64,000 nucleotides of DNA from Rudaea sp. 3F27F6 (lineage in GTDB: Bacteria > Pseudomonadota > Gammaproteobacteria > Xanthomonadales > Rhodanobacteraceae). Made by a program: the position numbers and the translations under genes. Every line of letters begins with the position of its first letter. Position 1 is the first letter of the stretch. Below, one piece after another: positions 1-64,000 of the stretch. The stretch lies in the NCBI RefSeq assembly GCF_005503555.1, contig NZ_SCNG01000003.1, positions 558,001-622,000 on the forward strand. Direction: 5' to 3'. A model generated the notes under the pieces. It worked only from the letters and a program-made list of their open reading frames with translations. It was not told the origin of the DNA and ran no database searches.

Positions 1-1379
1 TCGCCCGGCATGATCCCGTGCAGCAGCTGCGCCATGCCGACGGCCAAGGTCGGCGCGCCGCCGGCGCGCGAGAGAATGGTCGATTCGCCGATGTCCTTGG
101 CGGTCTGCGTTAGCTGGTCGGGGGTGACGACGAAACCCCACTGGCTGATTGCGGTCGCCGCGCTCTGCACGTCGGCGCCGATCAGCGCGGCAGGCGAGTT
201 CATCGCGAAGTAGACGCCCGGATGCAGCGCACTCGCCGCAATGATCGCCATCACCGCGACTGCCGCCTCGGTCAGCATGCCGCCGTAGCCGACCATGCGC
301 GCTTCGCGTTCGTTGGCGAGCAGCTTCGGCGTGGTGCCCGAGGAGATGATCGAGTGCCAGCCCGACACCGCGCCGCAGGCGATCGTGATGAACAGGAACG
401 GAAACAGGTTGCCCTGGAAAACCGGGCCGGAGCCGTCGATGAACTTCGTCACCGCGGGCATCTGCAGATACGGCGCGGCGAACAGGATCGCAATCGCGAG
501 CAGGCCGATCGTGCCGATCTTGAGGAAGGTCGACAGATAGTCGCGCGGCGCGAGCAGCAGCCACACCGGCAGCACCGAGGCGAAGAAGCCGTAGCCGATC
601 ACGAGCCAGGCGAGTTGCTTCGCGTCGAAGGTGAAGTAGGTGGACCACACCGGGTCCGCCGCAACGACGCCGCCTAACCAGATCGACGCAAGCAAGAGGA
701 TGAGACCGATGATCGACACTTCGAGCACGCGCCCGGGGCGGACAAAGCGCAGATAGATGCCCATCAGGATCGCGATCGGAATGGTGCAGGCGACGGTGAA
801 CGTTCCCCACGGCGAGATCGCGAGCGCCTTGACCACGACGAGGGCGAGCACAGCGAGCACGATCATCATCAGTATGAGCACGCCGATCATGCAGGTCACG
901 CCGGCGACGTTGCCCATCTCGGCGCGCAGCATATGGCCGAGCGAGCGTGCGTCGCGGCGCAGGGACAGAGCGAGGATCATGAAGTCCTGCACCGCGCCGG
1001 CAAGGACGACGCCGGCTAGGATCCACAGCGTGCCGGGCAGATAGCCCATCTGTGCGGCGAGTACCGGGCCGACGAGCGGGCCGGCGCCGGCGATCGCGGC
1101 GAAGTGGTGGCCGTAGACGATCCATTTGTCCGTCGGCACGTAGTCGAGGCCGTCGTTGCGCAGTTGCGCCGGAGTCGCGCGCGTCGGGTCGAGGCCGAGG
1201 ACTTTGTCGGCGATGAATTTCGAGTAGAAGCGATAGGCGATCGCGAACACCGAGAGCGCCGCGGCAACGAGCCAGATCGCATTGACCGATTCGCCGCGGT
1301 TCAGGGCGACGACACCGAGACACATCGCGCCACCGACGGCGACCAATCCCCACACCAGCTTGCCCACGGTGCCGCTCAT
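1..1379 (-). CDS. cstA: Carbon starvation protein A / pyruvate transporter (C-terminus missing)
   Basis: This is the first 459 residues of a CstA-family polytopic inner-membrane transporter, which imports peptides or pyruvate during carbon limitation. The translation starts MSGTVGKLVW and holds successive hydrophobic helices together with the family blocks YGHHFAAIAGAGPLVGP, QDFMILALSLRRD and CGAVSGWHS. Full-length members are about 680-720 residues, so roughly the last third lies beyond the left edge of the window. The start is the ATG whose A pairs with position 1379. The gene is transcribed leftwards, and its promoter should lie in 1380-1487, where there is a short perfect inverted repeat. 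The family assignment is secure; the substrate is inferred from the family. Confidence 0.93.
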   Translation of the reverse strand, partial: MSGTVGKLVWGLVAVGGAMCLGVVALNRGESVNAIWLVAAALSVFAIAYRFYSKFIADKVLGLDPTRATPAQLRNDGLDYVPTDKWIVYGHHFAAIAGAGPLVGPVLAAQMGYLPGTLWILAGVVLAGAVQDFMILALSLRRDARSLGHMLRAEMGNVAGVTCMIGVLILMMIVLAVLALVVVKALAISPWGTFTVACTIPIAILMGIYLRFVRPGRVLEVSIIGLILLLASIWLGGVVAADPVWSTYFTFDAKQLAWLVIGYGFFASVLPVWLLLAPRDYLSTFLKIGTIGLLAIAILFAAPYLQMPAVTKFIDGSGPVFQGNLFPFLFITIACGAVSGWHSIISSGTTPKLLANEREARMVGYGGMLTEAAVAVMAIIAASALHPGVYFAMNSPAALIGADVQSAATAISQWGFVVTPDQLTQTAKDIGESTILSRAGGAPTLAVGMAQLLHGIMPG

Positions 1380-1462
1380 AGCCACTCCCGCCGCGCGTTG
1401 TTGTCAGCGGAGTGTCTTGCGCGCCGGCAGTACCGTCAAGCTGGTCTTTCGGACAAAGGACA

Positions 1463-1480
1463 ATGACACGATTTTGTCAT
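1463..1480. promoter_or_regulatory. Inverted repeat upstream of cstA
   Basis: The perfect inverted repeat ATGACA-N6-TGTCAT lies about 85 bases upstream of the cstA start, in the only non-coding gap between cstA and the protease gene. Its size and place suit an operator or part of the cstA promoter. No regulator can be named from the sequence. Confidence 0.3.
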
Positions 1481-1487
1481 CGCACCG

Positions 1488-2650
1488 TCACGGGCTCGCG
1501 GCGAACCAGCCGACCGCATCGGCGACGACGTAGGTCGAGCCGGCCGAATTGAATACCGCAACCTGACCGTTCGTGCCGACCTTGGCGATGACCAGATTCT
1601 GCACGACCGATCCCTGAGTGAAGTTGAGGTTGGACGCGAATGGGCGCGTGCTTCCCGTCGGCCACACGGTCAGGAATCCGGACGTAGTCGGCGTCACCGC
1701 AGTCACGTTGAGTACGACGGCACCGACGCCGGAGGTCGGAATGTCGGCGCGCCCGGTCACGGTGAAGTCGAGTTCGACGCCCTGGCCGACCGCGCCGCCG
1801 CCGGCGAACTGCCCATCGAAGGTCGACTGGCCCGGTCGCGTATCGAGCAGGCGCACGGGTACCAGCGGAGTCAATTCGGACGCCGTCGGAAACCAGCCGG
1901 CCACGTCGGCGATCATGTGCGTACTGCCGTTCGAGTTGAACAGCGCGACCTGGCCGTTGTTGCCGACCTTGACGATGGCGAGGTTGGCGACGGTCTGGTT
2001 CGGCACGACGTTGAGGTTGGACGCATTCGGCACGGCGCTGCCGGCCGGCCACGCCGTGATGTAGGCCGAGGTCGTCGGCTGCGTCGCGGTCAAGTTGAGT
2101 ACCACGGCGCCGACTCCGCTGGCCGGCACGCCACCGCGGCCGGTCACGGTGAAGTCGAGCTCGGTGGTTCTGCCGAGGGCGCCGACGCCGGCGAACTGTC
2201 CGTCGACGGTGTGCGTGCCGGGCCGCGTGTCGAGCAGGCGCGCTGGCACGAGCGGTGCGAACGCCGAGGTGGCCGGAAACCAGCCGGCGACGTCGGCGAT
2301 CACGTCGGTGCTGCCGATCGCGTTGTACAAGGACACTTGGCCGCCGGAGCTGAGCTTGGCGACGACCAGATTCGGAACCGTCAGGCCCGACACGAAGTTG
2401 ATGTTCGATGCGAGCGGACGCGTGCTGCCCGTTGGCCACGCGGTGAGGTAGCCCGAAGCGCTCGGATTCGCGGCGGTGACGTTCAGCACCACGGCACCGG
2501 CACCGTTCGCGGGGACTCCGCCGCGGCCGGCTATCGTCAGGTCGAGCTGGCTGTTCGCCTGCAGTGCGCCCGTTCCGGAGAAGAGGCCGTCGGTCGTCTG
2601 CGCGCCGGCGCGCGTGTCGAGCACGCGCGAGGGAACCAAGGACGTGAACT
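1488..2650 (-). repeat. Three tandem 130-residue modules, protease tail
   Basis: The modules lie at about 2650-2253, 2252-1866 and 1865-1488. Each has the order LLDTR, DG-F-G-GA, GRGGVP-SG-GAVVLN, WP-GS-RP-ASN-NF, N-V-AKV-NGQV and a closing D-AGWF. The same modules form the tail of the divergent gene at 5541-6701. Similar modules occur in secreted proteins of actinobacteria and other soil bacteria. They are probably beta-rich adhesion or substrate-binding units, but no function is proven. Confidence 0.85.
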
Positions 2651-3995
2651 TGTTCGGCGGCGAACGCCATACCGCCATCTGCGGCGCATTGGTATTGATC
2701 GCCGTGGTGCTGTCGGCGCCGGTGACCGTCGCGCCGCCGGCCGTATAGGCAGTGCCGATCGGCACGCCGCAACTGCCGCCGTTACACGTGTTGAGAGTGG
2801 GGTTCGAAAAATATTGGGCGAGAGGGCTGCAGCCGTTCGCGGGAATGGGATAGGCCATGATCGTCCCGGCGTTGCCGTTGCAGTAGCCGCGGTTGTAGCT
2901 CGGGTAACCGTCATAGCACGGATGGCTCGAGGCGGTGCAATTGGAAACGGAACCGGCCGATTGAACCGATGTTGCTACGTCGTGCGCGGCACCCATCAGA
3001 TGACCTACCTCGTGGGTCAGCGTGGTGATGTCGCAATAGGCGTTGCCGTTCATTCCATCTTCGACGACAGAGAACGCATAGCCCGAGTAGGTGAAGTCGG
3101 AAGTGATGTAGGACAGGCCGCAAACGTTCGCCTGGAACGGCCGCACGAGCAAGACCGCGTCGGCGCCGTATTGGTTGCGTAGCGCGGCGACCGTCGTATC
3201 GCCCTGCAGGCTGCTCAAGGTCGTACTGTCGGGGACGCTCTTATCCGCATAGGAATAATTGACGGGTTGAGCGTAGACCATATTCAGGGACGCGTAGATG
3301 CCGCTGTTGGCGTAGACGGTGTTTGCTGTGGCGACGAGCGTATTGAGTCGCGCGATGGTCGCCGAGTAGCCGCCGAGCTGCGTCTGCAATTGCGTCGAGA
3401 ACAGAATCAGCACATCGATCTGGGCCGGATTGCCGGGTCCCGCCGCGCTCGGGCTCGCCACGGCCGCATCCGTATCGGCATCGGAACGGGCTTTCATGGA
3501 AGCGTCGACCTGCGGCGCGAGCACAATGTCGTCCATCGTCGGCACAAGCGGATGCTCGCCTGCGGCCTGCATGTCGGTAAGTACGGCGCTGTCTTCGCTG
3601 CCGCGCAGGCGCAGCTTGCCGCCCGGCGTGGCGATGCTGCCGTCGACTTGACCGGCATAGGTGGAGATCAGTACCGGATAATCCTTGCCGTGGCCGCGCA
3701 CATAGCCGATCCACACCTTGCCGCCGCCGTATCCGGTCTCGGTGCGTTCGTAGGTGAGAACATAAGAGGTGCCGCCGGGCGTTTCGATCGCGGCCTCGTC
3801 GCCGGCGTGCATCGCCTGGAGCGAGGCCGTGTTCGTCGCGACGAGCCGCTGTGTTTGCACACGGGTGGGCGAAATAGCCTGCGCTTGCGCGCCTGTTACC
3901 GCTGCGACGGGATGGAAGACATCCACTTGGGCTGTCGCGTTCGCGGCCGCGAACAACGCCAGACCGGCGGCCCCTATTTTGATGCCGATATGCAT
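1488..3995 (-). CDS. Secreted metzincin zinc metalloprotease with three C-terminal repeat modules
   Basis: The 835-residue product starts MHIGIKIGAAGLALF, a typical signal peptide ending near ANATAQ. A propeptide-like stretch of about 180 residues comes next. The protease domain carries the zinc-binding motif HEVGHLMGAAHD (His328, Glu329, His332, His338) and a downstream Met-turn in GTIMAY, which define a metzincin close to the reprolysin-like M12 peptidases. Several paired cysteines suggest a disulfide-stabilised extracellular enzyme. The last 390 residues are three tandem modules of about 130 residues. Each runs from an LVP-R-LLDTR start to a GSTD-IADVAGWF end. The reading frame stays open upstream to 5942, but only as a shadow of the divergent gene, so the signal-peptide ATG was taken as the start. 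The substrate is unknown. Confidence 0.88.
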   Translation of the reverse strand: MHIGIKIGAAGLALFAAANATAQVDVFHPVAAVTGAQAQAISPTRVQTQRLVATNTASLQAMHAGDEAAIETPGGTSYVLTYERTETGYGGGKVWIGYVRGHGKDYPVLISTYAGQVDGSIATPGGKLRLRGSEDSAVLTDMQAAGEHPLVPTMDDIVLAPQVDASMKARSDADTDAAVASPSAAGPGNPAQIDVLILFSTQLQTQLGGYSATIARLNTLVATANTVYANSGIYASLNMVYAQPVNYSYADKSVPDSTTLSSLQGDTTVAALRNQYGADAVLLVRPFQANVCGLSYITSDFTYSGYAFSVVEDGMNGNAYCDITTLTHEVGHLMGAAHDVATSVQSAGSVSNCTASSHPCYDGYPSYNRGYCNGNAGTIMAYPIPANGCSPLAQYFSNPTLNTCNGGSCGVPIGTAYTAGGATVTGADSTTAINTNAPQMAVWRSPPNKFTSLVPSRVLDTRAGAQTTDGLFSGTGALQANSQLDLTIAGRGGVPANGAGAVVLNVTAANPSASGYLTAWPTGSTRPLASNINFVSGLTVPNLVVAKLSSGGQVSLYNAIGSTDVIADVAGWFPATSAFAPLVPARLLDTRPGTHTVDGQFAGVGALGRTTELDFTVTGRGGVPASGVGAVVLNLTATQPTTSAYITAWPAGSAVPNASNLNVVPNQTVANLAIVKVGNNGQVALFNSNGSTHMIADVAGWFPTASELTPLVPVRLLDTRPGQSTFDGQFAGGGAVGQGVELDFTVTGRADIPTSGVGAVVLNVTAVTPTTSGFLTVWPTGSTRPFASNLNFTQGSVVQNLVIAKVGTNGQVAVFNSAGSTYVVADAVGWFAASP

Positions 3996-4166
3996 TTGTC
4001 GCTCCGCAGCAGAAGCTCGGAGAGTAGCCGTTTGCCGCGACAGATAGCGTGACGAAGCAGACGATACCGCGACGCAGTTGCCGGACTCGGGATGGCGGAG
4101 ATGGCAGACTTGCGAGTACGGCGAAAGGCGGGGCTTTGCGCTGTCGCATTCGGGAGGGACGGGGAT
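3996..4166. promoter_or_regulatory. Divergent promoter region of the two repeat-tailed secreted proteins
   Basis: These 171 bases separate the start of the leftward protease gene from the start of the rightward 844-residue protein, so both promoters should be here. A GGGAGGGACGGGG purine run precedes the rightward start. No clear -35/-10 pair or operator was found. Confidence 0.4.
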
Positions 4167-6701
4167 ATGCAGGGCTTTTTGTGGCTTGCGGTTGCGCTGC
4201 GCACACGGCGCGTGCAACTGGCGGCGGCTTGTGTAGTCGCCGTCGCGGCATTCACTGCTGCGCCGATAGCGATCGGCGCGACCGGCGACGGCGTGCAGCG
4301 CACGAGCACGACGGTGCTCGGGCTCGCCGTCGACCAGTACACCTGGACCGATTCGCAGGGACAGCCGCGCAGCGTGTCGCTCAAGCAGCAGGGCAACGGC
4401 AACCCCGGCAACGGCGGCTATGCCGTGCAGATGACCTATCGCGTTCTCGAAGGCGGCGTCTGGCGCACCGTCACAGCGAATATGGCGAGCGGCGGCGACG
4501 GCGGCTTCGGTTACTTCGTCGCGCACGAGTTGTATCGCAGTTTCAGCGACGGCTCGTCGGGCACGATCGCAGCACTGCACGGCGAAGACGATTCGCCGCT
4601 CGGATTGGCCTTCCCGGTCACCACGAGCGCGTCGACGATCACGGCCGCTTCGACCGTGGCGTCGCATAGTTTCCGCCTGACTTATCCGAAATGGGGCACG
4701 CTCGCGCCGATGGCCGACCCGAGCGCGGATCACGGCACGCCGACGGCCGCAGCTCAGCATATGCGCTACGCGGTGCCGGTCACGATCACCTGGACGTTCC
4801 AGAAAGGCACCGACTTCCCGCGCATCGACACCCAGGTCGATATCTCGGCGAGCACCAAGGGCCAGCTCGCGTTCGACATGCGCGGCCCGTACGGCGTGCT
4901 GGAATTCGCCGACAGTGATGCGAATGCGACGATCAACAACGTGCAGTGGGGCGACTCCGCGTTTCTCTTCGCCTCCAAGGTCGCTCCGTCGGCGTACCTC
5001 ACCCAGGCATCGGCGTGGACCTGGAGTGCGCCGATCGGCAGCATGCGGCCGTTCCAGGGCATGCTCGCCAAGCATTCGACCACGGGCGTGCTCTACGAGA
5101 TCGGTCTGTTCGAGATGAAACTGGCCGGCGATGCGGGGCTGGTCTACAGCGGCTATTCCTCGCACCGCGGCATCGACGGTAGCGGCTTCTATTCCGCAGC
5201 AAACGGCATCCAGCAATGGGAATGGCCGTTCCAATCGGCGCAGTACAGCGGCGGCGCGGCGGACGGCGGCTGGCTGGCCGGTGCGGCGATCTACGGCAAG
5301 AAATTCGCTTGGGGTTCGGCGCCGTTTTACGGCTCGAATCTGCCCGAGGTTTATTTGACCGACACCATGTCGGTGCCGATCGTTGCCTATCCCGCAGGCG
5401 GCGTGATTACGTATCGCACCTGTTGGGTCATGGGCAAATCGACTTACAGCGGCGTCGGCACGGCCGGCCTGACGCGCGGCGCCGCGGCAAGCGCGACGCC
5501 GAATTGTGCTACGGCACAAGCGGGATCTGCGTCGCCGACTTTCGTGTCCTTGTCTCCGGCTCGCGTGCTCGATACGCGTGCCGGATTCGCGACGGTCGAC
5601 GGACAGTATTCGGGCAGCGGCGCCCTGGCTGCCGGCGGCGAGCTCGATTTCGCCGTGAGCGGCCGCGGCGGCGTGCCGGCGAGCGGCGCCGCGGCGGTTG
5701 TGCTCAATGTGACCGTTGCCAATCCGACCGATCGCGGCTTCGTGACGGTGTGGCCCGCCGGCAGTTCGCGTCCGCTGGCTTCCAATCTCAATTTCGTGCC
5801 GGGTCAGACCGTGCCGAATCTGGTCCTGGCGAAGGTCGGTGCCGCAGGAAAGGTGGCGATGTTCAATTCCGCCGGCAGCACCGATCTGATCGCCGATGTC
5901 GCCGGTTGGTTTCCTGCCACTTCGGGGCTGACGCCGCTGCAACCGGCGCGCTTGCTCGACACGCGTGCGGGGCAGCGGACCGTCGACAACCAGTTCAGCG
6001 GCAGCGGCGCGCTCGGACAGGGCGTCGAACTCGATCTCGTCGTCGCCGGGCGCGGCGGCGTGCCGGCGAGCGGTGTCGATGCGGTCGTGCTGAATCTGAC
6101 GGCGGCGAATTCGAGCGGCCCGGGCTACGTGAGCGTATGGCCTGCAGGCAGCCCGCGCCCGTTTGCGTCGAATCTCAACCTCGCACCGGGGCGAAACAGT
6201 GCGAACCTCGTCATTGCGAAAGTCGGCGGCAACGGCAAGGTCGCCTTGTACAACGCTTTGAATTCGACCGATTTGATCGCCGACGTCATGGGCTGGTTCG
6301 CAAGCGCGTCGGAACTGACGTCGCTCGTGCCCGTACGCGTGCTGGATACGCGCAGCGGCAGCCCGACGGTGGACGGTCTCTATTCGGCAACCGGGGCGAT
6401 CGGCGCAGGCGCCGAACTTGATCTTGCCGTGACCGGCCGTGCCGGCGTTCCGAACAGCGGAGTCGATTCGGTGGTCCTCAACGTGACCGCGATAACGCCG
6501 AGCATGTCCGGCTTCCTGACTCTATGGCCCGCCGGCGGGGCAAGGCCGCGCACGTCGAATCTCAACTTCACTCCGGGCCAGGTCGTGCCCAACCTCGTGA
6601 TCGCCAAAGTCGGCACGAACGGCAAGGTCGCGATCTTCAATTCGGCAGGATCGACCGACGTTGCGGTCGATCTGATCGGCTGGTTTGCACCTTCGCCTTG
6701 A
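4167..6701 (+). CDS. Secreted protein of unknown function with three C-terminal repeat modules
   Basis: The 844-residue product starts MQGFLWLAVALRTRR, followed by a hydrophobic signal segment ending near PIAIGA. The frame is open back to 4092, but the ATG at 4167 is preceded by the purine-rich GGGAGGGACGGGG and puts the signal peptide at the N-terminus. The first 450 mature residues are rich in Gly, Ser, Thr and aromatic residues and look beta-structured. I recognise no catalytic motif or family in them. The last 390 residues are three modules of the kind found on the divergent protease. The pair probably share a surface or target through these tails; that is inference from architecture and gene arrangement. 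Confidence 0.8.
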   Translation: MQGFLWLAVALRTRRVQLAAACVVAVAAFTAAPIAIGATGDGVQRTSTTVLGLAVDQYTWTDSQGQPRSVSLKQQGNGNPGNGGYAVQMTYRVLEGGVWRTVTANMASGGDGGFGYFVAHELYRSFSDGSSGTIAALHGEDDSPLGLAFPVTTSASTITAASTVASHSFRLTYPKWGTLAPMADPSADHGTPTAAAQHMRYAVPVTITWTFQKGTDFPRIDTQVDISASTKGQLAFDMRGPYGVLEFADSDANATINNVQWGDSAFLFASKVAPSAYLTQASAWTWSAPIGSMRPFQGMLAKHSTTGVLYEIGLFEMKLAGDAGLVYSGYSSHRGIDGSGFYSAANGIQQWEWPFQSAQYSGGAADGGWLAGAAIYGKKFAWGSAPFYGSNLPEVYLTDTMSVPIVAYPAGGVITYRTCWVMGKSTYSGVGTAGLTRGAAASATPNCATAQAGSASPTFVSLSPARVLDTRAGFATVDGQYSGSGALAAGGELDFAVSGRGGVPASGAAAVVLNVTVANPTDRGFVTVWPAGSSRPLASNLNFVPGQTVPNLVLAKVGAAGKVAMFNSAGSTDLIADVAGWFPATSGLTPLQPARLLDTRAGQRTVDNQFSGSGALGQGVELDLVVAGRGGVPASGVDAVVLNLTAANSSGPGYVSVWPAGSPRPFASNLNLAPGRNSANLVIAKVGGNGKVALYNALNSTDLIADVMGWFASASELTSLVPVRVLDTRSGSPTVDGLYSATGAIGAGAELDLAVTGRAGVPNSGVDSVVLNVTAITPSMSGFLTLWPAGGARPRTSNLNFTPGQVVPNLVIAKVGTNGKVAIFNSAGSTDVAVDLIGWFAPSP
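5541..6701 (+). repeat. Three tandem 130-residue modules, unknown protein tail
   Basis: The modules lie at about 5541-5930, 5931-6321 and 6322-6701, with starts at VLDTR, LLDTR and VLDTR and closing GWF motifs. Module 3 is visibly close to module 3 of the divergent protease, with shared strings such as NLVIAKVGTNG and FNSAGST. The two tails form a long, imperfect inverted repeat in the DNA. Confidence 0.85.
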
Positions 6702-6716
6702 CCGAGTTGGTTACGC

Positions 6717-7742
6717 CTACAACCACTTCGCCCGGCGCAGGACGAAATACAGACCGGTGCAGATGCCCAGAGTGACGCCGATCAGCACGTAGTAGCCGCT
6801 CTTCGTGTCCAGCTCCGGCATATTGTGGAAGTTCATGCCGTACCAGCTTGCGATCAGCGTCGGTGCGGCGAGCAGGCCCGCCCAGCCGGCGAGACGCTTG
6901 ACCACGTCGTTCTGCGCGACGCTGACCATCGCGAGGTTGACGTTCATCGCCGCGGTCAGCAACTCGCCCATCGTATTGGTCGTATCGGCGATGCGCGCGG
7001 CGTGATCGTAGACGTCGCGCAGATACGGACGCACCTCGTCGTCGATCTGTTTGCCGTGGAAACGCGAAAGCTGATTGAGGATGTCCTGCATCGGCGACAC
7101 CGCGAGCCGCAGCGTGACGAGTTCGCGCTTGAGCAGGTACAGGCGTTCAATCACTTCGCGCTTGAACGTGTCCTCGAAGATTTCCTTCTCGAGTTCGTGC
7201 AACTCTTCTTTGAACGAGGAGACGATCGGCAGGAAGTTGTCGACGATGAAGTCGAGCACGGAGTAGAGCGCGTAGCTCGGTCCGAGCGCCATCAGTTCGG
7301 GCGTCTGTTCGCAGGCCTTGCGCGGCGCGGCGTAGGATAGCGAGGCGCCGTGGCGCACGGTCAGCAGAAAATTCTTGCCGAGGAAGATGTGCGTTTCGCC
7401 GAACTCGATCTTGCCGTTCACCACCTGCGCGGTGTGCAGGACGACGAACAGCACCTCGTCGTAGATTTCGATCTTCGGCCGCTGATGCGCGCAGTGCGCG
7501 TCTTCGATCGCGAGATCGTGCAGGCCGAATTCCTCCTGCAGCTTGCCGAGCAGGGCCTCGTCGGGCTCGTGCAGGCCGACCCAGATGAACTGGTCAGCGT
7601 ACTGCAGCACCGTGCTGATGTCGTCGAGAGCGACATCGCGCAGCTTGCGCCCGTCCTTGCCGTAGGCGATGCAGTTGACCAGCATCGGCGACATGGCCGC
7701 CGGTGTGGTGGATTGACTGTTGGGTTGGACCTGCATGTCCAT
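6717..7742 (-). CDS. corA: CorA-family magnesium/cobalt transporter
   Basis: The 341-residue product is a CorA-type divalent-cation channel of the inner membrane that moves Mg2+ (and Co2+ or Ni2+) inwards. A long acidic and helical cytoplasmic domain fills the first 280 residues. Two transmembrane helices close the protein, with the signature YGMNFHNMPEL loop between them (Gly302, Met303, Asn304). A short basic tail ends RRAKWL. The length is normal for the family. The annotated start is the first of two near ATGs (7742 and 7736); a later start at MSPMLVN is also possible. The gene is convergent with the secreted-protein gene on its left, with 15 bases between the stops. Confidence 0.95.
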   Translation of the reverse strand: MDMQVQPNSQSTTPAAMSPMLVNCIAYGKDGRKLRDVALDDISTVLQYADQFIWVGLHEPDEALLGKLQEEFGLHDLAIEDAHCAHQRPKIEIYDEVLFVVLHTAQVVNGKIEFGETHIFLGKNFLLTVRHGASLSYAAPRKACEQTPELMALGPSYALYSVLDFIVDNFLPIVSSFKEELHELEKEIFEDTFKREVIERLYLLKRELVTLRLAVSPMQDILNQLSRFHGKQIDDEVRPYLRDVYDHAARIADTTNTMGELLTAAMNVNLAMVSVAQNDVVKRLAGWAGLLAAPTLIASWYGMNFHNMPELDTKSGYYVLIGVTLGICTGLYFVLRRAKWL

Positions 7743-7819
7743 GATCTTACCGCCATCGTCGCGACGCGCGCATGATGCCGGAAGCGCGATGACGGCTGCA
7801 ATCGCAGTGCCGGGGGAGG

Positions 7820-10800
7820 CTAGGGATTACAGTTCGCCGGTTTGCCCACGCCGCGACTCAGGTTCAGCATGCCGCTGGTGCCAGCGTCGGGGCCGCCCGT
7901 GAACGTGTAGGCCAAGGTCACGCTGTTGCAATTGGCGAAGACCAACTTTGCCGTACCGACCTGCATGCTCGTGATCGGCACGGGCTGATTGAGCACGCCG
8001 TCTTTGGTCCAGTAGATCGGCACGTTATCGAGTGACGTGGCGCCGGAAGTCCAAGGACCTTGCAGGCTGTACCAGCGGCGCGAGGTGAGCACATCGAAAG
8101 GCGGAAGTACATAGGGAAAATTCTGCTTGAACCAGCCGGCGAAAAACACCTTCGAGGTCGGATCGACCAAAAACATAAGTCCGCTGAGTGGAACCTTGGG
8201 GTCGTACCACATCCCGGAAAGCTGATAGTCCGGGTCGGCAGCAACATCGCCCGTGGCTGTGCACGAAATATTTGCGCCGAGACGCACGAGCGGAAAAAAA
8301 CCGCCTTCCAAATAATTGCCGCGACCGAATCCCGAAGAAAAAGTACTCATCGGATCATAGATGCTGTAGGCGACGCTGGCATGAGTGCAGTCGCTGAAAC
8401 TGACTAGCGCGTCGCCGACATTGACCGTCGTTATTGTCGACCCTTCGGCAGAGGCGCCAGCATAGACGGGCATGCCTACGGCCTTGCTCGTGTTGTCGAC
8501 CGGGCCTTGGAAGGTGTACCACCGTTGGCCGCCGCCGAATTGATCATAGGTGAACCATGCGCCGAAGAAAGTGCCGGTATCGGAAGGCGTTGGGCCGGGA
8601 ATAATTTGCAGCAGCATGCCTTGGCCGCTCGTGGCCGGGTTGTACCACGCGCCCGTCCAGCCGAATTGATTCAAATGGTCGGGTATGCCTGTAGCGGATG
8701 CCGGCATCGACGGCAAGGAGGCGACACCTTGGCGAGATTGTCCTCCAATCTGCGAGAACGCGCCGCCGACATACAGTCGCCCGTCGGCCGCAGTCACTAT
8801 CGCATTAACGACCTCGTTAGGCGTTGGATTCCACGCCGGGTCGATTTCCGCTGCGCCGGTCGTGGACATCTTGACCAGATAGGGACGGGGATGCTGATCG
8901 GATATGTAATAGCTCGTCGGAGTCTCGACGGTGTGCAAGACGATGGAGAACATACCGCCAGCATAGAGATTCCCGCTTCCGTCGAGGGCAAGAGAATATA
9001 TTTGTGGAAGACTTCGACCTTGGCGACTGTCTTGGAATGATAACTGCCCCAGCATCTGCGGACGCCAATTCGGATCGGCGACACCGTCTTTCGTGGAAAT
9101 CTTGGCGATCCCTGAGCCACCTGCATACAGATAGCCTTTGCCATCGAGCAGAAGGGAAAACGGCAGGCTTACCCACGGAAGCGACGGATTCCAGTTTTGA
9201 TCGACGGGGCCAATGCCTTGTCCGGACACCTTTAACAACCGTCGATTTACCGGAGATTGCGCGAGTTTCAGGGAGTCGGATGCAACATAGAGGGAACCGT
9301 CCGGATCGATGGCGATAGCGGTCACTCCGAAATCCGGGGTTGGATAAGCGGCCGCATCTTGGTTGGGATTCCAGGTCGGATCGACCACGCCCCGGTTCGA
9401 TATTTTTGCCAATGAAGAACGTGGTTGGCCGCCAACGCTTGAAAAGTCTCCGCCTACGTAAACACTCCCATCGGCAGCCAGTGCCAAGGCTTCCACGCCG
9501 TAGTAAGCAATGCCGCCGACGTCGGAAGCAGCTCCCCAGTTCGGATCGAGCGCGCCGCTGGGGGTCAATTTCACGACGCCCGACTTGGCCTGTCCGTTGA
9601 CCTTGCTGAATTCGCCGCCGAGATAGATGGCGTTGTCCGAACCGATTGCGATCGCTTCAACACCCAAGCTATTGGGCGCATCGGTCGATACCAACCAGTT
9701 CGGATCGACCGATCCGTCGGATTGCAGACGCAAGACATTGCTGCGCGCGAAATTGTCTGCGCCGGAAAAGTAGCCGCCCACGATCATGCCGCCGTTGGAT
9801 TGTTTCACGATGGCCTTGACGATTCCCCCCGGCGTAACCGTGTCAAGCGCCGGACGCACAATGCCGTTTGAGCCAATGGCGGTGAAAGAGTGGCGTTCGG
9901 CACCTGCGATCGTCGAGAAGAAGCCGCCGACATAGACATTTCCATCGTTGTTTGCGACAAGGGAGCGGACGGCGCCGCCGTCAATATTCCCAGCTACGGC
10001 GGGCCAGGTCGGATCGGCTGTGCCCGATCCGGTCACCAACAGTCTGGCTACTGCAGGCTTGGCCTGACCACCGATCGTGGAGAACGCTCCTGCGGCGTAT
10101 GTACGACCGCTGCTGTCGATGGACAAAGCGTTGACTGTACCGTTCGCGGAAGGATTCCAACCAGCATCTGCATTGCCCGCATCACTGCTGAAAAGTCTGG
10201 CTATGTTGTTGCGGTTCTGTCCACCGATCGATGTGAAGCTCCCGCCGATCAAGACATTCCCGCCATTATCCGGCACGATGCTGAAGATTTGAACGTCACC
10301 GATGGTGTTAGTCGGAGCGGGATTCCAGTTCGGATCCACCACTCCCGCCCCAAGGCTCGATATTTTTGCCAAATGGTTTCTGGCTAAGCCGCCGACTTGG
10401 GTAAAACTGCCGCCGAGATAGAGATCGTCGTTGCCGGCGACGACAAGGGCGGTAACCCGATCAAGGACTCCAGGTTTCCAAGAGTGGATCAGCGCCCCGG
10501 TATCTCCAGCAAGTTTGGCGGTGGCGACCAGACTTCCATCGACCGAGCAGGCTTGGCCACCGACGATTAGGTCGCCGTGACTATTCGATGCGAGCGCATA
10601 GATGTTGTTGCAAGAGAGATTGGCCGTCCACTTGCCGTCGATGGTTCCGTCCGTAGCGAATCGGGCGACTTGGTTGTGTTGAGCGCCAGCGATGGTCTGG
10701 AAGTAACCGCCGACATACAGGCGGTTTTGGGTGTCTATAGTCAGAGCTTTGACCGTTCGATCCGCTCCGGGGTTCCAGTTCAAATCCAGAGTCCCGTCGG

Positions 10801-11035
10801 CTTTCAGCCGTGCGATGTTCGAGCGCGCGACACCGTTGACCTGCAAGAAGGAACCGCCAAAGACCACGCTGCCGTCGGGCAGGCGTACGGCGGCGTAAAC
10901 GGTGCCGTTGGTATAGAGGTTCAAATCGGGCTGTGCGAGAGGCGATGGAGTCTGCGCCAAAGTCGTGCGGGCAAACGCGAGAAAAACGGCTGCAAGCATT
11001 CCCTGCGCCACGCGGCGCAACGTCCGTTCAAACAT
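7820..11035 (-). CDS. Secreted delta-60-type beta-propeller with two C-terminal WY domains
   Basis: The product is 1071 residues, starting MFERTLRRVAQGM with a signal peptide ending near TTLAQ. The start has a GGGGA ribosome site eight bases upstream; an in-frame ATG 75 bases earlier lacks one. About 14 repeats of 55-60 residues follow. Each has a core such as LYVGGxF followed by a G-x-x-R stretch and ending in DxxWNP, the pattern of delta-60/DUF5122 beta-propeller repeats. The last 240 residues hold two copies of a Trp/Tyr-rich domain, WTGAWYNPATSGQG and LSGMWYDPKVPLSG, each with an RWY motif and paired cysteines. This tail domain is common on secreted Xanthomonadales proteins. A binding or surface role is likely; no catalytic motif is seen. 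Confidence 0.85.
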   Translation of the reverse strand: MFERTLRRVAQGMLAAVFLAFARTTLAQTPSPLAQPDLNLYTNGTVYAAVRLPDGSVVFGGSFLQVNGVARSNIARLKADGTLDLNWNPGADRTVKALTIDTQNRLYVGGYFQTIAGAQHNQVARFATDGTIDGKWTANLSCNNIYALASNSHGDLIVGGQACSVDGSLVATAKLAGDTGALIHSWKPGVLDRVTALVVAGNDDLYLGGSFTQVGGLARNHLAKISSLGAGVVDPNWNPAPTNTIGDVQIFSIVPDNGGNVLIGGSFTSIGGQNRNNIARLFSSDAGNADAGWNPSANGTVNALSIDSSGRTYAAGAFSTIGGQAKPAVARLLVTGSGTADPTWPAVAGNIDGGAVRSLVANNDGNVYVGGFFSTIAGAERHSFTAIGSNGIVRPALDTVTPGGIVKAIVKQSNGGMIVGGYFSGADNFARSNVLRLQSDGSVDPNWLVSTDAPNSLGVEAIAIGSDNAIYLGGEFSKVNGQAKSGVVKLTPSGALDPNWGAASDVGGIAYYGVEALALAADGSVYVGGDFSSVGGQPRSSLAKISNRGVVDPTWNPNQDAAAYPTPDFGVTAIAIDPDGSLYVASDSLKLAQSPVNRRLLKVSGQGIGPVDQNWNPSLPWVSLPFSLLLDGKGYLYAGGSGIAKISTKDGVADPNWRPQMLGQLSFQDSRQGRSLPQIYSLALDGSGNLYAGGMFSIVLHTVETPTSYYISDQHPRPYLVKMSTTGAAEIDPAWNPTPNEVVNAIVTAADGRLYVGGAFSQIGGQSRQGVASLPSMPASATGIPDHLNQFGWTGAWYNPATSGQGMLLQIIPGPTPSDTGTFFGAWFTYDQFGGGQRWYTFQGPVDNTSKAVGMPVYAGASAEGSTITTVNVGDALVSFSDCTHASVAYSIYDPMSTFSSGFGRGNYLEGGFFPLVRLGANISCTATGDVAADPDYQLSGMWYDPKVPLSGLMFLVDPTSKVFFAGWFKQNFPYVLPPFDVLTSRRWYSLQGPWTSGATSLDNVPIYWTKDGVLNQPVPITSMQVGTAKLVFANCNSVTLAYTFTGGPDAGTSGMLNLSRGVGKPANCNP

Positions 11036-11157
11036 TTCATTCCCCGAAAAATTTGCTGCGCCCCGATTGGCTGTCTTTGCGCTGCGAGCCCGGTATTGCC
11101 GATTGCGCAAGGCGGCTTAAGGTAAGCGCAAAGATCGGTGTGGGCAACCGCGGGCTA

Positions 11158-12411
11158 CTATCGAAGAGCCCTTCGATTTGGCGCGACGTAGATTACGGCC
11201 ACGCAGAGCGCGATCTGAATCGGCAGCAGCAGCGCGATCCAGAACCAGTTGTCCTGAACGAAGCCCGGCAGGATTTTCACGAACCAGGCGAGGCCGGCGC
11301 AGAACGCCACCGCGGCTGCGATGCGTTTGGCGAACCGCGAAGGCTGCCAGCGCTTGCCGAATGCGGTCAGCCATGCCGGCAGCAAGAGCAGGCAGAGCGG
11401 ATTGAGCAGGAGCAGGTTCTCGTTGCGCCAGGCGCTGGTGTGGTCGGTCAGCGTCCACAGGCCGACCAGGACGAGGCCGCCGATGCCGCAGACCAGGGCG
11501 ATCACGCTGGCTGTGCCGGCGAAGACGATGCGCGCTGCGGTGTTTGCGCGCGCACGCGCGAGGCCGATCAGGATCAAGGCTGAGGCGATGCCGAGGATCA
11601 GCGCGCCCCAGGTCCAGCGCGGCGGAAATTCCTGAGGTTCAGGCAGATGGCCTTTGTTCAACAAGGTTTCGTTCGCGACCAAAGGCAGCGCATTTCCAGC
11701 CGTATCGCGCAGGGTGATTTCGCGCACGTGGCGCATGAATTCCATCGGCACAAAGCTCTCGTCCCAGTACGACAGGCGCTGGTCGGCGTACGGGCCGAGG
11801 CCGGCATCGATAGCGAGCATCAGCGACGTATCGGGACGCATCAGGCGATCGGCGTCCATGCGGTAGGTGAAGCCGCGCGACGGCGAAATGAGCTGTGCCT
11901 TGATCGCGCCGCCGAGCACTTCGTCGATCGCGTCGCGCACGCGCGTCGAGCAGTTGGCGCGGAAATAGTCGTAGCGGTACTGCGCGTTTTCCGGGCGTGC
12001 GTTCCAGTCGAGGCGTTCGGCGAGCTGGGCACGCTGCGCGGGCGCGAGGTTGAGTTCCTGGCGTACGATCCAGCGGCCTTCGGCGACGTAGTTCGGATAC
12101 TCCTCGGCCGGATCGCCGACTGCGATGCGGTACATCATGTGGCCGCGCGCGAAGTTGAGAAAGAAATTCTCCTGCGCGAAGTCGAACATGCCGTAGTTGT
12201 AGAGACGCGTCGCGCCCGTCGTCGTGTCGTGGATCTCGATGGCATTGTGGCCGAAGCGTTCCCAGAGCTCTTCGCCCGGACCGAACGTGATCAGCGCGAC
12301 GCCGAGATTGGAACCGGGCGGTGGAGCTGAGCCGGCATCGACTTCCTGTGCTTGTACTGTGAGCGAGCACACAAGCAGAACGGCGAAGAATGCAAGCAGC
12401 CGCGTCGCCAT
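11158..12411 (-). CDS. DUF4105 (Lnb N-terminal periplasmic) membrane protein
   Basis: The 417-residue product begins MATRLLAFFAVLLV, a signal peptide ending near TVQAQ. It continues into a DUF4105 domain with blocks GPGEELWERFGHNAIEI, YNYGMFDF and YDYFRANCSTRVRDAIDE. That domain is found at the N-terminus of lacto-N-biosidase-like and other envelope proteins; its Cys/His arrangement resembles a papain-like fold. Four or five hydrophobic helices fill the C-terminal 150 residues. The open frame extends to 12663 only as an overlap with corC and was trimmed to the signal-peptide ATG. It lies downstream of corC in the place where lnt sits in Escherichia coli, but it is not related to Lnt. The function is unknown. 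Confidence 0.85.
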   Translation of the reverse strand: MATRLLAFFAVLLVCSLTVQAQEVDAGSAPPPGSNLGVALITFGPGEELWERFGHNAIEIHDTTTGATRLYNYGMFDFAQENFFLNFARGHMMYRIAVGDPAEEYPNYVAEGRWIVRQELNLAPAQRAQLAERLDWNARPENAQYRYDYFRANCSTRVRDAIDEVLGGAIKAQLISPSRGFTYRMDADRLMRPDTSLMLAIDAGLGPYADQRLSYWDESFVPMEFMRHVREITLRDTAGNALPLVANETLLNKGHLPEPQEFPPRWTWGALILGIASALILIGLARARANTAARIVFAGTASVIALVCGIGGLVLVGLWTLTDHTSAWRNENLLLLNPLCLLLLPAWLTAFGKRWQPSRFAKRIAAAVAFCAGLAWFVKILPGFVQDNWFWIALLLPIQIALCVAVIYVAPNRRALR

Positions 12412-12469
12412 GTTTGCGAGCACGCCGATCGAGCGATTTTTCTTTTGTGTTCGCGTATCGACCGAAGAC

Positions 12470-12515
12470 AGCGGATTCCCGCTGGCGCGGGAATCATGCC
12501 GGATGCTTTTCAGCG
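12470..12515. repeat. REP-like palindrome between corC and the DUF4105 gene
   Basis: The stretch contains GATTCCCGCTGGCGCGGGAATC, an imperfect hairpin of the type scattered as single or paired copies in Xanthomonadales genomes. Related elements are at 55638-55742 and 63000-63035 in this window. It may also act as an attenuator between the two genes. Confidence 0.5.
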
Positions 12516-12526
12516 CCGCCGTCCAC

Positions 12527-13375
12527 TCAAGCATCGACCGACCGCACGGCAAATTGCAGCACGCGGCGCGCGTCGGCTCGGGTGACGTGAAAATGGAATC
12601 CGCCGAGCGCGACTTCTTCGCCGCTTTCGGGCAGATGGCCGAACTCGCTCGTGACCATGCCACCGATCGTGTCGAACTCGTCGTCGGAAAAACGGCTGCC
12701 GAGGCGTTCGTTGAAGTCGGCGATCGGGGTGAGCGCGTTGACCAGGAAGCGGCCGTCCGGCTGGGCCTGGATCAGCTTGTTGCGCGCTGGGTCTTCTTCG
12801 TCGTGCTCGTCGTCGATTTCGCCGACGATTTCTTCGAGCACGTCCTCGATCGTGATCAAGCCGGCAACGCCGCCGTACTCGTCCATAACGATCGCCATGT
12901 GATTGCGCGACAGGCGGAATTCCTTGAGCAGGATGTCGAGTCTCTTCGACTCGGGGATCATCACCGCCGGACGCAGGAAGGCGCGGATGTCCTGCGGCAC
13001 CTGGCCGCCGGTGAAACTCTTGAGCAAATCTTTGGCAAGCAGGATGCCGACGATCTCGTCGGCGTCCTCGCCATGCACGGGAAAGCGCGAATGGCCCGAC
13101 TCGATCACTCGGCGCAGGATTTCGTCGAACGAAGCGTCGACCGGCAGCGCGACCATCTGTGCGCGTGGCACCATGACATCACTGACTTGCTGATCGGCGA
13201 CTTCGATGGCGCCTTCGACCATCGACAAGGTGTCGTTGGAGAGCAAGCCATTCGCTTGAGCGTGGCGCAACTCCACGAGCAGTTCGTCGATGTTGCGCGG
13301 CTCGCCGGAGACCAACTGGCTGATCCGGTCCAACCACGTTCGCGGTGGGGCCGAATTCGGAGGGTCGTCGTTCAT
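12527..13375 (-). CDS. corC: CorC/YbeX CBS-domain protein
   Basis: The 282-residue cytoplasmic protein has a short N-terminal segment, two CBS domains (about residues 60-190, containing VSDVMVPRAQMVALP and DEYGGVAGLITIEDVLEEIVGEI) and a C-terminal CorC/HlyC transporter-associated domain. It corresponds to E. coli YbeX/CorC, linked to Mg2+/Co2+ efflux and ribosome-related phenotypes. It follows ybeY by 83 bases in the same direction, as in the classical ybeZ-ybeY-ybeX order. Length and motifs are standard. Confidence 0.95.
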   Translation of the reverse strand: MNDDPPNSAPPRTWLDRISQLVSGEPRNIDELLVELRHAQANGLLSNDTLSMVEGAIEVADQQVSDVMVPRAQMVALPVDASFDEILRRVIESGHSRFPVHGEDADEIVGILLAKDLLKSFTGGQVPQDIRAFLRPAVMIPESKRLDILLKEFRLSRNHMAIVMDEYGGVAGLITIEDVLEEIVGEIDDEHDEEDPARNKLIQAQPDGRFLVNALTPIADFNERLGSRFSDDEFDTIGGMVTSEFGHLPESGEEVALGGFHFHVTRADARRVLQFAVRSVDA

Positions 13376-13458
13376 GTATCTGGGTGCAAAGCCCGATGCG
13401 GGCGGCTGCGCAGTATACCGGAGAATCGGTGACGGTTTTATAAAATGTTGAAATTCAA

Positions 13459-13959
13459 TCAGTTATACGGATCGGCGATACCGAGTCCGGCGAGAATGCG
13501 CCGCTCCAGGGCTTCCATTTTTTGCGCGTCCCTGTCGTTTTCGTGGTCGTAGCCGAGCAGATGCAGCACGCCGTGCACGGTCAGATGAGCGTAGTGGTCG
13601 CGCGGCGCTTTGCCCTGTTCCGCAGCTTCGCGTGCGACGACGGGCGCGCAGATCACGAGGTCGCCGAGCAGCGGCAGTTTCACTCCGCGCGGCAGTTCGG
13701 CCGGAAACGACAGCACGTTGGTGGCGTAGTCGCGTCCGCGATAGGTGCGGTTGAACTCGCGGCCTTCGGCGGTACCGACGAGCCGGATCGACAGTTCGGC
13801 CGGCACTCGTCGGCGCGCGCCGACGAGTGCTGCCGCAACCCAGGCGCGAAATGCCGTCGCCGCGGGCAGGCCGCGGCGGGGGATCGCATAGCTCAACGCG
13901 ACGGCCGGCGCAGCGGTGGGCGGCGCATGGGTCGCTCGCTTCGAGGTCTTCACGCTCAT
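13459..13959 (-). CDS. ybeY: Endoribonuclease YbeY
   Basis: The 166-residue protein carries the signature zinc site [11 protein letters not shown] (His129, His133, His139), used in 16S rRNA 3'-end maturation and ribosome quality control. The start ATG overlaps the stop of the upstream hydrolase gene by four bases (ATGA), showing translational coupling. The frame is open much further upstream only as a shadow of that gene. The N-terminal 30 residues are rich in Ala, Pro and basic residues and longer than usual. Function follows from the family. Confidence 0.95.
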
Positions 13960-14489
13960 CGTTCGATCAGTCGCTGCAGCAAGGCGTGTCCTTGCGGCCA
14001 GTTGCCGATCTTCGAATCGGCATTGATGTGGCCGAGTGCGCCGACCGGTTCGAATTGCGAGCCCCAATCGTGCGCGAAGGTCTGCGCACGCTCGGGCGTG
14101 ACGTAGATGTCGTCGCTGCTCGCCGCGACGATGCTCGGGAACGGCAGGCGCGAGCGCGCCATCGGCGCGAAGCCGGTCGTGCAGTCGGGATAGTTCGGAC
14201 CTTCCGGGTCGCTCGGCGCCACGAGCAGGGCGCGGTGGATCGGGCCGGAGTATTTCGCGGACCAGTGCGCGATCAGCGCGCAGCCGAGCGAATGGCCGAC
14301 GAGAACGACGGGCTGCGCGGCTGCGACGATGGCTTTCTGCAGCGTCTCCACCCACTCGCGCCGATCGGGCCGGTCCCAGTCGCGTTGCTGCACGCGCTCG
14401 TAGCCGTGTTCGCGCTCCCAGTACGACTGCCAGTTCTCGGGTCCCGAGTTCCACAGGCCTGGAATCAGCAGCACGCGCGCGCCGCTCAT
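13956..14489 (-). CDS. Small alpha/beta hydrolase, RBBP9/YdeN type
   Basis: The 177-residue cytosolic protein begins [20 protein letters not shown] and has the nucleophile elbow VGHSLGCAL with Ser67. A C-terminal GHINADS segment would supply the catalytic His. This is the RBBP9/YdeN serine-hydrolase family, whose bacterial members are poorly characterised. It sits between phoH and ybeY, overlapping each by four bases, so it is clearly part of that operon. E. coli lacks a gene at this point. The substrate is unknown. Confidence 0.88.
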
Positions 14490-15463
14490 GTCTTGGCGTC
14501 CGCCTTCGCACTCGCCGCTTCGTAGGCGCGCACGATGCGCTGCACGAGCGGGTGGCGCACGACGTCCTTGGCTTCGAAGAACGTCATGCTGATGCCTTCG
14601 ACTTTGCCGAGCACGTCGACCGCGTCGCGCAGGCCGCTCTTCACATGCTTCGGCAGATCGATCTGGGTCAGGTCGCCGGTGACGACCGCGATCGAGCCGA
14701 AGCCGATGCGGGTCAGGAACATCTTCATCTGTTCCACCGTCGTGTTCTGCGCCTCGTCGAGGATGACGAACGAGTCGTTGAGCGTGCGCCCGCGCATGTA
14801 GGCGAGCGGCGCGATCTCGATCACGTTGCGCTCGATCAGCTTGGTCACGCGGTCGACGCCGAGCATCTCGAACAGCGCGTCGTAGAGCGGCCGCAGATAC
14901 GGATCGACTTTTTGCGTGAGGTCGCCGGGCAGAAAGCCGAGCTTCTCGCCGGCCTCGACCGCGGGGCGGACGAGGATGAGGCGCTGCACGCGCGAGTCGT
15001 TGAGCGCGTCGACGGCCATCGCGACGGCAAGATAGGTCTTGCCGGTGCCGGCCGGGCCGATGCCGAAATTGATGTCGTGCCGGGCGATCGCGTGCAGATA
15101 GCGCGCTTGGTTGACGCCGCGGCCGCGCACGGTGCCGCGCTTGACCTTGACCGTGACTTCCTGCGCTTCGTGGCTGGTCTCGTCGAGCGCGGACAGGCCG
15201 GACTCGGACAGGCGCAGGCCAACCTGCGCACCGTCGAGCGTTTCGCTGGCGGTGGCGTCGAACAGGTCGTGCAGCACGCGTTCGGCGAGCTTCACTTTCG
15301 CCGCTTCGCCGCTGATGCGGAACACGTTGCCGCGGTTGGCGATCTCGACGCCGGTGCGCATTTCGACCTGGCGCAGATGCTGGTCGAACGGGCCGGCGAG
15401 ATTGGCGAGCCGCTCGCCGTCGTCCGGTTCGAGCTTGAGATTGTGATGAATGAGTTGTGGCAT
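14486..15463 (-). CDS. phoH: PhoH-like ATPase (YbeZ)
   Basis: The 325-residue protein has an N-terminal KH-like region and a P-loop ATPase domain with Walker A GPAGTGKT (residues 136-143) and Walker B-like ILDEAQN. PhoH-like YbeZ works with YbeY in RNA metabolism and has predicted RNA helicase or NTPase activity. It is the first gene of the leftward phoH - hydrolase - ybeY - corC run, joined to the next gene by an ATGA overlap. In many gammaproteobacteria miaB lies directly upstream. Here miaB is 4.7 kb away beyond an AraC regulator and a broken surface-protein gene. Confidence 0.95.
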
Positions 15464-15609
15464 GCGGATTGGGTGCGATTCCGCGTGACTGCGGCATCGT
15501 ATGCGTTGGATGGAGAGCCTGGGCGCGGCGGCGGCCGGCGTCGGAGGCGGAAGTCGCGCGGTGTCGGTCGCGTCGCGTCGGCGAATCCTACCACCAACGG
15601 CGCATGGCG

Positions 15610-16677
15610 TCAGGCCGCGGCGCTGCGCTGGAAGCGGCGCACCCAGTCGCTGAAGTCGGCGTCGCTGGCGAGCGCCTGCGAGGTCTTTGCCGCGTGGATG
15701 ACGGCGGTGGATTCGCGGCGGCGCGCCGCACTCGGCGCGATGCCGTATTCGCGCGCGAACGCGCGGCTGAAATGCGCTTCGTTGACGAAGCCGTGGGCAT
15801 AGGCGATTTCGCCGATAAGGCGGCGCTCGCGCGGATTCTCGAGTGCCGAGCAGCAGCGCGCGAGGCGGCGCGTCAGAATGTAGTGCGAGACGCCGCCGTA
15901 AGGTTCGAACAGGCGATAGAGACTCGCACGCGACACCGCGGCGGCGCTGCGGATTTCTTCAGGCGAGAGCCGCGGCCGGTGCAGATGATTTTCGATATAG
16001 CGCTTGGCCCGCGCCAGCGCGAGTTCCTGGCGCACGCTCGGCGTGGCCGCGGCGGTACGGCTCGCCCGCGGCCGTGCCAGCGCGGCGAACAGCTCGACGA
16101 GCGAGTTCACTGCGAGCGGAGTTTCGTCGTGGCTCAGCGCCGGAAGCCGCGTCTGCAGCGTGCGCGCATACGCGGAGAACAGGTCCGCCGCCGTGCCGCG
16201 CAGCACGTTGCCGTGCAGCGTATCGGTGGCGAGCAGCGGATCGAGCATGCGGCGCGGGATCATCAGCGACAGCGTGTCCGAAGCATCGGCCTGCGAAGTC
16301 AGCGGCTTGGCGAGATCTAGGATGCTGATTTCGCCGCTGCGCAGGTCGATCGATTCGCCGTTCGCGTCGCCGCGGTAACCGCCCTTGGCGTAGATCTGGA
16401 TAAGGAAATGGTCGAGGCCGTCGCGGCGGATCATGCGCGGTGTGCGCGCGAAACGCTGCGTGCCGAACGAGTTCTGTCCGAACAGCAGGTCGCCGAGATG
16501 GAAGACGCCCATCTCGGCATGGAACGGCTCGCCGCGTTCGGCATCAACGGTCGATTCGAATACCACCGACACGGAGTCGCGCCAGACGGCGAACGCGTCG
16601 GCGCTAGACAAACCTGCGGTCGAAAAATGCACGAACGGCAGATCGCCGCGCGGTACCGCTTGTCGCTGTTCGATCAT
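15610..16677 (-). CDS. AraC-family transcriptional regulator
   Basis: The 355-residue product begins MIEQRQAVPRGDL after a GGGGAC ribosome site; the open frame extends further upstream without coding character. The N-terminal two thirds look like an AraC ligand-sensing domain. The last 100 residues hold the double helix-turn-helix, with SPEEIRSAAAVSRASLYRLF in the first unit and IAYAHGFVNEAHFSRAFAREYG in the second. It is divergent from the Kelch/Ig-like surface-protein gene across a 408-base gap and may regulate it. The effector is unknown. Confidence 0.88.
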   Translation of the reverse strand: MIEQRQAVPRGDLPFVHFSTAGLSSADAFAVWRDSVSVVFESTVDAERGEPFHAEMGVFHLGDLLFGQNSFGTQRFARTPRMIRRDGLDHFLIQIYAKGGYRGDANGESIDLRSGEISILDLAKPLTSQADASDTLSLMIPRRMLDPLLATDTLHGNVLRGTAADLFSAYARTLQTRLPALSHDETPLAVNSLVELFAALARPRASRTAAATPSVRQELALARAKRYIENHLHRPRLSPEEIRSAAAVSRASLYRLFEPYGGVSHYILTRRLARCCSALENPRERRLIGEIAYAHGFVNEAHFSRAFAREYGIAPSAARRRESTAVIHAAKTSQALASDADFSDWVRRFQRSAAA

Positions 16678-17085
16678 CGTGTCCCCGTATCCGTCTGCGC
16701 GTGGTCTTTGGAGAGAAGCAGCAGACGTCAATGCCGTGCGTGTCAGCCGAAATGTGCGCGGCGTCGCGGACGGATTCCCCATGAGACGCTCGGTCAACGA
16801 CTTGAGACGGTCGGGCAACCGGGCGATTTCGGCGCTGAATATACTGCCCCGCATCGCGCCGGATCAACGCGGTTCGGACGCGGCAACGACGGAACCTTCC
16901 GCCGTCGCGAACCTGTCCGCGATACGCGCCGCGCGACGACACGCATATCGCTCGCTCGCAAGGATGTTCGCCTGCAGTGAATCGTGCGATGCGCGCGAGC
17001 GCTCGCTGCAGCGGACGGATGGGAGAAACCGAGCATCTACGATCGATTGCGGCGGCCCGGCTCGTCGCAAAGGGGAACTGTTGCC
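16678..17085. other. 408-base divergent intergenic region
   Basis: This gap lies between the AraC gene and the Kelch-type surface-protein gene and should carry both promoters. A TATACT hexamer occurs near 16845 in GAATATACTGCC, without a properly spaced -35 element. The ribosome site AGGGGA sits 12 bases before the rightward start. I see no gene in it; short open frames on both strands look like GC-rich noise. Confidence 0.5.
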
Positions 17086-20000
17086 ATGAATTTTCACTGC
17101 ATTCTTTCGCGGGCACGTCGTGTCTCTTTTGTCTCCGTGCTACTCGGTGCACTGGCGCTGTGCACATCCGCGCATGACGCCGGCGCGGCCACGAGCATGC
17201 CGGTCTGGCAGAACGTCACACCGGTGTCGCCGCCCGCGTACACGGCCGAATCGTCGATGGCGTTCGACAGCGCGCGCAATCGTGCCGTGCTGTTCGATGC
17301 CGGCAGCGGCAACGTGCGCGCCTGGGACGGCGGCGCGTGGACTACGTATCCATTGAGCAACGTCGGCGCGCGCATTGCCCCGATTACCTACGACGCGCAC
17401 AGCGGCCGCATCGTATTGTTCGGCGGCAGCGCCGGCGGCGCTTCGCGCAAGAACGATACGTGGGAGTGGAGCGGCAGCGGCGACTGGACCGGCGTCAACC
17501 CGGCGTCGTCGCCGATGTTCCGCAACGGCCATGCGATGGCCTACGACGCCACACGCGAACAGAGCGTGATGACCGGCGGCTTGTACTGCTCTTTCTCGCC
17601 CGCGACCGAGTGCGCAGACACTTGGGTCTACGCCGGCGGCGTCTGGACGCAGACCGCGACCACGGCAGGCACCGGCTACGCGCCGGGACGCTGGCGCGCG
17701 GCGATGGCCTACGATGCGGCCCGCCATGTCGTCGTCATGTTCGGCGGCGCTTCCGCCAACTATGCGTCGGTGTACAACGACACTTGGGAGTACGACGGCG
17801 CGGCGTGGACGAAGAAGGTTTCCGTCAACGGTCTCGCGCCTGCGCCGCGCTACGATCACGCGCTCGCTTACGACGCCCAGCGTCAGAAGATCGTCCTCTA
17901 CGGCGGCTCCGGCATCGGCCCCGGCGAATTGCATTGGGAGTGGGACGGCACCAACTGGACCCGCGTGAGCGCGGCCGCGCCGGACCCCGGTGCACGCCAG
18001 CAGCATGCAATGACCTACGACAGCGCGCGCAATCGTCTCGTGCTCACCGGCAACTTCGGCAACCAGGGCGGCAACGAGGTTTGGGAGTTGCATTACAGCG
18101 CGGCCTACGATGTCGGCTTCAGCGTCGGCAGCGGTAGCGGCACGATCGGCGTTGCCGCCGATACAAGCGTGACGAGTCCGACGACCGTTGTTGCCGGCGC
18201 CAGCGTCACTTTCACTTTGACGCCGGACGCAGGGGTACCGAACAACGCCATCCTCAGCGTCGGTGGCACCTGCGGTGGCACTCTCGTCGGATCGACCTAT
18301 GTAACGAACGCCGTCAATGCGGACTGCACGGTCGTCGCAAACTTCGGCGTTCCGCCGAGCTACACAGTGACGCCGAGCGCCGGCGCGAACGGCACGATCT
18401 CGCCCGCCACGCAGCAGACGGTATTCCGCAGCGCGGCGCCGATCTTTACGGTGACCGCGAATCCGGGTTACTCCGCAACGGTGGGCGGAACTTGCGGCGG
18501 CACCCTGATCGGCACGCAGTACACGACGCATCCGATCGTCGCCGACTGCACCGTCGCGGCGAGCTTCGATCAGAATCCGCCGGCCCAGCTCACCGTCACG
18601 GCGGGCGACGCGCAGCAGACCGTCGTCGGCACCGCGTTCGTGAATCCGCTCGAAGTGCGCGTCGTCGACGCGGGCGGCGCGCCGCTTGCCGGCATTCCGG
18701 TGATCTTCAGCGTGCCGGCCACGGGAGCGTCGGCTTCGTTGTCGGCTACGACCGTTCTCACCGACGCGGACGGCCGCGCAGCGGTGACTGCGCTCGCCAA
18801 CGGCATCGTCGGCAGCTACACGGTCGATGCGCTCGTGACGAGGCTCGAAATCCCGCGCCAGATCGGCCTGACCAACCTGCCCGTGCCGACCGCGACGGTC
18901 ACGCCGAGCGCCGGTGCCCACGGCACGATTTCACTGAATGTCGCGCAGACCATCGTCGTCGGCCAGACGGCGACGTTCGCGGTGACCGCGGAGGCCGGTT
19001 ATACGGCCTCGGTCGGCGGCACCTGTGGCGGGACTTTGAACGGAACGCAGTACACGACGAACAAGATCGTCGCCGACTGCACCGTCGTCGCGAGCTTCAC
19101 GCTGCAGACGTTCGCGGTAACGCCGAGCGCCGGCGGGAACGGGTCGCAGGCGCGGGCCAGCAGACCGTTGTCAGCACGGCCTTCGCGCGGCCGATTCAGG
19201 TCCGTGTCGTCGATCGCCAGCAACTGCCGCTCGCTGGTGTCGAGGTGCGATTCACGGCGCCGACGCAAGGCGCATCGGCGTCGTTGTCGGCCGCGACAGT
19301 CGTCACCGATAAGGACGGACTCGCTTCGGTCACGGCGATCGCGAACACCATCGCCGGTGACTATCAGATCGAAGCGCTGGTCACGAGCCTGGAGATTCCG
19401 CTGCCGATCAATATGACCAATTTGCCTGCGCCGACGGCGACCGTCACGCCGAGCGCGGGCGCGCACGGAGCGATTTCTCCAAGTGCCGTGCAGACGATCG
19501 CTATCGGTCAGACCGCGGCGTTCACGGTGACGTCCGATCCTGGCTACTCGGCCAGCGTCGGCGGCACCTGCGGCGGCACGCTGAGCGGAACGCAGTTCAC
19601 GACGAATCCGGTTGCGGCGAATTGCAGCGTGGTCGCCAGCTTCGCACAGAACGCACCGTCGCGCCTCGTTCTCTCCGGCGGCGACGCACAGCAGACCCTC
19701 GTGAGCACGGCGTTCGCGCAGCCACTGCGTGTGCGCGTGGTCGATCGGCTCGGCGCGCCATTGAGCGGTGTGCCGGTCGTCTTCGTATCGCCGGTGTCAG
19801 GCGCGGCGGCAATTCTGTCGAACGGCGTCGCGCCGGCCAGCGCGCGCGGATTCGTCGCGGCGGTTTCACTGGGTCCCAGTTCGTTGGTTTCGATCAGCGA
19901 CGCCGACGGGTTGGCGACGGTCACGGCCGTGGCGAATGCCAGCGCGGGAAGCTATGCGGTTGCGGCGAGCGTGGATGGCATTGCGCCGCAGGTCTTCAAT

Positions 20001-20126
20001 TTGACGAATCTGCCGGCGGCGGTGGCAACTCCGCCTGTACCGGCACCCGCATTGGCCGATGCCGCACTCGCGCTGCTGGCGCTGACGCTGGCGGCCAGCG
20101 CTTTTTGGGGGCTGTCGCGCCGCTGA
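17086..20126 (+). pseudogene. Kelch/Ig-like secreted surface protein, interrupted by a frameshift
   Basis: The gene starts at the ATG at 17086 (MNFHCILSRARRV, signal peptide, AGGGGA upstream) and is one reading unit to about 19140. There the coding frame changes, and the matching C-terminal half continues in another frame to 20126. Its domains are in order: a Kelch-like propeller of about 330 residues with repeated VLFGG and NDTWEW strings; VTPSAGANGTISP / GTCGGTL / ADCTV repeats; bacterial Ig-like Big_1-type domains starting QQTVVGTAF; and a C-terminal hydrophobic segment ending GLSRR that resembles a sorting tail. In the original frame translation ends at 19416 after about 90 unrelated residues. 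It may be a real mutation, a slippage-prone switch or an assembly collapse in repeats. Confidence 0.75.
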
Positions 20127-20140
20127 GCGGTGCGGCAGGC

Positions 20141-20176
20141 GGCGAAGGCGGCGGCAGTTAGGCCGCCGCCTTCGCT
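20141..20176. terminator. Strong hairpin between convergent genes
   Basis: GGCGAAGGCGGCGGC at 20141-20155 pairs over 14 bases with GCCGCCGCCTTCGC at 20162-20175, leaving a six-base loop. It covers the stop of miaB, which reads leftwards, and follows the stop of the surface-protein gene. There is no U-run, so it may stabilise 3' ends rather than be a classical terminator. Confidence 0.4.
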
Positions 20177-21495
20177 GCAATCCTGCCTCGCAGCGAGTTG
20201 CTCATCGCCTCGGTGATCTGCACGTCGATGAACTGACCGACGAGATTCGACGGTGCGGGGAAATTCACGTAGCGCATGTTCTCCGTACGGCCGGTCATTT
20301 CCTTCGGGTTCTTCCTGCTCGGTCCCTCGACGAGCACGTTCTGCACGCTGCCGACCATCGCCAGCGAAATCGCCTTGGCGTTCGCATTGATCGTGGCCTG
20401 CAGGCGCTCCAGGCGCGTGTGCTTGACCGCGTCGCCCGTGTCGTCGGCGAGGTTCGCGGCCGGCGTGCCGGGGCGCTTGGAGAAGATGAAGGAGAAGCTC
20501 TGGTCGAAGCCGACGTCGTCGATCAGTTTCATCGTCTGCTCGAACTCCGCGTCGGTTTCGCCGGGGAAACCGACGATGAAGTCGCTCGACACGGAAATAT
20601 CCGGGCGCACTTTGCGCAGCTTGCGGATCTTCTGCTTGAACTCGATCGCGGTGTAGCCGCGCTTCATCGCGCCGAGTATGCGGTCCGAACCCGACTGCAC
20701 GGGCAGGTGCAGATAGTTCGCGAGCTTCGGCACGCTCGCATAGGCTTCGATCAGCGAGTCGGAAAATTCCAGCGGATGCGACGTGGTGAAGCGGATGCGG
20801 CCGATGCCGTCGAGCTCGGCGATCGCGTGAATCAGCAAAGCGAGGTCGGCCACGCCGCCGTCGTGCATTGCGCCGCGGTAGGCGTTGACGTTCTGGCCGA
20901 GCAGGTTGACTTCGCGCACACCCTGTTCGGCGAGCTGGGCGACTTCGGCGATGACATCGTCGAACGGTCGGCTGATTTCTTCGCCGCGCGTGTACGGCAC
21001 GACGCAGTAGGAACAATACTTCGAGCAACCTTCCATGATCGAGACAAAGGCGGTGACGCCCTCTTTGCGCGGCGCCGGCAGGTGGTCGAACTTCTCGATC
21101 TCGGGGAACGAAATGTCGACCTGGGCACGCCGCGTGCTCTTGCGCGCTTCGATCATCTGCGGCAGGCGGTGCAGGGTCTGCGGGCCGAAGACCAGATCGA
21201 CGAACGGCGCGCGTTTGACGATCGCTTCGCCTTCCTGGCTGGCGACGCAGCCGCCGACGCCGATGACAAGGTTCGGATTGGCGGCTTTGAGCTCGCGCCA
21301 ACGACCGAGTTGCGAAAACACCTTTTCCTGGGCCTTTTCGCGGATCGAGCAGGTGTTGACGAGGATGACGTCGGCCTCGGCCTCGTTCTGGGTCAATTCC
21401 AGCCCGTGCGAAGCCGCGAGTACGTCGACCATCTTGGCCGAGTCATACTCGTTCATCTGGCAGCCGTGGGTCTTGATGAAAAGTTTGCCGGACAT
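20158..21495 (-). CDS. miaB: tRNA-2-methylthio-N6-dimethylallyladenosine synthase
   Basis: The 445-residue radical-SAM methylthiotransferase adds the 2-methylthio group to i6A37 of tRNAs. The UPF0004 domain starts at once ([15 protein letters not shown], with further cysteines in NTCSIREK and GVGGCVA). The radical-SAM cluster motif is CSKYCSYC (Cys157, Cys161, Cys164). A TRAM domain ends the protein. Length and cysteine positions match E. coli MiaB. The start is the ATG at 21495; the much longer open frame upstream is a shadow of the divergent transglycosylase gene. Confidence 0.97.
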
Positions 21496-21666
21496 GGTTT
21501 TGTGCGAAAGCGACGGGGCGGGGAATTTTTTGCGAACTGCGTATTCTAAGGCTGGATCGCGCAGTCCGCCATGTGCGCGGGCACGCCGGTGGTTCGATCC
21601 GTGCGCTGATTCGCTTGGCAAAACCCCAATACTGTCAGAAACTTGGCGAGCTAAAGTCGCTGATCC

Positions 21667-22704
21667 ATGAAACCAACGCTGCGCCAATCGATTTGCCTGA
21701 TCTGTATCGCGCTGGCCTTGGCCGGGTTGGCGCGGCCGGCGCGTGCGGGCGCGATGTACCGCTGCAAGGGGCCGAACGGCGAGCTTGCGATAACGAACAA
21801 GCCGTCCGACTACGCCGCTTGCACGAAGTTGCCGAACAGCGATTACGCGGAGCCGGCACCGGCGAAACCGCACAAGGCGGTGGCGAAAATCGAGCCGCCC
21901 GCTGCCGCCGCGGCAAAGCCCGGCGATGCGGCGAAGCCGGTTGCGTCGATCGCCGAAGCGGCGAAACCCGGTGTGCCGCCGGCCGAACCGACAGCGCCTG
22001 CCGTCGCGGTCAAAAGCACGCGCATCGAATACAAATCTGCGCCTGCGTCGCAGTTCGCCGACGTCGTCAGCGAGCTGCGGCTCAATGGCGAGGCGCCCGT
22101 TAAAACCATGCCGAATGCGACGGAAAAGCCCGACAAGGCGACCGAGATTCGCCGCGGCGCGGTCTACAAAATCGCGCGTGCGAACGGTCTCGTCGAATAC
22201 ACCAATGTCAGGCCGAGCGGCGGTGCGTACCAGACGCTGTTCACCTACATCGCGACTTGCTATGCCTGTGATGTGAAATCGGCGGTCAACTTCGCGACGC
22301 TTGCGCTCAATCTTGTTGCGTATCGCGATGAGGTGACCGCGGCGGCGACGGAATTCGGTCTCGACCAAGCCTTGCTGCGCGCAGTGATCCATGCCGAGTC
22401 CGCATTCAATCCGAACGCGATGTCGGTCAAGGGCGCGCAAGGACTCATGCAATTGATGCCGGCGACGGCGAACGACATGGGCGTGGCGAGTCCGTTCGAC
22501 CCGGCGCAAAACATCCGCGGCGGCGCGCGCTATCTGGCGATGCTGCTGAGGATGTTCAACGGCGACGAACGCCTCGCCGCGGCGGCCTACAATTCGGGTC
22601 CGCAGAACGTGCAGAAGTACAGCGGCGTGCCGCCGTTCGACGAAACTCGGGTCTATGTGGAGCGCGTCGCGACGCTGCGCAAGCGTTACGGTGAGGCGCG
22701 CTGA
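21667..22704 (+). CDS. Secreted lytic transglycosylase with DUF4124-like N-terminus
   Basis: The 345-residue product has a signal peptide ([20 protein letters not shown]) and then a short DUF4124-like unit ([17 protein letters not shown]). An Ala/Pro/Lys-rich linker of about 90 residues follows, and then an SLT domain. The catalytic Glu244 lies in [12 protein letters not shown], followed by [13 protein letters not shown] and [11 protein letters not shown]. It cleaves peptidoglycan between MurNAc and GlcNAc in the periplasm. It is divergent from miaB and nearly touches the convergent protease gene (stops 6 bases apart). Confidence 0.92.
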
Positions 22705-22710
22705 GCGTCT

Positions 22711-23988
22711 CTATTTCGACTCTGGTGCCGGGCCTTGCGCTCCCTGCTGTGCGACGGAGCTGGGGCGTTCCGCCATGTCCAGGTCGAACTGCAGCAGATC
22801 GTTGTTGCGCATGGCGGCTACATTGATCTTGGTGCCCGGTGTCAAATGGGACTCGCGATTGCGCAATGCGGTCGCATTCGGCATCCATTTGCCGTCGATG
22901 CGGACGATGACGTCGCCGACCTTCAACCCAGCCTTTGCAGCAGGGCTGTCGGGTTCGATCGCGGTGATCAAGGACCCCCGAGTCACGACGGGCATCGGAT
23001 CATTGGGTTGCTGCGGCGCATCGCGATAAGTAACCCCCATCCAAGCGCGGATTACGCGGCCGTTGCGGATGATCTGATCCAGCACTTTCATCGCCGAAGC
23101 GACAGGGATGGCGAAGCCGATGCCGATATTGCCCGACGGAGAGTATGTTCCCGAATTGATCCCGACCAGTTCGCCATGCGCGTTGACCAGAGCGCCTCCG
23201 GAATTGCCTGAGTTGATGGCTGCATCGGTCTGGATGAAGTCTTCGCCTGTTGCCGGATTTACACGACCCACTGCACTGACGATACCCATGGTGACTGTCT
23301 TGTCGAGTCCGAACGGATTGCCGATGGCGAGGACGACATCGCCGACGGCGGCTGCGCGCTCGGCTATCGGAATCGTCGGCACGAAGGCCAGTTGTTGAAG
23401 TTGAAGCACGGCCAGATCGGTTTCTTCGTCGCTGCCGACGATCTTGGCCGCCGCGGTACGGCCGTCGGGCATGATCACGCTGATGTTGGTCGCGCTCTTG
23501 ATCACATGATAGTTGGTGAGCACATAGCCGTCGGCATTCACGATCACGCCCGAGCCGAGGTTCTGGGTCGGTACATTGGTAATGACTTGGGCCGGAAGCA
23601 GCGGCAGGGAGGGGTCGCTCTGCCTGATCAGGACGGGCCTTCTTTGTTCCTCGATCTTGTTAACGAAAATGCTCACCACCGCGGGAGCCGCCGCTTCCAC
23701 CGCAGGCGCATACGAAGTCGTGACTGATCCAGGCGCATCCTGCACGGCCGGCTTCTGCACAGATCCTTCCGGACCGAAACCTACGGTCGGTTCCGGTGCG
23801 CGTGTAGCCGGCTTCGTTGCCGGCGGCTTCGAATCTGCGGTCTGGGATGAAGAAGCCGGTTGCATCTCGGACTGCCCGCGCAGTCGCGCCGTCCACTGCG
23901 GAGCGAACAGGGAAATCACGAATGCGAGGGCCAGGCCCAGAGTGATGAATTGCGCGATGAACTGGATCAGTCGGGCGACGTTTTTCAT
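22711..23988 (-). CDS. DegS/DegQ-like periplasmic serine protease, membrane-anchored
   Basis: The 425-residue protein has an N-terminal hydrophobic helix (residues 8-28) without an evident cleavage site, and a Pro/Ala/Thr-rich linker. The trypsin-like HtrA domain has the triad His161 (TNYHVI), Asp191 (TDLAVL) and Ser263 (GNSGGAL). A single PDZ domain and a Gln/Pro-rich tail follow. One PDZ plus an anchor points to DegS/AlgW, the stress proteases that start sigma-E release, rather than to soluble DegP with two PDZ domains. It is divergent from petA across 134 bases. Confidence 0.9.
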   Translation of the reverse strand: MKNVARLIQFIAQFITLGLALAFVISLFAPQWTARLRGQSEMQPASSSQTADSKPPATKPATRAPEPTVGFGPEGSVQKPAVQDAPGSVTTSYAPAVEAAAPAVVSIFVNKIEEQRRPVLIRQSDPSLPLLPAQVITNVPTQNLGSGVIVNADGYVLTNYHVIKSATNISVIMPDGRTAAAKIVGSDEETDLAVLQLQQLAFVPTIPIAERAAAVGDVVLAIGNPFGLDKTVTMGIVSAVGRVNPATGEDFIQTDAAINSGNSGGALVNAHGELVGINSGTYSPSGNIGIGFAIPVASAMKVLDQIIRNGRVIRAWMGVTYRDAPQQPNDPMPVVTRGSLITAIEPDSPAAKAGLKVGDVIVRIDGKWMPNATALRNRESHLTPGTKINVAAMRNNDLLQFDLDMAERPSSVAQQGAQGPAPESK

Positions 23989-24027
23989 TGATGTACGAGG
24001 ATGACGCGGCAGACGCTTTAGTTTTCG

Positions 24028-24057
24028 TTGTCTGCGGCAGGGGGCTTTGGGTAAACT
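24028..24057 (+). promoter_or_regulatory. Probable sigma-70 promoter of the petABC operon
   Basis: A -35-like TTGTCT at 24028-24033 and a -10-like TAAACT at 24052-24057 are separated by 18 bases. They sit 66 bases upstream of petA in the gap shared with the divergent DegS-like gene. The spacing and match are good but not perfect. Confidence 0.4.
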
Positions 24058-24122
24058 AGCACGATTTTTGGGGGAGCTCGTACGGGCTGCTCAGCGGATT
24101 TTCAGCATTTTCGGAGTGCCGG

Positions 24123-24719
24123 ATGGCAAATGAGGGTGTGAATCAGGGACGCCGCAGGTTCCTTACCGGGACGACCGCGGTCGTCGGCGGTATCGGGGTC
24201 GCGTTTGCGGCAACTCCCTTCATCAAGTCGTGGGAGCCCAGCGAGCGCGCGAAGAACGCGGGCGCGCCGGTCCTGCAGGACATCAGCAAGATCGAGCCGG
24301 GGCAGAAGGTTTCCGTGCTCTGGCGCGGCTCTCCGGTGTGGATCGTCAATCGCACCAAGGCGATGCTCGACACCCTGCCGGGCCTCAAGGATCGCCTGCG
24401 CGATCCCGACTCGGTCGCCAGCGATCAGCCGAAGTACGCGCAGAACATCGATCGCTCGATCAAGCCCGAATGGCTGGTCATGATCGGCATCTGCACCCAC
24501 CTGGGCTGTTCGCCCGAGTACGTGCCCGAGATCAAGCCCGAACCGTTCGATCCGGAGTGGAAGGGCGGCTTCTTCTGCCCGTGCCACAAGTCGCGCTACG
24601 ACATCTCCGGCCGTGTGTTCCAGGGCGTGCCTGCGCCGCTGAACATGGTCGTGCCGCCGTACAAGTTCGTCGACGACACCCATATTTTGATCGGCGTGAA
24701 TCCGGAGGACAAAGCCTGA
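24123..24719 (+). CDS. petA: Ubiquinol-cytochrome c reductase, Rieske iron-sulfur subunit
   Basis: The 198-residue Rieske protein of the bc1 complex accepts an electron from ubiquinol at the outer face of the inner membrane. It has a Tat-like N-terminus (GRRRFLTGTTAVVGG) that serves as the membrane anchor. The 2Fe-2S ligands lie in CTHLGC (Cys124, His126, with Cys129) and CPCH (Cys152, Cys154, His155). It is the first gene of petABC, and its stop overlaps the start of petB by one base (TGATG). Confidence 0.97.
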   Translation: MANEGVNQGRRRFLTGTTAVVGGIGVAFAATPFIKSWEPSERAKNAGAPVLQDISKIEPGQKVSVLWRGSPVWIVNRTKAMLDTLPGLKDRLRDPDSVASDQPKYAQNIDRSIKPEWLVMIGICTHLGCSPEYVPEIKPEPFDPEWKGGFFCPCHKSRYDISGRVFQGVPAPLNMVVPPYKFVDDTHILIGVNPEDKA

Positions 24720-26002
24720 TGGCCAGCGTATTCACGAGCATCGGCAACTGGGTCAACGAGCGCGCACCGGGCTTGATGCCGGTGTACCGCAAGCACATGA
24801 CCGAGTATTACACGCCGAAGAACTTCAATTTCTGGTACTACTTCGGCGTGCTCGCCATCGTCGTGCTGGTCAACCAGATCCTGACCGGCATCTTCCTGAC
24901 GATGTTCTACAAGCCGGGTGCGGCGACCGCGTTCGACTCGGTCGAATACATCATGCGCGATGTCGACTGGGGCTGGCTGATCCGCTACATGCACTCGACC
25001 GGCGCGTCGATGTTCTTCATCGTCATCTACCTGCACATGTTCCGCGGCCTGATGTACGGCTCGTACAAAAAGCCGCGCGAATTGGTCTGGCTGCTCGGCA
25101 TGTTCATCTTCCTCGCGCTGATGGCCGAGGCGTTCATGGGCTACGTGCTGCCGTGGGGCAACATGTCGTTCTGGGGCGCGAAAGTGATCATCTCGCTGTT
25201 CGGCGCGGTGCCGGTTATCGGCGATGCGCTCGTGCAGTGGATCATGGGCGATTACAACCCGGCCGATGCGACGCTCAACCGTTTCTTCGCCTTGCACGTG
25301 ATCGCGCTGCCGCTCGTTCTGTTGCTGCTGGTCGTACTGCACATCTTCGCCCTGCACGAAGTCGGTTCGAACAACCCTGACGGCGTCGAGATCAAGAAGA
25401 AGAAGGACCCGGCCACGGGCAAGCCGCTCGACGGCATCCCGTTCCATCCGTACTACACGGTGCACGACATCGTCGGCGTCGGTTTCTTCCTGACGATCTG
25501 CGCGTTCATCATCTTCTATCAGCCCACCGTCGGCGGCTGGTTCCTCGAGCACGACAACTTCATCCCGGCCAACCCGCTCGTCACGCCGCCGGAGATCAAG
25601 CCGGTGTGGTACTTCACGCCGTTCTACGGAATCCTGCGCGTGATTCCGAACAAGCAGCTCGGCATCGTCGCGATGTTTGCTTCGATCGTGCTTCTGTTCC
25701 TGCTGCCGTGGGTCGATCGCGGCGCGGTCAAGTCGGTGCGCTATCGCGGACTCGGCTACAAGGTTGCGCTCGGCTTGTTCGCGGCGACGTTCCTGCTGCT
25801 CGGCTCGATCGGTGCCGGCCTCACTGCGGAATGGATTCCGAAGCTGTTCGGCGCGAAAGCCGACGTGACCAGCATCGAAATGCATTTCGGCTGGCTGCTC
25901 GTGGTGATGTATTTCTGCTACTTCATTTTCTTGTGGGTCTACACGGCCTTCGGCTTGGAAAAGACCAAGCCGGTTCCGGAGCGAGTGACCGCCCATGCCT
26001 AA
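24719..26002 (+). CDS. petB: Cytochrome b subunit of the bc1 complex
   Basis: The 427-residue polytopic protein has a full-length b-type core and C-terminal helices. It carries the quinol-site PEW-equivalent PEIKPVWYFTPFYGILR and haem-binding His residues in MHSTGASMFFIVIYLHMFRG and FALHVIALPL. The start ATG is set by the TGATG overlap with petA; the longer open frame from 24230 is a shadow of petA. The stop overlaps the petC start region by eight bases. Confidence 0.97.
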   Translation: MASVFTSIGNWVNERAPGLMPVYRKHMTEYYTPKNFNFWYYFGVLAIVVLVNQILTGIFLTMFYKPGAATAFDSVEYIMRDVDWGWLIRYMHSTGASMFFIVIYLHMFRGLMYGSYKKPRELVWLLGMFIFLALMAEAFMGYVLPWGNMSFWGAKVIISLFGAVPVIGDALVQWIMGDYNPADATLNRFFALHVIALPLVLLLLVVLHIFALHEVGSNNPDGVEIKKKKDPATGKPLDGIPFHPYYTVHDIVGVGFFLTICAFIIFYQPTVGGWFLEHDNFIPANPLVTPPEIKPVWYFTPFYGILRVIPNKQLGIVAMFASIVLLFLLPWVDRGAVKSVRYRGLGYKVALGLFAATFLLLGSIGAGLTAEWIPKLFGAKADVTSIEMHFGWLLVVMYFCYFIFLWVYTAFGLEKTKPVPERVTAHA

Positions 26003-26771
26003 GCTCAACATGCTCAACAAGATCCAGATGAAGAAACTGCGTTCGTTTGCCGTTGCCGCCCTCGTTGCCATCGCCGCGAGCGGTGCGGCCTACGCTTCCG
26101 AGGAAGGCGGCGGCTTGCTCTCGGCGAATACGAAGGTGAGCAACATTGCCTCGCTGCAGCGCGGCGCGCGGCTCTATTTCAACTACTGCGCGGGCTGCCA
26201 CTCGATCAAGTACCAGAGCTACTCGCGCCTGGCCACCGATCTCAAGCTGTCGCCCGATGAAGTACTGAGCAATTTCGCCTTCACCGGCGCGAAGATCGGC
26301 GACCAGATCGTCTCGAACATGCCGGCCGATCACGCCGGTGAATGGTTCGGCAAGGTGCCGCCCGATCTTTCGCTCGAAGCGCGCGCGAAGGGGCCGGACT
26401 GGATCTACACCTACCTGAAGTCGTTCTATCTCGATCCGTCGCGTCCGGTCGGTTGGAACAACACGGTATTCCCGGGCGCTTCGATGCCGAACGTGCTCTG
26501 GGAACTGCAGGGCACGCAGGTTGCGCACTACGCGCCGGCCAAGCCGGGCGAAGAGCCGGCCGTCGAGAAGCTGGAGCTTGCGAGCAAAGGCCGTCTGTCG
26601 GGCGAAGAGTTCGACGAAACGGCACGCGACATCACCACATTCCTGCAGTACGTCGGCGAGCCGGCGGCGCTGCAGCGTGAGGCGGTCGGCGTGTGGGTGA
26701 TCCTCTACCTCGCCTTCTTCACCTTCCTTGCGTGGCTGCTCAACAAGGAATACTGGAGAGACGTGCATTGA
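25995..26771 (+). CDS. petC: Cytochrome c1 subunit of the bc1 complex
   Basis: The 258-residue product has a signal peptide and the haem attachment motif CAGCH (Cys65, Cys68, His69, counted from the first ATG). An axial Met is probable in GASMPNVLWE, and a C-terminal anchor helix follows (WVILYLAFFTFLAWLL). The first ATG at 25995 overlaps petB; ATGs at 26010 and 26028 are alternatives that still keep the signal peptide. It passes electrons from the Rieske protein to soluble cytochrome c. Tandem hairpins follow the operon. Confidence 0.97.
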   Translation: MPKLNMLNKIQMKKLRSFAVAALVAIAASGAAYASEEGGGLLSANTKVSNIASLQRGARLYFNYCAGCHSIKYQSYSRLATDLKLSPDEVLSNFAFTGAKIGDQIVSNMPADHAGEWFGKVPPDLSLEARAKGPDWIYTYLKSFYLDPSRPVGWNNTVFPGASMPNVLWELQGTQVAHYAPAKPGEEPAVEKLELASKGRLSGEEFDETARDITTFLQYVGEPAALQREAVGVWVILYLAFFTFLAWLLNKEYWRDVH

Positions 26772-26838
26772 TCTTTGCGCTCGTCCACGAGCGCAGAGTC
26801 GAGTGGCGGCCTTCTCCGACCGCACTCTTCAGCAGAAA

Positions 26839-26898
26839 CGGCCGTTGTTGACGGCCGTCGATTCGATCAAAACCGGCGCCATGGCGCCGGTTTTCGTT
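26839..26898 (+). terminator. Tandem hairpins with T-run after petC
   Basis: ACGGCCGT-N5-ACGGCCGT around 26838-26858 is followed by the perfect 26-base palindrome AAAACCGGCGCC-AT-GGCGCCGGTTTT at 26869-26894 and then CGTTT. The second hairpin, with flanking A and T runs, is a good bidirectional rho-independent terminator. It separates petABC from sspAB. Confidence 0.75.
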
Positions 26899-27021
26899 TG
26901 CGGGCTAGGCGCCGCCGTCCCAGGGGTGTAAATTGTTGCAGCAGCATGGCGGCGGAGTTTTTTGCGGCCGGCGCGTTTCGATCCCACGGGGGGCGTTGGG
27001 AGACATAGGGAAATATACGGC

Positions 27022-27645
27022 ATGGTCCTGAATCCGCGGTCGCGTACCGTTCTGACTCTGTATTCCTCGCGCGATGACGTGCAGTGTCACCGCGTGCGTC
27101 TCGTTCTTGCGGCCAAAGGCGTGGTCTTCGACTTCGTCGGCGTGAATCCGGCGTCGCCGCCTGAAGACCTCGTCGATCTCAATCCGTACCACAGCGTGCC
27201 GACCCTGGTCGATCGCGACCTCGTGCTTTACGAAACCGGTGTCGTCTGCGAATACCTCGACGAACGCTATCCGCATCCGCCGCTGATGCCGATCGATCCG
27301 CTGTCGCGTGCGCGTTTGCGTCTCGCCATGGTGCGCATGGAACGCGACTGGTATCCGTTCGTCGAACAGATCGAGGCCGGCGGACGCCCCGCCGACACCG
27401 CGCGCAAGCGCCTGCGCGAGACCTTGCTCGCCAGCCTGCCGCTGTTCAAGGCGTCGAAATTTTTCCTGAACCCCGAAATGAGTCTCGCCGACTGCGCGCT
27501 CGCGCCGCTGATCTGGCGCCTGCCGAGCCTCGGCGTCGACCTGCCGCGCGAAGCGCGCGTCATCGACGAATATGGCGAACGTATATTTCGCAATCCCGGC
27601 TTCACCCGCAGCCTCACTGAAGATGAGAAGGCGCTGCGCACCTGA
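27022..27645 (+). CDS. sspA: Stringent starvation protein A
   Basis: The 207-residue protein of glutathione-S-transferase fold binds RNA polymerase and acts in stationary-phase and acid stress. The N-terminal thioredoxin-like domain has TLYSSRDDVQCHRVRLVLAAKG and NPYHSVPTLVDRDLVLYET, and an all-helical C-terminal domain follows. The ATG at 27022 was chosen because SspA proteins begin a few residues before the first beta strand; the 20 extra residues upstream are not family-like. It is followed by sspB with 19 bases between. Confidence 0.95.
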   Translation: MVLNPRSRTVLTLYSSRDDVQCHRVRLVLAAKGVVFDFVGVNPASPPEDLVDLNPYHSVPTLVDRDLVLYETGVVCEYLDERYPHPPLMPIDPLSRARLRLAMVRMERDWYPFVEQIEAGGRPADTARKRLRETLLASLPLFKASKFFLNPEMSLADCALAPLIWRLPSLGVDLPREARVIDEYGERIFRNPGFTRSLTEDEKALRT

Positions 27646-27664
27646 CCGCAAGCAAGACCAAACC

Positions 27665-28108
27665 ATGACTTCCGCAGTAATGACTTCCAACCGCCCGTAC
27701 CTCCTGCGCGCCATGTACGAGTGGATCGCCGACAACGGTATGACCCCTTACATCCTCGTCGACGCGAACGCGCCGGGCGTGAAAGTGCCGAAGAGCGCGA
27801 TCAAGGACGGCCGCGTCGTTCTCAACGTCGCCGCGCGCGCGGTCGCGCAGCTTGAACTCGGCACCGATCGCGTGCGCTTCATGGCGCGCTTCGCCGGCGT
27901 CAGCCAGGTCGTCGAAGCGCCGATCGGCGCGGTGCTTGCGATCTATGCGCAGGAAAACGGCCAGGGCATGATGTTCCCCGCGGAGAACGCTCCGCCGGCA
28001 CCGGCGCAGCCGACTTTGGCGGCAGTCGAAGACACGGAGACTCCGGTTGCACCGACCACCGAGCCGCCTGCGCCGAAGAAAGGTCCGCACTTGCGCGTGG
28101 TCAAATAA
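27665..28108 (+). CDS. sspB: ClpXP protease specificity-enhancing factor SspB
   Basis: The 147-residue adaptor delivers ssrA-tagged proteins to ClpXP. The folded domain begins RPYLLRAMYEWIADNGMTPYI. It is joined by an acidic Pro-rich linker to the C-terminal ClpX-binding motif HLRVVK. Its position directly after sspA is the conserved arrangement. Confidence 0.96.
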   Translation: MTSAVMTSNRPYLLRAMYEWIADNGMTPYILVDANAPGVKVPKSAIKDGRVVLNVAARAVAQLELGTDRVRFMARFAGVSQVVEAPIGAVLAIYAQENGQGMMFPAENAPPAPAQPTLAAVEDTETPVAPTTEPPAPKKGPHLRVVK

Positions 28109-28120
28109 CCGCCGACTCAG

Positions 28121-28486
28121 TTAGTTCGGCCGTCGCGGCAGCTCGATCACGTTGGATGTGCGCACGGCCGGTTGGGCATGGGTGTCGGCCACCGGCAGGC
28201 TCCAGGCAAGCAGGCGTCCGTCTAGCATCGTCAGGCTACCGCGATGGCGGTCATGGCCGTCGACACTGACTTCGAAGCGATAATTGCGGCGCAGGCGCAG
28301 ATGCCCTTCGGCGTTGCGCGCGAGGCCGACTCCGGCGAGGGCGACGCTCTGATCGAGCAGTTGCACGCCCGCCCTGGTGCAGAGTTCATGGCCGAGCATG
28401 CGCGCCAGATCGCGCGCCTTGAGCGCGTTCTGCCAGGCCGCGAGCGCGGCGAGCAACAGGATTACGGCGAGCATCGGACCGATCAT
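28121..28486 (-). CDS. DUF3301 membrane-anchored protein
   Basis: The 121-residue product begins MIGPMLAVILLLAALAAW, an N-terminal membrane helix. It continues with ARDLARMLGHELCTRAGVQLLDQSVAL and LRRNYRFEVSVDGHDRHRG, the conserved parts of DUF3301. The start was placed at the helix; the extra 35 residues upstream in the open frame are basic noise. It converges on sspB with 12 bases between the stops. The function is unknown. Confidence 0.82.
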   Translation of the reverse strand: MIGPMLAVILLLAALAAWQNALKARDLARMLGHELCTRAGVQLLDQSVALAGVGLARNAEGHLRLRRNYRFEVSVDGHDRHRGSLTMLDGRLLAWSLPVADTHAQPAVRTSNVIELPRRPN

Positions 28487-28650
28487 CGTGCAAGTGTATC
28501 GGTTGCCGAAGGCCGCCGATACGTCGCGGTCGCACTGCCGCGGCGCAAGAGATTGGCCGCGGCGCCTTGCGCCGGAGCGGCCGCTAGGCAATAATGCGCG
28601 CCCCGCGCGTTCCGCGCACGGTTCACGTTTCGCCGCAACGGCGTTTCGAC

Positions 28651-28725
28651 GGACGGTTAGCTCAGCGGTAGAGCATTGCCTTCACACGGCAAGGGTCGTA
28701 GGTTCGATCCCTACACCGTCCACCA
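28651..28725 (+). tRNA. tRNA-Val, anticodon CAC
   Basis: A complete cloverleaf: acceptor GGACGGT pairs with ACCGTCC; the D arm is GCTC/GAGC with loop AGCGGTA; the anticodon stem TTGCC/GGCAA carries loop TTCACAC; the T arm is GTAGG/CCTAC with loop TTCGATC. Discriminator A and an encoded CCA end the 75-base gene. The CAC anticodon reads GUG (Val). Confidence 0.97.
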
Positions 28726-29016
28726 ATTTCCCCATTCGCGCTGGTTCCCCGAAGTCCGCAGAAGCTGTCTTTCTGCCCATTGGTTTGCGCCGTCGCGCCG
28801 AATGATTCGACGCCGCCTGGGCCAAACGTTTTTGCGTGAATGCGTGTGGTCGGACCAAACGGCTGGCGAATGAAATCAAACTCACCGTCCGCGCGCAGTT
28901 GCGCAAACCGTTGCTGCTGGAAACGCCTCTTTAGGCTTTGAGCGAGGACGTCCTATTCCCTGGCGGCGCGCAAAATGGAGGAAACTTCCCATCCTCTTTG
29001 CACGCAGCGGCGAAAT
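28726..29016. other. 291-base gap after tRNA-Val
   Basis: No gene was found here. The stretch has lower GC than its surroundings in places and only short open frames without coding character. It must hold the promoter of the metallo-hydrolase gene that follows. Confidence 0.4.
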
Positions 29017-29934
29017 ATGAAACTCGCGTTCCTCTTTTTACTTGCCGGAATCTGCGCGGTGGCAGCGGCCACCGATACGGCGAAATCGCTCGCTTCGGCG
29101 CGCATCGTCATGCTCGGTACCGGAACGCCGAACGCCGATCCGGATCATTCGGGCCCCGCAACCGCGATCGTGGTCGGCGATCAGGCTTATCTCGTCGATT
29201 TCGGTCCGGGTGTCGTCCGCCGCGCGGCGGCGGCGCAGAAAAAGTACGGACTCGTCGCGTTGAAGGCGAGCCATCTCGACATCGCCTTCGTCACCCATCT
29301 GCACAGCGACCACACGGCCGGCTATCCCGATCTGATCCTCACGCCGTGGGTGCTCGAACGCGCGAAACCTTTGCGCGTGTACGGGCCGCCCGGGATCAAG
29401 GCGATGACGCAGCACATCCTGCAAGCGTATGCCGAAGACATCGACATGCGCTTGCACGGCGGCGAACCGTCGAACGCGACCGGTTACAAAGTGGAAGCGC
29501 ATGAAATTGCTCCAGGCGAGGTTTATCGCGACGCGAACGTCCGCGTGACCGCGTTCGCGGTGAAGCACGGCGGCTGGAAACATGCCTATGCCTATCGCTT
29601 CGACACGCCGGGCCGCAGCGTCGTGATTTCGGGCGATACGGCGCCGACGAACGCGATCGTCGAGGCCTGCCGCGGCTGCGACGTGCTGATCCACGAAGTC
29701 ATCAGCACGTCGACTCTCTCCGGCCGACCGCCCGAGTGGCAGCGCTATCACGCGGCGTTTCACACCCAAACCAAGGATCTCGCGCGCATCGCCAACGCGG
29801 CCAAGCCGAAGCTGCTCGTGCTCTATCACCAGCTTTACGGCACGGGCGGCACCGACGCCGACCTGTTGCGCGAGCTGCGCGAAGCCGGCTACGCCGGCGA
29901 AGTGGTTTCGGCCCAAGATCTCGACATGTTCTGA
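29017..29934 (+). CDS. Exported metallo-beta-lactamase-fold hydrolase
   Basis: The 305-residue product has a signal peptide (MKLAFLFLLAGICAVAAA). Its metal site has the canonical HLHSDH (His94, His96, Asp98, His99), with later ligands in VKHGG, SGDTAP and the C-terminal LYHQL. The order and length resemble the RNase Z/arylsulfatase-like branch of the MBL fold, but export to the periplasm argues against tRNA processing. The ATG at 29017 fits the signal peptide better than the ATG at 28975. The enzyme converges with the enolase-like gene. The substrate is unknown. Confidence 0.85.
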   Translation: MKLAFLFLLAGICAVAAATDTAKSLASARIVMLGTGTPNADPDHSGPATAIVVGDQAYLVDFGPGVVRRAAAAQKKYGLVALKASHLDIAFVTHLHSDHTAGYPDLILTPWVLERAKPLRVYGPPGIKAMTQHILQAYAEDIDMRLHGGEPSNATGYKVEAHEIAPGEVYRDANVRVTAFAVKHGGWKHAYAYRFDTPGRSVVISGDTAPTNAIVEACRGCDVLIHEVISTSTLSGRPPEWQRYHAAFHTQTKDLARIANAAKPKLLVLYHQLYGTGGTDADLLRELREAGYAGEVVSAQDLDMF

Positions 29935-29944
29935 GCTGCGCGCT

Positions 29945-31234
29945 CTAACCGCGGCCGATCCATCCGGCAAACGGCAGCGACGCGTCTTCTTCGATGCGTA
30001 CGAGCTGGTTGTACTTCGCCATGCGTTCCGAGGTGCGTACCGAACCGATCTTGATCTGGCCCGCGCCGGTACCGATGGCGAGGTCGGCGATGAACGAATC
30101 TTCCGTCTCGCCCGAGCGCGCCGAGACGATCGTGGCGAATCCACCGCGGCGCGCCTGCGCGATCGCGTCAAGCGTTCCCGACAGCGTGCCGTTCTGGTTC
30201 GGCTTGATCAGCACGGCATTGGCCGCGCGCGTGCGAATGCCGTGTTCGATGCGGCTCACATTCGTTGCGAACAAGTCGTCGCCGAGTATCTGCAGATCGG
30301 GCATCGACGAGGTCAGCCGGGTCCAGCCATCCCAGTCGTCTTCATGCAGCAGATCTTCGATCGAGACGAGCGGATAGCGGCTGCGCCATTCGCGCGCCGC
30401 CGCGATCATTTCGTCGCTCGACAGGCGCAGTCCTTCGCTGCGCAATTCGTACTTCCCTTTTGCATGCAGCCCACTCGCCGCCACATCGATCGCAATCGCG
30501 ACGTCGCGGCCCGGCACAAAGCCGGCCGACTCGATCGCCTCGACGACGAGATCGAGCGCGTCTGTCACACGTCTGCATGCCGGACTCAGTCCGCCTTCGT
30601 CGGCGAGCAACGTCGGCAAGCCACGACGCGCGCAAACTTCATCGGCGCTGCGGCGTATTTGCAGGACCATGCGCAATGCGTCGTTGAAGCTCGCCGCGCC
30701 GATCGGGATAACGAGGAAGTCCTGCAGGTCCATGCTCTGCGCCGCGTGCGTGCCGCCGCTGAGAATATTGACCATCGGCATCGGCAGAGACGGCGCGGTG
30801 TTTTGCGCGAGCGAGGCGATATAGCGATAAAGCGGCATCGCGTGCGCGCGCGCAGCGGCGCGACACACCGCGAGCGAGACGGCGAGCACCGCGTTGGCAC
30901 CGAGCCGACTGAGATGTTCGCTGCCGTCGAGATCGCGCAGCGTTGCATCGACGATTCTCTGCTCACCGGCATCGCGGCCGACAAGGCCTTGCGCAATTTC
31001 TGTGTTGACCGCGGCGACCGCTTTGCTCACACCACGTCCACCGTGGACTGCAGGATCGCCGTCGCGCAGCTCGTGCGCTTCGTGCCGCCCGGTCGAGGCG
31101 CCCGAAGGCACCGAGGCGCGACCGCGCGCGCCGCCGGCGAGGCTGACTTCGGCTTCGACCGTCGGGCGGCCGCGCGAGTCGAAGATCTGGCGGCCGCGCA
31201 CGGATGCGATTTTCGTATCGGCGCGATGACTCAT
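29945..31234 (-). CDS. Divergent enolase paralogue
   Basis: The 429-residue protein is clearly of the enolase family. It has LANMET-like LGANAVLAVSLAVCRAAA, the catalytic-loop ADEGG with Glu213, the general-base Lys344 in LIKPNQNG, metal-ligand motifs IAIDVAASG, SIEDLL and LGDDLF, and phosphate-binding ARSGETED. Two active-site positions differ from true enolases: the Glu of the QEF motif is Asp172 (QDF), and the His of SHRSGETED is Ala372. The phosphate-binding Arg373 and Ser374 remain. The start ATG overlaps the stop of the upstream kinase by four bases, so the two are coupled. It is probably not the housekeeping enolase; the substrate may be a different 2-phospho-acid. Confidence 0.88.
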   Translation of the reverse strand: MSHRADTKIASVRGRQIFDSRGRPTVEAEVSLAGGARGRASVPSGASTGRHEAHELRDGDPAVHGGRGVSKAVAAVNTEIAQGLVGRDAGEQRIVDATLRDLDGSEHLSRLGANAVLAVSLAVCRAAARAHAMPLYRYIASLAQNTAPSLPMPMVNILSGGTHAAQSMDLQDFLVIPIGAASFNDALRMVLQIRRSADEVCARRGLPTLLADEGGLSPACRRVTDALDLVVEAIESAGFVPGRDVAIAIDVAASGLHAKGKYELRSEGLRLSSDEMIAAAREWRSRYPLVSIEDLLHEDDWDGWTRLTSSMPDLQILGDDLFATNVSRIEHGIRTRAANAVLIKPNQNGTLSGTLDAIAQARRGGFATIVSARSGETEDSFIADLAIGTGAGQIKIGSVRTSERMAKYNQLVRIEEDASLPFAGWIGRG

Positions 31235-32205
31235 TTGAACAGGATTCCCATAATGTTGGATTCCGCCGGCGTCGACGCAGAAAGAATGAATTCGATCGCG
31301 ATGCGCTTGACCGTGTATGCGTCGAGATCGCGCAGATAGTCGACCGGCGAATCGCCTTCGAGGCGCGCAAGCATCAGACATCCGATCTGTTGAAGAAGAT
31401 CGCCGTCGACGACGTTGAGACCGCAGCGGCGATACTCGGTGAGGAATGCCGCCGCGGCCGACAGCAACGGCAGCGCGTCTGCGTCGCGGCGGAAAGATTT
31501 CAGCAGCAGGTGAGTGACGCAGAAAGCAATGTCGAAGCGCGCGTCGCCCCAATGTGCGACCTCGCAGTCGAGAATCACCACGTCGGCGCCGTCCACGAGC
31601 AGATTCTTCGGACTGTAGTCGCCGTGGACCCAGGCATTGCGATGGGATTGGATTCGTTCGACGACTCGCGTGACTGCCGGCGCGAGCGCAGGATTGCGTT
31701 CTGCGACGCGCTCGAAGAACGGCCGGATGCGCAGTTCGACGAAGGTCCGCGTGTTTGTGAATCGTCTCGCGATGTCGGCGCTGGTCGAAGATCGCGCATG
31801 CAGCAGGCCGAGCAGACGTCCCGCACTGCGCGCCGTCGCAAGATCGACGTCGCCACCCAGCAGCAGTTGCTTCCAGTTTTTGTAGCGCGGATCGATCAGC
31901 TCCATCGCAAATCGATGCGCCGAGGCGTCGCTCCATAGCACTCTCGGCGCATGCGCTTGACCGAGTAAGGCTGCGATCGTCCGCAGCCCATCGACTTCGA
32001 TCGAAGAGCGCGCCGGATCGGAGTGCCAGTCCGCTTCAACCCTCAACTTCTCCAGCGCATGCTTGACGACGTAGTTGCCCTGCGAGGAATGCACGATGCG
32101 GATATCGCTCGATACGCCGCCGTCGAGTATGGTCTCGCTCGCTTGCCGATCGCCCGGACCGTTCGGCCCGGGCGATCCGTCCTGATCCCCAGTGTGTGCT
32201 GGCAT
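31231..32205 (-). CDS. APH/choline-kinase-fold small-molecule phosphotransferase
   Basis: The 324-residue protein has the APH-family catalytic loop VHGDYSPKN (His194, Asp196, Asn201) and the metal-binding ILDCEVAHWGD. An N-terminal ATP-binding lobe includes NYVVKHALEKLRVE. Such enzymes phosphorylate hydroxyls on small molecules (aminoglycosides, choline, methylthioribose, homoserine). Coupling to the enolase paralogue by an ATGA overlap suggests that the kinase makes the enolase substrate. The gene starts 42 bases after the glycosidase stop, so all may be one transcript. Antibiotic resistance is an alternative but is not favoured by the context. Confidence 0.85.
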   Translation of the reverse strand: MPAHTGDQDGSPGPNGPGDRQASETILDGGVSSDIRIVHSSQGNYVVKHALEKLRVEADWHSDPARSSIEVDGLRTIAALLGQAHAPRVLWSDASAHRFAMELIDPRYKNWKQLLLGGDVDLATARSAGRLLGLLHARSSTSADIARRFTNTRTFVELRIRPFFERVAERNPALAPAVTRVVERIQSHRNAWVHGDYSPKNLLVDGADVVILDCEVAHWGDARFDIAFCVTHLLLKSFRRDADALPLLSAAAAFLTEYRRCGLNVVDGDLLQQIGCLMLARLEGDSPVDYLRDLDAYTVKRIAIEFILSASTPAESNIMGILFK

Positions 32206-32247
32206 CCGTTATCCGCTGGCGTTCTCTTCTTTAGTCGGTAACGTGGA

Positions 32248-34668
32248 TTACGGCGTCACGTTCATCGTGACGACGAGGCGGCCGACGACGGTGCTGCCTT
32301 GCACGACCTCGATCGGCACGGTGACGACGCCGGTTTGCGGAAACGCATTCAAGGTCAGCGTTCCGTTCACTGTATTGCCCGCAGTGGCGGTCACGATCGT
32401 GCTGCCGTAGGCAGTGCGGAAGGTGACCGAGCCGGTCGGCGCGCCGGTGGCGGCGCCGTTCACGCTCACTGCGAGCGGCACTGTCTGATTCTGGTGCACG
32501 GTCGCCGGCGGCGCGGCGCTGAATGCCGGTGTCGCCGCGATGCCGCCGCCCGAGATGGCGGTGCCGTCCACGTAGACGGGGTCGGGGCCGACGCTGAAAG
32601 TGACCGTGCCGTTGACCGGGCTCAGCGTGCTGCCGCGGCCGTCCCAATTCGTCACCGTCACCGCGGCGCTGCTCTGCACGGCGAGCGTGGTGTTGCCCGC
32701 CGGCGCCCAGGCGACGCGGCGGTTCGTGCTGCCGCTAGCGAACACCAGCGAATAGATGCCGTTGCCCCAGTTGTCGCTGCTCGCATAGTTGTAGCCGGCG
32801 AGATAGTGGGCGAGCACGGCGTAGGCCGTGTAGCCGGGCTTCGGCGCGAGCGCGCCCGACGCATCGCCGGTGTTGTGCAGCAGACCGAAGCGACCGACGC
32901 CGTCGGCCGGGTTGGTGTCGCCGGGCGCCAGGCTGTAGTCGTCCATAAAATCGTAGTACATGTATTCCGAGATGCCCGCGCGCAGCGCCAGCGCCGCATC
33001 GCGCACCACGTACTGGGCCTGCTGCAGTTCGGTGACGACACCGAGATAGGTCGGCCAGCCGGTCTCGGTCAGCCACAACGGCTTCGACGTTCCGCCCGAA
33101 TAGTCCGCGAGCAGGCTGCGCACGGCGTTGATCACGGCGTCGTTATTGCCTTCCGGCGGCGCCGCCGGCAACAGTGCGCCTTGCGGACTGACCGACAGCG
33201 GCGTGTAGTTGTGAATGGCGATGACGTCCATGTAAGCCAGGCCGCCGATATCGAGGAAGCGCTTGAACCAGTTGTACGAAGTCGGATTGCTGCCGAGCCA
33301 ATCGGTGGTGAGTCCGCCCGTGGTTGGACCGACGACGCGCGCGCCCGCTGCGGCGTTGTGGATCGCGTTCGCGGCCGGGCCGATCAAGGCGTAATAGCAA
33401 TCGGCCGTGGTGCCGCAGGCGCTGTTGTTCGTCGCCGCGACGTTGAACTCATTGAACACGTCGTAGTCGACGCGCGTGCCGAAGTGCTGAGCGGCGGCGG
33501 CGGCGAAAGCAGCGTAGGCGGCGATGCCCTGGGGCGTGCTCGGCACGTGGCCGCCGTCATAGAGCGGATTCTGATAGCCGAGGGTCATCAGCGGCTTGAC
33601 CCCGCCGCCGACGAGGAAGTTGACGACGTTGTCTTCATTCGCGTCCCAGGTATACACGCCGGCGCTCTTCTCGATCAGCTCCCAGCGCAAGTCCATGCGC
33701 ACGTTGGACAGGCCCGCGGTGCCGATCGCTTTGACCTCGGCCATCGAGGTCGGCGCCGAGACGATCGGCGGATGGATGTTGGTGCCGAAAGCATTTGGCT
33801 TGGTCACCGTGGTATTGGCGATGACCGTGAACGGCGCATCGCCGGAACCGCTCGTCGATCCGGTCATATGCAGCGAGTACCAGCCGGGCCCGACGCTCGG
33901 CAGTACGAAGTAAGTCGGTCCCCAGGCCATGCTGACCGAGCCGCTGCCGACCGGCATGCCGTTGATATCGGCGGCGCTCCAGTTGATCGATGGCGCGGTC
34001 GACGTGACCGGCTCCCAGTAGCCGCCGGTCGGAAACGCGTTGACGAAAGTCACGCCGTCGCCCGACGGCAGGACGGTGATCGAATCGGCCGAATTCTCGA
34101 AGCCCGGATTGGTGAGCAGGTTCGTGGTCGCGCCGTCCTGCACGACCGCCATGTCGTCGATCCAGACCGTACCGGTATTCACGCTGTACAACGCGACCGA
34201 CATCAACGTGTCGGCCGCGCCGGTCGTGAAATTCCAAGTCATTTGCTGCCAGCCGTAGGTTCCTGCGGGTAGGCATTGCAAGGTGGCGAAATTCTGGTCG
34301 ATGCCGAAGCAGTCGGTGACGCCGTATGCGACGTTGGAGCCGGACACCCAGGCCGACAAGTGATAGAGCGTGGACGGCTGCACGTTGATGACCTGGCCGA
34401 AGCCGCCGTTGGCTCCGGAAAAAGTGCCGTTGGTGTTGTTGACGAATTTGAGCGATTGATTGCCGCCGTGCTTCGTCGTCGTATCGGCGGTCAAGGTGAT
34501 ATCGGCACCGCCGGCGACCGGCGTCCAGCCGGGGAATACCTGTGACTGCGCCAGCGTTGCATGCGCGGGAGCGACGGCACAGAGGGTCGATAGCGCCATA
34601 AGCGCGCCGGCAAGCACGTTGCCGCGAACAGCGAATCCGCGACAACGGGAAGCGAACGATGAAAACAT
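32248..34668 (-). CDS. Secreted clan GH-A glycoside hydrolase with N-terminal CBM-like domain
   Basis: The 806-residue product begins MFSSFASRCRGF after a good AAGGAG site; the signal peptide ends near APAHA. A jelly-roll carbohydrate-binding-like region (about residues 40-190, ending NLLTNPGFENS) leads into a TIM-barrel domain. There the acid/base Glu407 (YDVFNEFN) and nucleophile Glu535 (LTETGWP) are spaced as in GH39/GH5-like enzymes. An Ig-like domain closes the protein. It should hydrolyse an extracellular glycan, feeding the sugar-oxidation genes nearby. The exact GH family and substrate cannot be fixed by eye. Confidence 0.85.
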   Translation of the reverse strand: MFSSFASRCRGFAVRGNVLAGALMALSTLCAVAPAHATLAQSQVFPGWTPVAGGADITLTADTTTKHGGNQSLKFVNNTNGTFSGANGGFGQVINVQPSTLYHLSAWVSGSNVAYGVTDCFGIDQNFATLQCLPAGTYGWQQMTWNFTTGAADTLMSVALYSVNTGTVWIDDMAVVQDGATTNLLTNPGFENSADSITVLPSGDGVTFVNAFPTGGYWEPVTSTAPSINWSAADINGMPVGSGSVSMAWGPTYFVLPSVGPGWYSLHMTGSTSGSGDAPFTVIANTTVTKPNAFGTNIHPPIVSAPTSMAEVKAIGTAGLSNVRMDLRWELIEKSAGVYTWDANEDNVVNFLVGGGVKPLMTLGYQNPLYDGGHVPSTPQGIAAYAAFAAAAAQHFGTRVDYDVFNEFNVAATNNSACGTTADCYYALIGPAANAIHNAAAGARVVGPTTGGLTTDWLGSNPTSYNWFKRFLDIGGLAYMDVIAIHNYTPLSVSPQGALLPAAPPEGNNDAVINAVRSLLADYSGGTSKPLWLTETGWPTYLGVVTELQQAQYVVRDAALALRAGISEYMYYDFMDDYSLAPGDTNPADGVGRFGLLHNTGDASGALAPKPGYTAYAVLAHYLAGYNYASSDNWGNGIYSLVFASGSTNRRVAWAPAGNTTLAVQSSAAVTVTNWDGRGSTLSPVNGTVTFSVGPDPVYVDGTAISGGGIAATPAFSAAPPATVHQNQTVPLAVSVNGAATGAPTGSVTFRTAYGSTIVTATAGNTVNGTLTLNAFPQTGVVTVPIEVVQGSTVVGRLVVTMNVTP

Positions 34669-34815
34669 GGCTGCTCCTTCTTTCGGGTTGAGTCGAATCG
34701 GCGTGGGCGGCGATTGACTCACGCGGACTCGGCTCGCTGCCACGCGCCAGTTGACGCAGCGCAGATGGTCGCTTTGCCAGCGGCTCACTCGCCGCGCAGC
34801 GCACCGGCGCTGAGA

Positions 34816-35847
34816 TCAGTTGCCGCGGTAGAACTCGTAGCGCGTTTCGTGGCGATAGATTTCGCCGGCGCGCAGAGTGATGTCGGGGAAGCGCGGTTCG
34901 TTGATCGCATTCGGAAAGGCGTGCGGTTCGAGACAGAGCCCGCTGCGCAGCGGGAATGCGACCGGCGCGGCACGGTCGAGCTGGTTGCCGGAATAGAATT
35001 GCAGGCCCTTCTGGTTCGTGCTGAGGCGCAGGCCGAGCGCGGAGCGCGGACAGTAGATGTCCGCCGCGACCGGCGCATTTTCGTTGAGCACGTAGTAGTG
35101 ATCGTAGCCGCGCGTGAGGCGCAACTGCGCGTGACCGTCGTAGTGCGATGCGCCGATGGCGCGCGCGGCGAGAAAGTCGAACGGCGTCTGCGCCACCGGC
35201 ATCGTCGCGCCGGTCGGCAGCCACGTCGGCGCGAGCGGCAGAATGTTCGCCGCGTCGATGCGCAGGCGATGGTCGTCGATCGCGCTCGTAGGATCGCCGC
35301 TCAGATTGAAGTACGGATGCAGGGTCAGGTTCAGCGGTGTTTCGGCATCGCATGTCGCCTGCATCACCACACGCAGCGTGAAGGCGTCGATCAAGGCGAA
35401 TTCGGCATCGACCACCAGGCCGCCCGGATAGCCGTCCTCGCCGTTCGGCGAGCGATGGCGCAGGCGCAGCGACGGCATGTCGCCATCGTCGATGCCGACG
35501 ACCTGCCACAGCGAATGGCTGAAGCCGGTTCGGCCGCCATGCAGATGATTCGACGCTTCGTTGCGACTCAGGTGCAGCGAAGCGTGAGCATCGGCCGCAG
35601 TGCGGCCGGCGCAGCGGCCGATGGTCGAGCCGAGATAGGCGTTTCCGCTTTCGTACTCGGCGAGCGTCCGGTACGAAAGAACGGTGTTGACCGATGTGCC
35701 GTCGCGGTCGGGAACGTGGATCGCACGTATCGTCGCGCCGTAGTCGAGTATTTCCACTGCGAAGCCGCTGCGCGGATCGGACAAACGGATGCTGTCCACG
35801 TCACGGCCATCCTTGAGTCGGCCGAACGCACTACGCATGACCGTCAT
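34816..35847 (-). CDS. galM: Aldose 1-epimerase (mutarotase)
   Basis: The 343-residue GalM-family enzyme interconverts anomers of free sugars. Catalytic His residues sit in NHLHGGRTGFSHSLW and LTLHPYFNLSG, and the general-base Glu is in GLCLEPHAFPNAIN. There is no signal peptide, so it is cytosolic. The ATG at 35847 was chosen for its AAGGAG site; a second ATG lies nine bases later. It heads the leftward galM - glycosidase - kinase - enolase series and is divergent from the SDR-FAH-SDR operon, so it probably prepares the sugar for dehydrogenation. Confidence 0.92.
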   Translation of the reverse strand: MTVMRSAFGRLKDGRDVDSIRLSDPRSGFAVEILDYGATIRAIHVPDRDGTSVNTVLSYRTLAEYESGNAYLGSTIGRCAGRTAADAHASLHLSRNEASNHLHGGRTGFSHSLWQVVGIDDGDMPSLRLRHRSPNGEDGYPGGLVVDAEFALIDAFTLRVVMQATCDAETPLNLTLHPYFNLSGDPTSAIDDHRLRIDAANILPLAPTWLPTGATMPVAQTPFDFLAARAIGASHYDGHAQLRLTRGYDHYYVLNENAPVAADIYCPRSALGLRLSTNQKGLQFYSGNQLDRAAPVAFPLRSGLCLEPHAFPNAINEPRFPDITLRAGEIYRHETRYEFYRGN

Positions 35848-36127
35848 CCCCCGGCTCCTTGTCGCTCGTTGATTCTTCTCGGCGCGAGATCGGTGTTCGA
35901 ATCGATGGTCTGTCAGCACGATCCCGGTCCCTTTTTACTGCGGCTTCACTGCGCTGCGACCTTAGGCACAGGCACCATGCGGCGCCACGCGATTTTTGCC
36001 CGTCCGGCGATTTTGGTTTGTCTGGCGCGCAGTGAGGTCAAACCGATACCGCAGGCGCATCAAGTGAGTGCTGTCGGCATATTCGGCTTGTTCCTAACAT
36101 CGCTGCCGCGGCCTTGGAGAGCAAAGC
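35848..36127. promoter_or_regulatory. Divergent control region of the sugar-catabolism island
   Basis: These 280 bases separate galM (leftward) from the first SDR gene (rightward) and should hold both promoters. A ribosome site GGAGAG lies seven bases before the SDR start. The central part is locally T-rich (GCGATTTTTGCC, GCGATTTTGG). No clear operator palindrome was found. Confidence 0.4.
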
Positions 36128-36862
36128 ATGGCGGGCAGACTGTTCGGAAAAACCTGTTTGGTGACCGGTGCGGGGCAAGGCATCGGCCGCGCGATCGTCG
36201 AGCGCTTCTGCGCCGACGGCGCGAACGTGATCGCAAGCGACATCAGCGAGCGGCACTTCGCCGACCTTCCGCGCGCAGCGACCGCAGTCAAACTTGACGT
36301 GACCGACGCTGCGGCGGCGGACGCGATCGCCGCGCAGCATCCGCATATCGATGTGCTGGTCAACTGCGCGGGCTACGTCGCGGTCGGCGATATCTTCGAA
36401 TGCGACGAGCAGGACTTCGCGCGCAGCCTGCGCATCAATGTCGAGTCGGTCTACATCATGGCCAGGGCGGTGCTGCCCGGCATGCGCGAGCGGCGCAGCG
36501 GTTCGATCATCAATATTGCCTCGGTGGTGTCGACGACCGCGGCGGCACGGCGACGCTTCATCTACGCAGCGACCAAGGGCGCGGTCATCGCGATGACGCG
36601 CGCGATCGCGCTCGATTTCATCGGCGATGGCGTGCGCTGCAATTCGATCAGCCCCGGCACGGTCGATACGCCGTCGCTCGGCGAGCGCATCGCGGCCGCG
36701 GCCGATCCCACGCAGATGCGTATCGACATGATTGCGCGTCAGCCGATGGGGCGGCTCGGCAAGGCCGAGGAAATCGCGGCCGTGGCCGCGCTGCTCGCAT
36801 CCGACGAGAGCGCGTTCATGACCGGCTCGGACATCGTCATCGACGGCGGCTTCGCGTTGTGA
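36128..36862 (+). CDS. SDR-family 2-keto-3-deoxy-aldonate 4-dehydrogenase (probable)
   Basis: The 244-residue short-chain dehydrogenase has the NAD motif TGAGQGIG, NCAG and the active-site Tyr146/Lys150 (YAATK). It resembles 2-keto-3-deoxy-L-fuconate dehydrogenase and BDH2-like enzymes. Position supports this: it is followed 16 bases later by a FAH-family hydrolase that would cleave the 2,4-diketo product. It probably oxidises C4 of the 2-keto-3-deoxy acid made by the XylD-type dehydratase. Another hydroxyl substrate is possible. Confidence 0.8.
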   Translation: MAGRLFGKTCLVTGAGQGIGRAIVERFCADGANVIASDISERHFADLPRAATAVKLDVTDAAAADAIAAQHPHIDVLVNCAGYVAVGDIFECDEQDFARSLRINVESVYIMARAVLPGMRERRSGSIINIASVVSTTAAARRRFIYAATKGAVIAMTRAIALDFIGDGVRCNSISPGTVDTPSLGERIAAAADPTQMRIDMIARQPMGRLGKAEEIAAVAALLASDESAFMTGSDIVIDGGFAL

Positions 36863-36878
36863 AGCAAAGAGGACAGCA

Positions 36879-37724
36879 ATGAAATTGATGCGCTACGGAC
36901 CGGCCGGTAGCGAGCGCCCGGCGCTCATGGATACCTCGGGAGAAATCCGTGACGCCTCGTCGATCGTGGCGGATTTCGTCGCGGCCGATCTCGCGGCAAC
37001 GATCGCCGCGCTGCGCGCCGTGCGCACGGAAACATTGCCGCGTATTGCCGGCGGCGCACGCATCGGCGCGCCGCTGCGCGGCATCGGCAAGATCGTCTGC
37101 ATCGGCTTGAACTACGCCGATCACGCGCGCGAGACCGGGCAGACGCCGCCGCGCGAGCCGATCCTTTTCCTCAAGGCGACCTCGTCGATCGTCGGACCGA
37201 ACGACGATATCGTGCTGCCGCCCGACGCGCAGAAAGGCGACTGGGAAGTCGAGCTCGGCGTCGTCATCGGTAAAGAGGCGCGCTACGTGCCGCTCGATCG
37301 CGCGCTCGAACATGTCGCCGGCTATTGCGTCATCAACGATGTATCCGAGCGCAGCTATCAGATCGAGCGCGGCGGCCAGTGGGACAAAGGCAAAGGTTGC
37401 GACACGTTCTGCCCGATCGGCCCGTATCTGGTGACGACCGATGAAATCGCCGATTTTCGCACGCTGAATCTGCAGTGCCGGGTCAACGGCCGCGTCGTTC
37501 AGTCCGGCAATACGCGAGACATGATTTTTGACGTGCCGTTCCTCGTGCACTACGTCAGCCAGTTCATGAGCCTGCAGCCCGGCGACGTTATCAGCACGGG
37601 CACGCCGCACGGCGTCGGCATGGCGATGAAGCCGCCGCAGTGGCTGCAGGAAGGCGACGTCGTTGAACTGGAGATCGACGGAGTGGGCGCGCAGCGCCAG
37701 CGTGTCGTCCGTCATCACATTTGA
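36879..37724 (+). CDS. FAH-family 2,4-diketo-3-deoxy-aldonate hydrolase (probable)
   Basis: The 281-residue protein has a fumarylacetoacetate-hydrolase fold with the metal ligands Glu123 and Glu125 (WEVELG) and Asp154 (VINDVSE), plus the conserved IGLNYADHARE. Members of this length beside a matching SDR cleave 2,4-diketo-3-deoxy acids to pyruvate and a second acid: lactate from fucose, glycolate from pentoses. It is much shorter than Caulobacter XylX, so a Weimberg-type dehydratase role is less likely. The next gene begins after an overlapping GAGGAT ribosome site. Confidence 0.82.
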   Translation: MKLMRYGPAGSERPALMDTSGEIRDASSIVADFVAADLAATIAALRAVRTETLPRIAGGARIGAPLRGIGKIVCIGLNYADHARETGQTPPREPILFLKATSSIVGPNDDIVLPPDAQKGDWEVELGVVIGKEARYVPLDRALEHVAGYCVINDVSERSYQIERGGQWDKGKGCDTFCPIGPYLVTTDEIADFRTLNLQCRVNGRVVQSGNTRDMIFDVPFLVHYVSQFMSLQPGDVISTGTPHGVGMAMKPPQWLQEGDVVELEIDGVGAQRQRVVRHHI

Positions 37725-37732
37725 GGATACGC

Positions 37733-38500
37733 ATGAGCACGGACACTCGCTGGGCGGTCGTCACCGGAGGCACCTCGGGCATCGGTCGCGGCATCGCGCT
37801 CGCGCTCGCGCGCGACGGTTGGGACGTCGCCGTCAGCTATCTTGCCGACGACGGCAAGCCGGCCGAGCTTGCCGCGGAGATCGAGGCGCTCGGACGCCGC
37901 GCCTATGTCTCTGCGTGCGATGCCGGTGTTGCCGAACAGGTCGAGGCATTTTTCGACGGCGCGCAGCAGCGTCTGCACGGCGCGCCGCGTCTGCTCGTCA
38001 ACAACGCCGGCGTGCAGACTTGGAGCGCGCTGCTGCAGCTCGGCGAGGCCGATTGGGACCGCGTCATCCGCACCAATTTGAAAGGCTGCTTCCTCAACAC
38101 GCAGAAGGCGGCGCGCATGATGATCGCTGCGGGCGAGGGCGGTGCAATCGTCAATATCGGCTCGGGCTGCAACAAGATTCCGTTTCCGAGTCTCGTCGAC
38201 TACTCCGCGTCGAAGGCCGGCATCGACCAGTTCACGCGCAGCGCGGCGATGGAACTCGGGCCGCATGGGATCACGGTGAACTGCGTGGCGCCGGGCGCGA
38301 TCGAAGTCGAGCGCACACGATTGGAGTCGCCCGACTATCACGAGGTCTGGTCGCGCATCACCCCGCTGCGTCGCGTCGGCACTCCGGCCGACGTCGCCGC
38401 GGCGGTGCTGTTTCTGTGCAGTGACCGTGCGAGCTTTATCACGGGGCAGACGCTTGGCGTCGATGGTGGTGTGTTCACTCGACCGAATTGGCCGTACTGA
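37733..38500 (+). CDS. SDR-family sugar 1-dehydrogenase (probable)
   Basis: The 255-residue short-chain dehydrogenase has TGGTSGIGRG, NNAG and Tyr157/Lys161 (YSASK). The ATG at 37733 follows GAGGATACGC, whose first bases overlap the end of the FAH gene; an ATG 12 bases upstream lacks a site. As third gene of the operon it is the best candidate for the first step, oxidation of the aldose at C1 to the lactone opened by the SMP-30 protein. Assignment between the two SDRs rests on similarity and neighbourhood. Confidence 0.78.
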   Translation: MSTDTRWAVVTGGTSGIGRGIALALARDGWDVAVSYLADDGKPAELAAEIEALGRRAYVSACDAGVAEQVEAFFDGAQQRLHGAPRLLVNNAGVQTWSALLQLGEADWDRVIRTNLKGCFLNTQKAARMMIAAGEGGAIVNIGSGCNKIPFPSLVDYSASKAGIDQFTRSAAMELGPHGITVNCVAPGAIEVERTRLESPDYHEVWSRITPLRRVGTPADVAAAVLFLCSDRASFITGQTLGVDGGVFTRPNWPY

Positions 38501-38513
38501 TCCGGCACGCTGA

Positions 38514-38625
38514 AGTTCTAGCCGTTCGCACTGAGCGTAGCCGCGTAGCGGCGAAGTCGAAGTGCCGCTGCAATAGGCTTCGACTCCGCATCTTCGGCTC
38601 TACGCTGAGCCCGAAACGGATGCCT
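38514..38625. repeat. Dispersed inverted repeat between convergent operons
   Basis: TTCGCACTGAGCGTAG near 38525 and CTACGCTGAGCCCGAA near 38602 form arms of a large imperfect stem. In between, GAAGTCGAAGTGC and CTTCGACTCCGC pair as well. This is a REP-like element lying between the stops of the SDR and AraC operons, where it may also end transcription on both sides. Confidence 0.55.
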
Positions 38626-38652
38626 GCTAATACGCACGCAGCTCGATCGGCT

Positions 38653-39588
38653 CTAGTGAGCTTCCACGACCCGGCGTGACGAGACGTTTTCGCCTGAGAA
38701 CAGAATCGCGTTCTGTTTCAGGCGCAGATGGCGCTCGCGGTACTGGCTCGGGTTCATCCCCTTGAGCGAGAGGAACTGCCGGTTGAAGTTCGCGATGTTG
38801 TTGTAGCCGCAGTTCATCGCGATATTGGTGATGCACTCGTTGCTTTCGGTCATCGTGCGGCAGACTTCGTTGATGCGCAGGATGTTGACGAAGCCGACGA
38901 AGGTCTGGCCCGTGGCGCGGCGGAAGAAACGGCTGAACGCAGGCGGGGTCAGGCCGACGAGCTTGGCGACCTCGGCCTGGTTGATCTCGCTGGCGAGGTT
39001 GCGGCGCACGTGCTTGTGGATCAGCTCGATGCGCTGGCGGTTCACTTCGGTGATGTCGTTGGTGATGTGATAGTCGGGGCTGGCGAGGTAGCGCAGATCA
39101 TTCTCGGCTTCGGCGAGCGAGCGCAGGATGTCGAGCAGGCCGATCAGCCGCGCGATGCCTTTCTTCTCGAACAGCGCGCGCATCTGCGTCTGCACGCGCG
39201 CCGCGGTTTCGCCTTCGATCTGCAGGCCGCACTTCGACGCGCGGAACAGGCGCTTGATCGGCTCGAATTCCGGCAGGTCGAGAAAGTCGTGGCCGAAGGT
39301 CTCCGGGCGGAACTGCACGACGACGGCTTCGGGCTTGCCCTCGTCGCCGTCGGATTCGTTGTGCCAGCAGTGCGGCAGATTCGGCCCGGCGAGAACGAGA
39401 TCGCCGGCGCGGTAGGGCTCGATGTTGTCGCCGACGAAGCGCGTGCCGTGGCTGCGCAGGATCCAGGTCAGTTCGAACTCGGGGTGATAGTGCCAGGTGT
39501 GGTCCTCGGCGAAGCTCGCACAGGTGAACCACATGCTGCGGAACGAACTCGCGGCGTCGACTTGCACGGTTTCGAATCTCGGTTCCAT
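38653..39588 (-). CDS. AraC-family regulator of the sugar-acid pathway
   Basis: The 311-residue protein has a cupin-type ligand domain (HTWHYHPEFELTWI, GDLVLAGPNLPHCWHNE). A C-terminal double helix-turn-helix follows (INQAEVAKLVGLTPPAFSRFFRR and ITNIAMNCGYNNIANFNRQF). The start ATG follows GGGAGG; the frame open upstream is a shadow of the lactonase gene. It is last in the leftward dehydratase - lactonase - regulator operon and converges on the SDR operon, so it likely senses a sugar or sugar acid and controls the island. Confidence 0.9.
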   Translation of the reverse strand: MEPRFETVQVDAASSFRSMWFTCASFAEDHTWHYHPEFELTWILRSHGTRFVGDNIEPYRAGDLVLAGPNLPHCWHNESDGDEGKPEAVVVQFRPETFGHDFLDLPEFEPIKRLFRASKCGLQIEGETAARVQTQMRALFEKKGIARLIGLLDILRSLAEAENDLRYLASPDYHITNDITEVNRQRIELIHKHVRRNLASEINQAEVAKLVGLTPPAFSRFFRRATGQTFVGFVNILRINEVCRTMTESNECITNIAMNCGYNNIANFNRQFLSLKGMNPSQYRERHLRLKQNAILFSGENVSSRRVVEAH

Positions 39589-39655
39589 TGTTGCCCTCCC
39601 GGTTTCGCCAGCTCGCCGTTGCCGGTCGGCTGTGCGTATTGTGATTGACTGTCCG

Positions 39656-40594
39656 CTACACGGACCGAAAAAAGCAAGTGCCGCTCGGCGGCCCGGCGCG
39701 CGGCTCGCCTTGATATGCGGCCGGCGCCACGCCGCGGTAGCCGACCTCGGCCTCGAACAGCCCGCCCGCGAGCGGCTCCGCGCGCAAGGCCGCGGTGTCG
39801 AGGTCTTTGCGCGCCGTGCTGATGAACAAACGGTCGAGATCTTCGCCGCCGAATGCGCACTTGGTGACGTTGGATACCGGCAGGCGCACGATATCGGTGA
39901 CGCGCCCCTCGGCATCGAAGCGCGTCACGCGGCTGCCGCCCCAATGCGCGCACCAGACGCCGCCGTCGGCATCGATCGCCAGTCCGTCGGGAAAGCCTTC
40001 GTTCTGCGCAATCTGCACGAACGGCCGCAACGGCTGCACGGGCATACCGTTCTCGACCTCTGCCTGCAGAATGCGCCGGCCGAGCGTGTCGACGAAGTAG
40101 CCGCGGTCGCCGGCCGGTGAGAATGCCGGGCCGTTGCTGATGGCGAACGCGGTGGTAATGCGCGTGCAGCTCGCATCGGCAGCGAGCCGGTAGAAATCGC
40201 CGAGCGGACGCCGTTCTTCGAGATCCATCGTGCCGAACCAGAAACCGCCGTCGGCATCGCAGGCGCCGTCGTTGATGCGCAGGGTCCTCGCGTCGATGTC
40301 GAGGCGAAGGATTTCGGCAAGTGCGCCGGAGCGCGTATCGAGCGAATAGATTCCGTGCCAGCCTGTGCCGAGCAGACGGCCATCGCGCATCGGCGCGAGC
40401 GAGGTCAACGCGAGCGGCAGTGTGCCGACTTCGGTTCTACCGTCGGCAAGACAGTGACGGAATACCTTGGCGCCGAGAATATCGACCCAGTAGACCGAAT
40501 TTTCCGCAGCGAACCAGAGCGGTCCTTCGCCGAGCATGGCGCCGACCGGCGCGACGCAGCGAACCTCGGCACTCGTCTTGGGCAGCGCGGCCAT
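39656..40594 (-). CDS. SMP-30/gluconolactonase-family sugar lactonase
   Basis: The 312-residue six-bladed propeller has the metal-binding signatures LGEGPLW, RINDGACDADGGFWFGTM, AISNGPAFSP and GFPDGLAIDADGGVWCAHW. These enzymes open aldonolactones to aldonates, the second step of non-phosphorylating sugar pathways. There is no signal peptide, so it acts in the cytosol. Its start overlaps the stop of the dehydratase gene by one base. Confidence 0.92.
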   Translation of the reverse strand: MAALPKTSAEVRCVAPVGAMLGEGPLWFAAENSVYWVDILGAKVFRHCLADGRTEVGTLPLALTSLAPMRDGRLLGTGWHGIYSLDTRSGALAEILRLDIDARTLRINDGACDADGGFWFGTMDLEERRPLGDFYRLAADASCTRITTAFAISNGPAFSPAGDRGYFVDTLGRRILQAEVENGMPVQPLRPFVQIAQNEGFPDGLAIDADGGVWCAHWGGSRVTRFDAEGRVTDIVRLPVSNVTKCAFGGEDLDRLFISTARKDLDTAALRAEPLAGGLFEAEVGYRGVAPAAYQGEPRAGPPSGTCFFRSV

Positions 40595-42375
40595 CAGTGC
40601 GAATTCCGCGGCGTGCCGAAGCGTTCGATGACGCGCGTGTATTCGCCGCGCGTGCGCAGCGTCGCGCCCTCGTCGAGTGCGGAAACGCGCTCGCGGTAGA
40701 TTTCCTGCCACGGCGTCTGATCGGTCAGCACGGGCAGCGTAAGCGCGGCGCGGCGACGTTCCATTTCGGCATCGTCGATGAGTGCGTTGACGCTGCCGCG
40801 GCGCAGATCGATCTCGATCAGATCGCCGTCGCGCAGCAAAGCGAGGCCGCCGCCGGCCGCGGCCTCGGGCGACGCGTGCAGGATCGACGGGCTCGCCGAG
40901 GTGCCGCTCTGGCGGCCGTCGCCCATGCACGGCAGCACGGCGACGCCCTTGCGGATCAGCTCGCGCGGCGGCGCCATATTGATCACTTCGGCCGAGCCCG
41001 GATAGGCGATCGGGCCGCAGTTGCGCATGACCAGGATGCACAGCTCGTCGATCGCGAGCGCGGGATCGTCGATGCGCGCGTGATAGTCCTCGGGTCCTTC
41101 GAAGACGACGGCGCGTACGCGGAACACGTCGGGCCGCGCCGGATCGGACAGATACTTCGCGCGGAAGGCCGCACCGATCACCGAGGTCTTGATCAGTGCC
41201 GAGCGAAACAGGTTGCCGCTGAGCACCTGGAAGCCCGCACGCTCGCGCAGCGGTGCCTGCAGCGCGCGGATGACGCGCGCATTGCCTGCACGGCACCCGC
41301 GATATTCTTCATCGACGCTGCGTCCCGACACCGAGCGTGCATCGCCGTCGACGAGGCCGCCGCGCAGCAGTTCGCCGATCACCGCGGGCACGCCGCCGGC
41401 GCGGTGAAAATCTTCGCCGAGGAATTCCCCGGCGGGCTGGCAATCGACGAGCAGCGGAACCTCGAAGCCGAAGCGCTGCCAGTCGTCGAGCGAGAGTTCG
41501 ACGCCGGCACATTGCGCGATCGCCTGCAGATGGATCGGCGCGTTGGTCGATCCGCCGATCGCCGAGCAGACCTTGATCGCGTTGAGGAATGCGTTGCGCG
41601 TGAGGATCGCCGACGGGCGCAGGTCTTCGCGCACCATCTCGACGATGCGCAGGCCGGTGCGGTAGGCCATCTGCGTGCGCTCGCGATACGCCGCGGGAAT
41701 CGCCGCGCAACCGGGCAGCGACATGCCGAGCGCTTCGGCGAGGCAGTTCATGGTCAGCGCCGTGCCCATCGTGTTGCAGTGGCCGATGCTCGGCGCCGAG
41801 GCGGCGACTTCGCGCATGAACTGTTCGAGGTCGATCTGTCCTGCGCTGAGGCGGTCGCGCGCTTCCCAGACGATGGTGCCGGAACCGACGCGGCGTTCGC
41901 CCTGCCAGCCGTTGAGCATCGGGCCGCCGCTCAATACGATGGCTGGCAAATCTAACGTCGCCACAGCCATCAGCTGCGCCGGCATGGTTTTATCGCAGCC
42001 GGTGGTGAGCACCACGCCGTCGAGCGGGTAGCCGTGCAGGATTTCGGTCAGGCCGAGCGCGCACAGATTGCGGTCGAGCGCGGCGGTCGGGCGCCGGCCG
42101 GTTTCCTGGATCGGATGCACGGGAAATTCGAGGGCGATGCCGCCGGCCGCGCGGATGCCTTCGCGCACGCGTTTGGCGAGATCGAGATGATGGCGGTTGC
42201 ACGGTGCAAGATCGCTGCCCGACTGGGCGATGCCGATGACCGGGCGGCCGGACTGCAGCTCTTCGCGGGTCAGGCCGAAGTTCATGTAGCGCTCGAGATA
42301 GAGCGCGGTGTCGACGGGCTGGCTCGGATCGTTGAACCAGTCCGCGCTGCGCAGTTTTTTCTTCTTCTCGGTCAT
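40594..42375 (-). CDS. IlvD/EDD-family sugar-acid dehydratase, XylD type
   Basis: The 593-residue enzyme dehydrates aldonates to 2-keto-3-deoxy acids. Three Fe-S cysteines are present: Cys59 (APCNRHH), Cys127 (TTGCDKT) and Cys200 (GHCNTMGTA). The N-terminus reads RSADWFNDPSQPVDTALYLE, then ERYMNFGLT, closely like Caulobacter D-xylonate dehydratase. Its cysteines lie at nearly identical positions as I recall them. The family accepts D-xylonate, L-arabinonate and related acids; the substrate here is open. It leads the leftward operon with the lactonase and the AraC gene. Confidence 0.92.
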   Translation of the reverse strand: MTEKKKKLRSADWFNDPSQPVDTALYLERYMNFGLTREELQSGRPVIGIAQSGSDLAPCNRHHLDLAKRVREGIRAAGGIALEFPVHPIQETGRRPTAALDRNLCALGLTEILHGYPLDGVVLTTGCDKTMPAQLMAVATLDLPAIVLSGGPMLNGWQGERRVGSGTIVWEARDRLSAGQIDLEQFMREVAASAPSIGHCNTMGTALTMNCLAEALGMSLPGCAAIPAAYRERTQMAYRTGLRIVEMVREDLRPSAILTRNAFLNAIKVCSAIGGSTNAPIHLQAIAQCAGVELSLDDWQRFGFEVPLLVDCQPAGEFLGEDFHRAGGVPAVIGELLRGGLVDGDARSVSGRSVDEEYRGCRAGNARVIRALQAPLRERAGFQVLSGNLFRSALIKTSVIGAAFRAKYLSDPARPDVFRVRAVVFEGPEDYHARIDDPALAIDELCILVMRNCGPIAYPGSAEVINMAPPRELIRKGVAVLPCMGDGRQSGTSASPSILHASPEAAAGGGLALLRDGDLIEIDLRRGSVNALIDDAEMERRRAALTLPVLTDQTPWQEIYRERVSALDEGATLRTRGEYTRVIERFGTPRNSH

Positions 42376-42670
42376 GGGCGAATGCGTCGGGCTCGGCGTC
42401 TATCGTGTGCCGTCGCGCGCGCACGAACCACGCAAGATTTGCCTGGCGAACGGTACAAATCTGCCGGCATCGCGCTTGCTGCGTCGCGGCATCGCGCCGA
42501 CGCCGGCCATGCCGGCCGGTGCGAGCGATTAAGCGCGTATCCGATCGGGGCAAATTGACGCGTAGACGCTCTTCGCGCCCGCATGCGCTAATCGCTGCGC
42601 CGTCGCTCGTCAGCGATCGACGCGGGAGCCGTCGAAGTCGCGGCCAATTAGAAAGACGAAGGGGATGAAG
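42376..42670. other. 295-base divergent region between the two sugar operons
   Basis: The gap holds the promoters of the leftward dehydratase operon and the rightward ten-gene operon. It contains a clear inverted repeat (42435-42462), a GC-rich GCCGGC palindromic patch near 42500 and the GAAGGGG ribosome site of the receptor gene. No gene is seen. Confidence 0.5.
42435..42462. promoter_or_regulatory. Inverted repeat, probable operator
   Basis: The perfect seven-base arms AGATTTG and CAAATCT are separated by 14 bases, so arm centres are two helical turns (21 bases) apart, the usual geometry for a dimeric regulator. It lies 60 bases upstream of the dehydratase start and about 210 bases upstream of the receptor start. 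Confidence 0.4.
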
Positions 42671-45055
42671 ATGCGGGACCCAGGTAAGAGCAAACCTTGC
42701 AGATTGGCGGTGGCCGTGCGCCGCGCCCTGCTCGCGACGCTGGTGTTGTCGGCCCCGGCGTGGGCGGAACCCGACAAGAACAATGGCACGAACGACGCGG
42801 CCGCCGATGCGCAAACCTCGGCATCGAACGCACAGGCCGACAATGCCAAGACGCACGCGACGGAGGGCAACAAGCCGTCAATGATGGGCGAGGTCAAGGT
42901 CATCGGCTACCAGACGCGTTCGGCGACGAGTGCGACCGGCGTCGTCACCGACATCATCAACACGCCGCTGTCGATCTCGGCGATCACCGGCGAGTTTCTC
43001 AAGGACACCGGCTCGTCGCAGATCATGGACGCGATCGGCGCGCTCAGCGGCGTGACCGGACAGAACAACAGCGGCGAGGTCGGAACGAATTTCAGCGTGC
43101 GCGGCTATGCGGTCACGCCGCAGATCGACGGCTTCGATTCGCTGACCGCGGCGTCAGGCCTCGGTTCGTCGGCGGGCGTTGACCGCATCGAAGTGCTCAA
43201 GGGGCCGTCGGCGGTGTTCAACGGCAACGTGCCGCCGGGCGGATCGATCAACATCGTCTACAAGAAACCTTCGTTGACGCCGAAGACTTATTTCGAAGTC
43301 GGCATGGGCAGTTGGTCGTACCGCACCGGCGAGTTCTTCTCGACCGGCCCGTTGCTGACCGACCAGCTCGCCTATCTCGTCGATCTCTACAGCAAAGACG
43401 CCAACGGCTGGGTCGATTGGACCAGCCAGAAAGAGCGCACCGTAATCCTCGGCCTGACCTATCGGCCGACCGACGCGCTGAGCATCAACGTCAACTATCG
43501 CGATATCGACACCAAGGCGCGGCTGTCGACCTTGCCGGTGAGCCATCCAGGCTACATCGGCTCGGGCGCGCCGCAGAACACCGTGCTCGACGACTGGGTC
43601 GCGCAGAACTTCGGCCCGAACGAACCGCCGCAAACGATCACCGTGCCGCAGTACCTGCCGGGCGGCGAACGCTACAACGTGCTCGGTCCGCAGAACTACA
43701 ACAAGGAGCGTTCCAAGTTCTGGAGCAGCGAAATCTCGTACACGGTCAACGACCATATCGAGATTCGCGACAACTTCGCCCACCTCGACTACACCTGGGG
43801 CCTGCTCGCCCTGCTGCAGAGCGGCGCCAAGGTGCTCGGCCCCGACGGCAAGGTCAACACCAACGGTTTTGTCTCGGGCTTTCTCGGCGGCAGCCAGGGT
43901 GGCAGCGGCTGGGAGAACAAGCTCGAAGCGGCGATGTATTTCGACACCGGCGCGATCAGCCATTCACTGCTGGTCGGCGTACAGGCCTCGTATTCGGTCA
44001 CCGACTACTTTCGCATCTGGGTCGATCCGCTCGCGCCGGTCAACGGCGCCGGTCAGCCGTGGGATTTCTTCCGCGACGGCCCGCTGTTGCTGCAGAACGA
44101 GTTCGACGCCTGGCGCAAGATTTTCCCGGTGCCGAACTACGCCAACACGACGAACACCGGCCACACCAATACCCACGCTTATTACATCGCCGAGCAGATG
44201 TCGATGTTCAACGACCGTCTGCATGCGCTGCTCGGCGTGCGCTACACGAAGACGGTCAACGAACTGCTGACCGGCCAGGAATTCGCGTCGAGCGATACGA
44301 CGCCGCAGATCGGCCTGCTGTTCAAGCCGTTCGCGGAGGACTCGTTCTTCAGCCAGACCTCGCTGTTCGCGAACTACTCGCGCTCGTTCACGCCGTCGGG
44401 CATCCTCCAGCCGGGTACGGATCAACTGGTGCCGCCGCGCAAGGGCGAAGGCACCGAGTTCGGCGTGAAGACCTCGTGGCTCGACGGGCAATTGACCAGC
44501 ACGATTTCGTTCTTCCGCGACGACCTGTCCAATATCGCGACGCCCGACTATTCGCACCAGGGCCAGGGCAACACGCTCGTGACCTACAACGTCGGCGGCG
44601 TCGGCCGCGCGCAGGGCATGGAGGCGGAAGTCACCTGGGCGCCGAGCAAGAACCTGCAGCTCTCCGCCAATTTCACCAACCTGCCGGTGGCGAAGTACAC
44701 CGACTATCCCGGCGTGCCGCAGGAAATGGGCCGGCGCTTTCCGGCGACGCCGCGGCAGCAGGCCAACCTGACGGGCAAATACACGTTCGACGAGGGCGCG
44801 CTCGCTGGCCTCTATGTCGGCGGCTGGGTGCACCTGCAAAGTTCGACGACCGGCGTGCTCGCCGGCGACTGGCACTACGACGTGCGCATTCCCGGACTCG
44901 CGCAGGTGTCGGCGTTCGCCGGTTACCAATGGAACCGCTTCGATTTCCGCTTCAACATCGACAACCTCACCGACCGCAACGGCTATGTGATGAACAACGC
45001 GTTCCGTCCGCAGTCGCCGCGATCGTTTTACTTGACGGCGAAATACACGCTGTGA
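42671..45055 (+). CDS. TonB-dependent outer-membrane receptor
   Basis: The 794-residue product has a signal peptide (RRALLATLVLSAPAWA), a low-complexity Ala/Asn/Asp segment, a plug domain (VIGYQTRSATSATG, GVDRIEVLKGPSAVFNGNVPPGGSINI) and a 22-strand-type barrel ending in FYLTAKYTL, a proper C-terminal aromatic strand. It is most like siderophore-type receptors (FhuE/FpvA group). As first gene of an operon for glycoside breakdown it probably imports a glycoside. The ATG at 42671 has GGGG seven bases before it; the ATG at 42665 touches that site. Confidence 0.92.
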   Translation: MRDPGKSKPCRLAVAVRRALLATLVLSAPAWAEPDKNNGTNDAAADAQTSASNAQADNAKTHATEGNKPSMMGEVKVIGYQTRSATSATGVVTDIINTPLSISAITGEFLKDTGSSQIMDAIGALSGVTGQNNSGEVGTNFSVRGYAVTPQIDGFDSLTAASGLGSSAGVDRIEVLKGPSAVFNGNVPPGGSINIVYKKPSLTPKTYFEVGMGSWSYRTGEFFSTGPLLTDQLAYLVDLYSKDANGWVDWTSQKERTVILGLTYRPTDALSINVNYRDIDTKARLSTLPVSHPGYIGSGAPQNTVLDDWVAQNFGPNEPPQTITVPQYLPGGERYNVLGPQNYNKERSKFWSSEISYTVNDHIEIRDNFAHLDYTWGLLALLQSGAKVLGPDGKVNTNGFVSGFLGGSQGGSGWENKLEAAMYFDTGAISHSLLVGVQASYSVTDYFRIWVDPLAPVNGAGQPWDFFRDGPLLLQNEFDAWRKIFPVPNYANTTNTGHTNTHAYYIAEQMSMFNDRLHALLGVRYTKTVNELLTGQEFASSDTTPQIGLLFKPFAEDSFFSQTSLFANYSRSFTPSGILQPGTDQLVPPRKGEGTEFGVKTSWLDGQLTSTISFFRDDLSNIATPDYSHQGQGNTLVTYNVGGVGRAQGMEAEVTWAPSKNLQLSANFTNLPVAKYTDYPGVPQEMGRRFPATPRQQANLTGKYTFDEGALAGLYVGGWVHLQSSTTGVLAGDWHYDVRIPGLAQVSAFAGYQWNRFDFRFNIDNLTDRNGYVMNNAFRPQSPRSFYLTAKYTL

Positions 45056-45081
45056 GACGGTCGGGGGCGTCGAAGCGAACC

Positions 45082-46680
45082 ATGCAGACGGTGAATCGAG
45101 AGCGGCGGGTTTTCCTCAATCGGCTTGGATTGACCGCTTTCGTCGCCGGGCTCGACTACGTGCTGCCGGGCGCGGCGCTGGCCCGCGCCGATGCGGCGCC
45201 GGAAGCGCTCGGCGTCGATTCGGCGGCGGTGCGCGTGTTCCTCGACGCCGTCGCGGCGAGCACGTATGAAGTGCACAGCCTGATCGTCGCGCGCCAGGGC
45301 CGCATCGCCGCGCGCGGCTGGTGGGCGCCGTACCGCGCCGAAGCGCCGCAGCTGCTGTATTCGCTGAGCAAGAGTTTCACCTCGACCGCGGTCGGCTTCG
45401 CCGTCGCCGCGGGCAAGCTCAAGCTCTCCGACAAGGCCGTCGATTTCTTTCCGGGGCAGGCGCCGAAGCCGATCGGCGAGCATCTCGGCGCACTGCGCGT
45501 CGAGCATCTGCTGACGATGTCGGTCGGCCAGGCCAACGACGCGACGCCGGCGGTCACGCGCGAGCAGGACTGGGTGCGCAGCTTCCTCGCGCTGCCGATC
45601 GAATTCCAGCCGGGCAGCGTGTTCCTCTACAACAGCGCGGCAACCTACATGTTGTCCGCGATCGTGCAAAAAACCATCGGCGAAAAGCTCGTCGACTATC
45701 TGCGTCCGCGCTTCTTCGATCCGCTCGAACTGCCGCCGATGCGCTGGGCGGAATGTCCGCGCGGCATCAACACCGGCGGCTGGGGTCTCAGTGCGACGAC
45801 CGAGACGCTGTCCAAGTTCGGCCAGTTCTATCTACAGAAAGGCAAATGGAAAGGCCGGCAATTGCTGCCCGCGGCGTGGATCGAACAGGCGACGAGCTTC
45901 AAGATCCAGCAGCCGCCCGGATCGGGCCAGGATCTCGCCCAGCTCAAGCGCGACAGCGACTGGCACCAGGGTTACGGCTATCAATTTTGGCGCTGCCGGC
46001 ACAACGCCTATCGCGGCGACGGTGCGTTCGGCCAGTACTGCATCGTGCTGCCCGAACTCGATGCGGTCATCGCGCTGACCGGCCGCACGCTCGACATGCA
46101 GGGTCTGCTCAACCTGGTCTGGGATCATCTGCTGCCGGGCCTGCACGCCGGCGCGCTGCGCGCCGACGCGGCCGCGGCCGACAAGCTCGGTGCGCAACTT
46201 TCCGCGCTGAGTCTGAAGTTGCCCGAAGGCGCGCGCACTTCGCCGCGGCAGATGCAGCGCGCCGACTACGTGGTCGAAACTAATGCGCTCGGCGTCGAGC
46301 GACTCGGTCTCGCCTTCGATGCCGACAGCTGCCGCATCGAGTTCGGCATCGGTGCGCGCACGCACGTCGTCACCTGCGGCCTCGGCCGCTGGCGCGACGG
46401 CGAAACCGAACTGCCCGGCACGCCGCCCGAGTTCACCGAGCTGATCGGCAGCTACGTGTCTCCGAAGGTGCCGGCCAAGCTCGCCGCGGCCGGTGCATGG
46501 AAAGATGCGGACACGCTGCAGATGCAGTGGCGCTATTACGAAACGCCGCACTTCGACACGGTGACGCTGAAGTTCAGCGGCGACAAGGTCGAAGTCGCCT
46601 TCCTCAACAGCCTTACCCAGATGGCCGCCGCGGTACATCCCGAGACGCGGCCCGTCCTCAAAGCCAGCCCGAGAACCTGA
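45082..46680 (+). CDS. Exported beta-lactamase-family serine hydrolase
   Basis: The 532-residue product has an N-terminal signal-like helix after RERRVFLNRLGLTAF, possibly Tat-type. The class C beta-lactamase/esterase fold carries Ser94-x-x-Lys97 (YSLSKSF), a Tyr motif (FLYNSAATYML) and a C-terminal extension of about 150 residues. Such proteins are often esterases or peptidases rather than true beta-lactamases; removal of ester groups from a glycoside is plausible here. The frame open back to 43312 overlaps the receptor gene and was trimmed. It ends two bases before the GMC gene. Confidence 0.85.
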   Translation: MQTVNRERRVFLNRLGLTAFVAGLDYVLPGAALARADAAPEALGVDSAAVRVFLDAVAASTYEVHSLIVARQGRIAARGWWAPYRAEAPQLLYSLSKSFTSTAVGFAVAAGKLKLSDKAVDFFPGQAPKPIGEHLGALRVEHLLTMSVGQANDATPAVTREQDWVRSFLALPIEFQPGSVFLYNSAATYMLSAIVQKTIGEKLVDYLRPRFFDPLELPPMRWAECPRGINTGGWGLSATTETLSKFGQFYLQKGKWKGRQLLPAAWIEQATSFKIQQPPGSGQDLAQLKRDSDWHQGYGYQFWRCRHNAYRGDGAFGQYCIVLPELDAVIALTGRTLDMQGLLNLVWDHLLPGLHAGALRADAAAADKLGAQLSALSLKLPEGARTSPRQMQRADYVVETNALGVERLGLAFDADSCRIEFGIGARTHVVTCGLGRWRDGETELPGTPPEFTELIGSYVSPKVPAKLAAAGAWKDADTLQMQWRYYETPHFDTVTLKFSGDKVEVAFLNSLTQMAAAVHPETRPVLKASPRT

Positions 46681-46682
46681 CT

Positions 46683-48488
46683 ATGCCTTTTGTCGATGCC
46701 GAGACGATCAGCCGACGCAACTACGACGTCATCGTCGTCGGCTCGGGCGCAGGCGGCGGACAGATGGCCTACACCTTGAGCATGAGCGGCGCGCGCGTGC
46801 TTATGCTCGAAGCCGGCAGGAACTACGATCCCGCGACCGAGACGGCGATGTTCCAGACGCCCGACATGGCGCCGCTGCGCGGCACGAGCACGCCGGAAAA
46901 ACCGTTCGGTTTCTACGACGCCACCGTCGACGGCGGCTGGCAGGTGCCCGGCGAACCGTACGTGCAGACCAGCAAGGAACCGGGCGGCCGCTTCGACTGG
47001 TGGCGCGCGCGCATGCTCGGCGGCAGGACCAACCACTGGGGGCGCATTTCGCTGCGCAACGGTCCCTACGATTTCAAACCGCACTCGCGCGACGGCCTCG
47101 GCTTCGACTGGCCGATCTCGTACGAAGACATGGCGCCGTACTATGACAAGGTCGAGATGCTGGTCGGCATCTACGGCTCGAACGAGGGCCTGGAGAATAC
47201 GCCGGACTCACCCGCGGGCTGTCTGCTGCCGCCGCCGAAACCGATCGTCAGCGACCTGCTCGTGCAGAAGCACACGGCCAAGCTCGGCTTTCCGACGATC
47301 GCCTGCCACCGCGCCGTGCTGACGCAGCCGCTCGACTGGAAGAACTCGCCGGCGAAACTGCATCCGGGCAACGCCGCCGCGCAGGACATCATCGCGCGCG
47401 ACATGCGCAAGCGCTCGCCGTGTTTCTGGGCGACGCCGTGCGGGCAGGGCTGCTCGATCCGCGCGAACTATCAATCGACCACGGTGCATCTGCCGCCCGC
47501 GCTCGAAACCGGCAAGCTCGACATCGTCACCGATGCGATGGTCGCCGAGGTGACGCTGGCGAAGGACGGCCGCGCCTCGGGCGTGCGCTTCGTCGACCGG
47601 CACTCGGGCAAGTCGCTGCAGGCCAGCGCGCGCGTCGTCGTGCTCGCGGCGAGCGCGTGCGAGACCGTGCGCATCCTGCTCAATTCGAAGTCGGCGCAAT
47701 TTCCGCAGGGCCTGGCGAATTCGAGCGGCAAGGTCGGCAAGTACCTCATGGACACGGTCGGCAGCGATCTCGGCGGACAGATTCCGCTGCTCGAGAATCT
47801 GCCGCCGCACAACGAGGACGGCGTCTCCGGTCTGCACATGTACGTGCCGTGGTGGGGCTACAAGGCGCAGAAGGCCGGCAAGCTCGGCTTCGCGCGCGGT
47901 TATCACATCGAGTTCAACGGCGGCCGGCGCATGCCGCAATTCCACACCGCGGCCGGCCTCGAATGGCTGACCGGCGGCAGCTACGGCGCCAAGTTCAAGG
48001 AAGACGCGCGGCGCTACTACGGTTCGATGATCTATTTCGCCGGGCGCGGCGAGATGATTCCGAACGAGCATTCGTACTGCGAGATCGATCCGCAGGTGAA
48101 GGACAAGTGGGGCATCCCGGTGCTGCGCTTCCACTGGCAGTTCTCCGAGCACGAGACGCGCCAGGCCGCGCATATGCAGAAGACTTTCGCCGAGCTGATC
48201 GAGTCGATGGGCGGCCGCGTGCAGAAACCGCCCGAGACCGACGGCGCCAAGGCGATAGCGCCGGGCGGCAGCATCATCCACGAAGTCGGCGGCGCGCTGA
48301 TGGGCGACGATCCGCGCCGCTCGGTGGTGAACAAGTGGTGCCAGGCCTGGGACGTGAAGAATCTTTTCCTCGCCGACGGCGCGCCGTTCCCGTCGAACGC
48401 CGACAAGAACCCGACCTTGACCATCATGGCGAACGCGTGGCGCGTCGCCGACCACATTCTCGACCGCATGCAGCGGAAGGAGCTCTGA
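46683..48488 (+). CDS. GMC-family FAD oxidoreductase (sugar/glycoside dehydrogenase catalytic subunit)
   Basis: The 601-residue flavoprotein has the FAD-binding VVGSGAGGGQMA at about residue 18 and LGGRTNHWGR. Its catalytic pair is His in SIIHEVGG and Asn in DKNPTLTIMANAW. It belongs with the large subunits of membrane gluconate/glucose dehydrogenases and of glucoside 3-dehydrogenases. It has no signal peptide. The next gene, overlapping by one base, encodes the small subunit with a Tat-like signal, so folded export as a complex is likely. No cytochrome c subunit is encoded nearby. In this operon oxidation of a glycosyl C3 hydroxyl is the favoured role (inference). Confidence 0.88.
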   Translation: MPFVDAETISRRNYDVIVVGSGAGGGQMAYTLSMSGARVLMLEAGRNYDPATETAMFQTPDMAPLRGTSTPEKPFGFYDATVDGGWQVPGEPYVQTSKEPGGRFDWWRARMLGGRTNHWGRISLRNGPYDFKPHSRDGLGFDWPISYEDMAPYYDKVEMLVGIYGSNEGLENTPDSPAGCLLPPPKPIVSDLLVQKHTAKLGFPTIACHRAVLTQPLDWKNSPAKLHPGNAAAQDIIARDMRKRSPCFWATPCGQGCSIRANYQSTTVHLPPALETGKLDIVTDAMVAEVTLAKDGRASGVRFVDRHSGKSLQASARVVVLAASACETVRILLNSKSAQFPQGLANSSGKVGKYLMDTVGSDLGGQIPLLENLPPHNEDGVSGLHMYVPWWGYKAQKAGKLGFARGYHIEFNGGRRMPQFHTAAGLEWLTGGSYGAKFKEDARRYYGSMIYFAGRGEMIPNEHSYCEIDPQVKDKWGIPVLRFHWQFSEHETRQAAHMQKTFAELIESMGGRVQKPPETDGAKAIAPGGSIIHEVGGALMGDDPRRSVVNKWCQAWDVKNLFLADGAPFPSNADKNPTLTIMANAWRVADHILDRMQRKEL

Positions 48489-49108
48489 TGGACCGGCGCA
48501 CAAGCCTACGCTGGATGCTCACCGCGGCGACGACCTTGCCGCTCGGCCGCCTCGGCCTCGCCGCTGCGCCGGATGGTGCGACGGAAGCGAAACCTTACGG
48601 CTCCGATCCGAAACTGATCGATGCCTATCATCCGGGCGAGCTGTGGCCGCTGACCTTGACGCCCGAGCAGCGCAAGCTCGCGGCTCTGCTCAGCGACACG
48701 ATCATCCCGGCCGATGCGATGTCGCCCGCCGCATCCGCGGTCGGCGTGGTCGATTTCATCGACGAATGGATCAGCGCGCCGTATGCGCTGCAGCGCGCGG
48801 ACCGCCGGCTGGTGCTCGACGGTTTCGCCTGGTTCGACGCCGAGGCGAAGCGGCGCTACTCGAAGGCGCCGGCGGCGCTCGCCACGGAACAGCTCCACGC
48901 GATCTGCGACGACATCTGTTATCTGCCGAAAGCCAAACCCGATCTGCACGCGGCGGCGAAATTCTTCGCGCGCTATCGCGACCTGACCGCGGGCGGGTTC
49001 TACACCACGCCGCAGGGTCGCGAGGATCTGCGCTACGTCGGCAACAAGCCGCTCCCGAAATTCGACGGCCCGCCCGTCGAAGTATTGAAAAAGGTAGGTC
49101 TCGCGTGA
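48488..49108 (+). CDS. Gluconate 2-dehydrogenase subunit 3-like protein
   Basis: The 206-residue product begins MDRRTSLRWMLTAATTLPLG, a Tat-like signal, followed by the subunit-3 core (LTLTPEQRKLAALLSDTIIPAD, GVVDFIDEWI, TAGGFYTTPQGREDLRYVGN). In known enzymes this subunit is needed to fold and export the GMC subunit. The start overlaps the GMC stop (TGATG), and the stop overlaps the next start (GTGA). Confidence 0.9.
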   Translation: MDRRTSLRWMLTAATTLPLGRLGLAAAPDGATEAKPYGSDPKLIDAYHPGELWPLTLTPEQRKLAALLSDTIIPADAMSPAASAVGVVDFIDEWISAPYALQRADRRLVLDGFAWFDAEAKRRYSKAPAALATEQLHAICDDICYLPKAKPDLHAAAKFFARYRDLTAGGFYTTPQGREDLRYVGNKPLPKFDGPPVEVLKKVGLA

Positions 49109-50088
49109 ACGACGAGTTCAATTTTTCCCGCCGGCGCGCACTGAAGACGATCGCCGCCGCGGCCGTCGCCTGCGCCGGAATGCGCACGGGCTGGGTCGCT
49201 GCCGCGGGCACCGGCGCGGTGCGCTGGGCGCCCGGATTGCAATTGTATACTTTGGGCCTGAAGGCGAAGGACGATATCGCGGCGGTGTTCAAGCAGCTCG
49301 CCGCGATCGGCTATCGCGAGGTCGAGTTTCCGGGGCACTACGAACGCAGCGCGGCCGATCTGCGCCGTGCGCTCGACGCGGCACGGCTCGTCGCGCCGGC
49401 AGCACATATCGCGCCGCGGCCGGCGCCGGGCATGTGGGATTTCACCGGCGATCTCGGCAAGTTCGCCGAGAGTCTGAAAGTGCTCGGCGCGCGCTACGCG
49501 GTCGTGCCGATTCCGCTGTTGCAGGATCGAATCTACGACGTCATCCAGCATCCGCCCGCGGGCTTCGACACGGCCGCGGTGTCGCGCCTGTTCGCTTCGC
49601 TCGAAGCCGACGACTGGAAGCGCACGGCCGACATGTTGAACGAGAAAGGCGCCGCGCTCGCCGAGCACGGTATCCGTCTCGCCTATCACAATCACGGCGT
49701 CGACTTCGCGCCGCTGCCGGGCGACACCAACGGCCTGCGCACTCTGATCGAGCGCACCGATCCGGCCCTGGTCGATTTCGAGCTCGATATCGGTTGGGCC
49801 GTGTCGGCCAAGCAGGAGTTGCCCGCGCTGTTCGGCCTGTTCGGCAAGCGCCTGCGCCTGCTGCATCTCAAGGACACCAAGCGGCCTTCGACGAGCGTGA
49901 TGGAACTCGCCTCGACCGACGCCGGCACCGGCATCGTGAAATGGGACGAACTGGTCGGCCTCGTGCGCGGCAGCCGCATCGAGCACATGTTCGTCGAACA
50001 GGAAGAACCGTTCCCGACGACGCCGATGGACGCGGTCAAGGTCGACTATCGCTTTTTGACGAAACTGTTCGCCGGAGAAAAAACATGA
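49105..50088 (+). CDS. Tat-exported TIM-barrel sugar isomerase/lyase-like protein
   Basis: The 327-residue product starts at a GTG that overlaps the previous stop. It has a clear twin-arginine signal (FNFSRRRALKTIAAAAVACAG). An AP-endonuclease-2-like / sugar-phosphate-isomerase TIM barrel follows, with LQLYTLGLK, YHNHGVDF, VDFELDIGW and LRLLHLKD. Cytosolic relatives are isomerases. Exported ones are found in keto-glycoside degradation clusters, where relatives act on 3-keto sugars by elimination or epimerisation. The exact reaction here is unknown. Confidence 0.86.
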   Translation: MNDEFNFSRRRALKTIAAAAVACAGMRTGWVAAAGTGAVRWAPGLQLYTLGLKAKDDIAAVFKQLAAIGYREVEFPGHYERSAADLRRALDAARLVAPAAHIAPRPAPGMWDFTGDLGKFAESLKVLGARYAVVPIPLLQDRIYDVIQHPPAGFDTAAVSRLFASLEADDWKRTADMLNEKGAALAEHGIRLAYHNHGVDFAPLPGDTNGLRTLIERTDPALVDFELDIGWAVSAKQELPALFGLFGKRLRLLHLKDTKRPSTSVMELASTDAGTGIVKWDELVGLVRGSRIEHMFVEQEEPFPTTPMDAVKVDYRFLTKLFAGEKT

Positions 50089-51287
50089 ATCTGCATGGGA
50101 GGACATTGCGCCGGGTGACGTTTGCCGTGCTCGGCTTCGCCCTGACGCTCGCCGCCGGCGGCGTGCCGGACGACGCGCGCGCGGCGAAAGCCGCAGCGGC
50201 CGCTGACGCACCGGGCGCACTGGTCGAGATCAAGCCGATCGCCGACGTGGACGCGTCGGTGCGCAGCCTCGGCGCCGAAGCGTTACGCGTGCTCTATCGC
50301 TCGACGTCGAGCGACGGCCAGCACAGCGTGGTCTCGGGCGCGCTGTACGTGCCCGCGGGCAAACCGCCGGCCGGCGGCTGGCCGGTGATCGCGCATGCGC
50401 ACGGCACCACGGGAGTGACCAACGACTGCGGTCCGTCCAGCTCGCCGAACCTGTTCGGCATGATCGTCATGGTCGTCGCTTATCTGAAAGCCGGCTACGC
50501 CGTCGCGTTCACCGACTATCAGGGCCTCGGTGGCGGCGGCATCCATGTCTACCTCGACAACAAGACCGAAGGCTACAACGTCATCGATTCGGTGCGCGCG
50601 CTGCGCAACGCCAAGCCCGGCCTGATCTCCGACCGCTGGGTGGCGATCGGCGGTTCGCAGGGCGGCGGCGCGTCGTGGGCCGCCGCCGAGCAGGCGCCGG
50701 TGTATGCGCCTGAGCTGCATCTGGTCGCTGCGGTCAACGAGGTGCCGGCCGCGGACATCTCGGGCTACGCCAAGATTGCCGAAGACCAAGGCATGACGCC
50801 GATCCAATCGGCCGCCTTTACCGCCATCCTGATTTCGCAGAGCCGCGCGCATCCGGATCTCGACATGGATCTCTACCGGCGCGGTTCGGTGAAGCAGAAC
50901 TGGGACGTCCTCGGCAGCTGTAAGGATCTCGACGGACGCAACCGCGCGGTGATGCAGATCAAGCCGGAAGAACTCAAGCCGTCGACGCACGAGGCGACGT
51001 TGAAACTGCAAAGCCTGCTGCAGGCGATGGCCGTGCCGAAGCGCAAGGCCGATGCGCCGATGCTGGTGATCTACGCGGGCAAGGACGAATACATCAATCC
51101 GGCGTGGACGAAGAAGGCGATCGAGGACGCATGCCGTATGGGTACGAAGATCGAAGCCGATTTCCAGGCCGACAAGAGCCACGGCACGTTCGACGGCAGT
51201 CGCGCGCTCGACTGGCTGCACGATCGGCTGCAGGGTAAACCGCTGACGAAATCCTGCGTGGCCGACGCCGCAGCGGGCAAGGGCTGA
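50085..51287 (+). CDS. Exported alpha/beta hydrolase, secretory-lipase-like
   Basis: The 400-residue product has a signal peptide (FAVLGFALTLAAGG). The alpha/beta hydrolase fold has the nucleophile Ser191 in GGSQGGGA, a probable acid in YAGKDEYI and the His in SHGTF. The oxyanion region is HAHGTTGVTNDCG. The family includes secreted lipases and esterases; an acyl or aryl ester on the imported glycoside is a possible substrate. The start overlaps the previous stop by four bases, and three bases separate it from the DUF1080 gene. Confidence 0.85.
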   Translation: MNLHGRTLRRVTFAVLGFALTLAAGGVPDDARAAKAAAAADAPGALVEIKPIADVDASVRSLGAEALRVLYRSTSSDGQHSVVSGALYVPAGKPPAGGWPVIAHAHGTTGVTNDCGPSSSPNLFGMIVMVVAYLKAGYAVAFTDYQGLGGGGIHVYLDNKTEGYNVIDSVRALRNAKPGLISDRWVAIGGSQGGGASWAAAEQAPVYAPELHLVAAVNEVPAADISGYAKIAEDQGMTPIQSAAFTAILISQSRAHPDLDMDLYRRGSVKQNWDVLGSCKDLDGRNRAVMQIKPEELKPSTHEATLKLQSLLQAMAVPKRKADAPMLVIYAGKDEYINPAWTKKAIEDACRMGTKIEADFQADKSHGTFDGSRALDWLHDRLQGKPLTKSCVADAAAGKG

Positions 51288-51290
51288 GCC

Positions 51291-52109
51291 ATGAAATCGT
51301 GCATACATTTCGCCTTGCGCGGCATCGTACTCGGACTGCTGGTCGCCGCCGCCGGCGTGCACGCCGAGGAAGAAAAATATCCGACCGGATACACGGACGC
51401 GCCGTATCTGCCGAACAGCCCGTGGCGCGTGCACGACGACAAGCGTCCGCGTCCGCGCGTGGTCGCGCCGGGCACGGCCGGCAGCGACGAGCGCCCCGGC
51501 AAGCCGCCGGCCGACGCGACGATCCTGTTCGACGGCAAGAATCTCGATGCGTGGCAGGCGGAGAAGGGCGGCGCGGCCGGTTGGAAAGTCGAAAACGGTT
51601 ATATGGAAGTCGTCGGCGGCAGCGGCGACATCGTCAGCAAGCAGAAATTCGGCGACTACCAACTGCATGTCGAATTCAGCGAGCCGTCGCCGCCGTCGGG
51701 TCAGAGCCAGGGCCGCGGCAACAGCGGCGTCTTCCTTGCCGGCCTCTATGAAATACAGGTGCTCGACAGTTACGACAACTACACCTACGCCGACGGCGAG
51801 GCTTCGGCGATCTACGGCCAGGCGCCGCCGCTGGTCAATGCCGCGCGCCCGCCGGGCCAGTGGCAGACCTTCGACATCGTATTCAACGCGCCGCGTTTCG
51901 CCGGCGGCAAAGTCACGAGTCCGGGCTTCGTCACCGTGCTCTACAACGGCGTGCTCACGCAGAACCACACCGCGCTGCTCGGCCCGAGCGTGCATCACGC
52001 GTTGCCGAAGTGGTTGCCGCACGATCTGAACATGCCGCTGAAGCTGCAGGATCACCATATGCCGGTGCGCTTCCGCAATATCTGGGTCCGCCCCTTGTCC
52101 GATCAGTAG
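51291..52109 (+). CDS. DUF1080 family protein (3-keto-disaccharide hydrolase domain)
   Basis: The 272-residue product has a signal peptide ending at GVHAEE. A DUF1080 concanavalin-like domain begins ATILFDGKNLDAW, with GRGNSGVFLAGLYEIQVLDSY and HHMPVRFRNIWVRPL. This domain is now named for hydrolysis of 3-keto-disaccharides. Its presence with a GMC oxidoreductase, two TIM-barrel enzymes and a Gfo/Idh/MocA protein is the main reason to read this operon as a keto-glycoside pathway. It is expected in the periplasm. Confidence 0.9.
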   Translation: MKSCIHFALRGIVLGLLVAAAGVHAEEEKYPTGYTDAPYLPNSPWRVHDDKRPRPRVVAPGTAGSDERPGKPPADATILFDGKNLDAWQAEKGGAAGWKVENGYMEVVGGSGDIVSKQKFGDYQLHVEFSEPSPPSGQSQGRGNSGVFLAGLYEIQVLDSYDNYTYADGEASAIYGQAPPLVNAARPPGQWQTFDIVFNAPRFAGGKVTSPGFVTVLYNGVLTQNHTALLGPSVHHALPKWLPHDLNMPLKLQDHHMPVRFRNIWVRPLSDQ

Positions 52110-52121
52110 CGGGGCCGCGCC

Positions 52122-53342
52122 GTGAACAAATCGAAGCTATTCGTCGCCAGCTGCGTCTCGCTGGTGACGACGGCGATGGTGTTCGCCATCCGCGGCGACA
52201 TCGCCAACGATCTTTCCGCCGCGTTCCATCTGAGCAACGAGCAGCTCGGCCTGATTTTCAGCCCGGCGTTCTGGTGCTTCACGATTGCGATCTTCATCAG
52301 CGGCGCGCTGGTCGACGCGGTCGGCATGCGTACCCTGCATATCCTCTCCGCGGTCGGTTACTTCGTCGGCATCGCGCTCGTCGTGTTCGCCGTGCGTCCG
52401 AGCGCGCCGGTCGCGTCGATCTTCGATCATCCCGGCACGGTCATGCTCTACGCGGGCTTCATGATCATGGGGCTGTCGCAGGGGCTGGTCGAAGGCGTGA
52501 TCAATCCGCTGATCGCGACGGTGTACAGCGAGCGCAAGACCCAGCGCCTCAACATGCTGCATGCCTGGTGGCCCGGCGGCATGATCGTCGGCGGCGTGAT
52601 CGCGGTGGCGATGACCTCGTGGTTCCACGCGCGCTGGGAGGCCAAGCTTGCGACGATTCTCGTGCCGGCGCTGATCTATCTGATCATGGCCTCGTCGCTG
52701 CGCTATCCGCCGACCGAGCGTGTGCAGCAGAACGTCTCCACGGCCGCGATGTGGCGCGAGGCGGCGCGGCCGGGATTCGTGCTGCTGTTCTGCTGCATGT
52801 GGCTGACCGCGGCGATCGAACTCGGCCCGGACCAGTGGTTTCCCGCGGTGATGCAGGCGCTCGCGCCGCAGTTGCAGGGTGTGCTGTATCTGGTCTACAC
52901 GGCGGGACTCGTGTTTCTGCTGCGCACGTTCGGCAGCGGCATCGCGCACGCGTCGCCGATCGCGACCTTGCTCGCCTGTTCGGTACTCGCCGGCGTCGGC
53001 CTGTACTGGCTCGGCAGTCTGCAGCCCGGAGACGGTGCCGTCGTCGCGTTCGCGGCGGCGACGGTGTTCGGCGTCGGCAAGGCGTTCCTCTGGCCGACGA
53101 TGCTCGGCGTCACCTCGCAACGCTATCCGCGCGGCGGCGCGCTGCCGATGAGCCTGATGGGCGGCGCGGGCATGCTCTCGGTCGCCACGGCGCTGCCGGT
53201 CATGGGCGCGCGTATCGACCGCTACGGCGCCGGCGCGGCGCTGCAGACGATGGCCGCGCTGTCGATTCCGCTTGCCATCGTTTTCGTCGGCATGTACTTC
53301 TATCATTCGCGTCGCATGGCACAGCCGCAGGCGACGCACTGA
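52122..53342 (+). CDS. Major facilitator superfamily sugar transporter
   Basis: The 406-residue membrane protein has about 12 helices and starts at a GTG 12 bases after the DUF1080 stop. The N-terminal half contains FAIRGDIANDLSAAFHLSNEQLG, and loop 2-3 has GALVDAVGMRTL. MFS proteins of this type commonly accompany Gfo/Idh/MocA, DUF1080 and TIM-barrel genes. It probably carries the released (keto)sugar across the inner membrane. Confidence 0.88.
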   Translation: MNKSKLFVASCVSLVTTAMVFAIRGDIANDLSAAFHLSNEQLGLIFSPAFWCFTIAIFISGALVDAVGMRTLHILSAVGYFVGIALVVFAVRPSAPVASIFDHPGTVMLYAGFMIMGLSQGLVEGVINPLIATVYSERKTQRLNMLHAWWPGGMIVGGVIAVAMTSWFHARWEAKLATILVPALIYLIMASSLRYPPTERVQQNVSTAAMWREAARPGFVLLFCCMWLTAAIELGPDQWFPAVMQALAPQLQGVLYLVYTAGLVFLLRTFGSGIAHASPIATLLACSVLAGVGLYWLGSLQPGDGAVVAFAAATVFGVGKAFLWPTMLGVTSQRYPRGGALPMSLMGGAGMLSVATALPVMGARIDRYGAGAALQTMAALSIPLAIVFVGMYFYHSRRMAQPQATH

Positions 53343-53364
53343 ACGAATGGCAAGCGAGGAAACG

Positions 53365-54519
53365 ATGTCGCGAAAACTGCGAATGGGTCTGATCGGCGGC
53401 GGCCCGGGTTCTTTTATCGGCCGCATCCACCGCATCGCGGCGGAACTGGACGGCGAGGCGGAACTCGTCTGCGGCGCATTCAGCAGCTCGGCCGAGCGCT
53501 CGCGCGAAGCCGGCGAAAGTTATCGTCTGCCGGCCTCGCGCGTCTATGCGAGCTACGCGCAGATGATCGAGGCGGAGAAAGCGCTGCCGGCCAGCGAGCG
53601 CATGGATTTCGCTGCGATCGTGACGCCGAACCACGTGCACTACGAGCCCGCGCGGCTGTGCCTGGAAAGCGGATTCCACGTCGTCGTCGACAAGCCGATG
53701 TGTTTCTCGGTCGACGAGGCGAAGCAATTGCAGGAAGTCGTCGCGCGCACGCGCCGCCTGCTTGCCGTCACTTACACCTACAGCGGCTATCCGCTCGTGA
53801 AGCAGGCGCGCGCGCTCGTCGCGGCCGGCCGACTTGGCGCGGTGCGCAAAATCTACGTCGAATATCCGCAGGGCTGGCTCGCGACCGGCGTCGAACAGGG
53901 CGGACAGAAGCAAGCGAGCTGGCGCACCGACCCGGCGAAGTCCGGGGCCGGCGGCGCGATCGGCGACATCGGCACGCACGCCGCGCATCTCGCCGAATAC
54001 GTCAGCGGCCTGCACATCGCCGAAGTCGATGCTGCGCTCAATACTTTCGTTGCGGGGCGCCGGCTCGACGACGACAGCGCGATGCTGCTACGCTTCGAGA
54101 ACGGCGCGAGCGGCGTCCTGTTCGCGACCCAGGTCGCCGCGGGCGAAGAAAACAACATCCGCATCCGCGTCTACGGCGAGAAGGGCGGCCTCGAATGGCA
54201 GCAGGCCGACGCGAATTCGCTGGTGCTGCGCCTGATCGATGCGCCGGTGCAGGTGCTGCGCACCGGCTCGGCCTATCTCGCCCCAATCGCCGCGGCGAAC
54301 GCGCGCACGCCGCCGGGCCATCCCGAGGGTTATCTCGAAGCGTTCGCCAATATCTATGCCGCGTTTTACAAGGCGGTGCGCGACTACGAGCGCGATCCCG
54401 CGATCGATTTCCGCAGTTACGATTTTCCCAACGTCGACGATGGCCTGCACGGCATGAGCTTCGTCGATACCGTCGTGCGTTCCGCACAATCCGACAAGAA
54501 GTGGACGGCTTTGCCATGA
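53365..54519 (+). CDS. Gfo/Idh/MocA-family oxidoreductase
   Basis: The 384-residue cytosolic NAD(P)-dependent enzyme has a Rossmann N-terminus (MGLIGGGPGSFIGRIHRIAAE), TPNHVHYEP and the catalytic-lysine motif DKPMCFS. A C-terminal beta-sheet substrate domain has GGAIGDIGTHAAHLAEY. Relatives oxidise or reduce sugars at C3 and other positions. Here it could reduce a 3-keto sugar after uptake or oxidise a glycoside inside the cell. The ATG at 53365 follows GCGAGGA; an ATG at 53347 is possible. Its stop overlaps the next start (ATGA). Confidence 0.9.
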   Translation: MSRKLRMGLIGGGPGSFIGRIHRIAAELDGEAELVCGAFSSSAERSREAGESYRLPASRVYASYAQMIEAEKALPASERMDFAAIVTPNHVHYEPARLCLESGFHVVVDKPMCFSVDEAKQLQEVVARTRRLLAVTYTYSGYPLVKQARALVAAGRLGAVRKIYVEYPQGWLATGVEQGGQKQASWRTDPAKSGAGGAIGDIGTHAAHLAEYVSGLHIAEVDAALNTFVAGRRLDDDSAMLLRFENGASGVLFATQVAAGEENNIRIRVYGEKGGLEWQQADANSLVLRLIDAPVQVLRTGSAYLAPIAAANARTPPGHPEGYLEAFANIYAAFYKAVRDYERDPAIDFRSYDFPNVDDGLHGMSFVDTVVRSAQSDKKWTALP

Positions 54520-55571
54520 AGACGATCAAGGGTCCGGCGATTTTTCTTGCGCAGTTCATGGGCGACAAGGCGCCGTTCGACAAACTCGAAAGCATCTGTC
54601 GCTGGATGGCGTCGATCGGCTATCGCGGCGTGCAGATTCCGAGCTGGGACAGCCGCTGCATCGATCTCAAACGCGCCGCAGAAAGCAAGGACTACTGCGA
54701 CGAGATCAAGGGCGTCGTCGAGTCCTGCGGCCTCAAGATCACCGAACTCTCGACCCATTTGCAGGGTCAGCTCATCGCCGTGCATCCGGCCTACGATGCG
54801 CAGTTCGACGGTTTCGCCCCGGAATCGGTGCGCGGCAACCGCGACAAGCGCACGGCCTGGGCGGTCGAGCAGCTTCACCTCGCTGCGCGCGCGAGCCGCA
54901 ATCTCGGCCTCGACGCGCACGCCACGTTCTCAGGCGCGCTGCTCTGGCACACGTTCTACCCGTGGCCGCAGCGTCCCGCGGGCGTGGTCGAAGACGGGTT
55001 CAAGGAACTCGCGCGCCGCTGGCGGCCGATTCTCAATGCGTTCGACGACGTCGGCGTCGACGTCTGTTACGAAATTCATCCGGGCGAGGATCTGCACGAC
55101 GGCGTGACCTTCGAGCGCTTCCTCGCAGCGACCGGCGACCACCCACGCTGCCGCATGCTCTACGACCCGAGCCATTTCGTCCTGCAGCAGCTCGACTATC
55201 TGCGCTATATCGATCACTACCACGAGTTCATCCGCATCTTCCACGTGAAGGACGCGGAGTTCCGCCCGTCGGGCAAGTCGGGCGTGTACGGCGGCTACCA
55301 GAATTGGATCGATCGCCCGGGACGATTCCGCTCGCTCGGCGACGGCCAAGTCGATTTCAAGGCGGTCTTCTCGAAATTCGCCCAGTACGATTATCCGGGC
55401 TGGGCGGTGGTCGAGTGGGAGTGCGCGATCAAGCACCCGGAAGACGGCGCGAAGGAAGGCGCGGCATTCGTGCGCGACCACATTATCCGCGTTACCGAAC
55501 ACGCCTTCGACGACTTCGCCGGGCAGGGTGCCGACGAGGCACTCAACCGTAGGGTGCTTGGCTTGTCCTGA
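54516..55571 (+). CDS. Cytosolic TIM-barrel sugar isomerase/epimerase
   Basis: The 351-residue protein of the xylose-isomerase-like / AP-endonuclease-2 family has metal-site motifs VCYEIHPGEDL, DPSHFVLQQ and IFHVKDAEF, with a late WECAIKH. There is no signal peptide, unlike the paralogue at 49105, so it should act with the Gfo/Idh/MocA enzyme whose gene it overlaps by four bases. It is the last gene of the ten-gene operon; a short CCCGGC/GCCGGG hairpin follows at 55579-55596. Confidence 0.88.
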   Translation: MKTIKGPAIFLAQFMGDKAPFDKLESICRWMASIGYRGVQIPSWDSRCIDLKRAAESKDYCDEIKGVVESCGLKITELSTHLQGQLIAVHPAYDAQFDGFAPESVRGNRDKRTAWAVEQLHLAARASRNLGLDAHATFSGALLWHTFYPWPQRPAGVVEDGFKELARRWRPILNAFDDVGVDVCYEIHPGEDLHDGVTFERFLAATGDHPRCRMLYDPSHFVLQQLDYLRYIDHYHEFIRIFHVKDAEFRPSGKSGVYGGYQNWIDRPGRFRSLGDGQVDFKAVFSKFAQYDYPGWAVVEWECAIKHPEDGAKEGAAFVRDHIIRVTEHAFDDFAGQGADEALNRRVLGLS

Positions 55572-55578
55572 GTGCGCG

Positions 55579-55596
55579 CCCGGCACAATCGCCGGG
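55579..55596 (+). terminator. Hairpin after the ten-gene operon
   Basis: CCCGGC-N6-GCCGGG begins eight bases after the last stop. No T-run follows, so intrinsic termination is uncertain. A larger REP-like element lies just beyond. Confidence 0.3.
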
Positions 55597-55637
55597 ATGA
55601 ATTGAGGAACCTCCCGACAGTTCTGATTTCATCGAAT

Positions 55638-55742
55638 CTCGTCATTCCGGCGCAAGCTGGAATCCAGCTTTTGGCCGGTCGGACACAAAGCGGAATCCCG
55701 GCTTGGCCAGTTCCTCGGCTGTCGAGAGCCGCCGGGATGACG
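55638..55742. repeat. REP-like paired palindrome
   Basis: CGTCATTCCGGCG near 55640 and CGCCGGGATGACG ending near 55742 are inverted ends of a 105-base element. It has internal copies of GGAATCC/GGAATCCC. Elements with CGTCATTCC ends are widespread between genes in Xanthomonadales and relatives. It separates the sugar operon from the unassigned leftward gene. Confidence 0.65.
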
Positions 55743-55759
55743 AACAAATCGGAACTTGC

Positions 55760-56461
55760 CTAACGCTTCCGTTCCGAGTCTTCGTCCGACTTTTTTCTTC
55801 CGAAGCGCGCCATCTTGCGCACCGCGTCGCCGATCATGCCTAGCGAGGTCTTCACCGCGTCGAGCGACCAGTCGAGCACGCGCCGCTCGTCGACGCCGCT
55901 GAACGCGCGCACCACGTCGGGCATGCCGGTGATCGGCGAGTCTTTCCATTTCGCCACGGCCTGCGCGCGTTTGCCGATCGCGTAGGTGACGCTGGCGTTG
56001 CTGACCGCGGACGAGACGATCGCGGCGATCGGCACGAAGCGTTTGGTCAGCGCGCCGCCGATGCGCCCGCCGAGGCGGCGCAGCACGCCGCGCACGAGGA
56101 TGTCGCCGGCGATGCTGGCGCTCGTGCCCACGGTTTGCACGCGGTCGATCAGCTCAGTGTGCAGGGCCGCAGGCAACTGCAGCGAATATAGCTTGAAGGT
56201 GTCTTCGACCAGCTCGCGCTGCACGCGCGCGAGGAACTTGGCGTCGAGCACTTCGCCGAAGACGAAGCCGAGCACGCGGCCGAGGCCGGGAATCGCCTCG
56301 ATCGCCGCAGTCAGCGCGCCGGTCAGCGCCGCGCGCGTGCACTTGCGCCGCAACAGGGCGACGAACTGGGTATCGACGTCGTCGACGCGTACCGCTTCGA
56401 TTTCCTTGCTCGCCTTGCGTGCGGGCGGTTTGGCTTCCGGATCGCGTTTGATGCGCAGCAT
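55760..56461 (-). CDS. Uncharacterised protein with Gly-rich hydrophobic segments
   Basis: The 233-residue product has a basic N-terminus (MLRIKRDPEAKPPARK) and a charged region. Two amphipathic or hydrophobic Gly/Ala-rich stretches follow (ALTGALTAAIEAIPGLGRVLGF and GRIGGALTKRFVPIAAIVSS), and the C-terminus is very basic (RKKSDEDSERKR). The pattern recalls EcsC or DUF697-like membrane-associated proteins, but I cannot assign it. Codon use is like its neighbours. It is divergent from mtnA across 123 bases. Confidence 0.7.
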   Translation of the reverse strand: MLRIKRDPEAKPPARKASKEIEAVRVDDVDTQFVALLRRKCTRAALTGALTAAIEAIPGLGRVLGFVFGEVLDAKFLARVQRELVEDTFKLYSLQLPAALHTELIDRVQTVGTSASIAGDILVRGVLRRLGGRIGGALTKRFVPIAAIVSSAVSNASVTYAIGKRAQAVAKWKDSPITGMPDVVRAFSGVDERRVLDWSLDAVKTSLGMIGDAVRKMARFGRKKSDEDSERKR

Positions 56462-56584
56462 GGCCGCATGCTAACGGAAAATGCCGGCAGCCGCGTTTCC
56501 GCGCCGGGCGGATCGGGCCGCGACAAGGCAGCTGCAACGATCATCGGTTATTCTTAACAATTGACCGCTTTCTCAGAATTCCCC

Positions 56585-57652
56585 ATGTCCGATCTTTCTC
56601 CTGCTTCGCTGGATCGCCACGATACGATCCGTGCCGTGAACTACGCCGGCGGCGCGCTGCGCCTGCTCGATCAGCGCGAGCTGCCGTTCACCGAGGCGCA
56701 GATCGAATGCCGCAACGCGCTCGAAGTCGCAAAGGCGATCAAGGATCTGGTCGTGCGCGGTGCGCCGGCGATCGGCATCGCCGCGGCCTGGGGCGTGGTG
56801 CTGCAGGCCGCGCTGCTCGACACCGCCGGGCAGAAAATCAGCGTGGCCGCACTCGACCCGACATTCGACGCCTTGAACGCCGCGCGGCCGACCGCGGTCA
56901 ACCTCGCCTGGGCGCTCGCGCGCATGCGCCGCGCGCTCGAACAGGCGAAGTCCGATCCGCTCGCCGTGCTCGCCGCCGAGGCGCGCGCGATCCAGGACGA
57001 GGATCTCGCCGCCAACCGCAAGATGGGCGAATTCGGCGCGGGTTTCTTCGGCGAGCGCATCGGCGTGCTCACGCATTGCAATACCGGCTCGCTCGCCACG
57101 GCGGGCTTCGGCACCGCGCTCGGCGTGATCCGCGCGGGCTACGCCGGCGGCAAAGTCGCGCAGGTGTATGCGGGCGAGACGCGGCCGTGGCTGCAGGGCG
57201 CGCGCCTGACCATGTGGGAGCTTGTGCGCGACCGCATTCCGGCCAAGCTGATCGCGGATTCGGCGGCGTCGCACCTGATGAAGTCGGGCGCGGTGCAGTG
57301 GATCGTGGTCGGCGCCGACCGCATCGCTGCGAACGGCGACACGGCGAACAAGATCGGCACCTACCAGCTCGCGATCAGCGCGAAGCGGCACGGGGTCAAG
57401 TTTATGGTCGTCGCGCCGTGGTCGACCGTTGACATGCAGACCAAGCACGGCGACGACATCGAGATCGAACTGCGCGATCCGGCCGAGCTGCTGTCGATCT
57501 CCGGCAAGCGCACCGTGGTCGACGGCGCCGATGCGTGGAATCCGGTGTTCGACGTGACGCCGGCCGAATTGATCGACGTCATCGTCACCGAACGCGGCTC
57601 GATCGAGCGGCCGAATGCGGCGCAGATGCAGGATCTGCTCGCGCGGGGCTGA
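56585..57652 (+). CDS. mtnA: S-methyl-5-thioribose-1-phosphate isomerase
   Basis: The 355-residue enzyme of the methionine salvage pathway converts methylthioribose-1-phosphate to methylthioribulose-1-phosphate. Catalytic Cys165 ([12 protein letters not shown]) and Asp245 ([12 protein letters not shown]) correspond to the known pair. Conserved blocks [14 protein letters not shown] and [15 protein letters not shown] are present. The ATG at 56585 was preferred to the TTG at 56561. No other salvage gene is in the window. GtrA follows five bases after the stop. Confidence 0.96.
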
Positions 57653-57657
57653 ACACG

Positions 57658-58047
57658 ATGTCGCAGTTTCTTCAATTCTGCATCGTCGGCGTGATCGGCT
57701 TCTTCGTCGACTGGGGCGTGCTCTGGCTGCTCGTGACCGGCTTCTCCTGGGACCGTTTCAGCGCACGCCTGATCTCGTTTCTCTGCGCGGCGACGGCGAC
57801 CTGGCTGATCAACCGCAACACCACGTTCAAGGGCACGCGCAATCACTCGCGTCTGGGCGAATGGATGCGCTACATCTTCGCGATGAGCGGCGGCTTCGCC
57901 TGCAACTTCGCCGCCTACTCGGCGCTCGTGCTCGCCTTCGATTTCGATGCGCATTGGCTGGCGTTGCCCGTCGCCGCCGGTTCGGTGGCCGGCCTCGGCG
58001 TCAACTACATCGCCTCGCGCCACTGGATCTACCGCAAGACTTCCTAG
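57658..58047 (+). CDS. GtrA-like membrane protein
   Basis: The 129-residue protein has four predicted helices and family features FLQFCIVGVIGFFVDWGVLWLL, RLISFLCAATATWLINRNTTFKG and NYIASRHWIYR. GtrA-like proteins are thought to flip or hand over lipid-linked sugars for envelope glycosylation. No glycosyltransferase gene lies beside it. It starts five bases after mtnA. Confidence 0.9.
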   Translation: MSQFLQFCIVGVIGFFVDWGVLWLLVTGFSWDRFSARLISFLCAATATWLINRNTTFKGTRNHSRLGEWMRYIFAMSGGFACNFAAYSALVLAFDFDAHWLALPVAAGSVAGLGVNYIASRHWIYRKTS

Positions 58048-58351
58048 CCGGCGCGGGGCCGCCGCGGCGCGGTCGCCGGCGCGATTTTCGCTTGGAAAAA
58101 GTATACAAAATGCCGGGTGCGGCGGGCTTGGTCGTGGGCGCTTTTCCGAGGGTTGACGCCGATTGGTTTTCGGGCCTCAGAGCGATGTTCTAATTTATTG
58201 AAATTATTCGGTTTTATCGCTCCGAAAATACCGCTTCGGAGGTGCCGGGTGTGATAAAATTATTGCGGTCCGATTTCAGCGGAAATTTCGGCGAAATCGA
58301 ACCCGATCGACGCCACGCGTCCACGCAGCAAATCACAGGAAAAACCATACG
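58048..58351. other. 304-base gap upstream of gyrA
   Basis: No gene seen. The part from 58190 to 58265 is AT-rich for this genome (TTATTGAAATTATT, GTGATAAAATTATT) and is the likely gyrA promoter zone, but no -35/-10 pair with correct spacing could be fixed. A second AT-rich spot, AAAAAGTATACAAAATG, lies near 58097. Confidence 0.45.
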
Positions 58352-61036
58352 ATGGCTGACTTGGCCAAAGAAATCATTCGCGTCAACATCGAAGACGAAA
58401 TGCGCCAGAGCTACCTCGATTACGCGATGAGCGTGATCGTCGGCCGCGCTCTGCCGGATGTGCGCGACGGCCTCAAGCCCGTGCATCGTCGCGTGCTCTA
58501 CGCGATGCAGGAGTTGAACAACACCTGGAACCGCTCCTACATCAAGTGCGCGCGCGTGGTCGGTGACGTCATCGGTAAGTACCATCCGCACGGCGACCAG
58601 TCGGTGTACGACGCGCTCGTACGCATGGCCCAGGATTTCTCGCTGCGCTATCCGCTCGTCGACGGCCAGGGCAATTTCGGCTCGGTCGACGGCGACAACG
58701 CCGCGGCGATGCGTTACACCGAGTGCCGCCTCGATCGCCTCACCTCGGAAATCCTCTCCGACCTCGACAAAGAAACCGTCGACTTCCAGCCCAACTACGA
58801 CGAGAAGGATCTTGAGCCGACCGTGCTGCCTGCACGCGTGCCGAATCTGCTCGTCAACGGTTCGGCCGGCATCGCCGTCGGCATGGCGACCAACGTGCCG
58901 CCGCACAACATCTCCGAGATCATCGATGCCTGCATCGCGGTGATCGACGATCCCGACCTCGGATTCGACGACCTGCTGCGTCTCGTGCCGGGTCCCGATT
59001 TTCCGACCTACGGCATCATCAACGGCGCCGCCGGCATCATCGAGGCGTACAAGACCGGCCGCGGTCGCATCTATGTGCGCGCGAAAGCCGAGATCGAGAC
59101 CGAGGACAACGGCCGCGAGACGATCATCGTCACCGAGCTGCCGTACCAGGTGAACAAGAAGCGCCTGATCGAGACGATCGCCGAGCTGCACAAGGAAAAG
59201 AAGCTCGAGGGCATCGCTCCCGACGGCCTGCGCGACGAGTCCGACAAGGACGGCATGCGCATCGTCATCGAAGTGCGCAAGGACACGCTCGGCGAAGTGC
59301 TGCTCAACAACCTGTATCAGCAGACGCAGATGCAGGTGACGTTCGGCATCAACATGGTCGCGCTCGTCGACGGCCAGCCGCGCCTGCTCAATCTCAAGGA
59401 AATTCTCGAAGCCTTCATCCGCCACCGCCGCGAAGTGGTGACCCGGCGCACCATCTTCGAGCTGCGCGAAGCGCGCAAGCGTGCGCACGTGTTGGAAGGT
59501 CTCACCGTCGCGCTCGCCAATATCGACGAGATGATCGAGCTGATCAGGACTTCCGAGTCGAGCGAAGTCGCGCGCGAGCGCATGCTCGCCAAGCGCTGGG
59601 AGCCGGGCCTCGTGCGTTCGCTGCTCGCCGCCGCGGGCGCCGACGCGTCGAAGCCGGAAGATCTGGCGCCGAACGTCGGCCTCGGCGATGCCGGCTACCA
59701 GTTGTCGGAAGTGCAGGCGCAGCAGATCCTCGAAATGCGCCTCGCGCGCCTGACCGGCCTCGAGCAGGAAAAGCTCACTGACGAGTACAAGGAACTGCTC
59801 GCGACGATCGCGGGACTGATCGAAATCCTGCAGAACCCGGATGTCCTGCTCAAGGTCATTCGCGAAGAGCTGATCGCGATCAAGGCGCAGTACGGCGACG
59901 AGCGCCGCACCGTGATCCAGGCCAGCCAGGAAGACCTCGACGTGCTCGACCTGATCGCGGCCGAAGACGTCGTCGTCACCCTGTCGCACGCGGGCTACGC
60001 CAAGCGCCAGCCGACCACGATCTACCGCGCCCAGCGCCGCGGCGGCAAGGGCCGCTCGGCGACTGCGATCAAGGAAGAGGATTTCGTCGAGAAGCTCTGG
60101 GTCGTCAACACTCACGACACTCTGCTCGCATTCACCAGCCTCGGCCGCGTCTACTGGCTGAAGGTGTACAAGATTCCCGAAGCCGGGCCGAACTCGCGCG
60201 GCCGCCCGATCGTCAACCTGCTGCAGCTCGAAGAGGGTGAGAAAGTGCAGGCGATTCTGCCGGTGCGCGAGTATCGCGACGATCAGTTCGTGTTCTTCGC
60301 CACGCGCAACGGCACGGTAAAGAAGACGCCGCTGACCGAGTTCGCATTCCAGTTGCAGCGTGGCAAGGCGGCGATCTCGCTCGACGAAGGCGATGCGTTG
60401 GTCGACGTGCAGCTGACCGACGGCACGCACGACGTGATGCTGTTTGCGTCGAACGGCCGCACCGTGCGTTTCGCCGAAGGCGAAGTGCGTGCGATGGGCC
60501 GCGGCGCCGGCGGCGTGCGCGGCATCCGCCTCGTCGAGGGTGCGGAAGTCGTCTCGCTGCTGGTCGTCGAGCATGCCTTGGAGCAGAGCGGCGACGAAGA
60601 CGAGTCGGGCGACACGGCCGAAGCCGTCGAAGCGCTGGCCGACGAGCCGGCATCACCGACGGAAACCTACGTCCTCACCGCGACCGAACGCGGCTACGGC
60701 AAGCGCACGCCGCTGTCGAAGTATCCGCGCAAGGGTCGCGGCATCCGCGGCGTCATCGGCATCCAGTGTTCCGAGCGCAACGGCGATCTCGTCGGCGCGG
60801 TCGAACTCGACGATGCCCACGAAGTCATGCTGATCTCGAACCAGGGCACGCTCGTGCGCACGCGCGCGAACGAAATCGCCAAGGTCGGGCGCAATACGCA
60901 GGGCGTGACCCTGATCCGTCTGCCGGCGGAGGAATCGCTGGTCGGCGTGGTCGCGATCGAATCGCTCGGCGTCGAAGAAGAAGGCGTCGACGAAAAAGAT
61001 GCCGACGAGCCCGGAGCGTCGCTGCCGAGCGAATAA
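58352..61036 (+). CDS. gyrA: DNA gyrase subunit A
   Basis: The 894-residue type II topoisomerase subunit cuts and rejoins DNA. The active-site Tyr122 is in MRYTECRLD, and the N-terminal domain has the quinolone region [17 protein letters not shown]. Position 83 is Gln instead of Ser, with Asp87 kept. The C-terminal half has six beta-pinwheel blades, including the GyrA-box-like [10 protein letters not shown]. An acidic insert around residues 740-760 ([17 protein letters not shown]) and an acidic tail make it slightly longer than the E. coli protein. It is followed by a hairpin. Confidence 0.98.
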
Positions 61037-61054
61037 GCTCCGCTGACGACCCGC

Positions 61055-61076
61055 ACCGCCGGCCGCATGGCCGGCG
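61055..61076 (+). terminator. Hairpin after gyrA
   Basis: The perfect nine-base stem CCGCCGGCC / GGCCGGCGG has a GCAT loop 19 bases after the gyrA stop. There is no T-run, so termination is likely but unproven. Confidence 0.4.
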
Positions 61077-61143
61077 GAACTCGGTGCGCGCTTGCCGATC
61101 CTAATCAGCGGACCGGCAACGGTGCGCCGGGGGAGGCGGTGCG

Positions 61144-61722
61144 ATGAGGCACGTGACAGTTCTTCTGGCGATACTGCTGCTCGCCGCATTCGATGCGCAC
61201 GCGGATTCGGCTTCCGACCTCGTGCGCGCGGCGCGCGCGCAGGTCGGCGTGACCTTGCGCTACGACCCCGCTTATCGAACTATCGGTTATCCGAACGGCG
61301 ACGTGCCGCTGGACCGCGGCGTGTGCACCGACGTCGTGGTTCGCGCTTATCGCGGCATCGGCATCGATCTACAGGCGCGCGTGCACGAAGACATGCTCGC
61401 GGCGTGGAAGGTCTATCCGAAAATCTGGGGCTTGAAGGCACCCGATGCGAACATCGACCATCGGCGCGTGCAGAACCTGACGACATTCTTCGCGCGTCAC
61501 GGCCAGACTCTTCCGACCGGCGACGATCCACACGGCTACCGCGCCGGCGATATCGTTACCTGGAATGTCGACGGCCTCGCGCATATCGGCATCGTCGCCG
61601 AGCGCCGCACGCGCGCGGGTGTGCCGTTCATCGTGCACAACATCGGTGCCGGCGCGCGCATGGAAGACGTGCTGTTCGCCTATCCGATCACCGGCCACTA
61701 TCGCTGGCTGCCGAAGCGTTGA
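61144..61722 (+). CDS. Secreted DUF1287 protein
   Basis: The 192-residue product has a signal peptide (VLLAILLLAAFDAHA). The DUF1287 domain has LRYDPAYRTIGYPNGDVPLDRGVCTDVVVRAYRG (split by variable positions in relatives), YRAGDIVTWNV and HNIGAGARMEDVLF. The Cys of GVCTD and the His of GLAHIGIV fit a papain/NlpC-like peptidase arrangement. It is probably an envelope amidase or peptidase; the substrate is unknown. Start ATG follows GGGGGAGG. Confidence 0.88.
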   Translation: MRHVTVLLAILLLAAFDAHADSASDLVRAARAQVGVTLRYDPAYRTIGYPNGDVPLDRGVCTDVVVRAYRGIGIDLQARVHEDMLAAWKVYPKIWGLKAPDANIDHRRVQNLTTFFARHGQTLPTGDDPHGYRAGDIVTWNVDGLAHIGIVAERRTRAGVPFIVHNIGAGARMEDVLFAYPITGHYRWLPKR

Positions 61723-61771
61723 GTCGGCCGCCTCGGCTGGGGCCTTGCCCCAGCCTGAAGCCTGCACGCGC

Positions 61772-62248
61772 TCAGATCACCGCGAGCATCGACGCCGCGT
61801 CGGAAACCTTGAACTCGCCCGGCGCTTCGAGATGCAGCGCCTTGACCACGCCGTCGTCGGCGTAGAGAGCGAAGCGCTTGCCGCGCATGCCGAGGCCGAA
61901 CGCGGTGCCGTCCATCTGCAGACCGAGCGCCTGGGTGAAGGTGCCGTTGCCGTCGGCGAGCATCCACAAACCCTCGGGCACCTGTTGGTTCTTCGCCCAG
62001 GCGTCCATGACGAAGGCGTCGTTGACCGCGATGCAGGCAATGTCCACATTTTTACTTTTGAACTCTGCGAACTTTTCCACATAGCCCGGCAGATGCTTGG
62101 CCGAGCAGGTCGGCGTGAACGCGCCGGGCACGGAGAAGAGCACGACTTTCTTGCCCTTGAAGATCTCGTCCGTGTTGACCGCCTGCACGCCGTCCTTGAG
62201 GTAGTTGAGAGTGGCGTTGGGAATTTTGTCGCCGATTTGGATCGTCAT
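61772..62248 (-). CDS. Prx5/type-II peroxiredoxin
   Basis: The 158-residue cytosolic peroxidase reduces hydroperoxides. The peroxidatic Cys48 lies in PGAFTPTCS, and a second Cys72 is spaced as the resolving Cys of plant type-II enzymes, suggesting an intramolecular disulfide cycle with glutaredoxin or thioredoxin. No fused glutaredoxin is present. It is divergent from the small heat-shock gene. Confidence 0.94.
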   Translation of the reverse strand: MTIQIGDKIPNATLNYLKDGVQAVNTDEIFKGKKVVLFSVPGAFTPTCSAKHLPGYVEKFAEFKSKNVDIACIAVNDAFVMDAWAKNQQVPEGLWMLADGNGTFTQALGLQMDGTAFGLGMRGKRFALYADDGVVKALHLEAPGEFKVSDAASMLAVI

Positions 62249-62378
62249 GGATCGACCTTCGCTGATTGAGATGTTGCTATGGAGAGGTGCGGCCGAAAGT
62301 GGCCGCGTTCGACGTTCGCGTTCGCGGGCGAACGCGCGGGCAAGAAATGATACGGCTTAAACGGCGCCGACATCATCC

Positions 62379-62406
62379 CTTGAAAAGAATGCGCGCATCC
62401 GCATTT
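62379..62406 (+). promoter_or_regulatory. Sigma-32 (heat-shock) promoter of the hsp20 gene
   Basis: CTTGAAA at 62379-62385 matches the sigma-32 -35 consensus exactly. CCGCATTT at 62399-62406 matches the CCCCAT-type -10 with one change. The spacer is 13 bases. The small heat-shock gene starts 48 bases downstream. Confidence 0.7.
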
Positions 62407-62453
62407 TTCCCGTCAGCGGGCAATCGGCCCGAATCATTTGCAGGAACCCAGAC

Positions 62454-62852
62454 ATGACTATCACCCAGTACCAGAATTGGCTGCGCCCGCATCACCGCCA
62501 TTTCTTCTCCGACAACCAGGATGCGCATGCGTGGACGCCGCGCGTCGACGTGCGCGAGGAAGACGCGCGCTACGTGATCTTCGCCGACATTCCGGGCGTG
62601 GACTCGAAGGACATCGAGATCAGCATGGACAAGGGCGTGCTGACGATCAAGGGCGAGCGCAAATCGGAAAGCGCGTCCGAGAACGGCAAGCTGACCCGCG
62701 TCGAACGCCGTTACGGCGCCTTTGAGCGCAGCTTCGTGCTGCCGGACAGCGCCGATGCCGACGCGATCACCGCGAGCGGCAAGAACGGCGTGCTCGAGGT
62801 TGCGATCCCAAAGAAGGCGCAGGCCGCGCCGCGCAAGATCGCGGTGAACTGA
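62454..62852 (+). CDS. Small heat-shock protein (Hsp20/alpha-crystallin)
   Basis: The 132-residue holdase has a short N-terminal arm, an alpha-crystallin domain (PRVDVREEDARYVIFADIPG, KGVLTIKGERK, RRYGAFERSFVLPD, NGVLEVAIPK) and a short tail. The A-x-x-x-G-V-L signature is present as ASGKNGVLEV. It keeps unfolded proteins soluble for DnaK/DnaJ and lies upstream of a DnaJ-type gene. A sigma-32 promoter match precedes it. Confidence 0.95.
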   Translation: MTITQYQNWLRPHHRHFFSDNQDAHAWTPRVDVREEDARYVIFADIPGVDSKDIEISMDKGVLTIKGERKSESASENGKLTRVERRYGAFERSFVLPDSADADAITASGKNGVLEVAIPKKAQAAPRKIAVN

Positions 62853-63149
62853 AGAGGTATTTTCGCGATCGTCCGTGATCGCGAGGATCACGAGGCGATC
62901 ATTCCTGGCCGCGCTTTTCAATAAAGCAGCTCTCTTCGAAACACCTTTTGGACCAACCCGCGGTCGGCTATGCTGGCCGCGGGTGATTTGCGTTTTTGTC
63001 GTCATTCCCGCTCAGGCGGAAATCCGCTTGCCGCTGCGAAAAGCCGTGCAAGGAAAAAGCCGGACGATCGGTCGTTGAGGAACCCGGCCCGCGTGGGAAT
63101 GAAGATAAAAAGCATGTACTCCATTGGTCGCTGATCTCATAAGCCCGAC
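62853..63149. other. 297-base gap between hsp20 and cbpA
   Basis: No gene. It contains the perfect stem CGTGATC-N5-GATCACG at 62874-62892, a likely terminator of hsp20, and a REP-like GTCATTCCCGCTCAGGCGGAAATCCGC near 63000-63030 given here in separate parts: GTCATTCCCGC and GCGGAAATCCGC. The cbpA promoter should be in the last 100 bases. Confidence 0.45.
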
Positions 63150-64000
63150 ATGCAATTCAAAGACTATTACGACATCCTCGGCGTGAAGGCCGATGCGAGC
63201 GAGGCGGAAATCAAATCCGCCTATCGCAAGCTCGCGCGCAAATACCATCCGGACGTGAGCAAGGAAGCGGGCGCCGAGGAGAAATTCAAAGCGGTCAACG
63301 AAGCCTACGAAGCGCTCAAAGACCCGGCCAAGCGCCGTGCTTACGATCAGGTCAAGGCGCAAGGTTACCGGCCGGGGCAGGAGTACCACCCGCCGCCGAA
63401 TGCCGGCGACGGCCAGGGCTTCGATTTTTCCGACCTCGGCGAAGGCGGTTTTTCCGACTTCTTCGAATCGCTGTTCGGCGGCGCACGCGGCGGCCCGCGC
63501 GGGCGGCCGCCCGGTCCGCGGCGCGGGCGCGACGTGCAGGCGCGCGTCGAGATTCCGCTCGCCAGCGCGTTCAGCGGCAGCAAGGAGCGCATCACCCTGC
63601 GCGACGGCGGCGGCGGCGAACGCACGCTCGAAGTGAAGATTCCCGCGGGCATCCTGCCGGGTCAGCAGATTCGGCTCGGGGGACAGGGTTCGCCGGGCGT
63701 GCAGGGTGGACCTGCGGGCGATCTGCTGCTCGAAGTGTCGGTGCGCGATGACGGCCGTTTTCATCTCGACGGCCGCGATGTGCTGCTGACCTTGCCGATC
63801 GCGCCGTGGCAGGCCGCGCTCGGCGGGACGGTGACCGTGCCGACGCTCGGCGGCGACGTCGAACTGCGTATCCCGGCGGGCTCGGATTCCGGCAAGCGTA
63901 TGCGGCTGCGCGGACGCGGCATGCCTGGCGCCACGCCGGGCGACCAGTTCGTCACTTTGCAGATTCACGCGCCGCCCGCGCAAACCGAAGCGCAGCGCAA
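63150..64000 (+). CDS. cbpA: CbpA-type DnaJ co-chaperone (C-terminus missing)
   Basis: The first 283 residues of a class-B J-protein are present. The J domain ([15 protein letters not shown] in KYHPDVSK) is followed by a Gly/Phe-rich linker ([21 protein letters not shown]). Two C-terminal beta-barrel domains come next ([40 protein letters not shown]). The zinc-finger region of DnaJ is absent, which fits CbpA. It stimulates DnaK. The gene runs off the right edge; about 15-25 residues are missing. Confidence 0.93.

Follow-up and report, generated by a model that had tools for sequence, protein, structure and literature searches.

A run of ten genes in a 64,000-nt stretch of Rudaea sp. 3F27F6 DNA (hereafter the window) probably encodes a four-step, non-hydrolytic route for the breakdown of beta-D-glucosides that is split at the inner membrane, with oxidation and elimination in the periplasm and hydration and reduction in the cytosol. 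The pathway is not new and its core is of a known, widespread kind; the parts that differ are a rare GMC branch, a TonB-dependent receptor and two exported hydrolases. Plant-type compounds are the most likely substrates, from which the sugar would be removed without hydrolysis. Such an eliminating pathway would be arranged for aglycone release outside the inner membrane, with the receptor, the hydrolases, the cleavage and the repair placed in one operon. Among the matches listed in open-licence PMC papers there is no description of this operon.

Operon organization and proposed pathway

The ten genes (g1 to g10, Table 1) all lie on the + strand, from 42665 (or from a second ATG at 42671) to 55571. 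The spacings from g1 to g10 are 26, 2, -1, -4, -4, 3, 12, 22 and -4 bases, with 26 bases as the largest gap, and the run is operon-like. The overlaps of 1-4 bases, described in the first-pass annotation as joining many of the genes, are real, but they occur at four of the nine junctions, which makes "many" slightly strong. Pfam agrees with every label that had been given to g1-g10.

The glycoside would enter through g1, and g2 and g6 would probably trim an ester-bearing substrate first. The g3/g4 dehydrogenase, exported via the twin-arginine leader of g4, would oxidise C3 in the periplasm. Subsequently, a metal-assisted beta-elimination by g5 would release the aglycone and leave 2-hydroxy-3-keto-glucal; the exported g7 may take part in the cleavage (perhaps of alpha-linked or disaccharide substrates) and/or hydrate some of the product. 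The keto sugar would then reach the cytosol via g8 or another transporter, where g10 would hydrate it to 3-keto-glucose and g9 would reduce this to glucose. The pathway first suggested for these genes was largely right, and a 3-keto route for glycoside breakdown is supported.

Table 1. Genes of the ten-gene run, with positions in the window
Gene	Product	Position	Strand	Basis
g1	TonB-dependent receptor (plug + barrel), siderophore-receptor-like	42665..45055	+	PF00593/PF07715
g2	Exported beta-lactamase-fold serine hydrolase, twin-arginine leader, SxxK motif SLSK	45082..46680	+	PF00144
g3	GMC dehydrogenase large subunit, no leader; candidate glycoside 3-dehydrogenase	46683..48488	+	PF05199/PF00732
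g4	Gluconate_2-dh3-type small subunit, twin-arginine leader (DRRTSLRWML)	48488..49108	+	PF13618
g5	Twin-arginine-exported TIM barrel, predicted 3-keto-beta-glycoside 1,2-eliminase	49105..50088	+	PF01261, AtOGE residue mapping, model, fold matches
g6	Exported secretory-lipase-family alpha/beta hydrolase, GGSQG nucleophile motif	50085..51287	+	PF03583
g7	Sec-exported DUF1080 protein (3-keto-disaccharide hydrolase family; putative lyase and/or hydratase)	51291..52109	+	PF06439
g8	MFS transporter, candidate keto-sugar importer	52122..53342	+	PF07690
g9	Cytosolic Gfo/Idh/MocA oxidoreductase, candidate 3-keto-glucose reductase; alternative start 53347	53365..54519	+	PF01408/PF22725
g10	Cytosolic 2-hydroxy-3-keto-glucal hydratase, by homology	54516..55571	+	AP_endonuc_2; 8ro4

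Conservation in other genomes

A search for the ten-gene order, which had been proposed as a check, finds it wholly or partly kept in three other genomes. R. cellulosilytica has genes 1-7 in unchanged order, the MAG SZAS-87 has genes 1-7, 9 and 10, and a Rhodanobacter MAG, the contig of which begins inside gene 3, has genes 3-10. On the other hand, g8-g10 do not lie beside genes 1-7 in R. cellulosilytica, and no relative of g8 was found in SZAS-87 at E <= 1e-20 (this MAG may be incomplete). With its recurrence in three genomes, the gene run is more than a chance association. The GMC, subunit, Gfo and hydratase genes of R. cellulosilytica form a second locus, apart from genes 1-7; the two halves are separate in this organism and therefore can be tested one by one.

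Predicted periplasmic oxidation and elimination

The g3 protein matches the large subunits of fructose and glucose dehydrogenases in the PDB. A large GMC subunit and a TAT-exported subunit 3 are both present, as in the FDH/LacABC type (PF05199, PF13618 and the leader), and the g4 leader DRRTS(L/I) is found in all four sequences examined, the window's included. A cytochrome c subunit is a defining part of the three-subunit GMC dehydrogenase type; Pfam detected no cytochrome family in the ten genes or in the ten flanking proteins scanned. Judged from their sequences, g3 and g4 should form a GMC dehydrogenase with a twin-arginine subunit, responsible for the oxidation of glycosides at C3 in the periplasm. 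Compared with the GMC proteins found in ordinary 3-keto clusters, g3 shows only 29-34% identity (33% for that of the Xanthomonas cluster), and hence its sugar and the oxidised position remain predictions. Viral contigs scanned for g3 patterns gave no match.

The TIM barrel g5, which the first-pass annotation had taken for an exported cleavage enzyme, carries a twin-arginine leader and keeps the catalytic residues of an eliminase. In the phmmer alignment with the Agrobacterium O-glycoside eliminase AtOGE, H195/N196/H197, E226, D228, H254 and E298 of g5 correspond to H132/N133/H134, E161, D163, H189 and E233, and the AtOGE metal ligands H132, D163, H189 and E233 and the catalytic H134 are all identical (5/5). 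According to excerpts of the AtOGE study (PMC10628242), the metal site consists of H132, D163, H189 and, weakly, E233; the H134A variant is inactive and H189A stands at < 0.1%. The g5 residues H195, N196, H197, E226, D228 and H254 are invariant in 14 of 14 aligned sequences, and E298 is nearly so. The predicted model (pLDDT 83.2) is a TIM barrel which, in Foldseek, comes closest to solved lyases: ranks 1, 2, 4 and 5 are titled 3-keto-beta-glucopyranoside-1,2-lyase (8tcr, 8tcd, 8tct), rank 3 is 3obe, annotated merely as a sugar phosphate isomerase/epimerase, and AtOGE appears at ranks 13-14. From sequence and model, g5 is predicted to be an exported 3-keto O-glycoside beta-eliminase of the AtOGE/AL1/BT1 type.

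By a crude rule applied to 31 stretches, export leaders are present in 21 of 23 g5-like TIM barrels and in 17 of 18 DUF1080 proteins. In one cluster, the TIM barrel annotated at L076:11274-12167 has no real BLASTP match to g5, and the g5-like barrel is the other one.

The exported hydrolases and the substrate

The g2 protein is related to, and not a member of, the 3-succinylated cholic acid synthase family NF045925 (287.4 bits, cut-off 800). Its leader and SxxK motif are kept in three of three sequences examined and the GGSQG motif of g6 in four of four, the window's included in both cases. Several features hint at an acylated glucoside, namely the GMC branch, which is rare, the TonB receptor, the two exported hydrolases and, in R. 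cellulosilytica, an acyl-CoA ligase gene downstream of g7. As a substrate it is a guess, backed by circumstantial evidence. The fuller proposal is a TonB-fed periplasmic module for ester-bearing glucosides, in which exported hydrolases would deacylate the substrate, the exported dehydrogenase and eliminase would act outside the inner membrane to free the aglycone, and the reactive, unsaturated 2-hydroxy-3-keto-glucal would be imported instead of a normal sugar. It is put forward tentatively, being rather doubtful as a whole. If it is true, the sugar part alone must reach the cytosol, and not the often toxic aglycone. An acylated substrate would also offer a direct handle on the use by soil bacteria of decorated plant glucosides, maybe beyond the reach of ordinary glucosidases.

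The substrates may instead be plain beta-glucosides or disaccharides, with g2 and g6 as unrelated esterases that share the promoter. This simpler reading is a serious contender, if still short of probable: the core-set runs of Sphingomonas, Hymenobacter, Xanthomonas and Paracoccus hold no such hydrolases inside the annotated runs (the plasmid gene table is incomplete). However, R. cellulosilytica and SZAS-87 keep both g2 and g6 in place, and the Rhodanobacter MAG, the contig of which is without the g2 place, keeps g6. A second receptor and g6 pair elsewhere in the window's genome and the acyl-CoA ligase gene of R. cellulosilytica also argue against an accidental association, as does a Caulobacter rhizosphaerae plasmid on which a receptor, a tannase/feruloyl esterase and a serine hydrolase are all encoded less than 9 kb from a g5-like TIM barrel (38.8%).

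C-glycosides are less likely substrates, since g5 resembles an O-glycoside eliminase, and no DUF6379-type second subunit is among the families detected in g1-g10. AtOGE is reported, in excerpts of its study, to have no activity on those 3-keto C-glucosides that were tried (PMC10628242).

Upstream of the window's operon there are sugar-acid genes of the L-rhamnose type, and the SZAS-87 operon is likewise preceded by SDR-FAH-SDR-AraC; in Caulobacter rhizosphaerae, two related SDR genes (59% and 55%) are found about 8 kb from the g5-like gene. An L-rhamnoside substrate, to which these genes would point, stays conceivable but was not adopted: among the four genomes searched, GH106 rhamnosidases occur in SZAS-87 only, and the window's genome has a GH78-type match (33 bits, cut-off 24.5) that is partial, covering only positions 112-219 of 339.

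The DUF1080 protein and the putative cytosolic repair

The g7 protein belongs to PF06439 (142.3 bits, gathering cut-off 26.8) and matches 4qhz with 212 bits alone and 329.8 bits with a profile. It keeps the motifs RGNSG and LQ(D/E)H, and the Sec-type leader in its sequence agrees with the export claimed for it earlier. Its predicted model, built from a four-sequence alignment, has a pLDDT of 31.

The cytosolic pair for sugar repair is also supported. The g10 protein aligns with AtHYD (8ro4) from positions 1-350 to 1-349 with 583 bits and 240 of 350 residues identical (68.6%), and by this homology would be a 2-hydroxy-3-keto-glucal hydratase like the solved Agrobacterium enzyme. The single leader flagged among 24 g10-like hydratases derives from sequence ahead of the ATG, and no member of the set reaches the hydrophobicity used for Sec leaders. 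The g9 protein is 46.7% identical to 3v5n over 383 aligned columns and is not a member of the levoglucosan dehydrogenase family NF052479 (111.2 bits, cut-off 650). In a class sample, a GMC gene lies near only 3 of the 10 hydratase loci examined, and the g9/g10 pair is therefore not confined to GMC clusters.

A different division of labour would make g7 a combined lyase-hydratase that completes cleavage and hydration in the periplasm; g9 would reduce the imported 3-keto-glucose, and g10 would just clear stray glucal. We consider it unlikely, although not negligible. All 11 aligned DUF1080 proteins share the g7 residue H255, which sits in LQ(D/E)H, and a thetaiotaomicron lyase deficient in hydration points the same way, provided that it belongs to DUF1080 and has its His at the place of H255, as we presume. 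If g7 hydrates in the periplasm, g10 is partly redundant. On the other hand, g10 is conserved beside g9 at 82% identity in SZAS-87, 81% in the Rhodanobacter MAG and 83% in the second locus of R. cellulosilytica, and a spare enzyme so highly conserved would be odd.

As the cytosolic TIM barrel g10 would be a hydratase, the imported species in the membrane-split route is probably 2-hydroxy-3-keto-glucal or 3-keto-glucose. The g8 transporter has a 79% identical copy in the Rhodanobacter MAG and only relatives of 35-39% identity in R. cellulosilytica. This low identity and the result for SZAS-87 make import the weakest link, and the lack of g8-g10 beside genes 1-7 in R. cellulosilytica, with the same SZAS-87 result, means that the import step is not fixed. 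We know of no described transporter for an unsaturated keto sugar such as 2-hydroxy-3-keto-glucal.

Two further readings are very improbable. Catabolism of inositol or sugar isomers, with the TIM barrels as IolE-like dehydratases/isomerases and g9 as an inositol dehydrogenase, draws on weak NCBIfam matches (IolE, 53 and 62 bits, cut-off 290; IolG, 52 bits, cut-off 355), but g10 scores 583 bits to the glucal hydratase and 42.7 to the IolE-annotated 3cny, 3-keto-glucoside lyases rank above IolE folds in the g5 search, and an exported GMC pair with DUF1080 does not suit it. The removal of sugar from a glycosylated siderophore by a siderophore-type receptor, esterases and a keto-sugar eliminase would fit the nearest family of g1, the TIGR01783 siderophore receptors, and the sigma factor and FecR genes that precede the R. 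cellulosilytica operon; yet g1 falls below the family cut-off (187.7 bits, cut-off 223.5; no STN domain was found in it), no iron-uptake family besides g1 occurs in the ten genes or the scanned flanking proteins, and the adjoining AraC and sugar-acid genes point to carbon use.

Comparison with known systems

The Agrobacterium pathway was reportedly presented in Angew. Chem. in 2024, and an alternative glycan pathway in Nature in 2024. The Bacteroides/Alistipes lyases AL1 and BT1 (8tcr, 8tcd, 8tct) share the fold of g5 and its HNH, E/Q-x-D and HxKD residues, with 19-22% identity in the fold alignment. The 3-keto clusters on plasmids of Sphingomonas, Hymenobacter and Xanthomonas sacchari likewise bring together GMC, subunit 3, TIM barrels, DUF1080, permease, Gfo and hydratase; they differ in order, have a cytochrome c gene and lack g2, g6 and the receptor inside the annotated run.

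In the levoglucosan pathway of Bacillus smithii, the oxidation is said to be cytosolic and NAD-linked. Excerpts of its description give four enzymes, LgdA/B1/B2/C, with the same oxidation, elimination, hydration and reduction (PMC7676230). Caulobacter, in excerpts of another study, oxidises lactose at C3 in the periplasm with the dehydrogenase complex LacABC, and the signal-peptide DUF1080 protein CCNA_01705 is proposed to act there (PMC9007349); both features are shared with the window, the operon of which also holds an exported eliminase and the cytosolic hydratase and reductase.

Agrobacterium tumefaciens has the same five functional parts, namely a flavoprotein dehydrogenase (GlycDH) with a TAT partner, the TIM-barrel O-glycoside eliminase AtOGE, the hydratase AtHYD and a Gfo reductase; in excerpts of the study, GlycDH, OGE, HYD and Gfo are placed in one putative operon, and the methods section mentions the TAT protein together with GlycDH (PMC10628242). 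In contrast to g5, which has an export leader, AtOGE seems to be without one, as the crystallised chain aligns from residue 10. The window adds to this set the receptor, the DUF1080 protein and the two exported hydrolases.

Operon organization and conservation of gene order

The ten genes form a run on the forward strand of a 5.70 Mb genome and encode a TonB receptor (g1), a serine hydrolase (g2), the large subunit (g3) and subunit 3 (g4) of a GMC dehydrogenase, a TIM-barrel protein (g5), a secretory-lipase-type hydrolase (g6), a DUF1080 protein (g7), an MFS transporter (g8), a Gfo/Idh/MocA protein (g9) and a putative hydratase (g10). The gene content given in the first-pass annotation was right, each of its ten protein labels being matched by Pfam. 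The intergenic gaps from g1 to g10 are 26, 2, -1, -4, -4, 3, 12, 22 and -4 bases. A consensus scan of positions 42000-56600 returned no sigma-70-type promoter, where shuffled sequence would give 1.7, and 10 terminator-like sites, where it would give 11.4, a result that speaks neither for nor against the operon.

Location of the operon and associated features
Feature	Location	Strand	Content
Window	G000:C10:558001-622000		
Ten-gene run	window 42665-55571	+	g1-g10
Sugar-acid genes	window 36128-42375		SDR, FAH family, SDR, AraC regulator, IlvD/EDD dehydratase
Protein gene beside an aldose epimerase gene	window 32248-34788	-	low-scoring matches to a glycoside-hydrolase core (PF11790) and to CBM_4_9
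Second 3-keto-type cluster of the same genome (L034)	G000:C9:531000-549000		DUF1080, MFS, TIM barrel, GMC
Second receptor and secretory-lipase pair (L064)	G000:C9:9000-27000		relatives of g1 and g6
R. cellulosilytica operon flanks (L046)	1593-5944 and 13250-14899		sigma factor, FecR, STN receptor; acyl-CoA ligase

The ten-gene order, compared by tblastn over 24 loci, is conserved in whole or in part in three other genomes. Rudaea cellulosilytica, of the same genus as the window's organism and with its operon locus present in two collections (L036 and L046), contains g1-g7 in order with 69-88% identity but lacks g8-g10 at that place. The MAG SZAS-87 contains g1-g7, g9 and g10, but the MFS gene is missing between g7 and g9, and no g8 relative was found anywhere in its genome at E <= 1e-20. 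The locus of a Rhodanobacter MAG, cut inside g3, contains g3-g10. A second R. cellulosilytica locus (L063) carries a run of GMC, subunit 3, Gfo and hydratase genes with 67-83% identity, and thus the exported and cytosolic halves persist together though unlinked. One stretch of a more distant genome (G886) groups Gfo, hydratase, MFS, a LacI-like gene (identified by eye), DUF1080, GMC, subunit 3 and a TonB receptor. The second cluster of the window's genome (L034) has counterparts in loci L038, L039 and L040.

In R. cellulosilytica, genes for a sigma-70-family (ECF-type) factor and a FecR protein stand before the operon, whose receptor contains an STN domain; Pfam found no STN domain in g1 of the window. 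The window operon has an AraC gene and a dehydratase gene on its upstream side, and the AraC arrangement is common to SZAS-87. The SDR-FAH-SDR-AraC set likewise precedes the SZAS-87 operon. The FAH protein of the window is close to 2,4-didehydro-3-deoxy-L-rhamnonate hydrolase, at 389 bits against a cut-off of 500.

The GMC dehydrogenase and the proteins with export leaders

g3 resembles the large subunits of fructose and glucose dehydrogenases. The motifs HE(V/L)GG and NPTLT, which carry the GMC-type His and Asn residues, are kept in the proteins from the window, from R. cellulosilytica and from SZAS-87; in the g3-type protein of G886 (65% identity) the pattern search matched NPTLT and not HE(V/L)GG. 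The g3 branch is rare: among 398 genomes sampled evenly across the phylum, 2 have it at E <= 1e-180, the window's own counted.

Twin-arginine leaders were present in all sequences read, window included, of g2 (3/3), the small subunit g4 (4/4) and g5 (4/4), and g7 has a Sec-type leader. g3 has no leader and is presumably co-exported with g4; in this dehydrogenase class a leaderless large subunit travels with the small subunit. A wider survey took in 30 loci together with 20 kb of the window. The loci had been selected by their resemblance to g5, g10 or AtOGE (the Agrobacterium O-glycoside eliminase, 8bvk) and are hence not a random sample; the survey left out L031, L032, L035, L045, L046 (same place as L036), L049-L051 and L064-L067. 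By a crude rule, 21 of 23 g5-like TIM barrels carry export-like leaders (18 twin-arginine-like, 3 Sec-like), those of L078 and L099 having none. Such leaders occur on 17 of 18 DUF1080 proteins, all 18 of which have a hydrophobic segment. Only 1 of 24 hydratases was scored as having a leader, and the signal came from sequence preceding its ATG.

The predicted eliminase and the proposed cytosolic pair

The first-pass mechanism depended on catalytic residues of characterised relatives being retained in the TIM-barrel protein, and they are present in g5. The phmmer alignment to 8bvk pairs AtOGE H132, N133, H134, E161, D163, H189 and E233 with the same amino acids in g5 (H195, N196, H197, E226, D228, H254 and E298, respectively); the first six are invariant in a 14-sequence alignment and E298 is nearly so. 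According to PMC10628242, the AtOGE metal site comprises H132, D163, H189 and, weakly, E233, and the catalytic His is H134; the H134A variant has no activity and H189A less than 0.1%. The AlphaFold model of g5 (from 7 sequences; pLDDT 83.2, pTM 0.80) has solved lyases as its top Foldseek matches: four of the first five rows are chains of 8tcr, 8tcd and 8tct, titled 3-keto-beta-glucopyranoside-1,2-lyase. The exception, row 3 (3obe), bears only the annotation sugar phosphate isomerase/epimerase. IolE folds begin at rank 11, and AtOGE occupies ranks 13 and 14. g5 is a predicted O-glycoside eliminase, a more exact name than the earlier one. The membership of g7 in the DUF1080 family is firm.

g10 matches the Agrobacterium hydratase AtHYD (8ro4) over its full length (583 bits; 240/350 positions identical) and, by this similarity, is predicted to be a 2-hydroxy-3-keto-glucal hydratase, again more exact than the first naming. 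g9 has 46.7% identity to the solved Gfo protein 3v5n and retains the DKP and GDxGTH motifs, which we take to be catalytic. At E <= 1e-100, 10 of 369 genomes from the class carry the hydratase. Outside the window's genome, 11 matches were found in 9 genomes, and 10 of them, in 8 genomes, were examined (a G609 fragment was left out); Gfo is nearby in 9/10 and GMC in 3/10, which indicates that the hydratase/reductase pair is a general unit.

Accessory hydrolases and the possible substrate

Among 398 genomes from the order, 2 have close g6 relatives (76-78%), one of them being the window's own with its second copy, and three further genomes of that survey have relatives at 32-35%. The second receptor and secretory-lipase pair (L064) is 71% (g1) and 77% (g6) identical and stands without the remaining operon genes. 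In the three other genomes the g6 leader terminates in a lipoprotein-like Cys, which the window's leader lacks. g2 is related to 3-succinylated cholic acid synthase, well below that family's cut-off. In R. cellulosilytica the next same-strand gene after g7, 120-210 bases on depending on the start, is an acyl-CoA ligase (PF00501) with 593 bits to the long-chain fatty-acid-CoA ligase subfamily (cut-off 476). Taken together, the accessory hydrolases, the receptor and the ligase make an acylated glucoside at most a plausible substrate.

Other 3-keto loci, too, have receptors and hydrolases in their vicinity. On a Caulobacter rhizosphaerae plasmid (L031), a g5 relative with 38.8% identity is encoded within 9 kb of genes for a receptor, a tannase/feruloyl esterase and a serine hydrolase, and the broader surroundings of the Croceicoccus 3-keto cluster contain genes for a receptor and an alpha/beta hydrolase. 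L031 also carries two SDR genes, which share 59% and 55% identity with the SDR genes upstream of the window operon.

Comparison with known systems

The first-pass annotation placed oxidation and cleavage in the periplasm, followed by import and cytosolic restoration of the sugar. This mechanism is broadly right and is refined by the assignments of g10 and g5, with which the species crossing the inner membrane would be an unsaturated keto sugar or 3-keto-glucose. The particular features of the operon are the added g1, g2 and g6, the rare GMC branch and the absence of a cytochrome gene among its ten genes.

The Agrobacterium system has the same five functions and operon organization becomes more diverse with growing distance (PMC10628242), oxidation by Caulobacter LacABC is periplasmic, with a DUF1080 protein proposed to be likewise (PMC9007349), levoglucosan follows a four-step chemistry (PMC7676230), and the pathway is restated in PMC13273386. 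The Sphingomonas, Hymenobacter and Xanthomonas sacchari plasmid clusters have almost the same core gene set as the operon. Since these Agrobacterium, Caulobacter, levoglucosan and plasmid-cluster relatives are already known, the operon's system is not a new kind.
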